DNA of 64,000 nt from Actinostola sp. cb2023 (Eukaryota > Cnidaria > Anthozoa > Actiniaria > Actinostolidae), in NCBI GenBank assembly GCA_033675265.1, contig JAUJYZ010001546.1, positions 984,501 through 1,048,500 on the forward strand. Reading direction: 5' to 3'. How positions within the stretch are numbered: position 1 is the first letter of the stretch; every line of letters begins with the position of its first letter. A program made the translations under genes and the position numbers. Shown piece after piece: positions 1 to 64,000 of the stretch. The notes beneath the pieces are model-generated. The model did not search any database. It saw only the letters and a list, made by a program, of their open reading frames with translations, and was not told where the DNA came from.

Positions 1-127
1 GTGTCTACCAATATGCTTCTTTATGTGTCTACTGGATACATCATGCGTCTGGATTCAGTATGCATCTGGATATGCATTATACGTCTGGATGCATTATTTG
101 TCTGTAGTATAATTATATTATTTAGCC

Positions 128-2258
128 TTAAAACATTATTTCTGAAAGCAGAACTGGATCATTGTTTAGGCTGTGGAATGTTTCATGTTTAAACTGTCCC
201 TTCTCGTCACAAAGTGTATGAGCCATCTTGTCAATAGCGATTGTGGAGAGAACTGCCTGCACATATGCCTCTATCAAATCATCCAAACCCAGGCCAACCT
301 TGTAGAATTCACTGCAGTCATATCGAATCAAACGAGCAGTATCTGAGAGTTCCACGAGCCGTCTGGATTCTTGAACGAAAGATTGGTCATGTAAGCATCG
401 GTTTGATTGGTTCTTTCACCAAAGACATCAACAATCGGGCGAGATGCTCGTCTTGAATACAAACCAATGGGTTTCAACCCTGTAGGAGTTGAACTGAGCA
501 TCACGCGTATATCATACACGTAGACAATTCCCAGATCTGACGGAATGGTCCCGATGTGATAAAGCTTACCTTTGGCATTGTGGTTATTATTTTGACAGGT
601 GTACGCCCCTATGAATTGTTGGACTATAAAGAGATCATAGGGATGGTCTTGCTTCAGAAAGTCTTGTAGCTCTTGTTCGTTCTTTACGATGTAGACTCCT
701 TGACCTGCGTTGCTGTATGGGACCTTGATCACAGCTTGGCCACCCATTTCCTTCACTATATTTGCAATATCACTCTTGTGCACATCACATATTGTATATG
801 GTGTATTAATGGCCAAACCACTCCCTTCTAATTCTTGGTTAAACCTGCTGTAGGCCTTTGCCGCAAGTAACTTATTTCTCCCTCCAGCCAAACACGCAAT
901 AGGAGGATTGACAATGAGAGTCTTTGTCGAGATTGGAAGACGATTCCATGGGCGTTGAGTGACATAGCGGAACGCTGCTCGGATGGGGTGCCACTCTCGG
1001 TCTTCTCCAATGACGTACAAGACACCGTCACGGAACTCAAAGAATGGACTAGAAGTGTTGTCATATAGGCAGGTACAAAATGGACTTCTTCATCAAAGAC
1101 ATCAGCCATAGTATGAGCATAGCCTGTAGTTTCTATCGGGTTCTTATCATAAATGACTGCTAATTCCCCTTCGATTGGCTCTCTCTTATCCAGCGCAGTG
1201 TTGAAAGTACGCTGTATAAAAGTATGATAACCTCCTTGTTTCTGTTCTTCATCCAGAAGAGGCATGTACTTCTGATCTTCTGGACAGGAGTTGTTTTCGA
1301 TGATTACCATCTTCTTGTGGCCATCTTCCGTAGTAACTTTCATAACATCAGAACCTGTAATTTTAAAAAGAACAGATAGTGAAATAAAGTAACTTAAAGG
1401 CCGGTGCAAACGCTTCCAACAACATCGTTGGCTGTTGGGAGGGTTTGCACACCTAGTCCAGAACTGGACCCAGTTTTATTTATCGCTCTGTCTGAAGAAA
1501 CGCGCGCAAAAAAAAAAAAATGGGTCGAGTACATAAAACACACCCTGTCCCAATATATATTTTGTTTTGTGGTCGTTGAAGTGTGGATCCAACAATGTTG
1601 TGATCCGTTTACACACTACCACCAACAACTGTCAGCAATGTTGGGCGTTGGGAACGTTACCACCTGAGCTAATAACATGTTGTATTATCTACTTTGGAAA
1701 GAAGCCCTGAGACTTCAACGGGATTCGAACCCATGACGGCCTTCGCGATACTAGTGGAATACTCTTCCAAGTGATGAAGCCTCGTCGAGGGCAGACCAAT
1801 AGTGCGTTTATTATATATATCCCGCCCGTCATAGCATGGTGTATAGTAGTATGAACTGCCGGCATGAAATACATTAAAGAATCGAAAGTGTCTTTGCTTC
1901 TTTCTCAAGTAACTGTTATTGCACTTCGAGGGTCTTTCTGTTCTTTAATTTCTTTCATCCGCAGTTTACACGTGTATCTTCACATATCATCACCTGCCCA
2001 GGTGAAATATCTGGATTGGTAGGTCAACCATTTCTCCAACACTTCTTTGTTTGCTGTAGGATGGAGCATGCAGTAACGTCTCACAATACACGAAGTGTCA
2101 AGACCTAAGAAGTACTTCACTACTGAATCAATAGGTTTTTCATATCCTTTATGGACCCAGTGGTTGTTAGGTTCAAAGGAATTTGGTTTGATGAGCCTCG
2201 AGTGAATTTCTGGCACCACTATGGATGGTCCTCGCTTCTCAGTGTTCGATGTCGTCAT
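128..2258 (-). CDS. ATP-grasp-like protein, two coding exons, two frameshifts
   Basis: Minus-strand gene. Exon A is 2258-1994 (ATG at 2258; a good acceptor at 2285-2284 suggests an earlier exon). It ends CAG|GTGATG in phase 1. Exon B begins at 1354 after TTACAG and ends at the stop at 130-128. Allowing for two frame corrections the product is about 496 residues. The central part reads AVIKVPYSNAGQGVYIV, then a hydrophobic FIVQQFIGA strand and YDIRVMLSS, the pattern of an ATP-grasp fold: nucleotide-binding strand, glycine-rich loop, then the DxR metal/ATP region. The substrate is unknown. Frame breaks: near 1062-1067 (an apparent extra TA) and near 354-360 (an apparent missing base). Protein-like sequence continues across both, so this is either a young pseudogene or a draft-assembly indel problem. 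The ATP-grasp call is by pattern, not by search. Confidence 0.65.
1354..1994 (-). other. Intron of the ATP-grasp-like gene, filled by two small repeats
   Basis: Intron bounded by a CAG|GTGATG donor and a TTACAG acceptor, phase 1. It holds a degenerate inverted-repeat element at about 1399-1663 (AACAATGTTG-like motifs near both ends) and a tRNA-derived SINE at about 1676-1800. Confidence 0.6.
1676..1800 (-). mobile_element. tRNA-derived SINE fragment
   Basis: On the minus strand a tRNA-like head can be read: a weak A box (CACTTGGAAGAG), an anticodon-arm-like TAGTATCGCGAAGG, and an exact RNA polymerase III B box GGGTTCGAATCCC, followed by a non-tRNA tail (TCAGGGCTTCTTTCC). The sequence does not fold as an intact tRNA and has no CCA-adjacent acceptor stem, so it is a SINE rather than a tRNA gene. 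Confidence 0.6.
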
Positions 2259-2282
2259 AATGTCTGGAAAAGCGGGTTGGGT

Positions 2283-4057
2283 GCTAAACAACACAAGATA
2301 AGCTTAGTTACACAACAGTTTCATTCAGTTGACAATGAATTTGATAATAATAATAATATAATAATAATAATATAATAATAATGATGATAACGTAGCGATT
2401 GCAAAAAGAAAGACAAATTAAATCAATCATGGAATCGAGGTATAACTGCGCATGCTCTGAATACACCTGATCATCATGGACCCTTCTCGAAACGCCTAAT
2501 AGCAATATGGGCCGAAAGATCTAAAGGGATAAAACTCAACGACAAGATGAGGCTTATGGGAAAATATAAGTTCATTACTGCTGGGATGTGGTGCCGATAA
2601 CAGGGAAAACTACGAGCTACGTGAATTTTCTCTCTGGCAATGATGTCGGTTGTGGCCTTCTAGATGATTCTCCTAGCTATAGGGAATATAAATGCTCTAG
2701 AGATATAGAACTAAATAAGTATATATGCACAGCGACAATTAAAAACTAAAATGAAGTATATACAACAGGTTGCGAAGCCTGAACGAGTTAACATGGCCAA
2801 CAAGTAGGGCCATTAAAGTATGTTATATTGGATCTCCACATGAAAACGACAATAGCGTGCAAAGCCAAAACATTGCCAGGAGGGCAAAATTTGAAATAAC
2901 ACTAAATGTTCGCCAATGCTGCCAAACGGCTCACGCTAGGAGCAGGAGAAATCTGAAATAGCAAACCATTAACACTGAAATGAAAAGCGAAACGGCTAAC
3001 GTTAGGAAAAGGGCAGAACATAAAATAACAAGCCATGAATACATGACACCTCCGCAAAACAAAGCGACTAACATTTCCAACAGGACAACACGCCATAATG
3101 AAAACAGGGCAAAGCCAAGCGGCTAGCTTCACGAGTAGGAACTGATACTGAAAACAAAGTACATGCAAAGTCAAAGACAATTCGAAACCATAGGCCAAGT
3201 AATGACAGAATTCGAACGTTGTAAGAGGGTGAAGAGCCCAATGTAGAGTTGAAAACCAGAGAGAAATGAAAACGAACCTCTACTATCTATTTATCGATAC
3301 AAATGAACTTGTAATATTATGTAAAAGTGCAAATAAAGTATTCTTCTTCTATTCTTCTTCTTCTTCTACTATAACATTAACCGGAGACTTGAACTTCAGC
3401 AGATTTCAGAACTTGAGGGATCGATAATGGCTTGTGCGAGGGAGCTTGAGTATCAACTGTTAAGGGAGGCTCTCTGGTATCGGTTCATTATTCAAGCTCT
3501 GGCTGGCTAGGACTGATTACAATTTGAGGTGCGGTCACTTTTATAGTGATGCGCACTAGCTGTCTATCATTATATCAATGTCAGTTTGATCTAGGTTCGT
3601 GATTATACTATGTAGTTCTAGATTACAATTATCAAATACGCAGTTAAGTCGTACAAGTAATCTAAATATTTTATATAGTTAACTTTTGTAATACTGCAAC
3701 AAAGTTATCCTGCTGGATAGTGAAAATTATAAGTTATCTGATTGTGTCAAAATATTGTAAGTGGGAAATAGGAAAGAAGTTCTGACGAAGTATAGTGCCT
3801 TTGGGCGTGGTAGATAATTGTGTGTCAACAATGCTAAAATATAGGAGGAGACTGAATGATAAGAAAATAGGAAATTGATCTAGAATACAATCTGGCATTA
3901 ACTTATCAATAAATGAGAGGAATGTAGTTGTTTTATCTAAAAGTGTTTTGAGAATACACAGCAATTAACAGTGTCGGTAAAATCAGTAATTCTCATTGTT
4001 GTGTAACACAACTATGGTACGTTCAGCTTCGCTCCTTAGGCAGAATGGCATTATGCC
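2283..4057. other. Intergenic stretch without a recognisable gene
   Basis: Contains a short (TAA/TAATA)n microsatellite at about 2338-2384. From about 2840 to 3190 there is a degenerate tandem pattern of roughly 65-70 bp in which AAGC.AACGGCTAACG-like words recur. A (TTC)n tail follows AATAAA at about 3333-3370. No coding sequence was found. Confidence 0.4.
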
Positions 4058-4064
4058 ACTGTGT

Positions 4065-5335
4065 CAGGAGCCCATTACTAGGAGCCTTCCTCTCCTATAA
4101 TAGGTCTGTACGACATCATTTGCACAAATTGAGCTAAAAATAGAACACTCATTATAAATTCCGCGCCAATGAACCAATCATGTCGCGTCTTACACAATAG
4201 GAATTTGACGTCAGATTCAACACTGATGGCAGCCGAAAGCGTACCGCCGTGTAGTTCTAGTGAAGAATCTGAATCTAGTGAAATTGCAGATCTGACAGTG
4301 TTGTCGTCTGACTTCAGTACTTCATCAAGCGAGGAAGAACAATGATTGAAAACATTAAAAACAAAACAACAAAAAACTAACTCCAGGTATTATTATTTAT
4401 ATCAAAACTTCAAGTGCGAGAACGTCTAAAAACAAAGCTAGCTCGGTTCAAAGACTTCAAAGGCCAGTTCAAAACCCGGCCAAAAAACCAACATCTTCTG
4501 CTCTTTCAGAGAAGGAATTCAACGATCTGGTATCATGGATAATCTGTTACGAAGAACCTAATTAAACTTGTGCAGGACTAGCAGTGAGAACCAAGCTATG
4601 AATATTCCAAACCGCCGGTGTGTTTTGCTAATTAGCATTTGTTGTCTGAAACGCAGCAAAATGAATCACGAACTCATGAAGTAGGATTTTGTCGAAAGAA
4701 CTTCGCCATACACTCAGTGATAACCCTCTTGTTTTAGTGTTCTTTGCCGCTCTTTAAGGCACGGTTCGTCGGTTCAAAGTTTCAGTTGTTTTTCGACAAT
4801 CGTTCGGCGAAGAAGTTATTTAGCAAAGTGCACATTTGTGTGGTTGGTTATGTCCACTGAAACTATATCAGTGATGATGAAGGTGATGGTTGCTTCATCA
4901 GAGTCGAAATGGCACTGTGAGAACGCTTCATTCTTACGAAGACTAAATTGTGAATCAAAAACCAACAGAACAAAGTTGATAAAACAAGAATAAACATGAA
5001 GCGATAGGTAGAAGAACGTAGAATTTCGCGACATCGTGAGTCGCCAAACTAAAAGTCACCACTAAGCGCTTTGGCATGCAGTTGTCAGTTTATTGATACA
5101 TGTGATACTATTGTACAGTTCGTCTCGTTCTTGTGCAGGGGAAAAATAGACTTGTACTTCCATGGATTAAGAATATCAATATTTTGGATCAAGTTCTCGC
5201 GTCTTCCGTTTGGCCGCCATTTATTTTTCAATTTGAAAGTCTTTGGAAATTTGCATATCTAAAAATAGCCCAATTTGTGCAAATGATGTCGTATGAACCT
5301 ATTACTAGAGGGAGGCTCCTAGTAATGGGCTCCTG
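4065..5335. mobile_element. TIR DNA transposon with 7-bp TSD, internally deleted
   Basis: Near-perfect terminal inverted repeats of about 75 bp begin CAGGAGCCCATTACTAGGAG at 4065 and end with the reverse complement at 5335. Both ends are flanked by ACTGTGT (4058-4064 and 5336-5342), a 7-bp target-site duplication. Inside the left end lies a 39-codon reading frame (4226-4345), apparently the N-terminus of a transposase. The rest is degraded. The superfamily is not assigned; 7-8-bp TSDs would fit P-like or hAT-like elements. Confidence 0.8.
4226..4345 (+). pseudogene. Acidic N-terminal fragment of a probable transposase
   Basis: An ATG opens 39 codons rich in Ser and Glu (runs such as SSSEESESSE and TSSSEEEQ) just inside the left TIR of the 4065-5335 element. 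A further in-frame-like stretch near 4489-4563 (ALSEKEFNDLVSWIICYEE) suggests the same protein continued beyond stops and a deletion. The placement next to a TIR is the main evidence for a transposase; no catalytic motif remains. Confidence 0.45.
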
Positions 5336-5342
5336 ACTGTGT

Positions 5343-6237
5343 CCATTCTCTTTTATGTGTGCGAGTGGAGACCGCTGAGAATAGTTTCGAGCGACGTTAC
5401 GTTTCGTACACTATATTAATATATTCTGACGTACTCTACTGTCAAGACGTCACACTGCAGGCTCAATCAGTTTTGTGAAACTTTGGCAAAGAATATACAA
5501 TTTGTTCACCATATTTTTGTGCTCTCTATCATGTTTATAGGAATATCGACTGATATACTTTGTACCATTGCACGCTAGGAGTAATCGGTTTGGAAGTCAG
5601 CAAACGTATCATTTTAATGACTTTAATGGTTTGCTCCAAAGCTCCATCATTTTTCGGAAAGATCAGCAATTAATATGCGCCCCTTGTTAGCCTGAAAAAC
5701 TATATAGCTTTGTGAAGCGTTCCTCTCCAATTGAACTGAGATGAAGAATGATAAAAAGACAAAATGAAATTTCAGTTGTGTCTACGCTAATCGAAAAATT
5801 CGATAAAAATAAATACCATAAAAACTTTATTCGCACCGCCAGCGTAAAAACAACGGTCATTTTTATTAAAATGTAAGCCGTCTCGCTCCGCAGAGTTGAC
5901 GAACACGAAAAAATATATTTCTAATCTGGAAGCAATGGCTCTGTCACGAAATTAGGAATAAGTTTTGCTTACTTTTGTTTAGTTACTCCTTAGAGAATAT
6001 TTAATTAGTCTAGTTGCACATAATTTATGTAAAGAATGTTTAATGTCATATATCATTGTTTGTATAGTTACATCATTGCATTGTTTGGTTACATCATCGT
6101 ATTGTTACAGCCTTCACTATATAAAACAGTACAAAACAAAATACGGCACTCCTTAAAGCGAACTTAAAGAAGAGAAGAAGACAGTTCAACTGCTCTCAAC
6201 TCCGCTGGAACTCGGCATCCACAAGCAGAGCATTGAC
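5343..6237. other. Intergenic, nothing recognised
   Basis: AT-rich sequence without a convincing coding region. About 80 bp near 5510-5590 resembles 28190-28280 in the same orientation, suggesting an old dispersed repeat. Confidence 0.35.
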
Positions 6238-6242
6238 TGACC

Positions 6243-6499
6243 CAGGGACGGATCCAAGGGGGGGGCATGGGGGGCCGGTGCCCCCCCCCCCCCCCCCCCC
6301 CCCCTCTTTGAGTTGGGCCCGATACATATTCGCCCACGTTTCCCCACCATTTGATGCCCAGAATGGATGGAAATTGCATTTTCGAGCTTCTAGATTTCAA
6401 AATTTTCTGGGGGGCATGCCCCCACACCCCCCTAGAAGAAGGCGCCTTATGGCCCCTTAGTGGTGCACCCCCCTTTCAAAATCTCTAGATCCGCCCCTG
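6243..6499. mobile_element. hAT-like MITE, CAGGG(A/G)CGGATC ends, 5-bp TSD
   Basis: The left end reads CAGGGACGGATCC; the right end is the inverse of CAGGGGCGGATCTAG. The flanks are TGACC and TGGCC, a probable 5-bp target duplication with one mismatch. The interior holds G runs and a C24 run (6281-6304). A second element with perfect ends of the same family sits at 32334-32811. The homopolymer makes spurious proline/glycine reading frames. Confidence 0.65.
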
Positions 6500-6504
6500 T
6501 GGCC

Positions 6505-7667
6505 CCCATACTGCGATAGTGAAACCAGACGTGGTCAAACCTAGTAGTACACAGTAAAGAAGAGTCCAGAGAACAAGAAATGAGAAGTAAGGAAGAAAGG
6601 TACACTGAGGATTACAATACTCGAGTCGAGATACAAAGTTTTCTCTAGACGCAAGAAGAAATATTGTATTGTACGGACAAGATAAACGTTTACAGAACTA
6701 TAAGATACAAGGAGTTGGAAGAGTGACAGATACAGACAACATAAGAACATTCAAGCTAAGTATTCAATCAGTACTCAAGGCAAACCGAAATTAATACAAG
6801 GCGAATTTGAACATTGAGTCAAGCATATTTAGATAGAGTAAACCAAGTTATGTCAAGTCGTTATCATAAGTAAGATTACCAAGTCATTTAGTTGTTTCGT
6901 TTCGTTTTCCATTTTGCACTGTTTCGTATTGATAGTATAACTTTAGTCGTATTAGTAAATAACTCGTGGTATATAGTAATAAAATCCTTTGTGTTTATGT
7001 GTGTGTTTATTCACTTTTGGGGAAGGTTTGAGTTCTCGGGAGGCTACGGTGACGCCCAGACGGAGTTGGTTACAGGCTCCCCCTCGCGAAGGTGAAAAAA
7101 TACCGTCTTCTTTAAATTGATAGGATATAAATTGTTCACAATACACCACGGTTCTGTTCAGTAGCCATGAACAATGCGGTTCCAAGTCAACGTTTTATGA
7201 ACGCCTACCTCGATTGTTCATGGGTACTCAATAGAACCGTACGTGGTGTATTTAGATCCCGTAATTTGACATTTTCAAACTAGTCTTAATAACGTTAAGC
7301 AAACTATTTTCTTTCAAAAAATAAGCGTCATGACCCTTTACTCCTGTGAAGTTTGAGTCTCATTTTAGGAACAACCGAAATTGAATTCTCAATGAAAGAT
7401 AAATACATCACAGATATGTTCACTAAACGATAGTAACAGATGTGCAGCAAAAAGGATGAAGTAATAGTGACTAAATGATCGCAAATAACGACTAAGGAAA
7501 TTTAATGAATAATTTGCAAAAACTGTATCAAAATTGAATGCAATTTACATCGAATTTTATTTGAAAACGGTGTCAAACGACATAGAATAATAATAAGAAT
7601 ATAATGGCGGATATATATGGGATAATTGTAAGGGTTTAGTCAATATTTATAACCTACCTCTGTTGAG
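6505..7667. other. Intergenic, nothing recognised
   Basis: No gene seen. Around 7130-7255 a short imperfect inverted repeat (CACCACGGTTCTGTTCAGTA against TACTCAATAGAACCGTACGTGGTG) flanks about 70 bp, a possible small MITE. Confidence 0.35.
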
Positions 7668-8260
7668 TTCAGTGAAGGTCTGGTAGAATACGCGGAGTGC
7701 GGAGTGCGGAGTGCGGAGTGCGGAGTCACGTTAGAAAATCATGGCGTGGTAGACTCCGCGTTTTCTACCAAAGTTGAAAACGCGGAGTCCTAAAAAATGA
7801 AATGAAAAAACTGTTTGAAAAGACCGTCCTTTTCACATGGGAACCAGTTACACGTCACAGTCACACGCTGTCATTCGATGTCAATCTTAAATCAGTTTCG
7901 AACAATGGAATGTAGAACTAACTACATAAATTAGAGCACCGAGGTAGTGAATGCTGCATTCCCGCTGCATTGTCCTATCATCTTGGATCACTGGAAATGG
8001 TACGCCGTCAGCATATTTCACTATCTATCTACGTGATATTCAGGTGAGTTTACTACAAATGTTGATTTCTTTACTGTATTAAACGTAGTGCTTGTAGAAC
8101 ACAATTTCCGGGACATGACGTCATGCAGATATGAAATAGTAGACCGTGATTTGATCTCTTGATACTTCAAGGTAGGAATATCGGCAGCTAGGTGCGGATT
8201 TAGGGGATGCAGGGCGCTAACGTAGGGAGGGTGGGGCACGGGGGTCACGTGCCACCCTAA

Positions 8261-8451
8261 ATTTGCTCCGCATAGAAATAAATAAATTTGCTCCGCATAG
8301 AAATAAATAAATTTGCTCCGCATAGAAATAAATAAATTTGCTCCGCATAGAAATAAATAAATTTGCTCCGCATAGAAATAAATAAATTTGCTCCGCATAG
8401 AAATAAATAAATTTGCTCCGCATAGAAATAAATAAATTTGCTCCGCATAGA
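8261..8451 (+). repeat. 25-bp minisatellite, 8 copies
   Basis: Eight nearly identical units of GCTCCGCATAG plus AAATAAATAAATTT (25 bp). Because 25 is not a multiple of 3, the array reads open in several frames on the minus strand and produces repetitive pseudo-proteins; these are not genes. Confidence 0.95.
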
Positions 8452-11400
8452 AGAACTGAATGGAACTACATGTAGTTTTGTGAGCTGTTTAAAATTTGGT
8501 TTCATAAAGATCAGTTTAGCATTGAATTAATAAAGACTGTTTGTTTCTTTTTGTTTGTTTGTTGTTGTTTTTATTCTGGGTGCCTCCCCTCCCCCCTTCC
8601 AATTTCTGGGTCCTCGCTACGCCCCTGGTGCAGGGTGCGCGCACAATCCTCCCCCTCTTCCTCTCAGATGAGGTTTTCCTCATTAAATGAAGCTGTCGTT
8701 CATTCATTCACTGATATCCAGTGGGACAAGTAATGTTTTTCAGTTCTGTACCGACTAGAATATCTTATCCCGATTCGATTGTCGATGCTGTTCAGTCAAG
8801 ATATATCCTTTCGGCGTTCAGCGTGAAAACAAATCAAAGACGTGAAATGACACGAAGGGTACTATTTCACGGCAGTAATGGATAGTAGCCAATAAGAACG
8901 TGTGGTTCTCACGGTAATTAATCGTTTTTATTTCAAAATCTGTAACATTGTGTAACATTGTGTGAATTACATATGTACGTTCAGTGCAGTGAGTGTGAAT
9001 AGACTGCATGTGTATACTTGAAACTGATCCCATGAGTGTAATTATATACCGTATAAAAGGAGCAGCAATCTCGTCCCCAGAGCCTGCGTTACTTTCGGCC
9101 AGCGACGAGAACGTAGGCTCTGGCATAATCCATTTTTGAGACAATTTGATTGGCTATTCCATTTTAGAAACTACGCACGCGCAAGATTCCGGAAATGAAA
9201 TATATCCAATGAACATTGAGTTGTCAAAACAACCCGGTGTCCCAACTTCCGTTCAAAACAAAAATTAACATTTTTCAACGGTTTCATTGACATGTTATTT
9301 TAAACATGTCGCCTCGATCTGCAATATTAAAATATCTAAGCACAGAGAAAAATCCAGTTTATCTAAGCTTATATGTATCTCGAAGTGTCTTGGAAAGTTT
9401 TCAAACGAAGCTCAAAATTTACACGAAGCTTAAGAGTGATGGTTATTCAAAGAACATATGTCGATCGTAAATCTAATATTCTTTAGGCTAGCAACTGAAA
9501 GGCGGTGGCAATCGAGGTGCTTACGAAGGCGAAAGATTCAAAAGAAATACATTTGAAGGAGAGACAACAATAACTAGAGAAGATGAAGATGATAGATTCA
9601 AATAATTAACTGATATGTAAAGTAGACACGAGTAATTATACCCGTAGGAAGAACTGTTCGCGTATCCTTCTGCTGTAAAACCACTGCTTTTAATAAAGAC
9701 TTCAGTTACTGCGCTTCTTTCACTGTTGTATCTTCTTTACCAAGTGCTTTTAAAGCGTACTCTATTCCCTAATGAAACCTTTCGAAGGATTCCACTGAAA
9801 CTGAATCGACAATTTGAATCGACAACAACCAACTGCCCATTCTCGTACCCAGAGCACCTCGGTCGGTCGTTCCTTCTCCCGTCAGTGGCTCTGGTAACAG
9901 CCATTTCTAGGCCGATGTTGATTGGTCCAAATGTCAGCGCATGCGCGACTTTCATTTGAAACTTCTCAATCGTGATTGGTCAATCTATAACGATGCTCGG
10001 AGGTTTTTAGAAGAGAATCCTCTGCGCATAGGTATAACACACAAAGCTGACTCAGATGGATTTTCAAAATGGCGGACGGTCTGAATGGTGGTCATTGCTA
10101 CTATTTTCTGCTAAGAAACTGCAATGATTTTACTGGTCACAAAGAAAAACACACAAGTTTGGTTCTGTACTTGTTTTCGCTTCTCTTCTGTCGAGGCAAG
10201 TGATTAATTTACGCTATAAATTACCTCCTTCAACAACGGACTACGATACCGTTGAGACAGAACCAAATCAGTTGGCTTCGTTTCGGGTTCCTTTGCAAAA
10301 AAATAAGCATCCATATAAAATGTCGTGTTTTTGTGAATGTTAAAAGAGTACAGAACAAGATTGGTGGGGTGTATTTTCTTCCCTTCTCAGTAAATGTGCA
10401 GATAAAAGTACAATCTTGTAAAGACTAATAAATTACTTGCCATATCATGTTGTTGTATTTGAATAATACCCTGTGTATCATTTGCCCTATTTTTCCCCAA
10501 GGTAGACTCAGTGAAGTCTATTGATGAGAAATATTTCAGCATATTTCGTGTATCAGTAGTATTCTACATATATAATACATATATTTTAACATATTTTATA
10601 TTTTAGCTTTCTTTCTTTCTCTCCTAATATATTAAGTTAGCGTGTTTTGAAGATGTAGAAATGCTTCATTAAACCGTTATTATTATTTTATTTTTATTAA
10701 TTATTATTAAAAGGCTGTATGCATTCTTATATTTGAGACGGGAAGTACACTATGCTGTTGTTATCCCCTTGATTATATTTTATAAATAGAGGTTATTAGT
10801 CGGCTAAGCATTGAATACGTCTATAATACTGTGTAGTAAAAATTCACAGCCGTATTATATGCTTAGCCGGTTAATAAATTGTTTATTATATATTTTGTCA
10901 AAGAAACTAGCTATTCTGGTGAAAGAAAAACAACAAATTACAGTGAAAACTTGGAAATCTCTGTACGAGCGCACGCTAGCCAAAACTGTAGAATTTCTCA
11001 CGCTGATTGGTTAATTTTCATCACACGATTGTGCATGATTAAGTAACCACACAAAATACGGTCCCATATTTCGTGTGCTCTCGTGCATATTTCGTGCATT
11101 CTTTGACACAAAATACAATAAAGTAAAATATTTAACTTCACCTAGTGGGTACTGATCAGCATTACATGCAAAAATATAAAAGGACCTGTGAAGCACACAT
11201 TTTGGTCTAGGCCAGCCTGTGTTCTCTAAGGTTACTACAAATAAGAAGTCAACCTGGCCTCGGGACAATTCAATGAAACTTTTACAACTGTAATTTACAA
11301 GTGTAGCCATTGTTCTTGTAAAAGTTTTATTGAAAAGTGTCTGATTGGGAGGGTGGAGTAAATTTCAGCCTGCAGTTTCTAAATATACTTGCTTTTGCAT

Positions 11401-11800
11401 AGCACGCTCAATTCTGGGTGTCCTCTTGTTTTATTCAAGAATGTCATAAACATCTACATGTAATAAAAATAAATACTTCAATTTCCTTAATTTGCATACT
11501 CTTTCTGCAATCATGCACCTTTGTGTCACTGTCTACCCTACTACATGTAGCAGAGTTTTTTCTACTCACCAGGAAAGAGGTGCAGGGTAGCCACTGTCAT
11601 GCACATTATTGAAAAATCTCCAAATAAGTCTTAGGCATAATGACCATCTCTTTCCCTCTTTCCTTTCCCTCTGATTAAAGTGAAATACAAATGTTTATCT
11701 TAGCTACAATATCTAACCATGCAACTAGGAAAGGCTTTCTCAGTGAAATTTCTTTGAAAATACGGGCTCTGGTTGCATGGTTAAATAATAGTAATACATC

Positions 11801-12026
11801 CATCAATAGTTTGTATCATCAACCTGTGATATTTTATTTTAACCGAGCTTTCGAGCAACTTGCTCATCTTCAGGGTTACAGATGTTTCAAGTGTAATTCC
11901 AAAAATATTTTTGTAAAAGTATTTTTGGAATTACACTTGAAACATCTGTAACCCTGAAGATGAGCAAGTTGCTCGAAAGCTCGGTTAAAATAAAATATCA
12001 CAGGTTGATGATACAAACTATTGATG
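11801..12026. repeat. Near-perfect palindrome, about 110-bp arms
   Basis: The arm beginning CATCAATAGTTTGTATCATC reads to a centre near 11913 and returns as its reverse complement. Each arm carries GAAGATGAGCAAGTTGCTCG, a stem-loop word. The same palindrome occurs at 35657-35884 in copy 2 of the host element, with one arm base changed. Confidence 0.9.
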
Positions 12027-12266
12027 AATCTTCACACAACCTACAAGAATCTTCTTGAAATAGTAATACATTGTCAAAATGGATTTCTTGCAATAGTCTC
12101 TTTTCGCGTTCACAGATCCCCCAGAAACCGCTGTACTTATTGATATCAAACGCATTTGTACAGGGTTAGCCTCGAGTCAGTGAAAATTATCAAATACAAT
12201 GTATCAACAAGAACACGAAAAAATGTTTACATGAAACAATAGAAACATTTTTGAATTGCACGGACT

Positions 12267-12690
12267 GATGTTTTTCATGTTGTTGTGCTTAAGGCATGCC
12301 CGCCGCTATGCGGCGTGTCCCCCATGGGACCAATATTAGTCTTATATATACCACTCCTTCAAGTGTATTCGTCACTTGACGCTTCCAGTGCATTTCAGTC
12401 AGTAGTTCTGTTGTTACGTTTCTGCCAGTCCCTTAGTTTGCTTTTCCCGCAATTACACTCATTTAGTTCTAGTTGGACCGTGTCACTTACACATTTAAAC
12501 AGCCCTCGTTTATTCATATACTCGTTAACTTGTAACTAGTTATCGGTTCATCAACTCTCTACATTGTACACTATTACCTTATACTTTGAACACCAATAAA
12601 CACTGATTTGCTGGATGGCTACCCTCCAACTTGTATTGTCGTTATCACTTAAATATGAAACGTTTTCTATTCGGCTGAGCGAAGCGAAAG
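12267..12690 (+). mobile_element. Possible solo LTR present only in copy 1
   Basis: About 420 bp is present here but absent at the matching place in copy 2 (after 36121). It starts near TGTTGTGCTTAAGG, has a TATATATA word (12345), an AATAAA signal (12595) and ends near GTCGTTATCA, the order expected of an LTR. No clean target duplication was found; the right boundary adjoins a duplicated GAATAGAATTCTCTATTATT word. Confidence 0.3.
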
Positions 12691-15143
12691 AGAATAGAAT
12701 TCTCTATTATTGTCAAAAGTTGGAATCTACAATGTAGAATAAATCTGAATAAATTATGAAATCTACAAGTCTATTATTTTGTAGATTTCATAATTTATAC
12801 AGATTTATTATTTATTATTTTTACTGCACTTGCAGTCACATAATGGATGGTGAAATATTTTGAGACAATTATATCACATCCATCATTCCCTAATCTGCCA
12901 AAGAGCATGTTAGACACACTAAACATTGACATGTGAGAATGGAACAGTGGATGAAAAGATGCAAGACAAACTGACAAATAACCTAATGTTCCTTGGGATG
13001 CTACCTCTGACGATCAATCTAAGCCTGGATGATTATACATGTACCGTGTTAAGTTGGTCTTCTCTGAGGATAGTTATGATAATTAAAAAGTTGAATTAAA
13101 TAACACAGAAAACAATGTCAAATATTACACATCTTCTCTGATAGAGTCTATGTGTACCGGAAGTATGTTTCCATTGGCATCCACCACTTCTGGTGTTTCT
13201 AAAAATAGATTTAGTGAAATTAAGAAATCCCAAGGGCAATACAGCGAGACTCCCTTGGCTCTGTCCCTTATGCCCTCTTGGAGTATTGAATTAAATTGAT
13301 GAACAGGGCCCAGGGTTAAAATAGCTAACCTAGGGTAAAATATTAAGAATTAACACTAGGTTAGCGAATTTATCCCCGGGTTAGCGTTAACACGCTTTCG
13401 AACAACCGGGCCCAGATGTCAAGCTACAGGATATCAATAATTATATAAGTATATATAATGTACAAGAAATACTATTCAAAAATAGTATTACATACATGTA
13501 CATTTTATGTACTTATTATAGTAGTAAATGGCTGCAAGAAAAGCAAGAGTGTTACAAGAAATCCAGTGATTATTACTCAACATTCAACAGAATCCTGAGC
13601 CATTTCATAAATTAATGAAAGTATTAGCTTGGTATTACCTTACAAGTACATTGTAAGTTTTGGCATTAAAAAAATATATAAATCATATTTTTTAGAGTTT
13701 TTATTTGGTTCTGCACATATATTACAGGAAATGAAAACAAACTAAGCTAAATGAATGTCACTGTTTTACTATATTAGCAAATATGAAAAGAAAGTGCATA
13801 AATTCTATATGTAATTAACTGTAGGGTGTGTACCAGTGGTGGTTAAAGTAGTAACAACATTTACAACTGTAAAAGTATAGATCTATTTACAACCTCCCAG
13901 ATCTGTGAAGCATGGCTACATGGTGCAAAAAATATAAATTTATGTTTCGATCAACATCTGTCAGAGAGTTCAGAACATCAAATCTCCACTACTGGGTCAA
14001 TTAAGACTGATTACACTAGGGGTATATCCTTAGTTATAGCCTGCGTAGGCAGGCTCTAGGAAAAAGGGTGGTTCAATTAAGCTACCTTAGTTCCAAAATG
14101 ACAGATTTTATTTGTTGCTAAGGTATATAAGCAACCATGAGTGTCTTGAGTCAGAATTATCATCTGATATTATGATGCAAAAATCATCACACATGAGCAA
14201 CATAGCACAATTATCACACAATTTATGTGCTGGTGGCAGCACATAATTTTTACGCCTAAAAGGTACCAACTCTAAAGTGACAAAAGCTACAACTGTCATT
14301 CCGGCTGTCATTATCTTATCTCGGGTCATTGATCTTGGGTATCTTATTTACTGACAAACACCCTAAATGGTACCGGCTTAGTCTCTTGTGGTCCATTTAG
14401 ATTTGTGTTACCCTAAGAGGGTGGTTCACCTTTTATATGGATCCTTTTGTTCCACACGACCCCACCAGCTTTAGCTAAAATAAGTAATATCGTGTTTAAA
14501 TAAAAGTTATTGTATTGTATTGTAATTTCTGAAGACAAAGGGACTGCTGAAATTAAAATGCTTTAAAATAACTACTCTTCTACATGAGATAGTGTACTAG
14601 CTTCTCTCTCAAAAAGAAGAATGTAAACAGCCTAATAATATTTCTCATCAATAGACTTCACTGAGTCTGCCTTGGGGAAAAATAGGGCAAATGATACACA
14701 GGGTATTACTCAAATACAACAACATGATATGGCAAGTAATTTATTAGTCTTTTAATACAAGATTGTACTTTTATCTGCACATTTACTGAGAAGGGAAGAA
14801 ACTACACCCCACCAATCTTGTTCTGTACTCTTTTAACATTCACAAAAACACGACATTTTATATGGATGCTTATTTTTTGCAAAGGAACTCGAAACGAAGC
14901 CAACTGATTTGGTTCTGTCTCAACGGTATCGTAGTCCGCTGTTGAAGGAGGTAATTTATAGCGTAAATTAATCACTTGCCTCGACAGAAGAGAAGCGAAA
15001 ACAAGTACAGAACCAAACTTGTGTGTTTTTCTTTGTGACCAGTAAAATCATTGCAGTTTCTTAGCGAGAAAATAGTAGCAATGACCGACACGGCTTAAAA
15101 ACCGCACGCATGCGCATTAGGATCATGAAAATTCGAAAACAAA

Positions 15144-15380
15144 ATGGCGGACGAAGACGGCGTCTCTAAACTTCAACTTCATGGAGATATAAACCCAATA
15201 ATTTAAGCTCTTCTCACGAAGAGAGTCAAACCAGGGAAAGGTTATTAACTTATCTACCTGTCTGAAGTACTCGAGGTTCCAAGAGATTTGCAGTTTTTAA
15301 AATCAAAGACGGTAAACGTAGCCATCTTCACGGACATAGTCGGTTCTTGGAAATTCGACATCGCCTTACATTTTACCCAG
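15144..15380 (+). pseudogene. Degraded 5' coding remnant inside the 15086-20012 element
   Basis: From an ATG just inside the left TIR the frame reads MADEDGVSKLQLHGDINP and then, past two stops, YLSEVLEVPRDLQFLKSKTV and a hydrophobic-acidic continuation. The look is of a decayed transposase start. No family was recognised. Confidence 0.35.
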
Positions 15381-17981
15381 ACTTAAGGTCAGGTTTGCAG
15401 ACATAAGGGTTTTGATGTGCTCAAAATACTTTTAAGGCCTTTACTTATAACATATCAAAAACCCACTTTTTTTCATCGATGACCCATTTTTGTAATTTGC
15501 ATTTGAAGTTTGGTTATTCATGCAGTCGACAAAACGTAAACAAATCGAGTAGTTTGTGGTACAGTCGTTTTAAAGAAGTGATTCCTAGCGCCCAAAGTTG
15601 TAAATTATTGATTCAAAAACCTATTGTTTACTTCAAACTGGACGCACACAGGGATCCCAACATCATTGTGTATGGTCTTAAGACATAATAAACTTTGTTT
15701 GGCCTTACAAAGTTCGTACAAATCATTTTATTTGTGGAAAATATCTATGATCATTGCCACCACGATTCTGAAAGATGCCAGGGATATTATTAAATTGTAC
15801 AAGATTAGGCCTGATTACACTCAGGATGTAGGTATTAAACCATGCCACACAAAACAGGTTTGTACTCAAAAAGGTACAACTTTGCTGAGGGTGTATACAG
15901 TACTGCCAAATGTTATTAGGACGATATATAAAATCAGCATCAATGATTCCTGGAAGCCAAAGGCATGCAAACACCATTAGAACACCTTCAGTAATTGGTT
16001 TATGTTCAACGAGTCACATTTTGACAATAGTATGACATTCTAGGGGTTTAAAATCTCGACTTTGGAATACTACAGTACAAAATAGAGCCTTAAGACTTCA
16101 CCCTGTACTATAGACTCTAAAAATGTGAGACATGGACAGGAGAAAATTGAGATATTGAGATCTGGTTAAATAATGCAATTGAAAGGCTCTGTGCAAGAAT
16201 AACGTAAGCGACCTCGGATCAAAGCCTAAATTATCCTAACTTGTTCTTTGAATTTCAAAGGAGAATTTGGGTTTTGATCACAAGTCACTTACTCTGTTCT
16301 TGCAGGGACCCCTTCAATTCTCAAGGACCATTTTGCCACCCCTCATTCTGGAGAGCATGCGTTTGGTTCGGCCAGTCCCTCTCTTGCATACCCTAAGAGT
16401 CAATGATAATGCACAAAGGTTTGTTCAGGTGGCTATGGGGACAGGGGTTTGCTATTTTTCTTGTATATATATTACATATGTTGTATATATGACATAGAGT
16501 CGTTAAATCAGGTTGTATGGCCGGGTTTAATAAACAATGAATACAACTGGTTTGTGGAATTTACAGTGTTGATCATCAGATAGAACTCTACAAGAGGCTA
16601 AGTGACATTCTATATAATGCAAGACACAGTTTAAATTCCAAACTGCCTTACAATATGACAGGATATGGTGTTATATCTACAAATAATTTTATCAACAAAA
16701 TTACTCTGAAGCACAAGGAAATTGTTTGATAAAAATATTTTAAATATGCAGAGTGAAATGCATGTACTCTATAATATTCCACTTGTGAGTCCTTGTCCAT
16801 TTGAAATACATGTAGATTTTTATTTCAAAAAGTCATGCAGTACACAAAAAATCAGGGTTGATCTACATTGTAAAATGTTTTATGAACTACACGGTATAAC
16901 TATATTGATATCTTGAATACACAAGAGACAAGAAAATTGGTTTGAGATAAAAAATGTATTGATTTTGTCAGTGGAAATATTGGAATTTTATTTGGTATGG
17001 TCTCAGGTAGTTATGGTAATTAAGCAAGAACATGTTTATTAGTAAGAATTAAACTGACTTTTATTGTGAAACAAAACATCTACCAATTCGTAACTGAGGT
17101 AAATAAAACAATGACTGTGTACCTGTTGATATTATTTATACATGTATATGTAATAAATTATTGGTATGTAGTGTTGTACTACATGTAGCTGATAGCATTT
17201 GGTTCAACATCTTGCCCATTCCATACTGTGGCTCATATGTTCAAAATGACTTGCTCTGTAGCCTTCAATTTTCACTTTTTAATTATATGGTCAGTAAATA
17301 TACCCCAAACAATGAACAAAATGACATGGTCAAACAATTTTAAAAGCCAACTGGCCACACAAAAGAATAAGGGAATCAATTCAACCTTATCGGCTTATGG
17401 CAACATTAGTAGCTAGGATTTGTATGTCACTGGGTCCTGGTTTGAAGTAAACCTGCAAGCCGTGCATTTTCAAAACTACATGTATCTTGATGGCAAACAA
17501 TATTAAGCACCAACAAAGTCAAAAGAAAGGCAGAAAATGTATGTCATCAATCTTGATGTACAATGAACTCCTGTTATTAGTAGATACTCATGCTGTAACC
17601 TACAAGAATAATGACATAATTAATATATCTTTATTATTATTACATACTATATTATTAAACTGTGATCAATTTACTATGTACCTCAAAATGCTATGAGTTA
17701 ATAACAGCTCAATGCCATAAGAAAATCAAATCCTTTCATGAAAAAGGGAAATGAATAGGTAAATACCATAAGACGCTATACAAGCAATTATTATTATCAT
17801 TATTATTATTATAAGGAAATCAAATCAACAACAGAAATCAATTTGAAGAATAAATCTGAGGGTACTGTACATAATGGGAGTCATGATTGTCTAATCAATA
17901 AAATTATTAATTCATGTTACGTTACTCCTAAATGGACATGAATAATGCCTCGTGAGTATACAACATTTTTACCATGAAATG

Positions 17982-19238
17982 CAGGGTTCTCAGTAGTAGC
18001 CGGCAACCGGCGGAAACCGCCGGCTGTGAGGATGATCGTAGCCGTCTGTTCTGGCTAAAATAAAAATTAAATCGACTTTCCGAAAGGAATATAAAAACGA
18101 TCGCTTACTAACGGTACTCAATACACATTTGTTGAACTGTTGAATTTTTTTTCTGATATCAGCTACAGGAAAAAAAAAAACCTTCTTTGAAAATGCGCTT
18201 GTAATAAAGTATGCATCAGTTTGTGTGTCTGTCTAAGAATTGTTTTAAATCTCAGCGAATTAATCAGAAATGCATAATAATTACTTACGGCATAATCGTG
18301 TAAAGATCAATCTCGCAATATTTCGTGCCAGCGTCTCCCACAACGAAGAAGAAGAAGTCTAACCAAGATGCAAGTGTTGGAATCCCCGGTAAGTTTTGAT
18401 TCGATAGATTTCAGTTTTTCGTGTTCACGGTATCTAGCCTCCTCCGCAGGCTACTTTATCGGAATGGAACCGGCCCCAAACCCCAAGGAGTTAGATCTCA
18501 ACAAATTCTTGTTGGTTTCTTTCAAGAGATGAAAGCAGATTAGATTTTTTACATGCCAGTAAAGTTTATTTTTTTCTCGACTTTGCGATGTCAACTTATT
18601 TATGCAAATCTCCTTTTCGCTGTGCACTCATGCATGACTCCAAAGTTGTGATTCCTAGTTTGGTAATCCAAGTCTTTTACGATGAAAAGGATCTTAGAGA
18701 ATTAAATGATTGTGTATGATTTTCTTTCTTACTTTCTTTCTTTCTTTAATTTTTCTTTTCTTTTGAGCGATCAAGACAGTACGGCGGTAGTTACTTTTGA
18801 TGTCCAGTAATTTGTGTGCTAATTAATTAAAAAAAAATTATTGCCGGGATATTATTGCCGGGATATTATTGTATTATTGCCGGGATATTATTAGGCGTGT
18901 GGACCAACATTTGATAGAAAGCTAAATAAAAGTATCGTAATATTCACAAATCAAATTAAAAACAAAACAAAGCAATTTTACACTGTAAAGACTATAAACC
19001 TATCGCATTTTGAAACTAGTCGTAAGAAAATGTCATCTACCGGTTTTTTGCCTTATAATTTCAATGCAAAACTTATTATTTATTACGTATTTGATGAAAA
19101 CATAAAAAGTGTATTTGGTTACTGAATATTTATCATATAGCATGTTCTCAATACGTTTGTTGTGTGTGTGCTTTATTAATTTTTTGCCACCTGTGATCAT
19201 ATTTTTGCCGCCTGTTCAAAATTCTACTGAGAACCCTG
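17982..19238. mobile_element. MITE with CAGGGTTCTCAGTAG ends, 5-bp TSD
   Basis: The ends CAGGGTTCTCAGTAG and CTACTGAGAACCCTG are exact inverses; the flanks are AAATG (17977-17981 and 19239-19243). Near the left end is a GC palindrome (CCGGCAACCGGCGG), and at 18838-18892 a small tandem of ATTGCCGGGATATT. Like the CAGGGGCGG elements in this window it has CAGGG ends and a short 5-bp duplication. Confidence 0.7.
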
Positions 19239-19509
19239 AAATGTAACTTGTAATGATGCAAAGGAGGAAGGGAAGCCGAATAGTATTCATACTATTATTA
19301 TTTTAGGAAAGAAGATGCAAGAAAACATTCGATTTTCTTGCATGTTCTTGAGTAAGCTTAGTCGCCCCTATAACACTCAATTTCGCATTTTTCAATCATT
19401 CCCTGACAATGGCCATCCAAGAAAGTTGATATCTATATAAAAGAAAGTTTAAAAAACTTACCAAGATTGCAAGAAGTAGCGGAAGGCTTGTTGTCCAAAC
19501 ATCCAACAC

Positions 19510-19824
19510 CTGAATAATGGATTGGATGGCATTCCAGGTCTTGCTATGCCTGATTTTAATGACTGGCATCGATGTCTCATTGACGATTACTGCAGAATTG
19601 CCTCATAAAGAGACAACCTATTCAAAAAAATTATCCTCAAGGAAAATGATCACCTGATTATTGAAGAACACAAGGGAGAATGCCGATATACCGATGTAGT
19701 TGTTTATGATATTCCTGACACTTCCTCCAGATGTGGTGATAGTTTTCTTTGGCAGTTAAGCTACTATATTGGAATTGAAGCCCATATTTCAACATATCAA
19801 CTCAAGTTCTACAATATCCTTTGA
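19510..19824 (+). pseudogene. Degraded 3' coding remnant inside the 15086-20012 element
   Basis: One frame reads protein-like for about 100 codons with a single internal stop: LDGIPGLAMPDFNDWHRCLI, then KGECRYTDVVVYDIPDTSSR and LWQLSYYIGIEAHISTYQLK, ending in TGA. It is probably the C-terminus of the element's own protein. Not recognised. Confidence 0.4.
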
Positions 19825-21829
19825 TTAGAAGAGAGTTTTCGTAAGAGAACAGTGCTTGAAACAACTTTTTGTGGGGAAATTTTCTTGTCAAGAACGTGTT
19901 TCTTCGACCGCCATTTTGAACAACGAGCCCGCGCTAAATTAAGCGGTATCCTTTACTGCGCACTCTCAAAGCAAAAAAATATTAACCAATCAGCGGTTTT
20001 TGAGCCGTGTCGCAATGACCACCATTCAGACCGTCCGCCATTTTGAAAATCCATCTGAGCCCGTTAGAAAAAGAGTCAGCTTTGTGTGTTATACCTATGC
20101 GCAGAGGATTCTCTTCTAAAAACCTCCGAGCATCGCTATAGATTGACCAATCACGATTGAGAAGTTTCAAATGAAAGTCGCGCATGCGCTGACATTTGGA
20201 CCAATCAGCATCGGCCTAGAAATGGCTGTTACCAGAGCCACTGACGGGAGAAGGAACGACCGACCGAGGTGCTCTGGGTACGAGAATGCCAACTGCCCAG
20301 CTAACTTGCGCATGCGCTCTAAAACCGGAAGAACAAGAAATCCTGTTCCCAAAAAATGGATTATGCCAGAGCCTACGTTCTCGTCGCTGGCCGAAAGTAA
20401 CGCAGGCTCTGGGGACGAGATTGAAGGAGCAGTTGACATACATTTCATTTATAAGCAAAATCCGAAATGATCAACTGAAGAAATAAATTTACAAATTACA
20501 GTTGTCTTCCATTTAATTCTTCTCTCAGAAGGTAGGAAGTGATGCTATTTTAGATACCCTACACCTCTTTTTTTTGCCTCCACACCTCCCTAGGAGCTCG
20601 CGCACCTTCGCCGCTTGTCAGATTGCATTGTGCCCCGCCGCAATAATGTTCCGATCCCCTTGCTACGGGCCTGACATATTATATCTAAGGATGTAAAAAA
20701 TCGACATTTTCAATGTTAGACTTTCCACCTTAACATGTTACAGTTAAAAGTAAAACGTGAAATATATAGTGATTTTATGACGATAATTTTTCAGTGCAAT
20801 GATAATTTCATATTAATGAAAGGAATTATACAGTGAGTGGATATTTTAAAATAACAAATGTGATATCTTTAGCCGTTTTATGCTCCAATAAACATTTAAC
20901 ATTTCGTATGCTAATATATTCGTGAGACATTTTTTTCTTAAATCAAAATTAATCAACTTTCAGATATAAAAGAACATTTTCACATGCATAAATACAATGA
21001 ACATATATGTGGAATGTATTAACTGATGATTGTAAAAATGTTTTACATTTTTATACTATACATTTGTAAAACCTATTCTTAGTGTGTTATTGATGTTATT
21101 TAAAATTGAAATACATTTCTCAATTTTATGGCTGCTTGTTCATTCCTTCCTTCCTTTCTCTATTTCTTTCTCCCTCTCCAGCTCTCTCTCTCAATTTTTT
21201 ACTGCAAATTAAAATAGTAAACAGAGCTCAGTCATTCACTGAGCTCTGTTTATGTATTAGTTATTGATCAATTTATTCAGAAAGAAACACATTTTGTTTG
21301 CGTAATTTTATTGTCGTATCGTATGAACCGTAAAACTGTAAGTATATGCTAACATTTATGGAAATTTGTTGTTAGTGTCATAATTAAAAATTGAGGTGCA
21401 CACGATAGTAAAATAAATAGATCATAATTTACTCATACTACTGGTTTTGTAGTATGCGTTGCAGCCGGACAAGGAGGAAAGAAAATAACTTGAAGAACAG
21501 AGTTTTCATATAATTTTTCCATTTCATTTTTTCTAGGACTCCGCGTTTTCAACTTTGGTAGAAAACGCGGAGGTCTACCGAGAAATATGCGATATTAATC
21601 ACGAATTCTGGAAGAAAGAAAGAAAGAAAATAACTTGGAGTCGAAAAAGAACAGTTTTCAAACAATTTTTTCATTTCATTTTTTAGGACTCCGCGTTTTC
21701 AACTTTGGTAGAAAACGCGGAGTCTACCACACCATGATTTTCTAACGTGACTCCGCACTCCGCACTCCGCACTCCGCACTCCGCGTATTCTACCAGACCT
21801 TCAGTGAATGATGGTGGAAAGCAAGTTCG

Positions 21830-22098
21830 ATGTGTAACAAGACGCTCAATGAGCGTTCACTCGGGCATTGTGAAAAGGAAAATGTCAGTTGTTCGAGGAA
21901 GTACTTGAAAATGAATGCCAGTTGGTTGAAGAACAAGGACAATGTCAGCTGCGCGAGGAGAGACCTGACAATGACTGACAGTTGCGTGACGAGGGAGACT
22001 ATGTATATACATGTATGTGTCGAGTTCATTTGATTTGCCTTTGACTTTGAGTTCATTTGATTACCTTTTGACTTTGAGTTCAATTGATTTGATTTTGA
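21830..22098 (+). repeat. Two short degenerate tandem repeats
   Basis: At about 21840-21990 three diverged units of about 54 bp recur (AATGTCAG.TG..CGAGGA words). At 22021-22098 about three units of about 27 bp read TTTGAGTTCATTTGATT. No gene was recognised between here and the trinucleotide array. Confidence 0.5.
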
Positions 22099-22590
22099 TG
22101 AGTTTGTGTAAAGGCCCCCTCTCTAGCTTCAGATCCCGAAACGTCGAGTTTGGAATCGAGTTCGGGTTCGAGTTACGGTTCGAACGTCGAATAAAACAAG
22201 GACATCTTCTTCAATACAATATAATTTCTCTGACGTCATGACAATCAGTGACAGTTGAGTGACGAGGGAGACTATTAGTCCGGTGAGTACGAACATGATA
22301 CGTCTTGAGGTTGCATAGGTCAGATGGTTCCGATAACGGCCTCGCGTTTGTTTAAAAAAATATATATTTTAAGCGAGCTTCTAGTCCTTTTACCACTTCT
22401 AGTCATTGAACGATGAACTAGAATCCTGACCTTTTAATAGCTTGAAGATCTACAGCTGCTTTCAAAACTAAGATTCATAATCTACTTGAGTCCTGTGTCT
22501 CCTTTATCTTTTCAAATCTGCGGAGTAATCTTGAAACTCCGGATACGATTAAATACGTCGCATACTCGTCATTTTGAAGCCGAACAAAAA

Positions 22591-22691
<101 letters not shown>

Positions 22692-22812
22692 CGAAATCCT
22701 AACTCGGGCGGCCTGCGGCCTGGGCCCGAGTAATTAACCGAAATCAGCATGCCGAGCTTCGCGCTTGATTGGTGAGTCTAGACGCACTCCATTCAACCAT
22801 TGTAAAATTACG

Positions 22813-24090
22813 TACGGCTTCGACCAATAACACTTACCTCTACATTGATAATTCCGGATATCATCAAAACCTCATCCAATAATATTCAACGAACATTAAA
22901 TGAGTAAGGCGGTAAGTACTTCATGTAAGCACACTTGAAATAGACTCTATTCTTTATAGCCGTTCTATTTGAAGTTTTTGTATTATCTGTCACAATTGGC
23001 AATGTGCGTACTTATACCACATTGAAAAGATGAACAAATAGTGACTAATAATATAAAAACTTCAAAAAGAACGGCTATAAAGAATAGAGTCCATTTCAAG
23101 TGGGCTTACATGAAGTACTAGCCAGTAAGGCCCTGATAATCTATCAACAATCGAGACACTTGTCCTACTAATCTTCGTTAATGACGATATGCGTAGTCCT
23201 GGCAACCAGATGCTTCACTTGCACTTTCTTGGTTTGCAATCAATCCCTTGAGAATCATGAGATAAAGACACGGCAGCCATGTTGGTTGAACAAACAGTTG
23301 AAGTTCAACCAAGATGGCCGCCGTGACGTGTATTGCAAACCAGCAATACAGCTAGCATGTGTAGCCAGGCTCACACAGGTACAATGTAAGTAGGGAGAGC
23401 CTGTATTGAAAATGAAGCGTCTGGTTGCCAGGACTACGCATATCGTCATTAACGAAGATTAGTAGGACAAGTGTCTCGATTGTTGATAGATTATCAGAAA
23501 ATTGTTCGAAATTTAATTTAGCTGAAACTTCATTGAATAATTTTTCAAGGGTCTAATAATAACTAGTTAAAATCTTTTCTCGATATTCCAGAGGGAAGTA
23601 CTATATTTTTATAAATCTTTAGAGGAGTCGGTGACGTCATCTACTCAACCCAACATTCAGCTCCATACATTTTGTACATTTCTTTGTAGTTTTGTGATCA
23701 AAATATCTCAATGTTTTGTTCAGATAACAGCTCTGCATTGAAAACTCCTTCACCCAAACTTTTGGCTTCAAAGAAATAAAATAATTCAAGAAACTAAACA
23801 CAAAGAAATGTATGGAGCGAAGCTGTGTTGATTGTTTGGGTTGAGTAGATGACCTCACTGACACTTCTAAAGATTCATAAAAATGTAATACTTCCCATAG
23901 GAATTTTGAGAAAACACATTAACCAGTAATTGTATGGCTCGTTGAGATTATTTCAGTGAAGTTTCAGCTAAATTAAACTGATTTCGAACGATTTTCGTCA
24001 GAGTCCCCCTTTAATGTCAATTATTGGATGAGGTTTTGATGATATCCGGAATTATCAATGTAGAGGTAAGTGTTATTGGCCGAAGCCGTA
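22813..24090. mobile_element. Inverted-repeat element enclosing three side-by-side hairpins
   Basis: The outer arms 22813-22882 and 24021-24090 are 70-bp inverted copies with one mismatch; a third, diverged copy follows at 24095-24155. Between them lie three adjacent foldbacks: 22905-22980 with 23057-23131, 23139-23216 with 23412-23490 (with an inner hairpin around GCAGCCATGTTGGTTGAAC), and about 23509-23660 with 23815-24000. Each looks like a foldback MITE inserted beside the next. No coding sequence. Confidence 0.75.
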
Positions 24091-24159
24091 GGCTAAGACC
24101 AATAACATTTGCCGAGACATTGATAATTCGGATATCATCAAAACCGAATTCAATAATTA

Positions 24160-25160
24160 TTTTATTATACATTGTCTATGTGGATTGACTTATAATTCAA
24201 AGATATAAGCAATCCAACAACAACAACAAATGAATCCTGTAGTAACCTACAGATAACAACCAATCTGCTGACCTACGCAGGCTCGTTTTTGCAGATATTA
24301 ACTGCCTACAGATAACCACCAGACCGCTGAAATATCGGTCCCGAAATATCGCTTGCGCACACTGATAGTTAGAATTATCTGTAGGCTCTCGACCAATGAG
24401 AATACAGATGCTGAGTACAATGTATAATAATTATAACGTAAATCTCATAACTGGAGGGAAATCTTTTTTTTTTTTTTTTGCTGCCAAGCGAGCGAGCATC
24501 AGCGAGCGAGGCAGCAGTCATTTTCTTGGTGACTATAATCTCGATATTGAAAAATTGGGATCCCTGTGTGTGGGTTCAATAATTTACGGCGGATTCAACT
24601 ACTGTTCGTTACTAGTTCGGTTAAAGTTCGGCAGTAAATTTACTGAGTAAACCGGTTTTAAACTGGTATATTTTCTCCACATGTTCGAGATTTGCAGGGC
24701 GTGTAGTGAGGGAACGAGTTTATATCGGTAAGTAATGCAAGAATTATTGCTTGAAGCTCAAAATACGCTACTGTACATTTGCTGAAGCTTCAATCGCCGT
24801 CTCAACCAAAGTTCAAATCGGTCGCTCTGGCAAAACCACCCGAGGAACCCCGAATAACAAATACACAAACGTCGAGGGTGGATGCCTGTGCCATCACTCT
24901 TGCAAAACCAAAGTTCAAATAAACTTATTTTCTCTTGATAATAGTTTCATCCGCGTTTAATACTTAACTTGGTTTAGTAGAAATCAACCCTACCATACTA
25001 TCACGGATCCTGCAATCTGATTGGCTAACGTACAATTAGACTACTCGTTCTCGTTTCTATGAGTTCAAATAGTCAACTCGACGCTACGCGCCTCGCCGAC
25101 TATTAACTCATAGAAAACTCGAACTATTGTTAACTAGAAAACTCGAACTTATAGTCTAAT
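24160..25160. other. Intergenic, nothing recognised
   Basis: Contains a T18 run at about 24463-24480 and GCGAGC-rich words after it; about 24250-24390 repeats CCTACAGATAAC. No gene seen. Confidence 0.35.
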
Positions 25161-25169
25161 ACTCCAGTT

Positions 25170-25385
25170 TCACGTTGTTTAGAGATGACCGCTGTCCTTG
25201 ACAAAAGACGCATTTGTACAGGCTTAGCCTCGATTCAGAAAACAGTCCGTGCAATTCAACTGTTTCTATTGTTTCATGTCAACATTTTTTCGTGTTCTTG
25301 TTGATATTTGTGAATAATTTACACTGACTCGAGGCTAAGCCTGTACAAATGCGTCTGTTGTCAATAAGTACAGCGGTTTTACAAC
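25170..25385. mobile_element. Foldback MITE with about 60-bp arms
   Basis: The arms share ACGCATTTGTACAGGCTTAG in opposite orientation, with flanking GACCGCTGT / ACAGCGGTT continuing the inversion. A half-copy lies at about 12130-12270 (and 35980-36120), inside the long-TIR elements, in the reverse sense. Confidence 0.65.
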
Positions 25386-25419
25386 GGGATCTGTGGACGC
25401 GAAATGGGACTATTTAACA

Positions 25420-25533
25420 ATTAGTCACCAAAGGCGAGGTGAATATCGGTGAATAATAACCGAGACGAAGTCGAGGTTATTATCACTGCTATTCACTGAG
25501 CCTGAGGTGACTAATTGTTTCAGTAGAATTACA
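25420..25533. mobile_element. Small inverted-repeat element
   Basis: The ends AACAATTAGTCACC and GGTGACTAATTGTT are exact inverses. Inner halves also pair (CGAGGTGAATA, TATTCAC), with a central ATAACCGAGACGAAGTCGAG. Confidence 0.55.
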
Positions 25534-25539
25534 CAGGTG

Positions 25540-26810
25540 ATTATTTGAAAAAATAAAAATAAATAAGCATTTTAAAGAAAATAAATTTTTATTTCATATT
25601 TCAAAAGCTGGCAGCCATTTTGTCAAAATGCTGTAGGTAACTATCGAGAAATAGTCCGAAGTTCTCGACCAATCAGCGCGCTTGATTTTCTATAACTACT
25701 AATGTTCAGTAAATATAGTTGCGCTTTGAGAATCGTGATTCAATCCTGTGAATCATCGCTCTATCAATATATCCAATGAACCTGCTTGTGCGGTCATTTT
25801 GTGGAATGTACAAACTATAGCAAAAAGATTTCTAGAATCCCTTGTCAGCATTCATTTAACCTTTTGTTAAGCCTAGTAATTAATTTTTCTTTTTATTGAA
25901 CAATTTCTTGATTCTCGTTTTCATTAATATTTCATGACCAACTTCTAATAAATTTTTAAATTTTACATTGTAAAATGTTATTCCCAATCCTGCCTTATAA
26001 AATTTTTAAATGACATAAAAATTATGTTTTTCCCAAAATAATATATTTTACTTTTTACTTTACTTTTTACCACTACACCATCGAGGATATTGGAAAGCTT
26101 CTCATTTTCTCTTCACCTTTGTCCTTTTAAAAGCCACTGATTACAATGCTCAGGTGTTTTCAAAAATACGAGAACAATGAATATCGGTCTCAGCTTCTAT
26201 TTCTGACCCGACAGCGATTTTGAAGAAAAAAGCCATGTAGTACAGTATAAACGAAAATGATTCGGATATTTATCTAAAATATTCTTAAACTTAAACCGCG
26301 TCTACACGAGCAAATTTTCCTTGACAAGTTTTCCTTGACAAGGAAGACTTGCTCGTGTAGACGACAAAAACATCGCCAATTTTTCCTTGTCAAGGAAAAC
26401 TTGTCAAGGAAAACTTGTTCGTGTAGATGTGGCTTTCAGTTATCTCTCTCTACGTCACGAAGAATACAGCTGATTGCTTTATTCGACACTGGCTTTATCA
26501 CTTATTTGAAACGCCAAGCATGTAATGGTTAATCAGTTCTCACAGTATGCAAAAAACATCGAAATGATAGTCGACTGAACTTCGCACGAGATCACCTGCA
26601 TCCGATCAGTTTGACATTCTCAGCAAAAGCGGCTGATTTCTTTAATTCGTCTTTGAAAGGCAGAACTGAGAAAGTCACATTGATAAAATCAATCAATCAA
26701 TATTTGCCTTTTGTTTTCTTAATTCTATTTACTTTGAACTGTTATTAGATTCAAAAAACTCAGGTGCGCATGTGCACTACTACAGATAGATGAAATTCAA
26801 CTGAAAGAAC
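25540..26810. other. Intergenic with small inverted-repeat words
   Basis: At about 26296-26437 CGTCTACACGAGCAA and AACTTGTTCGTGTAGA flank repeated TTTTCCTTGACAAG words, a likely short hAT-type MITE. The 3' part (from about 26738) is homologous to 38941-39050, the region just upstream of exon 1 of the PAN/EGF gene. No gene seen. Confidence 0.45.
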
Positions 26811-26818
26811 CATTAAGT

Positions 26819-26819
26819 C

Positions 26820-26879
<60 letters not shown>

Positions 26880-27196
26880 ACTCCCTTTGTCCAAGTGGTA
26901 GGGGTGATCGGCGGTCGGTTTTGAAAACGACCCTAAAAGGTACGCATAAATTACAAGAGCTGTTGAAGCCATGTTCATTTCGACCCCTAAAAGGTACGGC
27001 CATATATGGCGCCGGAAAAATTGATTGTGCTGATATCGTTAATCAGTGACTGGACAATATCTTTCTTCTGTTCAATTGACCCTAAAAGGTACGGACTCGT
27101 GTTACGTAACTGACTTTTGTGTCGGAACCCTAAAAGGTACATACAAGAAATATTTTCAACCCTAAAAGGATCGCCGATCACCCCTACCACTTGGAC

Positions 27197-27273
<77 letters not shown>

Positions 27274-27282
27274 ACCCCCGGG
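26819..27282. mobile_element. Foldback element with G57 and C73 runs near its ends
   Basis: The left end is CCCGGG then G57 (26822-26878) and GTACTCCCTTTGTCCAAGTG. The right end carries CCACTTGGACAACC, a run of 73 C (27199-27271), then AAACCCCCGGG. The flanks CATTAAGT and CATTAATT (26811-26818, 27283-27290) are an 8-bp target duplication with one difference. The empty site is visible in the paralogous sequence near 39030. Inside, the word CCCTAAAAGGTAC recurs five times between 26930 and 27170. There is no coding capacity; the polyproline/polyglycine frames are artefacts. Confidence 0.75.
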
Positions 27283-27312
27283 CATTAATTCCTACAGGCA
27301 TCACTTAGGCAA

Positions 27313-27641
27313 ATGATGGTTGTTGTGTATCTACTGCTTTGGTTGCGTTTCGTTGCTGCAGAGCCGACAATACGAGGTGCCGGCAACGAGATCTTTCCTT
27401 TGCGAACTTCTTCCAACTTGAGGGCCACAGACTTCTGGGAACTCCTCTGAAAAAAGTCGAGGTGAATTCCTTTTTCGATTGTCTTACTGAGTGTAGAACG
27501 AACACACGATGCTTGTCTACAAACATGAACACAACAAGCGATGTCCAAGGTCTGTTCGAGTGTGTGCTTTTGGGTATTGACAAGTACGAATACAAAGAAA
27601 ACTTGACCAAAGTGAAGGGAGTCGACCATTATACCTTGCCG
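27313..27641 (+). pseudogene. Frameshifted duplicate of PAN/Apple exon 1
   Basis: Nearly identical to exon 1 of the gene at 39055. The signal-peptide codons start at ATG 27313/27316 (MVVVYLLLWLRFVAAEP). A 2-bp insertion near 27391 (GAGATCTTTCC against GAGATTTCC) throws the PAN segment out of frame, and the upstream frame ends at a TGA about 45 codons in. The PAN part (FANFFQLEGHRLLGTPLKKV ... CLTEC ... CLSTN ... FECVLLGID) remains open and ends at a preserved CCG|GTAAGATT donor at 27642. No matching EGF or C-terminal exon follows. The duplication extends from about 26738 to about 28020 (against 38941-39680). Probably a dead partial gene copy, unless trans-acting exon use exists. Confidence 0.75.
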
Positions 27642-28764
27642 GTAAGATTATTGAAGTTGTTAAAATGTAAAAGTCAAATATTTTCGATGATAAAGTCATC
27701 TTAGTTCAGGATATAAACAGAGTTTACTGGTCCTGTTTTCCAACTGTTTCTTCCCTGAAAATTAACGTTAAACGTTTAATTTTTATTTTTTTTGGTACGT
27801 ACTGAGTCAGGAGAGGAGTTTTATCTTGACTGATTTTGAATCTTTCGAAACGTATACTTACCGGCAATACTTTCCATTGTCTTCCAGATATCATTAAACT
27901 GTTTCCGCTTTTACTCAAATAACAAACTAGTTTTGCAGAATTAATAAAAATACTTTCCAATGATCCGAAAATCAGTCAAGACCTAATCAGCCTCAGATCT
28001 AGAAGAACTGAGAATTACTATTAACTTTTCTTCTTTCACAACTAGCGGTAGGCACCGGCAGGACACCTACCGCCGGGGATGATGTTATAAAGCTTTGAAT
28101 TTGACATTTAATAACGAAAGTTTAAGAAAATTCATCCGCAAGTTCATTTTTGATAACCTTTCAAGACCGTGAATTCTGCGGTTTTAGCACATTTTTGAGC
28201 TCTCTACCAATGTTCATAGGAATAGTAAATGCTGTTTACCATTACATACTGGCAGCAATCGGTTTGGTGCAGCATGTACTTAGCAAAATACTACGCAAGG
28301 GATGTCTACAAAAACGTGCCGAGAGATACGCCGGACCAGAACTGCATAGTGCGGTGGCTATGGACACTCAATAAAACCTTGACAAAACATGGCGTAGTTA
28401 CACTTTTGTGCCAATGCGTGGCGGACTTCCAAACTTGGTGACATTTTTTCGATTCAGCCTAAATTTGGACCAGAATTTTTCCCGGGTTGCTGTTTCAACG
28501 ATTCACCTAAAACTTCGTTAGTGTTGCCGTGGGGTCGATATAGACTGATTCCGGCAGAGGATTCATAAATATCCCGAGGGACAATTATTATGTAAAAGAA
28601 AATGAAATCGAGATAAAATGTGAACTTGCGAAGTTATAGCCGAGACAATTATTGAAATCCTTTAATATCCATTGAGCCACCTTCATACGAACATACTGTG
28701 ATAGTGTTGATAATTGATGACCAAGAGGCTAGGTACCGCGTACCACTAGCCTCGTGCCGAAGTA
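27642..28764. other. Remnant intron sequence and unassigned DNA
   Basis: Up to about 28020 this parallels the start of intron 1 after 39391. Beyond it, a 55-codon protein-like frame (28275-28441: YYARDVYKNVPRDTPDQNC and so on) has no start or family I recognise. About 28190-28280 resembles 5510-5590. Confidence 0.35.
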
Positions 28765-29420
28765 CAGTGGAACCTCGATATTTTTGGCTCTTTTCCCGAA
28801 AAATCGTTATATCGATTTTTCGGGAAAAGAGCCAAGAATATCGTTATATCGGTAGTGTCCGTTGTGCCTTATAGCTGTACCGGCGATGTAATCCCTATCG
28901 TAGCAAACTGTTGACAGACACGTTACACTCCTTATGATATCTTTTCAAGTGTAAGCACAGGCAGCCCAAGCAGTATACTTGTGGGTGATTTTAGAGTATT
29001 TTTTAAAATGTTTCGAAATGTAAAAATATTGCTCAATAAACTGACATTCACCTTTATTTACATTTATTTTGTGCTATAAATGTAAATAAAGGTGAATGTC
29101 AGTTTATTGAGCAATATTTTTACATTTCGAAACATTTTAAAAAATACTCTAAAATCACCCACAAGTATACTGCTTGGGCTGCCTGTGGTGTAAGCCTCCT
29201 TTTTCATCGCGCGATGATTTATTTTATCGTTATATCAGGGTAAATTTTACGTTTGGGCTGCCAGATTGTGATCGTTATATCGGGAATATCGCTATATCGA
29301 ATATCGTTAAATCGGGATTTTTCTCCATACATTTACTGTAACATTTGCCGGGCTGTCAAATGTTGATCGTTATACCGGGAACATCGTTATATCGAGTATC
29401 GTTATATCGAGGTTCCACTG
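28765..29420. mobile_element. pogo/Tigger-like non-autonomous element, TA TSD
   Basis: The ends CAGTGGAACCTCGATAT and ATATCGAGGTTCCACTG are inverted and flanked by TA dinucleotides (28763-28764, 29421-29422), as in Tc1/mariner-pogo elements. Subterminal CGTTATATCG words recur at least eight times in both orientations, which may be transposase-binding repeats. A separate perfect hairpin (28956-29187) is inserted in it. Confidence 0.75.
28956..29187. mobile_element. 232-bp hairpin MITE inserted in the pogo-like element
   Basis: Arms of about 110 bp are exact reverse complements starting CACAGGCAGCCCAAG, with a short loop near 29070 (TTTTGTGCTATAAATG region). The flanks GTGTAAG on both sides suggest a 7-bp target duplication. 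Confidence 0.75.
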
Positions 29421-29677
29421 TAAGAACTTTTTTGTTTGGAACTTTTACATAACAAAACCATTGACAATAAAATCGAACATTATTATTAACAATTGTCATG
29501 ATCATGACTCACGCAATTAATGTTATTATAACATAGAGGGCAAAATTACTTGATTCTGATTGGTTAATCAAGGAGGGCTTTTTTCTTAATTGAGGGCCGT
29601 ATTACTTGAAAGCGATTGGTCAGTCTGTTTCCTAGCAACGGGAAGTATTCCACAAGCGAGAAGTGTTTTGTTCGCAA

Positions 29678-30134
29678 TGGCCTCCCGTTTTCCTGAAGTG
29701 GATGACAATGCAATTCAAGAATTAATAATTTCTAGCGAAAATGAAAACACCATAAGGAGCACAAATTACTGGTTGAGCGTTTTTCACAAGTGGGCATTGA
29801 TAAGTGAAGTAAAGCAAGACTTGGAAGACTACGAGTGCGAAGCTCTCGACAAGACAAAATACGCCGTGGCAATGGCAATGAGTACGAGCCTGACTCCCTA
29901 AAAGTTATGGAGGCAGCATTTATAATAGAGCGGCGTTTAAAAGGAAAGAATTATGGAAAGTCCACCTTGAAAGACGTCGAATTCCAAAATTCGAGAAAAG
30001 TCCTAGAGGGAAAAGCTCGAAAACTGAGACAACAAGGAATGGGAAAGCGCCCAAACAAGTCCAAAAGTCTAACAAAACAGGAAGAAATTCGTCGATTCAA
30101 GCGACTAATTCAGACGGATTATGATTCAGATTGA
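29678..30134 (+). pseudogene. Crypton-type tyrosine recombinase N-terminal remnant
   Basis: The frame starts MASRFPEVDDNAIQELI at 29678 and runs through WLSVFHKWALI and DLEDYECEALDKTKYAV to about 29870. The protein-like sequence then jumps frame to GNEYEPDSLKVMEAAFIIER, KNYGKSTLKDVEFQNSRKVL and KRPNKSKSLTKQEE, ending at 30134. These words match the N-terminal region of the Crypton-derived, KIAA1958/QRICH1/ZMYM-like family abundant in cnidarian genomes, judged from memory of the family. About 30-40 residues and the whole recombinase catalytic domain are missing, so it is a deleted copy. Confidence 0.6.
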
Positions 30135-30261
30135 CTTTCTCATTGACTAAACTTAGCTCTTGTCAGCTAGTAAGCTATTTTCCATGCATTTTAGCAATCA
30201 TGTAAGTCTTTTCTTCGCTGAATTAGTGAATAATCATGTCAAGACTTTTGAACTTTGACAA

Positions 30262-30598
30262 CTTTGAATTGTCGATTTGTGAATAAATTATTTCGCTTAG
30301 CAGTCGAATGGCTTCCAAGATAAACGCGCACTTGGTGTTATAAACAAGTAATCGCATGGTTCCTCGTAAAATTAAGGATTAATTTCACTTGTGTTTTCAA
30401 AGTTTCCCAAATTGCCCTTGTCGCTTCGCGACTCGGGCAATTTGGGAAACTTTGAAAACACTCATGAAATTAATCCTTAATTTTACGAGGAACCATGCGA
30501 TTACTTGTTTATAACATTGAGGGCAAAAGCGCGCGTTTATCTTGGAAGCCATTCGACTGCTAAGCGAAATAATTTATTCACAAATCGACAATTCAAAG
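30262..30598. repeat. 337-bp palindrome
   Basis: Starts CTTTGAATTGTCGATTTGTG and returns as its reverse complement at 30598. The centre is near 30430 around GTCGCTTCGCGAC. One arm has GGTGTTATAAAC where the other has GTTTATAACATTGAGGGC, so the arms are not identical throughout. It directly follows the Crypton-like remnant and may be its 3' terminus duplicated head to head. Confidence 0.85.
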
Positions 30599-30866
30599 TC
30601 CCTCGGCTTCGGGGACATTTAATCACTAATATCCCTCAGTGCCATGGTATAATTAGTTTGTAATACCATGATCACCGAAGAAATGGACAAAAATACAGGC
30701 TTGAGTTAACGGCGCAAAGGAGAATATATTATAGTGTTTTGTGAAAGAGTCTTGATTAGACTGTACTCTGGGGAATGCTTCATGTTGCACATCTTTGTTT
30801 CATTTACACAATAAAAGAGTATAAATTAGTTATAGTAAGGAGTACCTGAAGGTAAACAGATCAGAA

Positions 30867-30998
30867 ATGGCGGAAGGTCGGTTTACTTTTATGAGAGATG
30901 ACGAAGTGGAGCAAGTAAGAGAGAATACGGTTCCTCAAAATACTAAAAAGCACATACAGAAAAAGAGGAAAGTGCCAACTCATTGTGTGAACAAATAA
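30867..30998 (+). pseudogene. Second Crypton-type N-terminal fragment
   Basis: A 43-codon frame starts MAEGRFTFMRDDEVEQVREN and continues VPQNTKKHIQKKRKV before a stop. The start MAE.RF followed by an acidic helix and NTKK resembles the opening of Crypton-derived proteins in cnidarians. It is too short for a functional protein. Confidence 0.4.
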
Positions 30999-31822
30999 CA
31001 GAAATAGGTCTAATCAAATATCCTTTGAATTCGACTTTTTTGCATTTCCTTCTATTGCGCATGCGTTAACGATGTTGTGGATATCAAAATACCACTCATT
31101 CTCGTACCCAGAGCACCTCGGTCGGTCGTTCCTTCTCCCGTCAGTGGCTCTGGTAACAGCCATTTCTAGGCCGATGCTGATTGGTCCAAATGTCCGCGCA
31201 TGCGCGACTTTCATTTGAAACTTCTCAATCGTGATTGGTCAATCTATAACGATGCTCGGAGCTTTTTAGAAGAGAATCCTCTGCGCATAGGTATAACACA
31301 CAAAGCTGACTCCCAACGACGGTCTGAATGGTGGTCATTGCTACTATTTTCTGCTAAGAAACTGTAATGATTTTACTGGTCACAAAGAAAAACACGCAAG
31401 TTTGGTTCTGTACTTGTTTTCGCTTCTCTTCTGTCGAGGCAAGTGATTAATTTACGCTATAAATTACCTCCTTCAACAACGGACTACGATACCGTTGAGA
31501 CAGAACAAAATCAGTTGGCTTCGTTTCGGGTTCCTTTGCAAAAAAATAAGCATCCATATAAAATGTCGTGTTTTTGTGAATGTTAAAAGAGTACAGAACA
31601 AGATTGGTGGGGTGTATTTTCTTCCCTTCTCAGTAAATGTGCAGATAAAAGTACAATCTTGTATTAAAAGACTAATAAATTACTTGCCATATCATGTTGT
31701 TGTATTTGAGTAATACCCTGTGTATCATTTGCCCTATTTTCCCCCAAGGTAGACTCAGTGAAGTCTATTGATGAGAAATATTTCAGCATATTTCGTGTTT
31801 TGCAAAAATATTAGAAAAGATA

Positions 31823-33571
31823 ATGTATAGAAGATTGATATCCTATATAACAAAACATAACATACTTTACAACAATCAATATAGATTTCGTGATAACCAT
31901 TCAACTAGTCTTGCAGTAATTGACTTAGTTGACAAAATATCTACAGCAATAGAGAATGGGGAATACACTATTGGTATTTTCTTAGACCTTTCAAAGGCAT
32001 TCGATACCGTGAATCATAAAATCCTATTAACAAAATTACGTCATTATGGAATAAGAGGCATCTGTCATGATTGGTTTACCAGCTACTTAATTACGGGAAG
32101 AAAACAAATAGTTAAATATAACGATACTCAATCAACTGAACAATTGATAAAATGTGGAGTTCCACAAGGAACTGTTTTGGGTCCACTACTCTTTCTCTTA
32201 TATATCAATGACATACACAACTGCTCAACAAATCTTTCATTCGTATTGTTTGCTGATGATACCAACCTATTTCGCTCGGGGAAGGACCTTACTCAGTTAG
32301 AATCGAAAATTAACGAAGAACTTGTACTTGTACCAGGGGCGGATCCAGGTTTTTGTCAAACAGGGGGTTGTGTTGCGGCCGTTGTGTTGTGTGAGCGGCA
32401 AAGCCGCTGCCCCCCCAGAATATTTTGAAATCTACAAGCTCTAAAATGCAATTTTTAGAGATCTGGAGTTGTTTTATTAACACAACAAAACTCAATTTTC
32501 AGTAAAATTTTGAGTTTATTGGACATCCAACAAAGATGCTTGGAAGTCTTCTTGGGTGAGCTTACAAGTATAAAGGCTTCACATACGTTTTTGACGCTAA
32601 AAACGGCAGGTTCTTTCTGTTATCAGTCAAACCGGCCTCGAAGTCGAACGGTCGTGTAAACAGTATGAATGAATTATATTATTCTTACGAGGGAGAGAGC
32701 TGAAAGTGCAAGAGAGACCTACGGACAGACATATCTATACAAGCGGTATTAAAAAAATATCCATAGGGGGGGGTTGCAACCCCCAGAACCCTCCCCCTGG
32801 ATCCGCCCCTGTGTACATAACTGGCTCAACGATAATCAGCTTACCTTAAATATTAAAAAGACCAACTACATAATATTCAAAACAACCAGGAAAAAAAATA
32901 ATTCAAACATATCCCTTATAATGAATAATCAACATATTCGCAACGTCAAAGAAACTAAATTCCTTGGTATTGATGAACATTTAACATGAAAAAGCCATAT
33001 TGACTGCATAGCTAAAAAACTATTACGCACATCAGGCATTCTTTGTAAAGTTCGACACTACCTTGATAAGCACCATTTATTAACACTTTATTATACTCTT
33101 GCTTACCCTTATCTATATTACTGTAACATAATATGGGCAAATAATTACAAAACGAGGCTAATGAAACTTTTTGTCCTACAAAAAAAATTTATAAGACTAA
33201 TCACTTTTTCGTCATATGTTGCACCATCATCTCCACTATTTTTAACATTGAAACTGTTAAATATCCAACAAATAAATACTCTTCAGATTGGTTTATTTAC
33301 ATTTGATCTATTGAACAACAGGTTGCCTTCACAATTTAACTCCTTCTGTATAGATAATAATGTTGTTCATAACTATAATACTAGAGGTTCTTCGAAACTG
33401 CATAAACAATACCACAAAACAAATTATGGACTATATTCTACTAGAAACAAATGTACTATAGTATGGAACATGCTGCCACTAAACATTACAAATAGTCGCA
33501 GCAATTGTATCTTTAAGCGTAATCTAAAATCGCACCTTCTATGTCCTGATAATTGCTATGATCGGCACTAG
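31823..33571 (+). pseudogene. Reverse transcriptase ORF of the LINE, interrupted
   Basis: Only the RT part of ORF2 is present; endonuclease and ORF1 are lost by 5' truncation. Two further lesions are a 478-bp MITE at 32334-32811 between LVLV and HNWLND, and an in-frame TGA near 32987. The intact fingers-palm motifs and few stops imply a fairly recent insertion. Confidence 0.85.
32334..32811. mobile_element. hAT-like MITE in the LINE, perfect 16-bp TIRs, TGTAC TSD
   Basis: The ends CAGGGGCGGATCCAGG are exact inverses; the flanks are TGTAC (32329-32333 and 32812-32816). The interrupted reading frame gives independent proof: deleting the element and one TGTAC restores continuous reverse-transcriptase codons. 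Confidence 0.9.
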
Positions 33572-34029
33572 TTATACCTTCATATATTATATAAATGTAC
33601 TCATTCATTCATTTGTAACCTGACACCACTACTACTTTTGTAATTAATTAGTTGTTAAAGTTATAAAGGGAGACTACTAGAAAAGCCCTGAAGGGCTTAT
33701 TGGTCTTCCTTCCATATTAATTGTAAACTTATTTTGATTATGTACCACCTATTGAAAATGGAAAATAAACTATCTATCTATCTATCTATCAGTAGTATTC
33801 TACATAAGCTTATATAATACATATATTTTAACATATTTTATATTTTAGCTTTCTTTCTTTCTCTCCTAATATATTAAGTTAGCCTGTTTTGAAGATGTAG
33901 AAATGCTTCATTAAACCGTTATTATTATTTTATTTTTATTAATTATTATTAAAAGGCTGTATGCATTCTTATATTTGAGATGGGAAGTACACTATGCTGT
34001 TGTTATCCCCTTGATTATATTTTATAAAT

Positions 34030-34643
34030 TCTTCGTTTGCAACCACGTGGTATTTGGCGGATTACGCCGTTGATTTTAATTTATACGGCTGTTCTCAAAT
34101 TTCAAAATATTATTTCCTTTGCCAAATAAAATAAAAACCTTATGAGCTTGTAGAGCTATCAAAATAACAACTCTGGGACAAATATCGGAGCACTAGAGCA
34201 TTTCTTTACCGAGCTATGGGCGAACGAATTTCCAAATATTCCAGTGTGTTTGTATAGCGGCGCCATGTTGGAAGACAACTGGATGTCTTCCAACATGGCG
34301 GCCAAAATTTCAAAATATAAATTCAAGCTTAGAGTTGATATACATCACTTAATTTCACTATAAATAGAACTTCTAAACATGTATAAAACTAAAAACATTT
34401 AATTTGGTACAAATTTGTTGTTTTCCACGACTTTTCAGAGACGTGACTAGCGCTAAGTAAGAGTTGCGTGACAAAATTCAAACTTCGATAACTCGGACAC
34501 AAAAACATCGAGCCCACCTGCAAATTTCTACAATAATTCATATCACAATTCTCTAAAATACTGCCAAGAATCAAGTTGATTGGATTCATAACTAAATTTT
34601 ACAATTAATTCTCAAGGGGAGTGACGTCGAGTGCAAACGAAGA
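34030..34643. mobile_element. 614-bp MITE with TCTTCGTTTGCA ends, AT dinucleotide TSD
   Basis: Absent from copy 1, where the site reads ATAAATAGAGG near 10785. The ends TCTTCGTTTGCA and TGCAAACGAAGA are inverses and AT lies on both sides. Inside is a hairpin GCCATGTTGGAAGAC / GTCTTCCAACATGGC (about 34262-34303). A 2-bp AT duplication is reminiscent of ISL2EU/IS4EU-type elements; the superfamily is unproven. Confidence 0.75.
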
Positions 34644-37600
34644 ATAGAGGTTATTAGTCGGCTAAGCATTGAATACGTCTATAATACTGTGTAGTAAAAA
34701 TTCACAGCCGTATTATATGCTTAGCCGGTTAATAAATTGTTTATTATATATTTTGTCAAAGAAACTAGCTATTCTGGTGAAAGAAAAACAACAAATTACA
34801 GTGAAAACTTGGAAATCTCTGTACGAGCGCACGCTAGCCAAAACTGTAGAATTTCTCACGCTGATTGGTTAATTTTCATCACACGATTGTGCATGATTAA
34901 GTAACCACACAAAATACGGTCCCATATTTCGTGTGCTCTCGTGCATATTTCGTGCATTCTTTGACACAAAATACAATAAAGTAAAATATTTAACTTCACC
35001 TAGTGGGTACTGATCAGCATTACATGCAAAAATATAAAAGGACCTGTGAAGCACACTTTGGTCTAGGCCAGCCTGTGTTCTCTAAGGTTACTACAAATAA
35101 GAAGTCAACCTGGCCTCGGGACAATTCAATGAAACTTTTACAACTGTAATTTACAAGTGTAGCCATTGTTCTTGTAAAAGTTTTATTGAAAAGTGTCTGA
35201 TTGGGAGGGTGGAGTAAATTTCAGCCTGCAGTTTCTAAATATACTTGCTTTTGCATAGCACGCTCAATTCTGGGTGTCCTCTTGTTTTATTCAAGAATGT
35301 CATAAACATCTACATGTAATAAAAATAAATACTTCAATTTCCTTAATTTGCATACTCTTTCTGCAATCATGCACCTTTGTGTCACTGTCTACCCTACTAC
35401 ATGTAGCAGAGTTTTTTCTACTCACCAGGAAAGAGGTGCAGGGTAGCCACTGTCATGCACATTATTGAAAAATCTCCAAATAAGTCTTAGGCATAATGAC
35501 CCTCTCTTTCCCTCTTTCCTTTCCCTCTGATTAAAGTGAAATACAAATGTTTATCTTAGCTACAATATCTAACCATGCAACTAGGAAAGGCTTTCTCAGT
35601 GAAATTTCTTTGAAAATACGGGCTCTGGTTGCATGGTTAAATAATAGTAATACATCCATCAATAGTTTGTATCATCAACCTGTGATATTTTATTTTAACC
35701 GAGCTTTCGAGCAACTTGCTCATCTTCAGGGTTACAGATGTTTCAAGTGTAATTCCAAAAATATTTTTGTAAAAGTATTTTTGGAATTACACTTGAAACA
35801 TCTGTAACCCTGAAGATGAGCAAGTTGCTCGAAATCTCGGTTAAAATAAAATATCACAGGTTGATGATACAAACTATTGATGAATCTTCACACAACCTAC
35901 AAGAATCTTCTTGAAATAGTAATACATTGTCAAAATGGATTTCTTGCAATAGTCTCTTTTCGCGTTCACAGATCCCCCAGAAACCGCTGTACTTATTGAT
36001 ATCAAACGCATTTGTACAGGGTTAGCCTCGAGTCAGTGAAAATTATCAAATACAATGTATCAACAAGAACACGAAAAAATGTTTACATGAAACAATAGAA
36101 ACATTTTTGAATTGCACGGACTGTTCTCTATTATTGTCAAAAGTTGGAATCTACAATGTAGAATAAATCTGAATAAATTATGAAATCTACAACAGTCTAT
36201 TAATTTTTGTAGATTTCATAATTTTATACAGATTTTTTATTTATTATTTTTAAGAGAATAGAATTCTCTATTATTGTCAAAAGTTACTGCACTTGCAGTC
36301 ACATAAAATGGATGGTGAAATATTTTGAGACAATAATATATATCACATCCATCATTCCCTAATCTGCCAAAGAGCATGCTAGACACACTAAAAACATTGA
36401 CATGTGAGAATGGAACAGTGGATGAAAAGATGCAAGACAAACTGACAAATAACCTAATGTTCCTTGGGATGCTACCTCTGACGATCAATCTAAGCCTGGA
36501 TGGATATTATACATGTACCGTGTTAAGTTGGTCTTCTCTGAGGATAGTTATGATAATTAAAAAGTTGAATTAAATAACACAGAAAACAATGTCAAATATT
36601 ACACATCTTCTCTGATAGAGTCTATGTGTACCGGAAGTATGTTTCCATTGGCATCCACCACTTCTGGTGTTTCTAAAAATAGATTTAGTGAAATTAAGAT
36701 ATCCCAAGGGCAATACAGCGAGACTCCCTTGGCTCTGTCCCTTATGCCCTCTTGGAGTATTGAATTAAATTGATGAACAGGGCCCAGGGTTAAAATAGCT
36801 AACCTAGGGTAAAATATTAAGAATTAACACTAGGTTAGCGAATTTATCCCCGGGTTAGCGTTAACACGCTTTCGAACAACCGGGCCCAGATGTCAAGCTA
36901 CAGGATATCAATAATTATATAAGTATATATAATGTACAAGAAATACTATTTAAAAATAGTATTACATACATGTACATTTTATGTACTTATTATAGTAGTA
37001 AATGGCTGCAAGAAAAGCAAGAGTGTTACAAGAAATCCAGTGATTATTACTCAACATTCAACAGAATCCTGAGCCATTTCATAAATTAATGAAAGTATTA
37101 GCTTGGTATTACCTTACAAGTACATTGTAAGTTTTGGCATTAAAAAAATATATAAATCATATTTTTTAGAGTTTTTATTTGGTTCTGCACATATATTACA
37201 GGAAATGAAAACAAACTAAGCTAAATGAATGTCACTGTTTTACTATATTAGCAAATATGAAAAGAAAGTGCATAAATTCTATATGTAATTAACTGTAGGG
37301 TGTGTACCAGTGGTGGTTAAAGTAGTAACAACATTTACAACTGTAAAAATAGTATCTATTTACAACCTCCCAGATCTGTGAAGCATGGCTACATGGTGCA
37401 AAAAATATAAATTTATGTTTCGATCAACATCTGTCAGAGAGTTCAGAACATCAAATCTCCACTACTGGGTCAATTAAGACTGATTACACTAGGGGTATAT
37501 CCTTAGTTATAGCCTGCGTAGGCAGGCTCTAGGAAAAAGGGTGGTTCAATTAAGCTACCTTAGTTCCAAAATGACAGATCTTATTTGTTCCTAAGGTATA

Positions 37601-38537
37601 TAAGCAACCATGAGTGTCTTGAGTCAGAATTATCATCTGATATTATGATGCAAAAATCATCACACATGAGCAACATAGCACAATTATCACACAATTTATG
37701 TGCTGGTGGCAGCACATAATTTTTACGCCTAAAATGTACCAACTCTAAAGTGACAAAAGCTACAACTGTCATTCCGGCTGTCATTATCTTATCTCGGGTC
37801 ATTGATCTGGGGGTATCTTATTTACTGACAAACACCCTAAATGGTACCGGCTTAGTCTCTTATGGTCCATTTAGATTTGTGTTACCCTAAGAGGGTGGTT
37901 CACCTTTTATATGGATCCTTTTGTTCCACACGACCCCACCAGCTTTAGCTAAAATAAGTAATACCGTGTTTAAATAAAAGTTATTGTATTGTATTGTAAT
38001 TTCTGAAGACAAAGGGACTGCTGAAATTAAAATGCTTTAAAATAACTACTCTTCTACATGAGATAGTGTACTAGCTTCTCTCTCAAAAAGAAGAATGTAA
38101 ACAGCCTAATAATATTTCTCATCAATAGACTTCACTGAGTCTGCCTTGGGGAAAAATAGGGCAAATGATACACAGGGTATTACTCAAATACAACAACATG
38201 ATATGGCAAGTAATTTATTAGTCTTTTAATACAAGATTGTACTTTTATCTGCACATTTACTGAGAAGGGAAGAAACTACACCCCACCAATCTTGTTCTGT
38301 ACTCTTTTAACATTCACAAAAACACGACATTTTATATGGATGCTTATTTTTTTGCAAAGGAACCCGAAACGAAGCCAACTGATTTTGTTCTGTCTCAACG
38401 GTATCGTAGTCCGTTGTTAAGGAGGTAATTTATAGCGTAAATTAATCACTTGCCTCGACAGAAGAGAAGCGAAAACAAGTACAGAACCAAACTTGCGTGT
38501 TTTTCTTTGTGACCAGTAAAATCATTACAGTTTCTTA

Positions 38538-38637
38538 TATATAGAGACAACAGAACACGCCATACAGCTACGTAGATCTTCTTTTATATCAGAGGCCTTT
38601 CGGCTTAACAGCCCTCGTCAGTGATACAGTGTATATG
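38538..38637 (-). mobile_element. 100-bp retroposed insert, 14-bp TSD
   Basis: Inserted in the right TIR arm of copy 2. The 14-mer ATTACAGTTTCTTA flanks it on both sides (38524-38537, 38638-38651). The other three copies of this arm (near 10120, 15050 and 31365) show the empty site. A 14-bp duplication suggests target-primed retroposition. The minus strand contains the ribozyme-like core described separately. Confidence 0.8.
38585..38628 (-). ncRNA. Candidate minimal type-I hammerhead ribozyme
   Basis: On the minus strand: stem I strand TGTATCA (38628-38622), core CTGACGA (38621-38615), stem-loop II GGGCTGTTAAGCC (38614-38602), GAAA (38601-38598), loop GGCC, then TC as the cleavage dinucleotide (U16.1, C17), then stem I return strand TGATATA (38591-38585). 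Stem I gives 7 pairs, one of them G-U. A15.1-U16.1 closes a one-pair stem III, as known for minimal hammerheads in Penelope-like elements and metazoan retrozymes. Stem II pairs imperfectly (one bulged G). Activity is untested. Confidence 0.5.
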
Positions 38638-39054
38638 ATTACAGTTTCTTAGCAGAAAATAGTAGCAATGACCACCATTCAGACCGTCCGCCATTTTGAA
38701 AATCCATCTGAGCCCGTTAGAAAAAGAGTCAGCTTTGTGTGTTATACCTATGCGCAGAGGTTCTCTTCTAAAAAGCTCCGAGCATCGTTATAGATTGACC
38801 AATCACGATTGAGCAGTTTCAAATGAAAGTCGCGCATGCGCGGACATTTGGACCAATCAGCATCGGCCTAGAAATGGCTGTTACCAGAGCCACTGACGGG
38901 AGAAGGAACGACCGACCGAGGTGCTCTGGGTACGAGAATGAACTGTTATTAGATTCAACAACCGGCTCATGTGCGCATGTGCACTACTACAGATAGATGA
39001 AATTGAACTGACAGAACCATCTGTACGTAAGTCCTACAGGCATCACGGTTCGTG

Positions 39055-39390
39055 ATGCAGCAAATCATGGTTGTTGTGTATCTATTGCTTTCGTTTGGTT
39101 TCGTTGCTGCAGAGCCGACAATACAAGGTGTCGTTAACGAGATTTCCTTTGCAAACTTCTTCCAACTTGAGGGCCACAGACTTCTGGGAACTCCTCTGAA
39201 AAAAGTCGAGGTGAATTCCTTTTTCGATTGTCTTACTGAGTGTAGAACGAACACACGATGCTTGTCTACAAACATGAACACAACAAGCGATGTTCAAGGT
39301 CTGTTCGAGTGTGTGCTGTTGGGTATTGACAAGTACGAACACAAAGAAAACTTGACCAAAGTGAATGGAGTCGACCATTATACCTTGCCG
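39055..39390 (+). CDS. Exon 1: signal peptide and PAN/Apple-like domain
   Basis: Encodes MQQIMVVVYLLLSFGFVAA and the PAN part (NFFQLEGHRLLGTPL, FFDCLTEC, RCLSTNMN, FECVLLGID, DHYTLP). Ends CCG|GTAAGATT in phase 0. The frameshifted twin is at 27313-27641. Confidence 0.85.
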
Positions 39391-42300
39391 GTAAGATTAT
39401 TGAAAATAGTTTAATATTTATATACAAGACAATTAAGTTTTTAAAAGGTAAAAGTCAAATGTTTTCGATGATAATGTCATCTAAGTTCAGGATATAAACA
39501 GAGTTTACTGGCCCGCAGTCCCGCTGTTTTCCAACTGTTTCTTTCCTGAAAATCAAACGTTAAACGTTGTAGTGGAGTTTTACTTTCCATTGCCTTCCAG
39601 ATCGGTTACTTGTAAAATAAGTAAAAACTGTTTCTGACCTAATCAGCCTCAGATATTGAAGAACTGAGAACTACTATATAATATATCGACCAAACTGACG
39701 GCAACTAAACGCGCGCGCTTGGGGTTAACATTTTTCAACAATGAGCCGTTTATCATGTAATTTCAAAACTCATATGACAAAACATGATTATCATAGCTGG
39801 AAAGAGCTCGATGAAATTAGTAAAAATGTAAAGTTTGGAAAAGATCGCTTCACAAATTGCGAAGATATGAATTTTCAAAAATCGAAATTTTATATCACAA
39901 CAAAACCTTTGGAAATTTATGTTTGGAGGCAACTCTTGCCACCAACAATTAAGTGTCATTGTCTGAGAAAACCGGGCAGAGTTGAAAGATGGGGGTCGGC
40001 CGATTCCTTTCAAATTGCTATCATTTATTACCTATAGGAATAGATTAAGAATGGTCGTATTTAAAGTTTGGTTCAGGCTTTTGCTCGAAAGTTGACCACC
40101 CCCCCCTTGTTTTGCATCAAAATCGCCCTGAAAGACGCTAAAATTTCGGGTCACTTTGGCGCTCTGTAAAACTCATATTACATGATTTTCTATGATACAT
40201 TTAGTTTGGTTGTAATATTTAGCCTATGTAGAGCTGGGTTACATGCAATAATGGCAAATTTTCGAAAAACATCTTATTTTCACTTCGAGTTAAAAGTCAG
40301 TTGTCGACGGCCTTCGGCGGTCGACTAAATTTAAGCCATTTTATGGAGGTCCGTTCTTAAAAGTGCGGCAGTTTATTTTCTTAATTTAGCCATTTTTAAC
40401 AAGTTTATTCTTTCCTTTCTTGATTTCCAAAAACTCTTACTCGGATATTTTCAACGACTTTGCGTGAGCAGCCTCCGACTCTTCAAGGTAATCGGCTCTT
40501 TTCCCGTCAAATTTTGTTTGTTTATCATCAATAAGTCGGACTTGGTTCTTCGTATACTGTCTTTTTAACCGCAAGCCACTCTTTAGTTCTTTAAAAGACC
40601 TTAAAATCTTACAAGAACATGATAAAAGGTAAATAGCTTCGTTTCACACATACTAATTAAGTCAATAAACACTCAGTCAGTCAATTTCAGCAGATTGTGT
40701 GACAGAAGTGTTTGATCGCGATTTTGCCGGGAAAACAAGGGTTTCAAGCTCTCGCTATGTACAACATATTACAATCCAATCAAAAGAAATATATGTATTA
40801 ATGCCTAGATGGATTTATTCAGTAAATATACCATTATTAAACATTTGAGAGTTCGTCCGCAAATCATCATTTAGAATCTGTATGTCAACAGCAACACGTA
40901 CTGAATGAATACTAATTACTTCATTGAACATGTTCATGCAATGACTTTGCAACAATATCGATATTTCTTACAACATTGCCGTGAAATAATCTGCTTCATT
41001 ATCATTAAAATGGAATCAAAATTTTGTATTTGATTTATCACAGAGTAATTCAGGACAATTAATAGTTATTAGTGTTTTAATTTCAAGATTACACAGTCGT
41101 ACAAATGAACGTTACTGAATGGTTACCTGAAATAAATAATTGTTACAATTGTCTCGTGTGTATGAGAAACTCATGTGTTTCACTATGGATATATCGATCA
41201 TTTGTTCGTTTTCATCTGAAAGTTCACGGTGCAGTTCTGTTAGTAGGGTCTGGGCTATACGGGGGCGTGCCGCTGGACAGGGTATCGGTTTTTGACTGGG
41301 TATATAATGTTATGTGAGTCTGTCCTAAACATGGTATGGTAATGAACGATTGTCGTCGGTGATGAATTTTTGTGTACTGTATCAGTAGACCTGCCAGACA
41401 GAAGACAGTATTTTGTCCTTTGTCCTAAAGAGGGTCATAAAATAGAGGGTGTTGTCCTAGACAGGGTGGATATTTTAGTATATATATTTTGTCCTAAACA
41501 GGACCAGGGTTTCAAACCCTCAGCGGCACCCCTTAGTTCCCAAACATGGGTAAAGTGAGTTTTTTAATCTACTAGTCATTAGCTTAGTTTGCTAAGAAAA
41601 AACAAATGGGTACTTTTAGGCCAGTCTCGCGTGAGTTAGACATAACGATAATAGTTTTCACGGTTTTCACGTGAAGGCTGCCACCAGTGCAGCCGAAACG
41701 TCATTTGAACCATTATTTCATTACGCGTAAAAACTGAAAAAACTATTATCGTTAAAGAACACTTATATATTCCTTTGATTTTCAAATGTACAAAACACTG
41801 AACATTACTCTAAAACATGAATTGCTTGTATGTGGTATAAACAGTTAACGATTATGATTTTTATTCCTTTCTTTTCTCATTTTCTGTTTTGGTTATCTGG
41901 ATGGGAGAATGTGGAGGGGAGGGGAGGGGTGATTTCGACGCCGTAAATGGTTGATTTTGGTACTGTACCTTATTTTTAATTTATGCGATTCCGTTATTGT
42001 CAAGAACAGGCGTTAAACCATCTGTAGTTTATAGCAGTTTCTATAGCCTGGCTTTGACTGTAGTGCACCTCTCAAACTCCTCGTGCACGTCTCCCGCCTG
42101 CTCCCTACCCCATCTCCCTCCTCCCTCCCCCCTCTCCCGTCCCGCTTCCCCTTCCCCTTCCTCCTCCTCCCTCCGTTCCCCCTCCTCCTTTCCCCCCCCC
42201 CCCCCCCCCCCCCCCCCTCTAGGGAGCAATGGTGGCCGAGTGGTGAGAGCATTCGCCTCTCATGAAACGCTGTGGTGCCTGGTTCAATTCACGAATCGGG

Positions 42301-45300
42301 CACTTCATGTGAGTTGAGTTTGTCAGTTCGTTCTCTCCCTTGTTTTGAGGGTTTTTCTTCTGGTACTCCGGTTTTCCTCCCTCATTAAAAACGAACTAGT
42401 GAGATGAGCGTTGGGTGTATAGTACATAATAGAGAATGTAGTAAGAAATGAGTGTTGAGAGTCGTGTCCCAAATTAGCAGTAATGCTAGATCGATCGACA
42501 CGTTGAATTAAAAAAAGTAATTTTATTCCAAACACCCTCCTCCCCCTTCCTCGCCCACCGTTCCTCCTTCCCCTTCCCCTCCCCTTTCCTCCCCCAACGC
42601 ACGCTGCAATAGCGCCAGAGATACCACAGGGCCCCCTAATTAATCAATAATTTCACAAAAATGCTAATAAAAGAATAAAAGTAATTATATCGCTTTTTGT
42701 TTTTCTTTGTCACGCGCGCGCGTGGTACACCGCGATACACCGCGCGCGCGCGCGTGATAAAGAAAAATGATGAATGAAACTTGCCTTGTTATGACTTAAA
42801 AACAAAAAAATAAATGCTTTATTCGTGTTTTCTTTGTAGAATAGTTGCAATTGGAATGGTTGTAGAGGAGATATCCAGCGGAGACGTCGGAAGATCTAGT
42901 TAAATATATATTTGCTTTATTTACCGTGATTAAAATTATATTTTGAACATTTCACAACTGCAGTGTATTCAGTTTGAATAATAAATGAGTTAGAGACTTC
43001 TAGTTCGTGCTTTACCGGCAAATAGACGCACGCGCTGGCTGTAGAATGAACGAGAATTCAAATACTGCTCGAGGCGTAGCCGAGTGCAGTATGAAGAATT
43101 TCGAGTTCATTCTACAGCCAGCAAGTGCGTCTATTTGCCGGTAAAGCACTCACATCAGTCTCTAACCCTTAAACAAAAAACAATATAATGTAATATAATT
43201 TGTAATTTTAGCTGGAAACGTTCATTATGCCGAGTTTTAATCAAACAAAGCTTTTTTGGCGCAGATCCAGACCGGTTTACGCTGTTTTCCGGAGAACGGT
43301 CAATTTTTTCAAAGTAAGAGTAATATATGATATAGCTCTCTTGAATGTTTAATTTATTCATAAAAAGGTACAAAAACTGCCGGTTCGGGAAACGGTCACA
43401 TCTTTTCCTGGATCTGAGACCTGCATGCGGCGTTTTCAAACGTCTCCACTTTTGAAAGCGTTTTCGAAAACCTCCGTTTTCATCTATGTTTTCATTTTGA
43501 TTGCGCAACACATTTTCGTGTTGCAGGTTGCAAAACTTTGTTGCACAAAGTAGAAGCTCTTTCTACTTCATGCAACAAAGTTTTGCAATCTGCAACACCG
43601 AAACATTTAATTTGTTGCGCGACAAGTTGCACGAACGATGGTAATACGAGAAACATTGCTCTGCAACTTGCAACGCAACAATCTGAAAATGTTGCGCGAC
43701 AAGTTGCACGATTTTGTTGCTCGTATTACCGCACCTTAAAAACAAAAAAATAAATGCTTTATTCGTGTTTTCTTTGTAGAATAGTTGCAATTGGGAATGG
43801 TTGTAGAGGAGATATCCAGCGGAGACGTCGGAAGATCTAGTTAAATATATATTTGCTTTATTTACCGTGATTAAAATTATATTTTGAACATTTCACAACT
43901 GCAGTGTATTCAGTTTGAATAATAAATGAGTTAGAGACTTCTAGTTCGTGCTTTACCGGCAAATAGACGCACGCGCTGGCTGTAGAATGAACGAGAATTC
44001 AAATACTGCTCGAGGCGTAGCCGAGTGCAGTATGAAGAATTTCGAGTTCATTCTACAGCCAGCAAGTGCGTCTATTTGCCGGTAAAGCACTCACATCAGT
44101 CTCTAACCCTTAAACAAAAAACAATATAATGTAATATAATTTGTAATTTTAGCTGGAAACGTTCATTATGCCGAGTTTTAATCAAACAAAGCTTTTTTGG
44201 CGCAGATCCAGACCGGTTTACGCTGTTTTCCGGAGAACGGTCAATTTTTTCAAAGTAAGAGTAATATATGATATAGCTCTCTTGAATGTTTAATTTATTC
44301 ATAAAAAGGTACAAAAACTGCCGGTTCGGGAAACGGTCACATCTTTTCCTGGATCTGAGACCTGCATGCGGCGTTTTCAAACGTCTCCACTTTTGAAAGC
44401 GTTTTCGAAAACCTCCGTTTTCATCTATGTTTTCATTTTGATTGCGCAACACATTTTCGTGTTGCAGGTTGCAAAACTTTGTTGCACAAAGTAGAAGCTC
44501 TTTCTACTTCATGCAACAAAGTTTTGCAATCTGCAACACCGAAACATTTAATTTGTTGCGCGACAAGTTGCACGAACGATGGTAATACGAGAAACATTGC
44601 TCTGCAACTTGCAACGCAACAATCTGAAAATGTTGCGCGACAAGTTGCACGATTTTGTTGCTCGTATTACCGCACCTTTAAAAACAAGAAAATAAATGCT
44701 TTATTCGTGTTTTCTTTGTAGAATAGTTGCAATTGGAATGGTTGTAGAGGAGATATCCAGCGGAGACGTCGGAAGATCTAGTTAAATATATATTTGCTTT
44801 ATTTACCGTGATTAAAATTATATTTTGAACATTTCACAACTGCAGTGTATTCAGTTTGAATAATAAATGAGTTAGAGACTTCTAGTTCGTGCTTTACCGG
44901 CAAATAGACGCACGCGCTGGCTGTAGAATGAACGAGAATTCAAATACTGCTCGAGGCGTAGCCGAGTGCAGTATGAAGAATTTCGAGTTCATTCTACAGC
45001 CAGCAAGTGCGTCTATTTGCCGGTAAAGCACTCACATCAGTCTCTAACCCTTAAACAAAAAACAATATAATGTAATATAATTTGTAATTTTAGCTGGAAA
45101 CGTTCATTATGCCGAGTTTTAATCAAACAAAGCTTTTTTGGCGCAGATCCAGACCGGTTTACGCTGTTTTCCGGAGAACGGTCAATTTTTTCAAAGTAAG
45201 AGTAATATATGATATAGCTCTCTTGAATGTTTAATTTATTCATAAAAAGGTACAAAAACTGCCGGTTCGGGAAACGGTCACATCTTTTCCTGGATCTGAG

Positions 45301-48300
45301 ACCTGCATGCGGCGTTTTCAAACGTCTCCACTTTTGAAAGCGTTTTCGAAAACCTCCGTTTTCATCTATGTTTTCATTTTGATTGTTTGTCAGTGGAATG
45401 CGCTATATAAGAATTGCACATATTATTATTATTAGTGGACGATCGCTAAAAACGGATGCAAAAAAGTATGCAATTTTCAAAACGAAAACATGGACACATG
45501 GACTCCCCTCTCTTAATACCTTCCTAGACCACCTCAACTTCCAATCACCCCACCATAAAGTTCCAACATACACTATCACTATTTTGTTGCTCGATTTCCT
45601 GGACACCACCATCTACCTCCACAAGGACGGCCAACTCCTATCCACCCTTTACACCAAACCCACCGATAGCACACTCCTCCTCCACCATTCCTCATACCAC
45701 CCCGACAGATGTTAAAAACAGGCACAATCTACAGCCAAGCCCTTCGATACAGACGTCTCATCACCGATGATGATCTTCTACTAAAACAACTCCACCGACT
45801 CAGACTCATCCTCCTAACCAGGGGTTGAATAAACACCTCCATCACCAAAGAATTCCACAAAATCCTCCCTACCTCACAACACTCCCTTCTATTCCCCCCC
45901 ACTCCAGGCCCTGAACCCCCACCCCCACCACGTAGACATCAACGAGAATTCATCATCCCTGCTCATCACATCATCACACCCTCCCCCCATCTCCAACATC
46001 CTAAGGTTACAATGGAACATCCTGTCACGTGACCCGAAACTCTCCCCCCTATATTCCCAGATCCACCCCTCACAGCCTTCCAACGAGTCTCTAACCCTTA
46101 GAGACCTACTAGTCCACACCAACTTCACATCACAACACCAAACACATCACAATCCCTAGAAACCGAACAATCTCAACCCTAGCATCGGAGCCGAAACAGA
46201 ACTACTCCTAGCCATCCAAAAGCCAAGTCACATTGGAATGTCGGGAAACGGACACACCACCACTATAAGAATTACCACTACGCAAACCACTTGGATGATC
46301 AAAATTATGTACCACCACTACCCACCCATGTTTTCTCACAAATCTACCTGCCACACCAGAACTACTATAACTACAGAATACCAACCAACACCGTCAACCT
46401 ATTCCACAGCAAGCAAAGCAAGAACAAAACAGCAACACCACACACCCGATCAACAAACCACGAACACTCCATTCACCATTACAGAGAGAAAAGGAAAACC
46501 ACTTATGAAACATTAAACCGAAGAATATCCCATCAACCCGCTGTCCGTCACAGCTAGCCCACAATTTTTTGCTCTCATGAACGCACCTAATGTTCCCATG
46601 TCTAGGAATTCTACATTTTATTAAGTGTATGGTCACCCTTAGAAATAATGTAATTCATTAGTCTCCACTTCAGTTATTATCACAGCTTTATTAAATATAT
46701 ATTCCAGCATTTCTTTTGGTTACTTTAGCCACCGTGGCCTTATTTTGGAGGTTACTTACAAACACCACACATATGACACTGTTCCACTTCCCATCTGTTT
46801 GCCATTCCACCCACCTTGCCCACCTGATTCACACCCTGGAACCCTGGACACTGGCTAATACTTCATTGGCGGCCATGAACTAAATGCCCTGCCATTCTAC
46901 ACACAAGGTGACCTATTTTACATTTACAAAGCAATGGTTCTTCACTAAAGTTACCAATCATAAGGTCTAATGGTCACTATCTGGACCACACCAATACATA
47001 TACAAAAATTTTACATAATCAAGCTATTTTTGTCTACCTCTACAACAAGAACAACATTAATTTTCACTTGGAAGCCACAGCACCAGCAAATCCGAACTGA
47101 ACCTACCTTTTTCTAAAATAGAGTGAACAATCCACTATACCGTCCTCTGTGAAAACCACAAACAATATAAAGATATTACAAAAAACCGTTCGGGGAACGA
47201 AGCTTCCTATTATACCACACTGATACTATCATCTACGACAAGATTTAAATATCAACAGCAAAAAACTGGAGTTCAATTTCATATTCACTCTTAATGGGAT
47301 CTATTTGCTACTCCAACCATTTTTACTCCATCGACAAACCATTGTTACAAACTACGGCCCACACCTAAGCCGCTGAAAAAAACATTCGCCGTCCTGACCG
47401 GGACACCACAACTGTTGAATTTGCAACACTACTTGAACGTTATTGATCGCTATATGAAAATTGGTCTGCAACTTAACAAACACCAACAAAACCACACATA
47501 CCTCCAATGCTTTTTCACCATCTAATGTACAGTATAGGCACATATTGAACAATACAATCGTCTGAATATTTCTTTAACGTGTTTACCTTTGTCTTACACT
47601 ACAGCCTTCGATAATTTTATCCGCATTATTCGAGCGATCGCTCCATCCATATTCCGGCTCCACGTCCCACCTTACCGTCCTTGCAATGACATACCCATCT
47701 TACAGCCGTGTAACACCACTATTTTCCCCGTTCAACCCCTGCCTGGACAGGTTATTAACTCATAAACGTCAACAATATTCTGCTCGTGTGTATAGGCCGC
47801 CATTGCCACCAACGTTCAAATGCCCCGCCTCCCATACGCCCCCGCGAACCCCAAACGTCACACACAGGAAACCCAACAACCCTCCCCAGTCCCCCCTATA
47901 TAAAGAACCGCCACGCATACTCCGCCCTTTCTAATAGTATCTCACCCAAGAACACAAGTCACGGCTCCGATGTACTCAAAAAATTCCCGCTCTAAAGGTA
48001 CCATATTAATATCCACAACATCATCGCAACCACGCTTTGCGCATCCACTTTTTTCCGCCCCGGGGTCCCGGGTCTCGCCTGCTTTCCCGCACGCCACGCT
48101 AGCACATCAGCGCCCTAACCAGTCAAATTCCCCTCCCCCTCTGTCTTTTGCCATGGCGTAGGGTGTAGCTTGCAGGCCTGTCAAGTATCAATCTTTTCTT
48201 GATCTTTGAATCACGCTGGGACTTCTAAACCCCTGAAGATTAGAGTCCCAGTGGGCACTGGACAGAGAGGCTCCCACTCTCTAACTCCCCTTGGATTGTG

Positions 48301-49053
48301 AGCTCACATCTCCCTCATTGTATATACCACCTTTTAAAACCCTGCAGCTTCCCTTCCACCCCCCAACGCTGCCTTTCAAGCATCACTTATTTCATATTTT
48401 ACCAAATTTCTAGCTTGGCTTCTCCATTATTCACCAACACATTTTTGACTATATTTCACTTCGCACGCTACTTTTAGCGCGTCTAACGCCTTATCTCTTT
48501 ACATACCAAGCGCTATCATCACTATACACATTCCAATCCATGTATCTGAATGCCTTAGTTTACAAACGCGCTCACAGCATTTATGCTAGTCTTATTCTTC
48601 CATGTTCAATTCATATCAATTTTATTTACTTCTAGTACACTGTTACAATGTATATAGCATAACGGGTACATTACCGACCCGAACCTTTTCTTATCACATT
48701 CACTCCTATAGAATTTTCAATTCCTTTAATAGCCCCATCCTTTTCTCCTATTATGCCCATCAGTTCACACGTTTCTTTACCTCTTTTCTTATATAATTCC
48801 CTAAACCCCTTTTTTTTAATCCTACCGACATACGTCCATATATTATGTGTCACTATCTTAAGGTCGTCGGCACGTCTCCCATCACAATGTAGGCTTTTAA
48901 CATTTACGTTTGTTGATCCCTATCGTACCACATTTCCGTTTGACCCTTGCCCCCACTTCTTGCTTTATAAACTCACAGTTTTAAACTGACAATCACATTA
49001 GCTTGGATCCCCCATAATCCCCCACCACCCCCATTCCACCCTTTTTCCCTTGA

Positions 49054-49085
<32 letters not shown>

Positions 49086-52000
49086 TTTTTGGATTTCCAC
49101 CACCCCTTGGATCACTGTGGATTCAACATAACTTACATTCCTACATAGCTACATACCTCCAGTTCTTCCCTCCTTTCTTCTCTTCCTTCTACGTTCCATC
49201 CCCCCACAAATTCACTCTCTCACTCCCAGTACCCATATCCCAATGCCATCTTCCACCAAACCCCCCCCCCCCCCCCCACTGGAAACATAAACTTCCCCCC
49301 CCCCCCCCCCCCCCCCAAAAACACCCACACACACCTCTACTACCCCCACCAACGCTGGTCCGAATACCTTGCTAAACCTATCGATCTTGGCTTAATCAGT
49401 CGATAATCAAAAAAGCATACACCCCCCTCTCTCTTTCTCTCCCTCACAAACTTTCCACCCCACACAAAAAAACTAAACAAAACCCTTCCCCACTCCCCCA
49501 CATAAAGCCAACATTAACCCCCTCTCTACTTCCTTAACATCTATCTTTCTAACCTTCCTTCCTCCCTTACACTCTATTTTATTTTATTTTATTTACCCAT
49601 CTATTTATCTATGTTTTTTTTTTATTTATTTTATTTATCAGTTTTCATTCCATCTTTTATTCCATTATCAATTTATCTATTTTATTTTATTTACTTCATA
49701 GATTACTTTATTTACCGTATATATATATATATAAATATTGAATTTATTCATTCATTCATTCAGTCAGTCATTCTCCATTCATTCATTCATTCATTCATTC
49801 ATTCATTCATTCATCATTCATCACTCATTCATTCATTCATTTATTTATCTATTTATTTATTTATTTATTTATTTTTAATTTAATTTATTTATTTAGCTTT
49901 TTTTTTTTTATCCTTGATCTATTTTATACTAATTTATTTTTCATTCATTCATACCGGTTTAAATTTTAAGTTTATAATTTCTAATTCTATTAATTTCTTT
50001 TTCCATTACTTACATCCTCTAACATCACTTGTGTCAAACCACCTATGTCTCTTTCTTTCTCTACAGCAATTCAATCCAGCTACACTTACAAACCACGTTT
50101 GTTGACTTCTAACTTCCTCACCAAAACAGCCACTTCCCTTCCTTTACACCGACGCCCCCCATAAAACACCCACACACACCTTTACTACCCCCACAAACGC
50201 TGGTCCGAATACCTTGCTAAACCTGTCGATCTGGCTTAATCAGTCGATAATCAAAAGTGTTGCAGGTTGCAAAACTTTGTTGCACAAAGTAGAAGCTCTT
50301 TCTACTTCATGCAACAAAGTTTTGCAATCTGCAACACCGAAACATTTAATTTGTTGCGCGACAAGTTGCACGAACGATGGTAATACGAGAAACATTGCTC
50401 TGCAACTTGCAACGCAACAAACTGAAAATGTTGCGCGACAAGTTGCACGATTTTGTTGCTCGTATTACCGCACCTTTAAAAACAAAAAAATAAATGCTTT
50501 ATTCGTGTTTTCTTTGTAGAATAGTTGCAATTGGAATGGTTGTAGAGGAGATATCCAGCGGAGACGTCGGAAGATCTAGTTAAATATATATTTGCTTTAT
50601 TTACCGTGATTAAAATTATATTTTGAACATTTCACAACTGCAGTGTATTCAGTTTGAATAATAAATGAGTTAGAGACTTCTAGTTCGTGCTTTACCGGCA
50701 AATAGACGCACGCGCTGGCTGTAGAATGAACGAGAATTCAAATACTGCTCGAGGCGTAGCCGAGTGCAGTATGAAGAATTTCGAGTTCATTCTACAGCCA
50801 GCAAGTGCGTCTATTTGCCGGTAAAGCACTCACATCAGTCTCTAACCCTTAAACAAAAAACAATATAATGTAATATAATTTGTAATTTTAGCTGGAAACG
50901 TTCATTATGCCGAGTTTTAATCAAACAAAGCTTTTTTGGCGCAGATCCAGACCGGTTTACGCTGTTTTCCGGAGAACGGTCAATTTTTTCAAAGTAAGAG
51001 TAATATATATATAGCTCTCTTGAATGTTTAATTTATTCATAAAAAGGTACAAAAACTGCCGGTTCGGGAAACGGTCACATCTTTTCCTGGATCTGAGACC
51101 TGCATGCGGCGTTTTCAAACGTCTCCACTTTTGAAAGCGTTTTCGAAAACCTCCGTTTTCATCTATGTTTTCATTTTGATTGTTTGTCAGTGGAATGCGC
51201 TATATAAGAATCGACATATTATTATTATTAGTGGACGATCGCTAAAAACGGATAAAAAAGTATGCGTTTTCAAACGAAAACGGATTAGTGTGGACGGGGC
51301 CGGCTCAGTGCGTGGACTGACGCAATATGAGACTGGACATCGACTGGACAGTGGAGAGGTTCACTATTATACGTCCAGTTATGTCTGTAACTGAACACAC
51401 TAGTTTGTTGATTTGTTGTATCAAATCATATTTAACTCACTGGATTACAAGATATTACAATACTATTGTATCAGCAATCCAATGCTACTTTAACGGTGAA
51501 TACAGCCAAATTTAAATTAGTGATGCGTGGCCATGTTCAATGAAGTAATTAGTATTCATTTAGTGTCGCTGTTGACATACAGATTCTAAATGATGATTTG
51601 CGGACGAACTCTCAAATGTTTAATAATGGTATATTTACTGAATAAATCCATCTAGGCATTAATACATATATTTCTTTTGATTGGATTGTAATATGTTGTA
51701 CATAGCGAGAGCTTGAAACCCTTGTTTTCCCGGCAAAATCGCGATCAAACACTTCTGTCACACAATCTGCTGAAATTGACTGACTGAGTGTTTATTGACT
51801 TAATTAGTATGTGTGAAACGAAGCTATTTACCTTTTATCATGTTCTTGTAAGATTTTAAGGTCTTTTAAAGAACTAAAGAGTGGCTTGCGGTTAAAAAGA
51901 CAGTATACGAAGAACCAAGTCCGACTTATTGATGATAAACAAACAAAATTTGACGGGAAAAGAGCCGACTACCTTGAAGAGTCGGAGGCTGCTCACGCAA

Positions 52001-55000
52001 AGTCGTTGAAAATATCCGAGTAAGAGTTTTTGGAAATCAAGAAAGGAAAGAATAAACTTGTTAAAAATGGCTAAATTAAGAAAATAAACTGCCGCACTTT
52101 TAAGAACGGACCTCCATAAAATGGCTTAAATTTAGTCGACCGCCGAAGGCCGTCGACAACTGACTTTTAACTCGAAGTGAAAATAAGATGTTTTTCGAAA
52201 ATTTGCCATTATTGCATGTAACCCAGCTCTACATAGGCTAAATATTACAACCAAACTAAATGTATCATAGAAAATCATGTAATATGAGTTTTACAGAGCG
52301 CCAAAGTGACCCGAAATTTTAGCGTCTTTCAGGGCGATTTTGATGCAAAACAAGGGGGGGTGGTCAACTTTCGAGCAAAAGCCTGAACCAAACTTTAAAT
52401 ACGGCCATTCTTAATCTATTCCTATAGGTAAAATTTGAAAATTCATATCTTCGCAATTTGTGAAGCGATCTTTTCCAAACTTCACATTTTTACTAATTTC
52501 AACAAGCTTGTTCCAGCTATGATAATCATTTTTTTGTCCTATGAGTTTTGAAATTACATGATAAACCCGGCCCTCATTGCTTATATATAACTTCGCAAAT
52601 TGTACTCAATTTTAAAAACTGAAAAGACTGTGACTACAGCTACCAGAATGCTTTGCGCATCTTCTTTTGTGAGACAATTAGTACCCTTTGTCTTAGTGAA
52701 TTGCAAATACTTTTCTGTTTCGGAATTTGTACATAGCAAAACCATTGAAATAAAAGCGAACATTATTAGATCAAGTTGATAAAAATTCATGTAACTAGGC
52801 ATTGTAAAAACACAGTATTTTTGGGCGATGAAATGTTAAAACTTCTCAGCAATAATTCTGCACAGTAGGCCGTCCATACAGATGTCCCGTGGAGGTGTCC
52901 CGTCTATAGAATGTATCATATTCTTTTACTTGCGTTTTGCATATCAATTGTTGTATAGTTTAGCAATTGCATGAGCTCACCCCAAGAGACCATTATTTAA
53001 TAAAACGGTTTTCCGTGTTATATAGCCTGATCTAAACACGCGTGATGTTGGGAGAACACGAGAGAAGCGTAGAAAATCACTTTCTACATCGTCTTATGGA
53101 GGGGTCCCTTATAATGAAATACTGGAGCGAATCGGTCCACTGCACTAATAACAGTCGCTCAAAAGTGTGACGTCACCATTTAATAAAATTAGGAATTCGA
53201 TTACGTTTGATAGAATATGGGAACGAGGTAATAATTCGAAATGAAAGGTTTTCACTGAACTATGTGTATTTTATTATCTAGTCAAAGTGTGAAGAGAAAC
53301 CATGCAAGCATAATGGCAAGTGTATCCCTGTGTATGCGAACAACAGCTTTGACTGTGAATGTCTTCCAGGAACCAAAGGGAAACTCTGCCAGACACAAGG
53401 TATGAGGAGAATGAGCCGAATGTTTGGGGGAGCAAAGGGGGAGGACTTGAAAGACGTCAGGATCTATTTTAGGAGGCTTTTTGTGCTCGATGCCCACCCT
53501 TCCACATTAGTCACATTGAGTCATTCAACCCCTTTCGCTCCGTTTGCTCTGCATTTTCATAAATCTGGATGATTCTCTTTTGTTAGATTTTCGCAGCTGT
53601 GCTCAGCGATTAGCCGCTGGCTACAAGAACAGTGGTGTCTATGAAATCAAAGCTCCTGACAATACGGCCCTGCGAGTGTCCTGTAGTCATGATAACGGAA
53701 GTGGTAAGATAATTTAATTTGAATTTTGCTATTATTCAGTCTCATTGTATATGAGACATATGGACAGAAACTCACAGAGAAACAGTCAAATCAGTTGCAT
53801 GATTCAGTGTGTCGTTGTTAGGGTCGACGATCGATGGTGTACAAGGCCTTTATCAGTTGATTGTGTCATTGTTAGGGTCGGGACGATGGTGTACAAGGCC
53901 TTTATCAGTTGATTGTGTCATTGTTAGGGTGGAAGATGGTGTACAAGGCCTTTATCAGTTGATTGTGTCATTGTTCAATGGTGTACAAGGCCTTTATCAG
54001 TTGATTGTGTCATTGTTAGGGTGGACGATGGTGCACAAGGCCTTTATCAGTTGATTGTGTCATTGTTCGATGGTGTACAAGGCCTTTATCAGTTGATTGT
54101 GTCATTGTTCAATGGTGTACAAGGCCTTTATCAGTTGATTGTGTCATTGTTAGGGTGGACGATGGTGCACAAGGCCTTTATCAGTTGATTGTGTCATTGT
54201 TAGGGTGGACGATGGTGTACAAGGCCTTTATCAGTTGATTGTGTCATTGTTAGGGTGGACGATGGTGTACAAGGCCTTTATCAGTTGATTGTGTCATTGT
54301 TAGGGTGGACGATGGTGTACAAGGCCTGTTAGGGTGGACGATGGTGTACAAGGCCTTTATCAGTTGATTGTGTCATTGTTAGGGTCATTGTTATTGGGTG
54401 GACGATGGTGTACAAGGCCTTACAAGGCCTTTATCAGTTGATTGTGTCATTGTTAGGGTGGACGATGGTGTACAAGGCCTTTATCAGTTGATTGTGTCAT
54501 TGTTAGGGTGGACGATGGTGTACAAGGCCTTTATCAGTTGATTGTGTCATTGTTAGGGTGGACGATGGTGTACAAGCCTTTATCAGATTTGATTGTGTCA
54601 TTGTTAGGGTGGACGATGGTGTACAAGGCCTTTATCAATTGGCCTTTATCAGTTGATTGTGTCATTGTTAGGGTGGACGATGGTGTGGTGTATCAATTGT
54701 GTCTTTATCAGTTGATTGTGTCATTGTTAGGGTGGACGATGGTGTACAAGGCCTTTATCAGTTGATTGTGATTGTTCATTGGGTGGACGATCAAGGCCTT
54801 TATCAGTTGATTGTGTCATTGTTAGGGTGGACGAAGGCCTGGACGATTATCAGGCCTTTATCAGTTGATTGTGTCATTGTTAGGGTGGACGATGGTGTTA
54901 CAAGGCCTTTATCAGTTGATTGTGTCATTGTTAGGGTGGACGATGGTGTACAATGCCTTTATCAGTTGATTGTGTCATTGTTAGGGTGGACGATGGTGTA

Positions 55001-58000
55001 CAATTGCCTTTATCAGTATCAGTTGATTGTGTCATTGTTAGGGTGGACGATGGTGTACAAGGCCTTTATCAGTTGATTGTGTTGATTGTGTCATTGTTAG
55101 GGTGGACGATGGTGTACAAGGCCTTTATCAGTTGATTGTGTCATTGTTAGGGTGGACGATGGTGTACAAGGCCTTTATCAGTTGATCGATTGTGGTTGTA
55201 GGGTGGACGATGGTGTACAAGGCCTTTATCAGTTGATTGTGTCATTGTTAGGGTGGACGATGGTGTACAAGGCCTTTATCAGTTGATTGTGCTGTCATTG
55301 TTAGGGTGGACGATGGTGTACAAGGCCTTTATCAGTTGATTGTGTCATTGTTAGGGTGGACGATTGGTGTACAAGGCCTTTATCAGTTGATTGTGTCATT
55401 GTTAGGGTGGACGATGGTGTACAAGGCCTTTATCAGTTGATTGTGTCATTGATTGTGTCATTGGGTAGGGTGGACGATGGTGTTCAAGGCCTTTATCAGT
55501 TGATTGTGTCATTGTTAGGGTGGACGATGGTGTACAAGGCCTTTATCAGTTGATTGTGTCATTGTTAGGGTGGACGATGGTGTACAAGGCCTTTATCAGA
55601 TGATTGTGTCATTGTTAGGGTGGACGATGGTGTACAAGGCCTTTATCAGTTGATTGTGTCATTGTTAGGGTGGACGATGGTGTTCAAGGCCTTTGATCAT
55701 TGTTTGATCATTGTTTGATCAGTTGATTGTGTCATTGTTAGGTCAGTTGATTGTGTCATTGTTAGGGTGGACGATGGTGTACAAGGCCTTTATCAGTTGA
55801 TTGTGTCATTGTTAGGGTGGACGATGGTGTTCAAGGCCTTTATCAGTTGATTGTGTCATTGTTAGGGTGGACGATGGTGTACAAGGCCTTTATCGATGGT
55901 GTACAAGGCCTTTATCAGTTGATTGTGTCATTGTTAGGGTGGACGATGGTGTACAAGGCCTTTATCAGTTGATTGTGTCATTGTTGTGGACGATGGGTAC
56001 AAGGCCTTTATCAGTTGATTGTGTCATTGTACAAGGCCTTTATCAGTTGATTGTGTCATTGTTAGGGTGGACGATGGTGTTCAAGGCCTTTATCAGTTGA
56101 TTGTGTCATTGTTAGGGTGGACGATGGTGTTCAAGGCTGTTAGTGGTCAGCCTCTATCGCAAGGACCTGGCAAGTTGTGGACGTCCAGCTCTTTACTTGA
56201 GTCGCCGTTATCTGACAGCAGAAAACATTACAAGAATCGCATAGTAGAGCAATGGGACGCGTTCAAGCCAAACAAGGTTGGTAATTGTTAGTGATGTTAA
56301 GGTAATGGGGATGACACTCCAGTGTAGAAAAGTACGAAGAGTGTCGTCAGTATGTGGATGTCCGGTCACTGTTCACAGGGAGCATGGGTGGGAAGAGTGG
56401 GAAGGGTGGGAAATGGGTGGGAAAATGGGTGGCAAGGGTAGGAAGGGTGGGAAGGGTGGCTAGCGAACCTCCTTTATTTACTTCTCTTGTGAAGTGAATT
56501 AATTAATCTGAATGGGAAGGTGCGGCTGATAGTTTATCACTAATAATGGTCTGCATGAGCAAATTATGTCTTTGAATGACTTAGTTTATTTATTTTTCAT
56601 AGTTTTTTTAGATTAGACTAGAATAGTATATATAAATATGTTATTCTTATTTTATTGTTTATTTTTGTTACGTTATTTGTATTTATGTTGTTAGTGTCCT
56701 AGTTCAATAATAGTCTATTCAGGCTAAATACACAGACACTCAAATAACAAATAAAGCCATTATTATTATGGCGCCTGTACGGTCGTTAGCCAGTCCGTGA
56801 TGTTTTGTGTTGTCGACGGCAGTCATTCATTCTGATCAAAACAGCTATCGATATACACGTAATTCCCTCCCACCCTCCCCCTTTGTTCTAGTAGCATATT
56901 GCACAACTAGTAATAAGGTAATAATAATATTATGATAAATAGATAGTATAGCACAAGCAGATAGTTACAGTTATAAGCAGCCAATAGCGGTTGCATATAT
57001 GGACATCATGAACTCTGACAATCTCAGCAATGGCAGGAGATGGACAATGTCAACTATATTTTTATCTTCATGCTCAATGATGTAGCAGAGCTTTATTTTA
57101 GTATGTTTTAATAAAATCACGGGTTGGGGATTAGGTGCTCCCATACTGGTCACTTTTGCCCCATAGACTTATGGTTTACTATATAGCTGGGAATTATCAC
57201 CCCTCTGACTCAGTTGCCATGGGAACAATGAGGTAAGGGGCTGTATGTGATTTACACCCTTATCACCCTCAGTAGGGGTTGTACGTGAGTTACACCCTTA
57301 TCACCCTCAGTAGGGGTTGTATGTGATTTACACCCCTCAGCGACCCAGGGGGTTATCATCGGTAGGGGTAGTATGTGACTTACACCCCGGCGACCCGAGG
57401 GATACCACTGGAGAGAGGATTATCACCTCTCTTTGTCATGCACTGACCAGTATGCCAATTATGCGGGGAGCGTGGATCTGCGGGTAGCAGATGGAGACCT
57501 AATTCCCATTCCCCATTACTCCACAAAACTGTGTTGTTATGTCTAATGGGTTGGAAGTATTAAATATATTATAACCTCGTAATTATTGTTTTCGTATTTG
57601 ACCAGGTTCGAGTGTCGTTGTACAGAAAAACTAAAGAAGTTCTGCGGTTGATTTTCAATGGCATCGGATCCAACAAGATCAACTGGTTTGCTTTCGAACG
57701 TGTCTTGTCAAGTCCATGGACAGACCTCGCCTCGCAGCCCAAAAACTACTTTACCATAGCCGGTCATGTCACACCTGCTGTTGCCCGTACTTTCTTCATC
57801 AACAGCATGTACACTGGCTGTGAAAATGATCGTGGATGGATGATGCTGTCCGAAAAGCCCGCATGTGATTACGAAAAGAGAATGGTTCAATTTTCGATAT
57901 TCTACTCTCCAGGCCCCACTCGTGTTCGCTACTTTAACTCAGGTTAGTTAATTCTCGATTCACTAGCTGAAAAAAACGCGCGCCCTTCATACCTTGGACA

Positions 58001-58548
58001 TTCATTGGACATTCATTGGACATTCATTGGACATTCATTGGACATTCATTGGACATTCATTGGACATTCATTGGACATCAATATTTTGGACATTTTCAAA
58101 GAATTTCCAAGGTTTAGAAATGAAATACACTGTAAACAGTCCCTCTTTTCCCTCCAGAATCAGTTGCGTCGAGTTTCCAAGGTTTTGGATATTTCCAAAG
58201 AATTTCCAAGGTTTAGAAACGAAATACACTGTAAACAGTCCCTCTTTTCCCTCCAGAATCAGTTGCGTCGAGTTTCCAAGGTTTTGGATATTTCCAAAGA
58301 ATTTCCAAGGTTTGAAGGGCTTGCGTTTTTCCATCAGTGTTTATTAGTGACTACAACACGAGGAGATTGTTCGTTGTCTGTATTGGAGGTAGGCTCAGTA
58401 TCCAGCCGCTGGGGAGAGTATCGCGGGCGCACGAAACCCCAACGGCTGGATACTGAGCCTATATTGGAGGTACACCGTGTATAATTTGTTTTTCTTCTTC
58501 TCAGATTCCAAGAATGTAGCCGATATGATGGCCATTTATGTGCTCTAG
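39055..58548 (+). CDS. Secreted PAN/Apple-EGF-GGWT-domain protein, six exons
   Basis: Exons 39055-39390, 53282-53399, 53587-53703, 56116-56276, 57606-57942 and 58505-58548 join with consistent phases (0,1,1,0,1) to 1113 nt, 370 residues plus stop. Residues 1-21 form a signal peptide (VVVYLLLSFGFVAA then EP). A PAN/Apple-like module with four cysteines follows, then a six-cysteine EGF domain, then a C-terminal domain beginning SCAQRLAAGYKNSGVYEI and GGWTMVFKAVSG, with CENDRGWMML near the end. The order resembles cnidarian uncharacterised skeletal organic matrix protein 5-like proteins (from memory). Probably extracellular, adhesion or matrix. ATG 39067 is an alternative start. Intron 1 is full of transposons and intron 3 carries a remarkable minisatellite. 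Confidence 0.85.
41248..41560. mobile_element. MITE with internal TGTCCTAAACAGGGT-type repeats
   Basis: Loosely inverted ends around GGGGCGTGCCGCTG and CAGCGGCACCCC. Between them the word TGTCCTAAA.AGGGT recurs at least five times (41319, 41400, 41422, 41453, 41490). This resembles the CCCTAAAAGGTAC words in the poly(G) element at 26819-27282. Confidence 0.5.
41641..41755. mobile_element. Short element with TAACGATAATAGTTTT inverted ends
   Basis: TAACGATAATAGTTTT near 41645 is inverted at 41740-41755. A stem-loop GGCTGC / GCAGCCGAAACGTC sits in the middle (41687-41718), of a kind common near retroelement 3' ends. Confidence 0.45.
42087..42220 (+). repeat. Pure pyrimidine tract with terminal C run
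   Basis: About 130 bases almost only C and T, ending in about 25 C (to about 42217), directly before a SINE. A second C/T tract follows at 42531-42596. It could form triplex DNA. Confidence 0.85.
42228..42385 (+). mobile_element. tRNA-derived SINE
   Basis: The A box TGGCCGAGTGG and B box GGTTCAATTC are 40-50 bases apart in a tRNA-like head. The body follows with CACTTCATGTGAGTTGAG and CTGGTACTCCGGTTTTCC. This body is typical of cnidarian SINEs as I recall them. RNA polymerase III type; non-autonomous. Confidence 0.75.
42696..42770. repeat. CG-alternating hairpin
   Basis: TTTTTCTTTGTCACGCGCGC and its inverse CGCGCGTGATAAAGAAAAA flank an 18-base loop. The alternating CG stretches could adopt Z-DNA; they are also unusually CpG-dense for this AT-rich region. 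Confidence 0.7.
42797..45490 (+). repeat. Tandem array of 940-bp units, copies 1-3
   Basis: Two full units (about 42797-43736, 43737-44678) and a third truncated at 45385 are virtually identical (single-base differences). Each contains a hairpin GAGACTTCTAGTTCGTGCTT...AGTCTCTAAC and a second foldback rich in GTTGCGCGACAAGTTGCA. Copy 3 passes into an end segment (TTTGTCAGTGGAATGCGC...) that recurs after copy 4. Reading frames inside are repeated artefacts. Confidence 0.9.
45500..46150 (+). pseudogene. Penelope-like reverse transcriptase thumb fragment
   Basis: Protein-like blocks in shifting frames: FLDHLN, FLDTTIYLHKDGQLLSTLYT, KPTDSTLLLHHSSYHP; then GTIYSQALRYRRLITDDDLL and RLRLILLTRG; then ISNILRLQWNILSRDPKLSP and ESLTLRDLLVH. 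This order (FLD.TIY, LY.KPTD, HP, QALR.RR, RGY, LRDLLV) is that of Penelope-like reverse transcriptases. Several frameshifts and stops make it dead. No GIY-YIG endonuclease was seen. Confidence 0.7.
49317..50256 (+). repeat. About 95-bp direct repeat at 49317-49415 and 50163-50256
   Basis: AACACCCACACACACCT, ACGCTGGTCCGAATACCTTG and AATCAGTCGATAATCAAAA are shared in order with few differences. It may be the duplicated 3' end (pLTR-like) of the Penelope-type element. Confidence 0.75.
50257..51303 (+). repeat. Copy 4 of the 940-bp unit with end segment
   Basis: Begins mid-unit at GTGTTGCAGGTTGC, runs through a full unit start (50491 on) to 51181, and then into the end segment closing with GTGTGGACGGGGCC near 51303, which looks like a hAT-type terminus. 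Confidence 0.8.
53282..53399 (+). CDS. Exon 2: EGF-like domain
   Basis: Acceptor TTATTATCTAG; codes SKCEEKPCKHNGKCIPVY then NSFDCECLPGTKGKLCQT. The six cysteines have canonical EGF spacing. Donor CAAG|GTATGA, phase 1. Confidence 0.9.
53587..53703 (+). CDS. Exon 3: start of the C-terminal domain
   Basis: Acceptor TTTGTTAG. Phase 1 in and out. Codes DFRSCAQRLAAGYKNSGVYE then ALRVSCSHDNGSG, like the opening of fibrinogen-related and related cnidarian matrix domains (SCA...G.Y.I). Donor AGTG|GTAAGA. Confidence 0.85.
53811..56115 (+). repeat. 50-bp minisatellite made of the intron 3 acceptor plus exon 4 start, about 45 copies
   Basis: The unit is GTGTACAAGGCCTTTATCAG TTGATTGTGTCATTGTTAGG GTGGACGATG (50 bp). 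The last copy merges into the real acceptor and exon 4: GTCATTGTTAG|GGTGGACGATGG. Each full unit therefore contains a 3' splice site and codons for GGWTMVYKAFIS before a stop. Units with GTGTTCAAGG (Phe, as in the true exon) lie only in the last 700 bp, nearest the exon. Units near the left end often lack the AG (CATTGTTCAATGG). Confidence 0.9.
56116..56276 (+). CDS. Exon 4: GGWT segment
   Basis: Acceptor GTCATTGTTAG at 56105-56115. Spliced from phase 1 it reads GGWTMVFKAVSGQPLS, then KLWTSSSLLESPLSD, KHYKNRIVEQWDAFKPNK. Donor AAG|GTTGGT, phase 0. Its first 20-odd bases and the preceding acceptor are the last member of the tandem array in intron 3. Confidence 0.8.
56395..56461 (+). repeat. 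G-rich (GGGTGGGAA)n tract in intron 4
   Basis: About ten GGG runs within 67 bases, with G-quadruplex potential on the sense strand, 120 bp after the exon 4 donor. Confidence 0.75.
57236..57400 (+). repeat. About 38-bp tandem, four diverging units, intron 4
   Basis: CAGTAGGGGTTGTACGTGAG TTACACCCTTATCACCCT is repeated with increasing divergence to the right. Confidence 0.75.
57606..57942 (+). CDS. Exon 5: main part of the C-terminal domain
   Basis: Acceptor TTTGACCAG. Codes VRVSLYRKTKEVLRLIFNG, KINWFAFERVLSSPWTDL, YFTIAGHVTPAVARTFFI, MYTGCENDRGWMMLSEK and CDYEKRMVQFSIFYS. Donor TCAG|GTTAGT, phase 1. Confidence 0.85.
57995..58311 (+). repeat. 12-bp x8 and 99-bp x2 tandem repeats in intron 5
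   Basis: (TTGGACATTCAT) repeats at 57995-58078, then two 99-bp units starting GGTTTAGAAA at 58111 and 58210, plus a partial third at 58309. The 12-mer array reads open as an IHWTFIGHSLD repeat protein; this is intronic. Confidence 0.9.
58390..58461. mobile_element. 72-bp MITE, 9-bp TSD, just upstream of exon 6
   Basis: The ends TAGGCTCAGTATCCAGCCG and CGGCTGGATACTGAGCCTA are inverted; the flanks TATTGGAGG (58381-58389 and 58462-58470) are exact. It sits 43 bp before the exon 6 acceptor, close to where a branch point would lie. Confidence 0.85.
58505..58548 (+). CDS. Exon 6: last 14 codons and stop
   Basis: Acceptor TTCTTCTTCTCAG; with the phase-1 base it codes DSKNVADMMAIYVL and TAG at 58546-58548. 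The ending resembles the ADVM.IF/YVL close of fibrinogen-like and cnidarian matrix domains. Confidence 0.85.
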
Positions 58549-58697
58549 TTCGTGTTATTAACATGCAGTCTCGGGCTTCCTGTGGTGTAATTCAGAGTGA
58601 ATAACGACGAATCATGAGAAAAATGCTCTGCTCAGCTACTGAATAGAAGCAAAATGCAAAACAAAATTATCCGTAAACATATTTTGAGTTTGTAAGT

Positions 58698-58703
58698 AAT
58701 AAA
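58698..58703 (+). terminator. Poly(A) signal AATAAA
   Basis: AATAAA 150 bases after the stop codon of the PAN/EGF gene, followed by a GT/T-containing stretch. It lies 40 bp before a perfect hairpin. Confidence 0.6.
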
Positions 58704-58744
58704 GTAATTTGTCGCTTGGTAATAGTTAGTAATGTAGTTCGTAT

Positions 58745-58822
58745 GGTTTCATCAAGCGTAAAAAGACTCAGAAAAATACTGAGCTCAGTATTTTTCTGAG
58801 TCTTTTTACGCTTGATGAAACC
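58745..58822. repeat. Perfect 78-bp palindrome downstream of the gene
   Basis: GGTTTCATCAAGCGTAAAAA reads inward to GAGCTC at 58781-58786 and back without mismatch. It begins 42 bp after the poly(A) signal of the PAN/EGF gene. Confidence 0.9.
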
Positions 58823-58886
58823 TTACTCGAACTACTTTAATATTTTGAGTTGTTACTTCAATAATGTTTAATGGTTGTTGTTGTTA

Positions 58887-58924
<38 letters not shown>

Positions 58925-60214
58925 CTTTATTTATTCTGGTAAACCAATCAGCTGGCATGAGCTGGTATTAACTGGTGACCAGTACTAAACAATGAATGAA
59001 TGAATGAATAAACTTTATTTACAGAGGGTAAAACACACGACAGCTCAAGTGATCTAGACACAGGGAGCCCAAGCTATGTTTTTGCTCACTTGGTGCTCAC
59101 TTTTCCTTTGTAATAATCTCACAATGCATTGCGCGCGTATCGGAAGTCTGGAACTCTTGATGCTTGTATGCTGAACTGTTTCTTCTTAAACACGTCTCCT
59201 TTCCTCGAAATGATATGCATGTTTACCTTTCGATAGGTGTTTTAAAATGGGTACAAATGCTTGTACTTGTCATCACAAAATAAATAAAAGTAATTACAAA
59301 ATGTAAAAGTATATTGTGGGAATCAATACAAATGACATAAAATCAATAAGAATAATTAAAACAACGCACTGGTTCAAAAACTGGTATGCTAGCTTTTGAA
59401 TAACACAACCTGTCACTAGAAAAACTTGATAAATTGCCTGAAAACTTCGGCTTGTCAGACTTGATGGTCAATCAAGGAAAACTTGACAAGAATTGTACTA
59501 AATTGTAAATTGAACTAAAATCTGAAAATCTAAATTGCTAGCAAAACCTTGAGGCTGACGACGTGTTTGCGTTGCGAACCCACCATATTGGGGCGAACCC
59601 ACCATATTGCATAAGCAAAGCAAAACCAAGAACACAAGCAAGCACCTTTTTCTTTCTCGTTAAATGCCATGATCAACAAATCAGTAAAGAAAATGGCGTT
59701 GTTTTCTTCGTCCGCTGTACAATTGTATTGCAGGCTACAAAGAAAACTTGTCAAAGATAACTCAGTTGTTGTTCATACACACCGGCGAGCAAGTAAAACT
59801 TGTCACTACACTTGTCATAGAGAACTTGCTCATCTGCAACGCTCTTAAGCGCCCGCGTTCCTCTTTTCGCTCCTACTTACCTTCAGAAATTGGTGCGAAA
59901 GCGGTAATAAATTTCAACGCATCACATGCTCTGTAAAATTCCAAACTGACTTACTTACCGTGGAAATGGAAGTAACCGGAAAACTCGCAAAGGCGCATGG
60001 GAAGGAGGGAGAAAAAGTAACAAACACACCGCGCGCCCACATCGCGAGTAAGAGAAGCGACTGGGTACGAGTCTGGTGAAAGGGAGGACCGTGCATGGAG
60101 CGAACAGAGACAAGAGCCAAGAACCAACGGCAATTCCAAACTTTACTTTCAACTTTTACGTTATTGAACCAATCTAGAATCGATTTCGTCATGGGCTGCT
60201 GATTTGGTTCACTT
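58823..60214. other. Intergenic, microsatellites only
   Basis: (AAT)n at about 58888-58921 and (GAAT)n at about 58983-59008. ACTTGACAAG-type words near 59400-59480 resemble the MITE at 26296. No gene recognised. Confidence 0.4.
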
Positions 60215-60313
60215 TAGCCTGCTGAACAGGCCCCCGCCCTTCCTCTCCGGCACCAATCCTCCCTCTCCCTCAGCTTTCCCGGTCCCCGCTAAGAACGCCT
60301 GTTCAGCAGGCTA
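60215..60313. repeat. Small hairpin with GCCTGCTGAACAGGC ends
   Basis: TAGCCTGCTGAACAGGC at 60215 and GCCTGTTCAGCAGGCTA ending at 60313 are inverses. They enclose a 40-bp C-rich word (60245-60284) that reappears as a direct repeat at 61803-61842, immediately after the big palindrome. Confidence 0.7.
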
Positions 60314-60316
60314 GGT

Positions 60317-61802
60317 CATTCTCGTACCCAGAGCCCGCTCGTCATTTGGTTTGTCGCTGGCTCTGGGAATCCCTGAAATTTTAGCGAATTTCATTGGCTG
60401 ATGAAATCAACAATGACTGATCGTATTTGATTGGTTCATGAGATCAACAAAGATTCAAACTTGCAAGGCGAACGAAAGGAATGACAGCGACGGTTGTATT
60501 TTCATACAATGGTATTGAATATTAAGCCGTTATTGAATTATAAAGCTATGGAAATGAGAGTGACTGTGTAGACATAAATTGATCTGAATTCGTAAAGGGA
60601 GATCTAACAATACATAAATTATAAAAGTAAAGTAACGGCTACAGACACAATCGATCGTACTCGCTTTGACTTCAAAGGAATATTTTTATAATTCAAGAGA
60701 AACAATAACAAAGCGGAAGACAGGAAGGTTCACATGCAAGATTATATTAGAACATGTATTTATCGTCCAGCCTTTACCGCAACAGAGCCAGAGAAGAACC
60801 GGTGATGAACGTCGAAGGGATTTTAAACGGCTACACGAAGATAAATGCACGGCTTGTGTACTTGTTAGTTTGAATATTCAAACCAACGTAAATACTACGT
60901 AGCCAGTAGACTCTTCCACAGTACCCGCTCTCAGCGGTCTTTAGTATGAGCATGCGCTCTGACGACTTGGTCGTCAAAATTTGACGACCGAGCAACAGGG
61001 TTTCCCAGAGCCAGCGACAAACCAAATGACGAGCGGGCTCTGGGTACGAGAATGGGATTCCCAGAGCCAGCGACAAACCAAATGACGAGCGGGCTCTGGG
61101 TACGAGAATGTGGGAAACCCTGCATACCCTGTTGCTCGGTCGTCAAATTTTGACGACCAAGTCGTCAGAGCGCATGCTCATACTAAAGACCGCTGAGAGC
61201 GGGTACTGTCTACTGGCTACGTAGTATTTTAATACGTTGGTTTGAATATTCAAACTAACAAGTACACAAGTTTGTACATTTATCTTCGTGTAGCCGTTTA
61301 AAATCCCTTCGACGTTCATCACCGGTTCTTCTCTGGCTCTGTTGCGGTAAAGGCTGGACGATAAATACATGTTCTAATATAATCTTGCATGTGAACCTTC
61401 CTGTCTTCCGCTTTGTTATTGTTTCTCTTGAATTATAAAAATATTCCTTTGAATACTCGAAGCGAGTACGATCGATTGTGTCTGTAGCCGTTACTTTACT
61501 TTTATAATTTATGTATTGTTAGATCTCCCTTTACGAATTCAGATCAATTTATGTCTACACAGTCACTCTCATTTCCATAGCTTTATAATTCAATAACGGA
61601 ACCATTGTATGAAAATACAACCGTCGCTGTCATTCCTTTCGTTCGCCTTGCAAGTTTAATTTGAATCTTTGTTGATCTCATGAACCAATCAAATACGATC
61701 AGTCATTGTTGATTTCATCAGCCAATGAAATTCGCTAAAATTTCAGGGATTCCCAGAGCCAGCGACAAACCAAATGACGAGCGGGCTCTGGGTACGAGAA
61801 TG
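60317..61802. mobile_element. 1.5 kb palindromic foldback element, CATTCTCGTACCCAGAGC ends
   Basis: The two halves (60317 to about 61045, and about 61060 to 61802) are reverse complements, with a small nested copy of the terminus (CCAGAGCCAGCGACAAACC) at the centre. The termini match those of the long-TIR elements at 9838 and 31097 for 18 bases, then differ. It appears to be a related family reduced to two TIRs back to back. Confidence 0.8.
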
Positions 61803-61842
61803 CTCCGGCACCAATCCTCCCTCTCCCTCAGCTTCCCCGGTC

Positions 61843-62990
61843 TAAAACTTGAAAAGTTCTTTATGTGAAAACAGGGTATTCAGTTATTATTATAAAACCC
61901 CTTACAAATTATAAACGAGAAAACTAATGACTTTTTGTTTTCATACATATTCGTGGTTCTCAGTGAATCCTGTCGCTTGCATTCATTCGGCTGATTTTCA
62001 TGCAATTTCATTGAAGAAACGAAAGAAAAGGCGAATCTTTTCGTTTCTTCAAACGTCAGTTTGCTTTTAGTAAAATGTTTTCAAAAGTCATTTACAAAGA
62101 CCGGAAGTGGTTTTTAGAGATCTCTGTTTACAAATAATTGTTAGATCAATACTCAATTTATAGTCAATAGACGTTTGCCGGTGGCAACAAAATATGATAG
62201 CAGTTGAAGGAAATTTTATCGTGAAATGAACAGTGAAATAAACATAAGGACAGACGGATTAAGTACAATTCAACAAAAAAAACTCCTGTTCAGACGGGGT
62301 TTTTTTTGGTTATTTCTATTGTGTTTTTTTTTTTTGCTCGACTAGCGCTATGTAAAGCCGGTTAGAGAATAAACACTCGTCGCTGTATGGGATTTAGAGC
62401 TGATCCGAGCAGCAGATAGCGTGAAGACCACGAGGCGCGTAAAATCAGTCTCTAACCGTTTTAGAATATCCGGTAATACTCACGAGAGTATTCTTTGGCT
62501 GCATGTCTGTTGCTTATCTCTGGTACGAATTCCGGTTCTATTCTCCAACTTATAAACGTCTTGTTGCTCTTCTACGCTTTCACGCCTACGATCGTTCGGT
62601 TATTTCAAATGACTGTACGCTATGAACGTACACCGCTGTACCGACCGTACCAGTCGAAGCCGTCGCTCAGTTAGCGATTACTAGTCACAAATAAGTTAAT
62701 CCAATAAGACCTTCACAGTAGAGGAGAGTGGAAGGGACCGAAGGGAGTGGAGCGAGACTAAAAAAAACGGCTGCGCGGGAGACTATGAATATATACGACT
62801 TGTTCGAGAAATACAGTCATTTGCAAAAATTCTGGCCGCCACGGTATATCAATATATCAATATATCGGGTGCATCATTAATACTATTAAATGAAGCAAAA
62901 TTTACAAGCAACAAACGTAAGACATAAATAAACATTATACTAAATATTTCTACCAACTTTGCTGGCGTTAACCCGCTTTAAACAGGAAAT
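61843..62990. other. Upstream region of the right-edge gene
   Basis: No coding sequence. Around 62362-62458 GGTTAGAGA and CAGTCTCTAACC flank about 80 bp, a short relative of the GAGACT hairpin in the 940-bp repeat. Poly-T runs at about 62300-62335. Confidence 0.4.
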
Positions 62991-62995
62991 TCCGG

Positions 62996-63003
62996 TATAA
63001 AAG
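62996..63003 (+). promoter_or_regulatory. TATA box
   Basis: TATAAAAG with GC-rich flanks (CCGG before, GCGCG after), about 215 bp upstream of the ATG at 63211. Initiation would be expected near 63025-63035. Confidence 0.6.
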
Positions 63004-63210
63004 GCGCGTGGCCAGGCCAATGTCGAGTCAGTTACTTGTCAATCACCGTAGAGTGCGGATCTCCGCAACTATCGGCGCGGTCTCGACGAAGACTCGGTGT
63101 TTTCACGAATGCAAAAGTGATAATTTGAACCATTTTTCAATATTATTCTATTATTTAATTAACACAAGAAAACTGATGAAAGACTAGATCAAAATATTGT
63201 TTTCGTCAAA

Positions 63211-63651
63211 ATGTCTTCAACCGTGAAAGTAAGTGAAAACGCCCAATGAGTGATTGTTTCAATTTGTTGAATTTTGACGATATATTTTTGAGTCCTCACC
63301 AAACAAATTCATTGTTGTTTTTTCTAGTTTACTGTATAAATAAAGAAAGAACTGGAAACAGACTTTTTAAAGTATATTCAAGAAATTGAAGGCAGTTTGA
63401 TTCCTGAGGAGAAAAAGAAGACAGGTAACGTAGTTTTATGCGCCGGCGCATAAATTTATGCAAAGCCCGCGAAAACAAGACGCGCGTTTGTAGATTTCAT
63501 GGCGGACTCATGGTATGGTGTTTGCTCGCTGTTGGATTTCGATCAATTTTACGCCAATTTTAGAATAAATGTTCATTTCTTCTTCTGTTTTGTTTGATTT
63601 TAGGCAATAATAATGGGCGAAGGCACAGCAAAAAGCTGAAAATCGAAGTCG
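63211..63651 (+). CDS. First exons of a gene running off the window
   Basis: Exon 1 coding part 63211-63228 is MSSTVK with donor AAA|GTAAGTG. Exon 2 63328-63424 follows TTTTTTCTAG and codes KKELETDFLKYIQEIEGSLI and PEEKKKT, donor ACAG|GTAACG. Exon 3 63604-63651 follows TTGATTTTAG and codes GNNNGRRHSKKLKIEV, donor TCG|GTAAGT. Phases 0, 1, 1 are consistent. However, exon 2 as bounded by the strong acceptor begins FTV then TAA in that frame. Either a downstream acceptor (AAATAAAG|AAAGAA) is used, the TAA is an error or allele, or the exon is not translated as drawn. A perfect acceptor TTTACTTACAG ends the window. Lysine/glutamate-rich; function unknown. Confidence 0.45.
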
Positions 63652-64000
63652 GTAAGTCATGCTGTCCTTGTGCTTGTATGTAGTTGTGAAGACCGATCGA
63701 TGTTTTCAATATGGCGTCTCATCTCTTCGACAACTTTTTTGGTTTTGCTGATCGTATAGGCATCGTTCATTTCCCCAAACAATAACACTTCTTTTTCATG
63801 TGTTTCCAAGTACTGTTAATCTCCTAATAAGAACTTCTTCTACATTAATTACCTAAAAGTAGTGTTCTTTTCGCATACAAATGACAATGTATTAGCGTCA
63901 TGTTCGCTGATACTTGAACAAACTATTATAGATTTATTGCAGGCTAAACAGAAACAGTGTTCATTATCGTATTTGTGTGGATGTGGTATTTTACTTACAG

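Follow-up and report, generated by a model that had tools for sequence, protein, structure and literature searches.

A 50-bp minisatellite of 3' splice-site copies in front of exon 4 of a predicted PAN/EGF/fibrinogen-like gene from Actinostola

Minisatellites that copy intron/exon boundaries

The amphioxus 'mirages' are minisatellite-like tandem repeats of intron/exon boundaries, found in the globin genes BflGb6 and BflGb9 and in Adh3 (PMC3087553). For example, BflGb6 carries 6 and 3 units of 150–160 bp on two haplotypes (PMC3087553). Data on Adh3 and RT-PCR of the globins suggest that these repeats leave regular splicing undisturbed (PMC3087553; PMC3902484). The troponin C and PGBD5 genes provide further cases of boundary repeats (PMC3902484).

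Related arrangements are documented in human. The CBS allele 844ins68 is a 68-bp duplication of the intron 7/exon 8 junction that places two sites in competition, the more distal copy being strongly favoured; the sites are termed donor sites there, although the title of the work cited for them speaks of 3' splice site selection (PMC2630376). This allele resembles the array described below by its duplicated junction and its distal choice and differs from it in being one duplication and no array. CBS also carries a 31-bp VNTR, c.1444_1467+7(16_21), with 16–21 copies, which appears to cross the exon end into the intron (PMC2630376). Like the array, this VNTR appears to be a repeat across an exon end; unlike the array, it lies on the donor side, as its name indicates. 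It is said to affect enzyme activity, as the title of a 2001 work by Lievers has it. Finally, internal tandem repeats at exon-intron boundaries alter gene structure in human segmental duplications, where 27 intron modifications were reported; these repeats are shorter than the array, with units of 30 bp and 4 repeats on average (PMC2812944).

The array described here, from a window of 64,000 nucleotides of Actinostola sp. cb2023, looks, judging from its sequence, like a very large member of the amphioxus-type class. Like the mirages, it is a tandemly duplicated intron/exon boundary in which many, but not all, repeats retain splice signals. Unlike BflGb6, it comprises 47 units of only 50 bp, and unlike the amphioxus repeats, it appears to reside in a different animal group. 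Among the open-licence papers listed, titles and opening lines of abstracts showed no coral case and no acceptor array, while wider searches yielded the amphioxus and human cases. Splicing among tandemly copied boundaries is a question known from amphioxus, more extreme here and not wholly new. If confirmed, the locus would add to the amphioxus and human examples of boundary minisatellites another one, with more copies.

The host gene and its array of acceptors

On the + strand of the window, six exons joined across GT-AG introns give a 366-residue frame that ends at a natural stop (Table 1). In a Pfam search of the 366-residue protein, PAN_1 and EGF exceed the cut-offs and Fibrinogen_C matches residues 150–198 under its cut-off (E 0.0069). 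The exon 3/4 junction, at residue 187, lies inside this sub-threshold match, and fibrinogen, angiopoietin and ficolin chains match weakly over it (E about 0.005–0.25, among the 60 of 98 PDB matches listed). These fibrinogen-type matches spanning the junction support GWTMVFK as the predicted start of exon 4. The junction codon is split G|GG and the protein reads ...NGSGWTMVFK. The original prediction was right in placing the acceptor and the first codons of exon 4 in the repeat unit, its GGWTMV having one G too many. PAN/EGF/fibrinogen-like proteins such as the predicted product are presumably similar to the skeletal matrix proteins of corals.

Exon 1 and its flank (39028-39568) have a second copy at 27286-27776, with 85.6% DNA identity. 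At the protein level its PAN part reaches 93%, with a frame change between the signal peptide and the PAN part. Since tblastn found no second copy of any other exon in the window, save short exon 4 pieces in the array, this copy looks like a partial or decayed duplicate. Runs of 57 G (26822-26878) and 73 C (27199-27271) stand just before it and possibly mark an assembly trouble spot.

Table 1. Coordinates of the gene model, the array and its sub-features in the window
Feature	Position	Strand	Remarks
Exon 1, coding part	39067..39390	+	signal-peptide-like start, PAN domain; donor GTAAGA
Exon 2	53282..53399	+	EGF-like domain
Exon 3	53587..53703	+	fibrinogen-like stretch begins; phase 1 end; donor GTAAGA
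Intron 3	53704..56115	+	2412 nt, mostly array
50-bp minisatellite	53808..56137	+	47 aligned units
38 decoy acceptors	53822..56066 (first exonic base, first and last)	+	all lead to premature stops
Units 4, 6, 7	53950..54125	+	common 8-bp loss removing AG; unit 4 = unit 7
3' zone with every unit of the exon-like GTGTTCAAGG variant	55428..56137	+	units 33, 37, 40, 46 and functional 47
Functional last unit (47)	56088..56137	+	acceptor 56115|56116 preserves the reading frame, runs on into exon 4
Exon 4	56116..56276	+	161 nt; donor GTTGGT
Exon 5	57606..57942	+	
Exon 6, coding part	58505..58548	+	natural stop

As had been claimed from the first inspection of the DNA, the gene's 3' splice site does stand in many copies in front of exon 4, and these occupy most of intron 3. 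The span then proposed, 53811..56160, is corrected to 53808-56137. Each full unit straddles the boundary, with the last 28 nt of intron 3 followed by the first 22 nt of exon 4, and the authentic boundary closes the array, the last unit entering exon 4 in frame. The 47 units were counted by wraparound alignment to the consensus, in which the borders 12/13, 38/39 and 41/42 depend on scoring. In place of the earlier figure of about 45 decoys, 46 units precede the functional one, and 38 of them keep TAG|GG.

Exact identity to the functional acceptor extends over -20..+3 in 31 decoys, over -20..+15 in 24 and over -28..+22 in three. The acceptor 23-mer of exon 4 occurs 32 times on the + strand of the window, where those of the gene's four other acceptors occur once each. 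The strength of the local signal is therefore no guide to the right acceptor, and since the same signal is present 32 times, the choice among those sites must come from position or wider context.

None of the 38 decoys leads to the natural stop. Their products read exactly GWTMVYKAFIS* in 17 cases, an F variant in three, an H variant in two and other tails in 16; any use of a decoy would thus truncate the protein, as anticipated in the original prediction. The premature stops precede the last exon junction by 513 to 2651 nt, a distance that, by the usual rule, would make the decoy products targets of nonsense-mediated decay (NMD).

Choice of the last acceptor

The explanation proposed here, to which a probability of roughly 0.55 can be given as a whole, combines the origin of the array with the way in which cells would choose among its acceptors. 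The intron 3/exon 4 boundary, as its sequence attests, has expanded as a mirage-type minisatellite that fills most of the intron with 3' splice-site copies. A segment with its start within the intron and its end at nt 22 of exon 4 would have been duplicated and then subjected to tandem turnover. The functional acceptor would be picked by exon definition: no other copy lies as close to the donor of exon 4, and no other leads straight into the remainder of that exon, whereas the regular unit lacks a good donor and exons starting at most decoys would be over-long. Most likely the array has no regulatory role and is simply tolerated.

Exon definition is the simplest mechanism for the acceptor choice and the favoured one. 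With each unit further upstream, exon 4 would lengthen by about 50 nt; only one of the 38 decoys would define an exon of at most 300 nt, and four an exon of at most 500 nt. On an approximate weight matrix, the five donors of the gene score 1.9 to 4.8, and no GT in the regular unit exceeds -1.5. Several observations count against this mechanism. On the same matrix, the donor of exon 4 ranks lowest among those of the gene, and three GTs of irregular units score 3.1 (at 55742), 2.2 (at 54683) and 1.1 (at 55465), so that some decoys have a donor-like site behind them. The first decoy creates an intron of 118 nt and would therefore be favoured by intron definition. The decoy nearest to the functional site (56066) matches it exactly over -28..+22 at a distance of only 50 nt, so that exon length alone hardly separates the two. 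Cassette use of array pieces is not likely for the regular units but may occur with the three irregular units that hold the better GTs. Recursive (zero-exon) splicing was considered and discarded, AGG|GTGGAC of the regular unit scoring -1.5 against 1.9–4.8 on that matrix.

A protein-based alternative is that the array silences itself: through cooperative binding to dozens of UAGGGU sites, an hnRNP A1-like protein would cover the decoys, while SR proteins bound to enhancers of exon 4 would keep the last site open. Every acceptor, UUAG|GGU, contains UAGGGU, a SELEX-defined high-affinity hnRNP A1 site (UAGGGA/U; PMC9634572), and TAGGGT occurs 39 times in the array region, the functional site included, versus 6 times elsewhere on the + strand. 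In APOB exon 26, tandem silencers suppress many pseudo splice sites, and cooperative propagation of hnRNP A1 is discussed as one option (PMC3640928). However, the TAGGGT count follows from the copying of one acceptor, the functional site bears UAGGGU as well, and the protein evidence is mammalian. Self-silencing is an unlikely account. Selection of the acceptor by RNA structure, which would conceal the decoys and expose the last site, is barely credible and was rejected. The units are predicted to be able to fold with the acceptor in a hairpin loop, but their folding does not surpass that of shuffled sequences (z -0.25 to -0.68 for three AG stretches, +0.71 for one AG-less unit), and the functional site ranks 4th or 11th of 37 TTAGGG sites in predicted accessibility, depending on the window size used.

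Other alternatives concern the role and the reality of the array. It could act as an expression rheostat, some transcripts using decoys, stopping early and going to NMD, with the length of the array setting the output. The early stop in all 38 decoy products, well before the last exon junction, is the one observation here that agrees with such a role, raised in the original prediction; however, a 50-bp unit with an in-phase stop yields early stops without any selection, the AGs bear no sign of selection keeping or removing them, and amphioxus repeats of the boundary type appear not to disturb splicing (PMC3087553), so that a rheostat is very unlikely. That assembly or consensus errors created part of the array, or of its copy number and indel-rich units, is also quite unlikely. 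Many units differ through irregular indels rather than substitutions, and the amphioxus draft genome did hold an aberrantly assembled BflGb6 repeat (PMC3087553). Against an artefact, 16 of the 47 units are exact copies of two variants, the variants are ordered (units 4-5 = 7-8; TTC only at the 3' end) and the flanks of the array join an intact gene model.

The 32 identical local signals make acceptor strength a constant, so that position, exon context and silencing can be told apart at this locus as causes of splice-site choice. The array looks like a good natural setting in which to test how cells decide between identical splice sites. A broader proposition is tentative and on balance unlikely: with 31 acceptors identical to the used one, only distance to the donor, exon context or array-wide UAGGGU silencing can decide, and array length, probably polymorphic, could set splicing fidelity and the output of the gene.

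Unit variants and history of the array

The exon-like TTC variant is limited to the 3' end, as had been noticed at the outset: its decoy units are 33, 37, 40 and 46, all within the 3' 15 units, and permutation of their mean position gives p = 0.006, in a test made after the pattern had been noticed. The chance of all four of 46 falling at unit 33 or beyond is likewise p = 0.006, with a limit read off the data. This location fits growth or exchange at the exon side. Units 46 and 47 are identical from 34 nt before the acceptor to 22 nt after it.

The AG-less units (4, 6, 7, 20, 38, 42, 44 and 45) do not show the 5' clustering initially ascribed to them: they average position 25.75 of 46, and a permutation test for 5' bias gives p = 0.70. 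One and the same 8-bp loss recurs in units 4, 6 and 7. Moreover, unit 4 is the same as unit 7, and unit 5 the same as unit 8 (which ends at 54175), so that a single event, subsequently copied, probably accounts for the 5' group; the identity of units 4-5 with 7-8 reflects a block duplication. AG loss beside the exon affects 3 of the 6 nearest units versus 5 of the other 40 (Fisher p 0.056, with a grouping chosen after the data had been seen), a weak excess.

Intact 8-mers are present in 34–37 copies across the AG, in 32–38 over the exonic part and in 40–45 over the greater portion of the intronic part. Some of the lower intactness of the AG and exonic parts relative to the intronic one is explained by the shared deletion and the TTC variant. 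The idea of selection against upstream acceptors is not borne out, AG loss having no 5' bias and the AG 8-mers being about as intact as the exonic part. Counts of events, made without deduplication and with units 1, 12, 13, 38, 42 and 45 omitted, give 8 substitutions and 26 indels in the intronic part and 15 and 25 in the exonic part, figures on which no conclusion is based.

Growth from the exon side, suggested together with that selection, is partly upheld: the place of the TTC variant speaks for it, whereas the distance between units does not rise with their spacing (Mantel r 0.05, p 0.25), neighbours being no more alike than distant units, which lends no support to orderly growth at one end. 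With regard to concerted evolution in which array ends escape homogenisation, the first unit is diverged and the TTC variant is local, but this lack of a rise with spacing stands beside them; all three thirds of the array lie at comparable distances from the consensus (5.9, 4.8 and 5.3). DNA hairpins as drivers of instability receive no support (z -0.47 and +0.47). Microhomology at the irregular junctions averages 1.0 nt versus 0.71 expected, on the 16 of 70 greedy junctions that were usable, a difference from which nothing is concluded. In a search for relatives in collections not meant for animal genomes, a protein scan with exon 5 gave 43 pattern stretches in genome contigs and 18 in viral contigs, none of them confirmed, and the unit DNA pattern had no match in viral contigs.

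Other repeats occur in the gene and its surroundings. Introns 4 and 5 hold further minisatellites (56386-56459, 57236-57335 and 57994-58313), none of which crosses a splice site of the gene model. Intron 1 contains near-identical repeats (42795-45385 and 50257-51281; 99.0–99.9% in pieces over 700 bp), two of them in tandem with an offset of about 940 bp and one apart; the inverted repeats inside them point to a mobile element. Two 56-bp tandem copies (60998-61110) lie within what appears, by eye, to be a long inverted repeat (60998-61800), and a 25-bp unit is repeated 7.8 times with 100% matches at 8258-8452.
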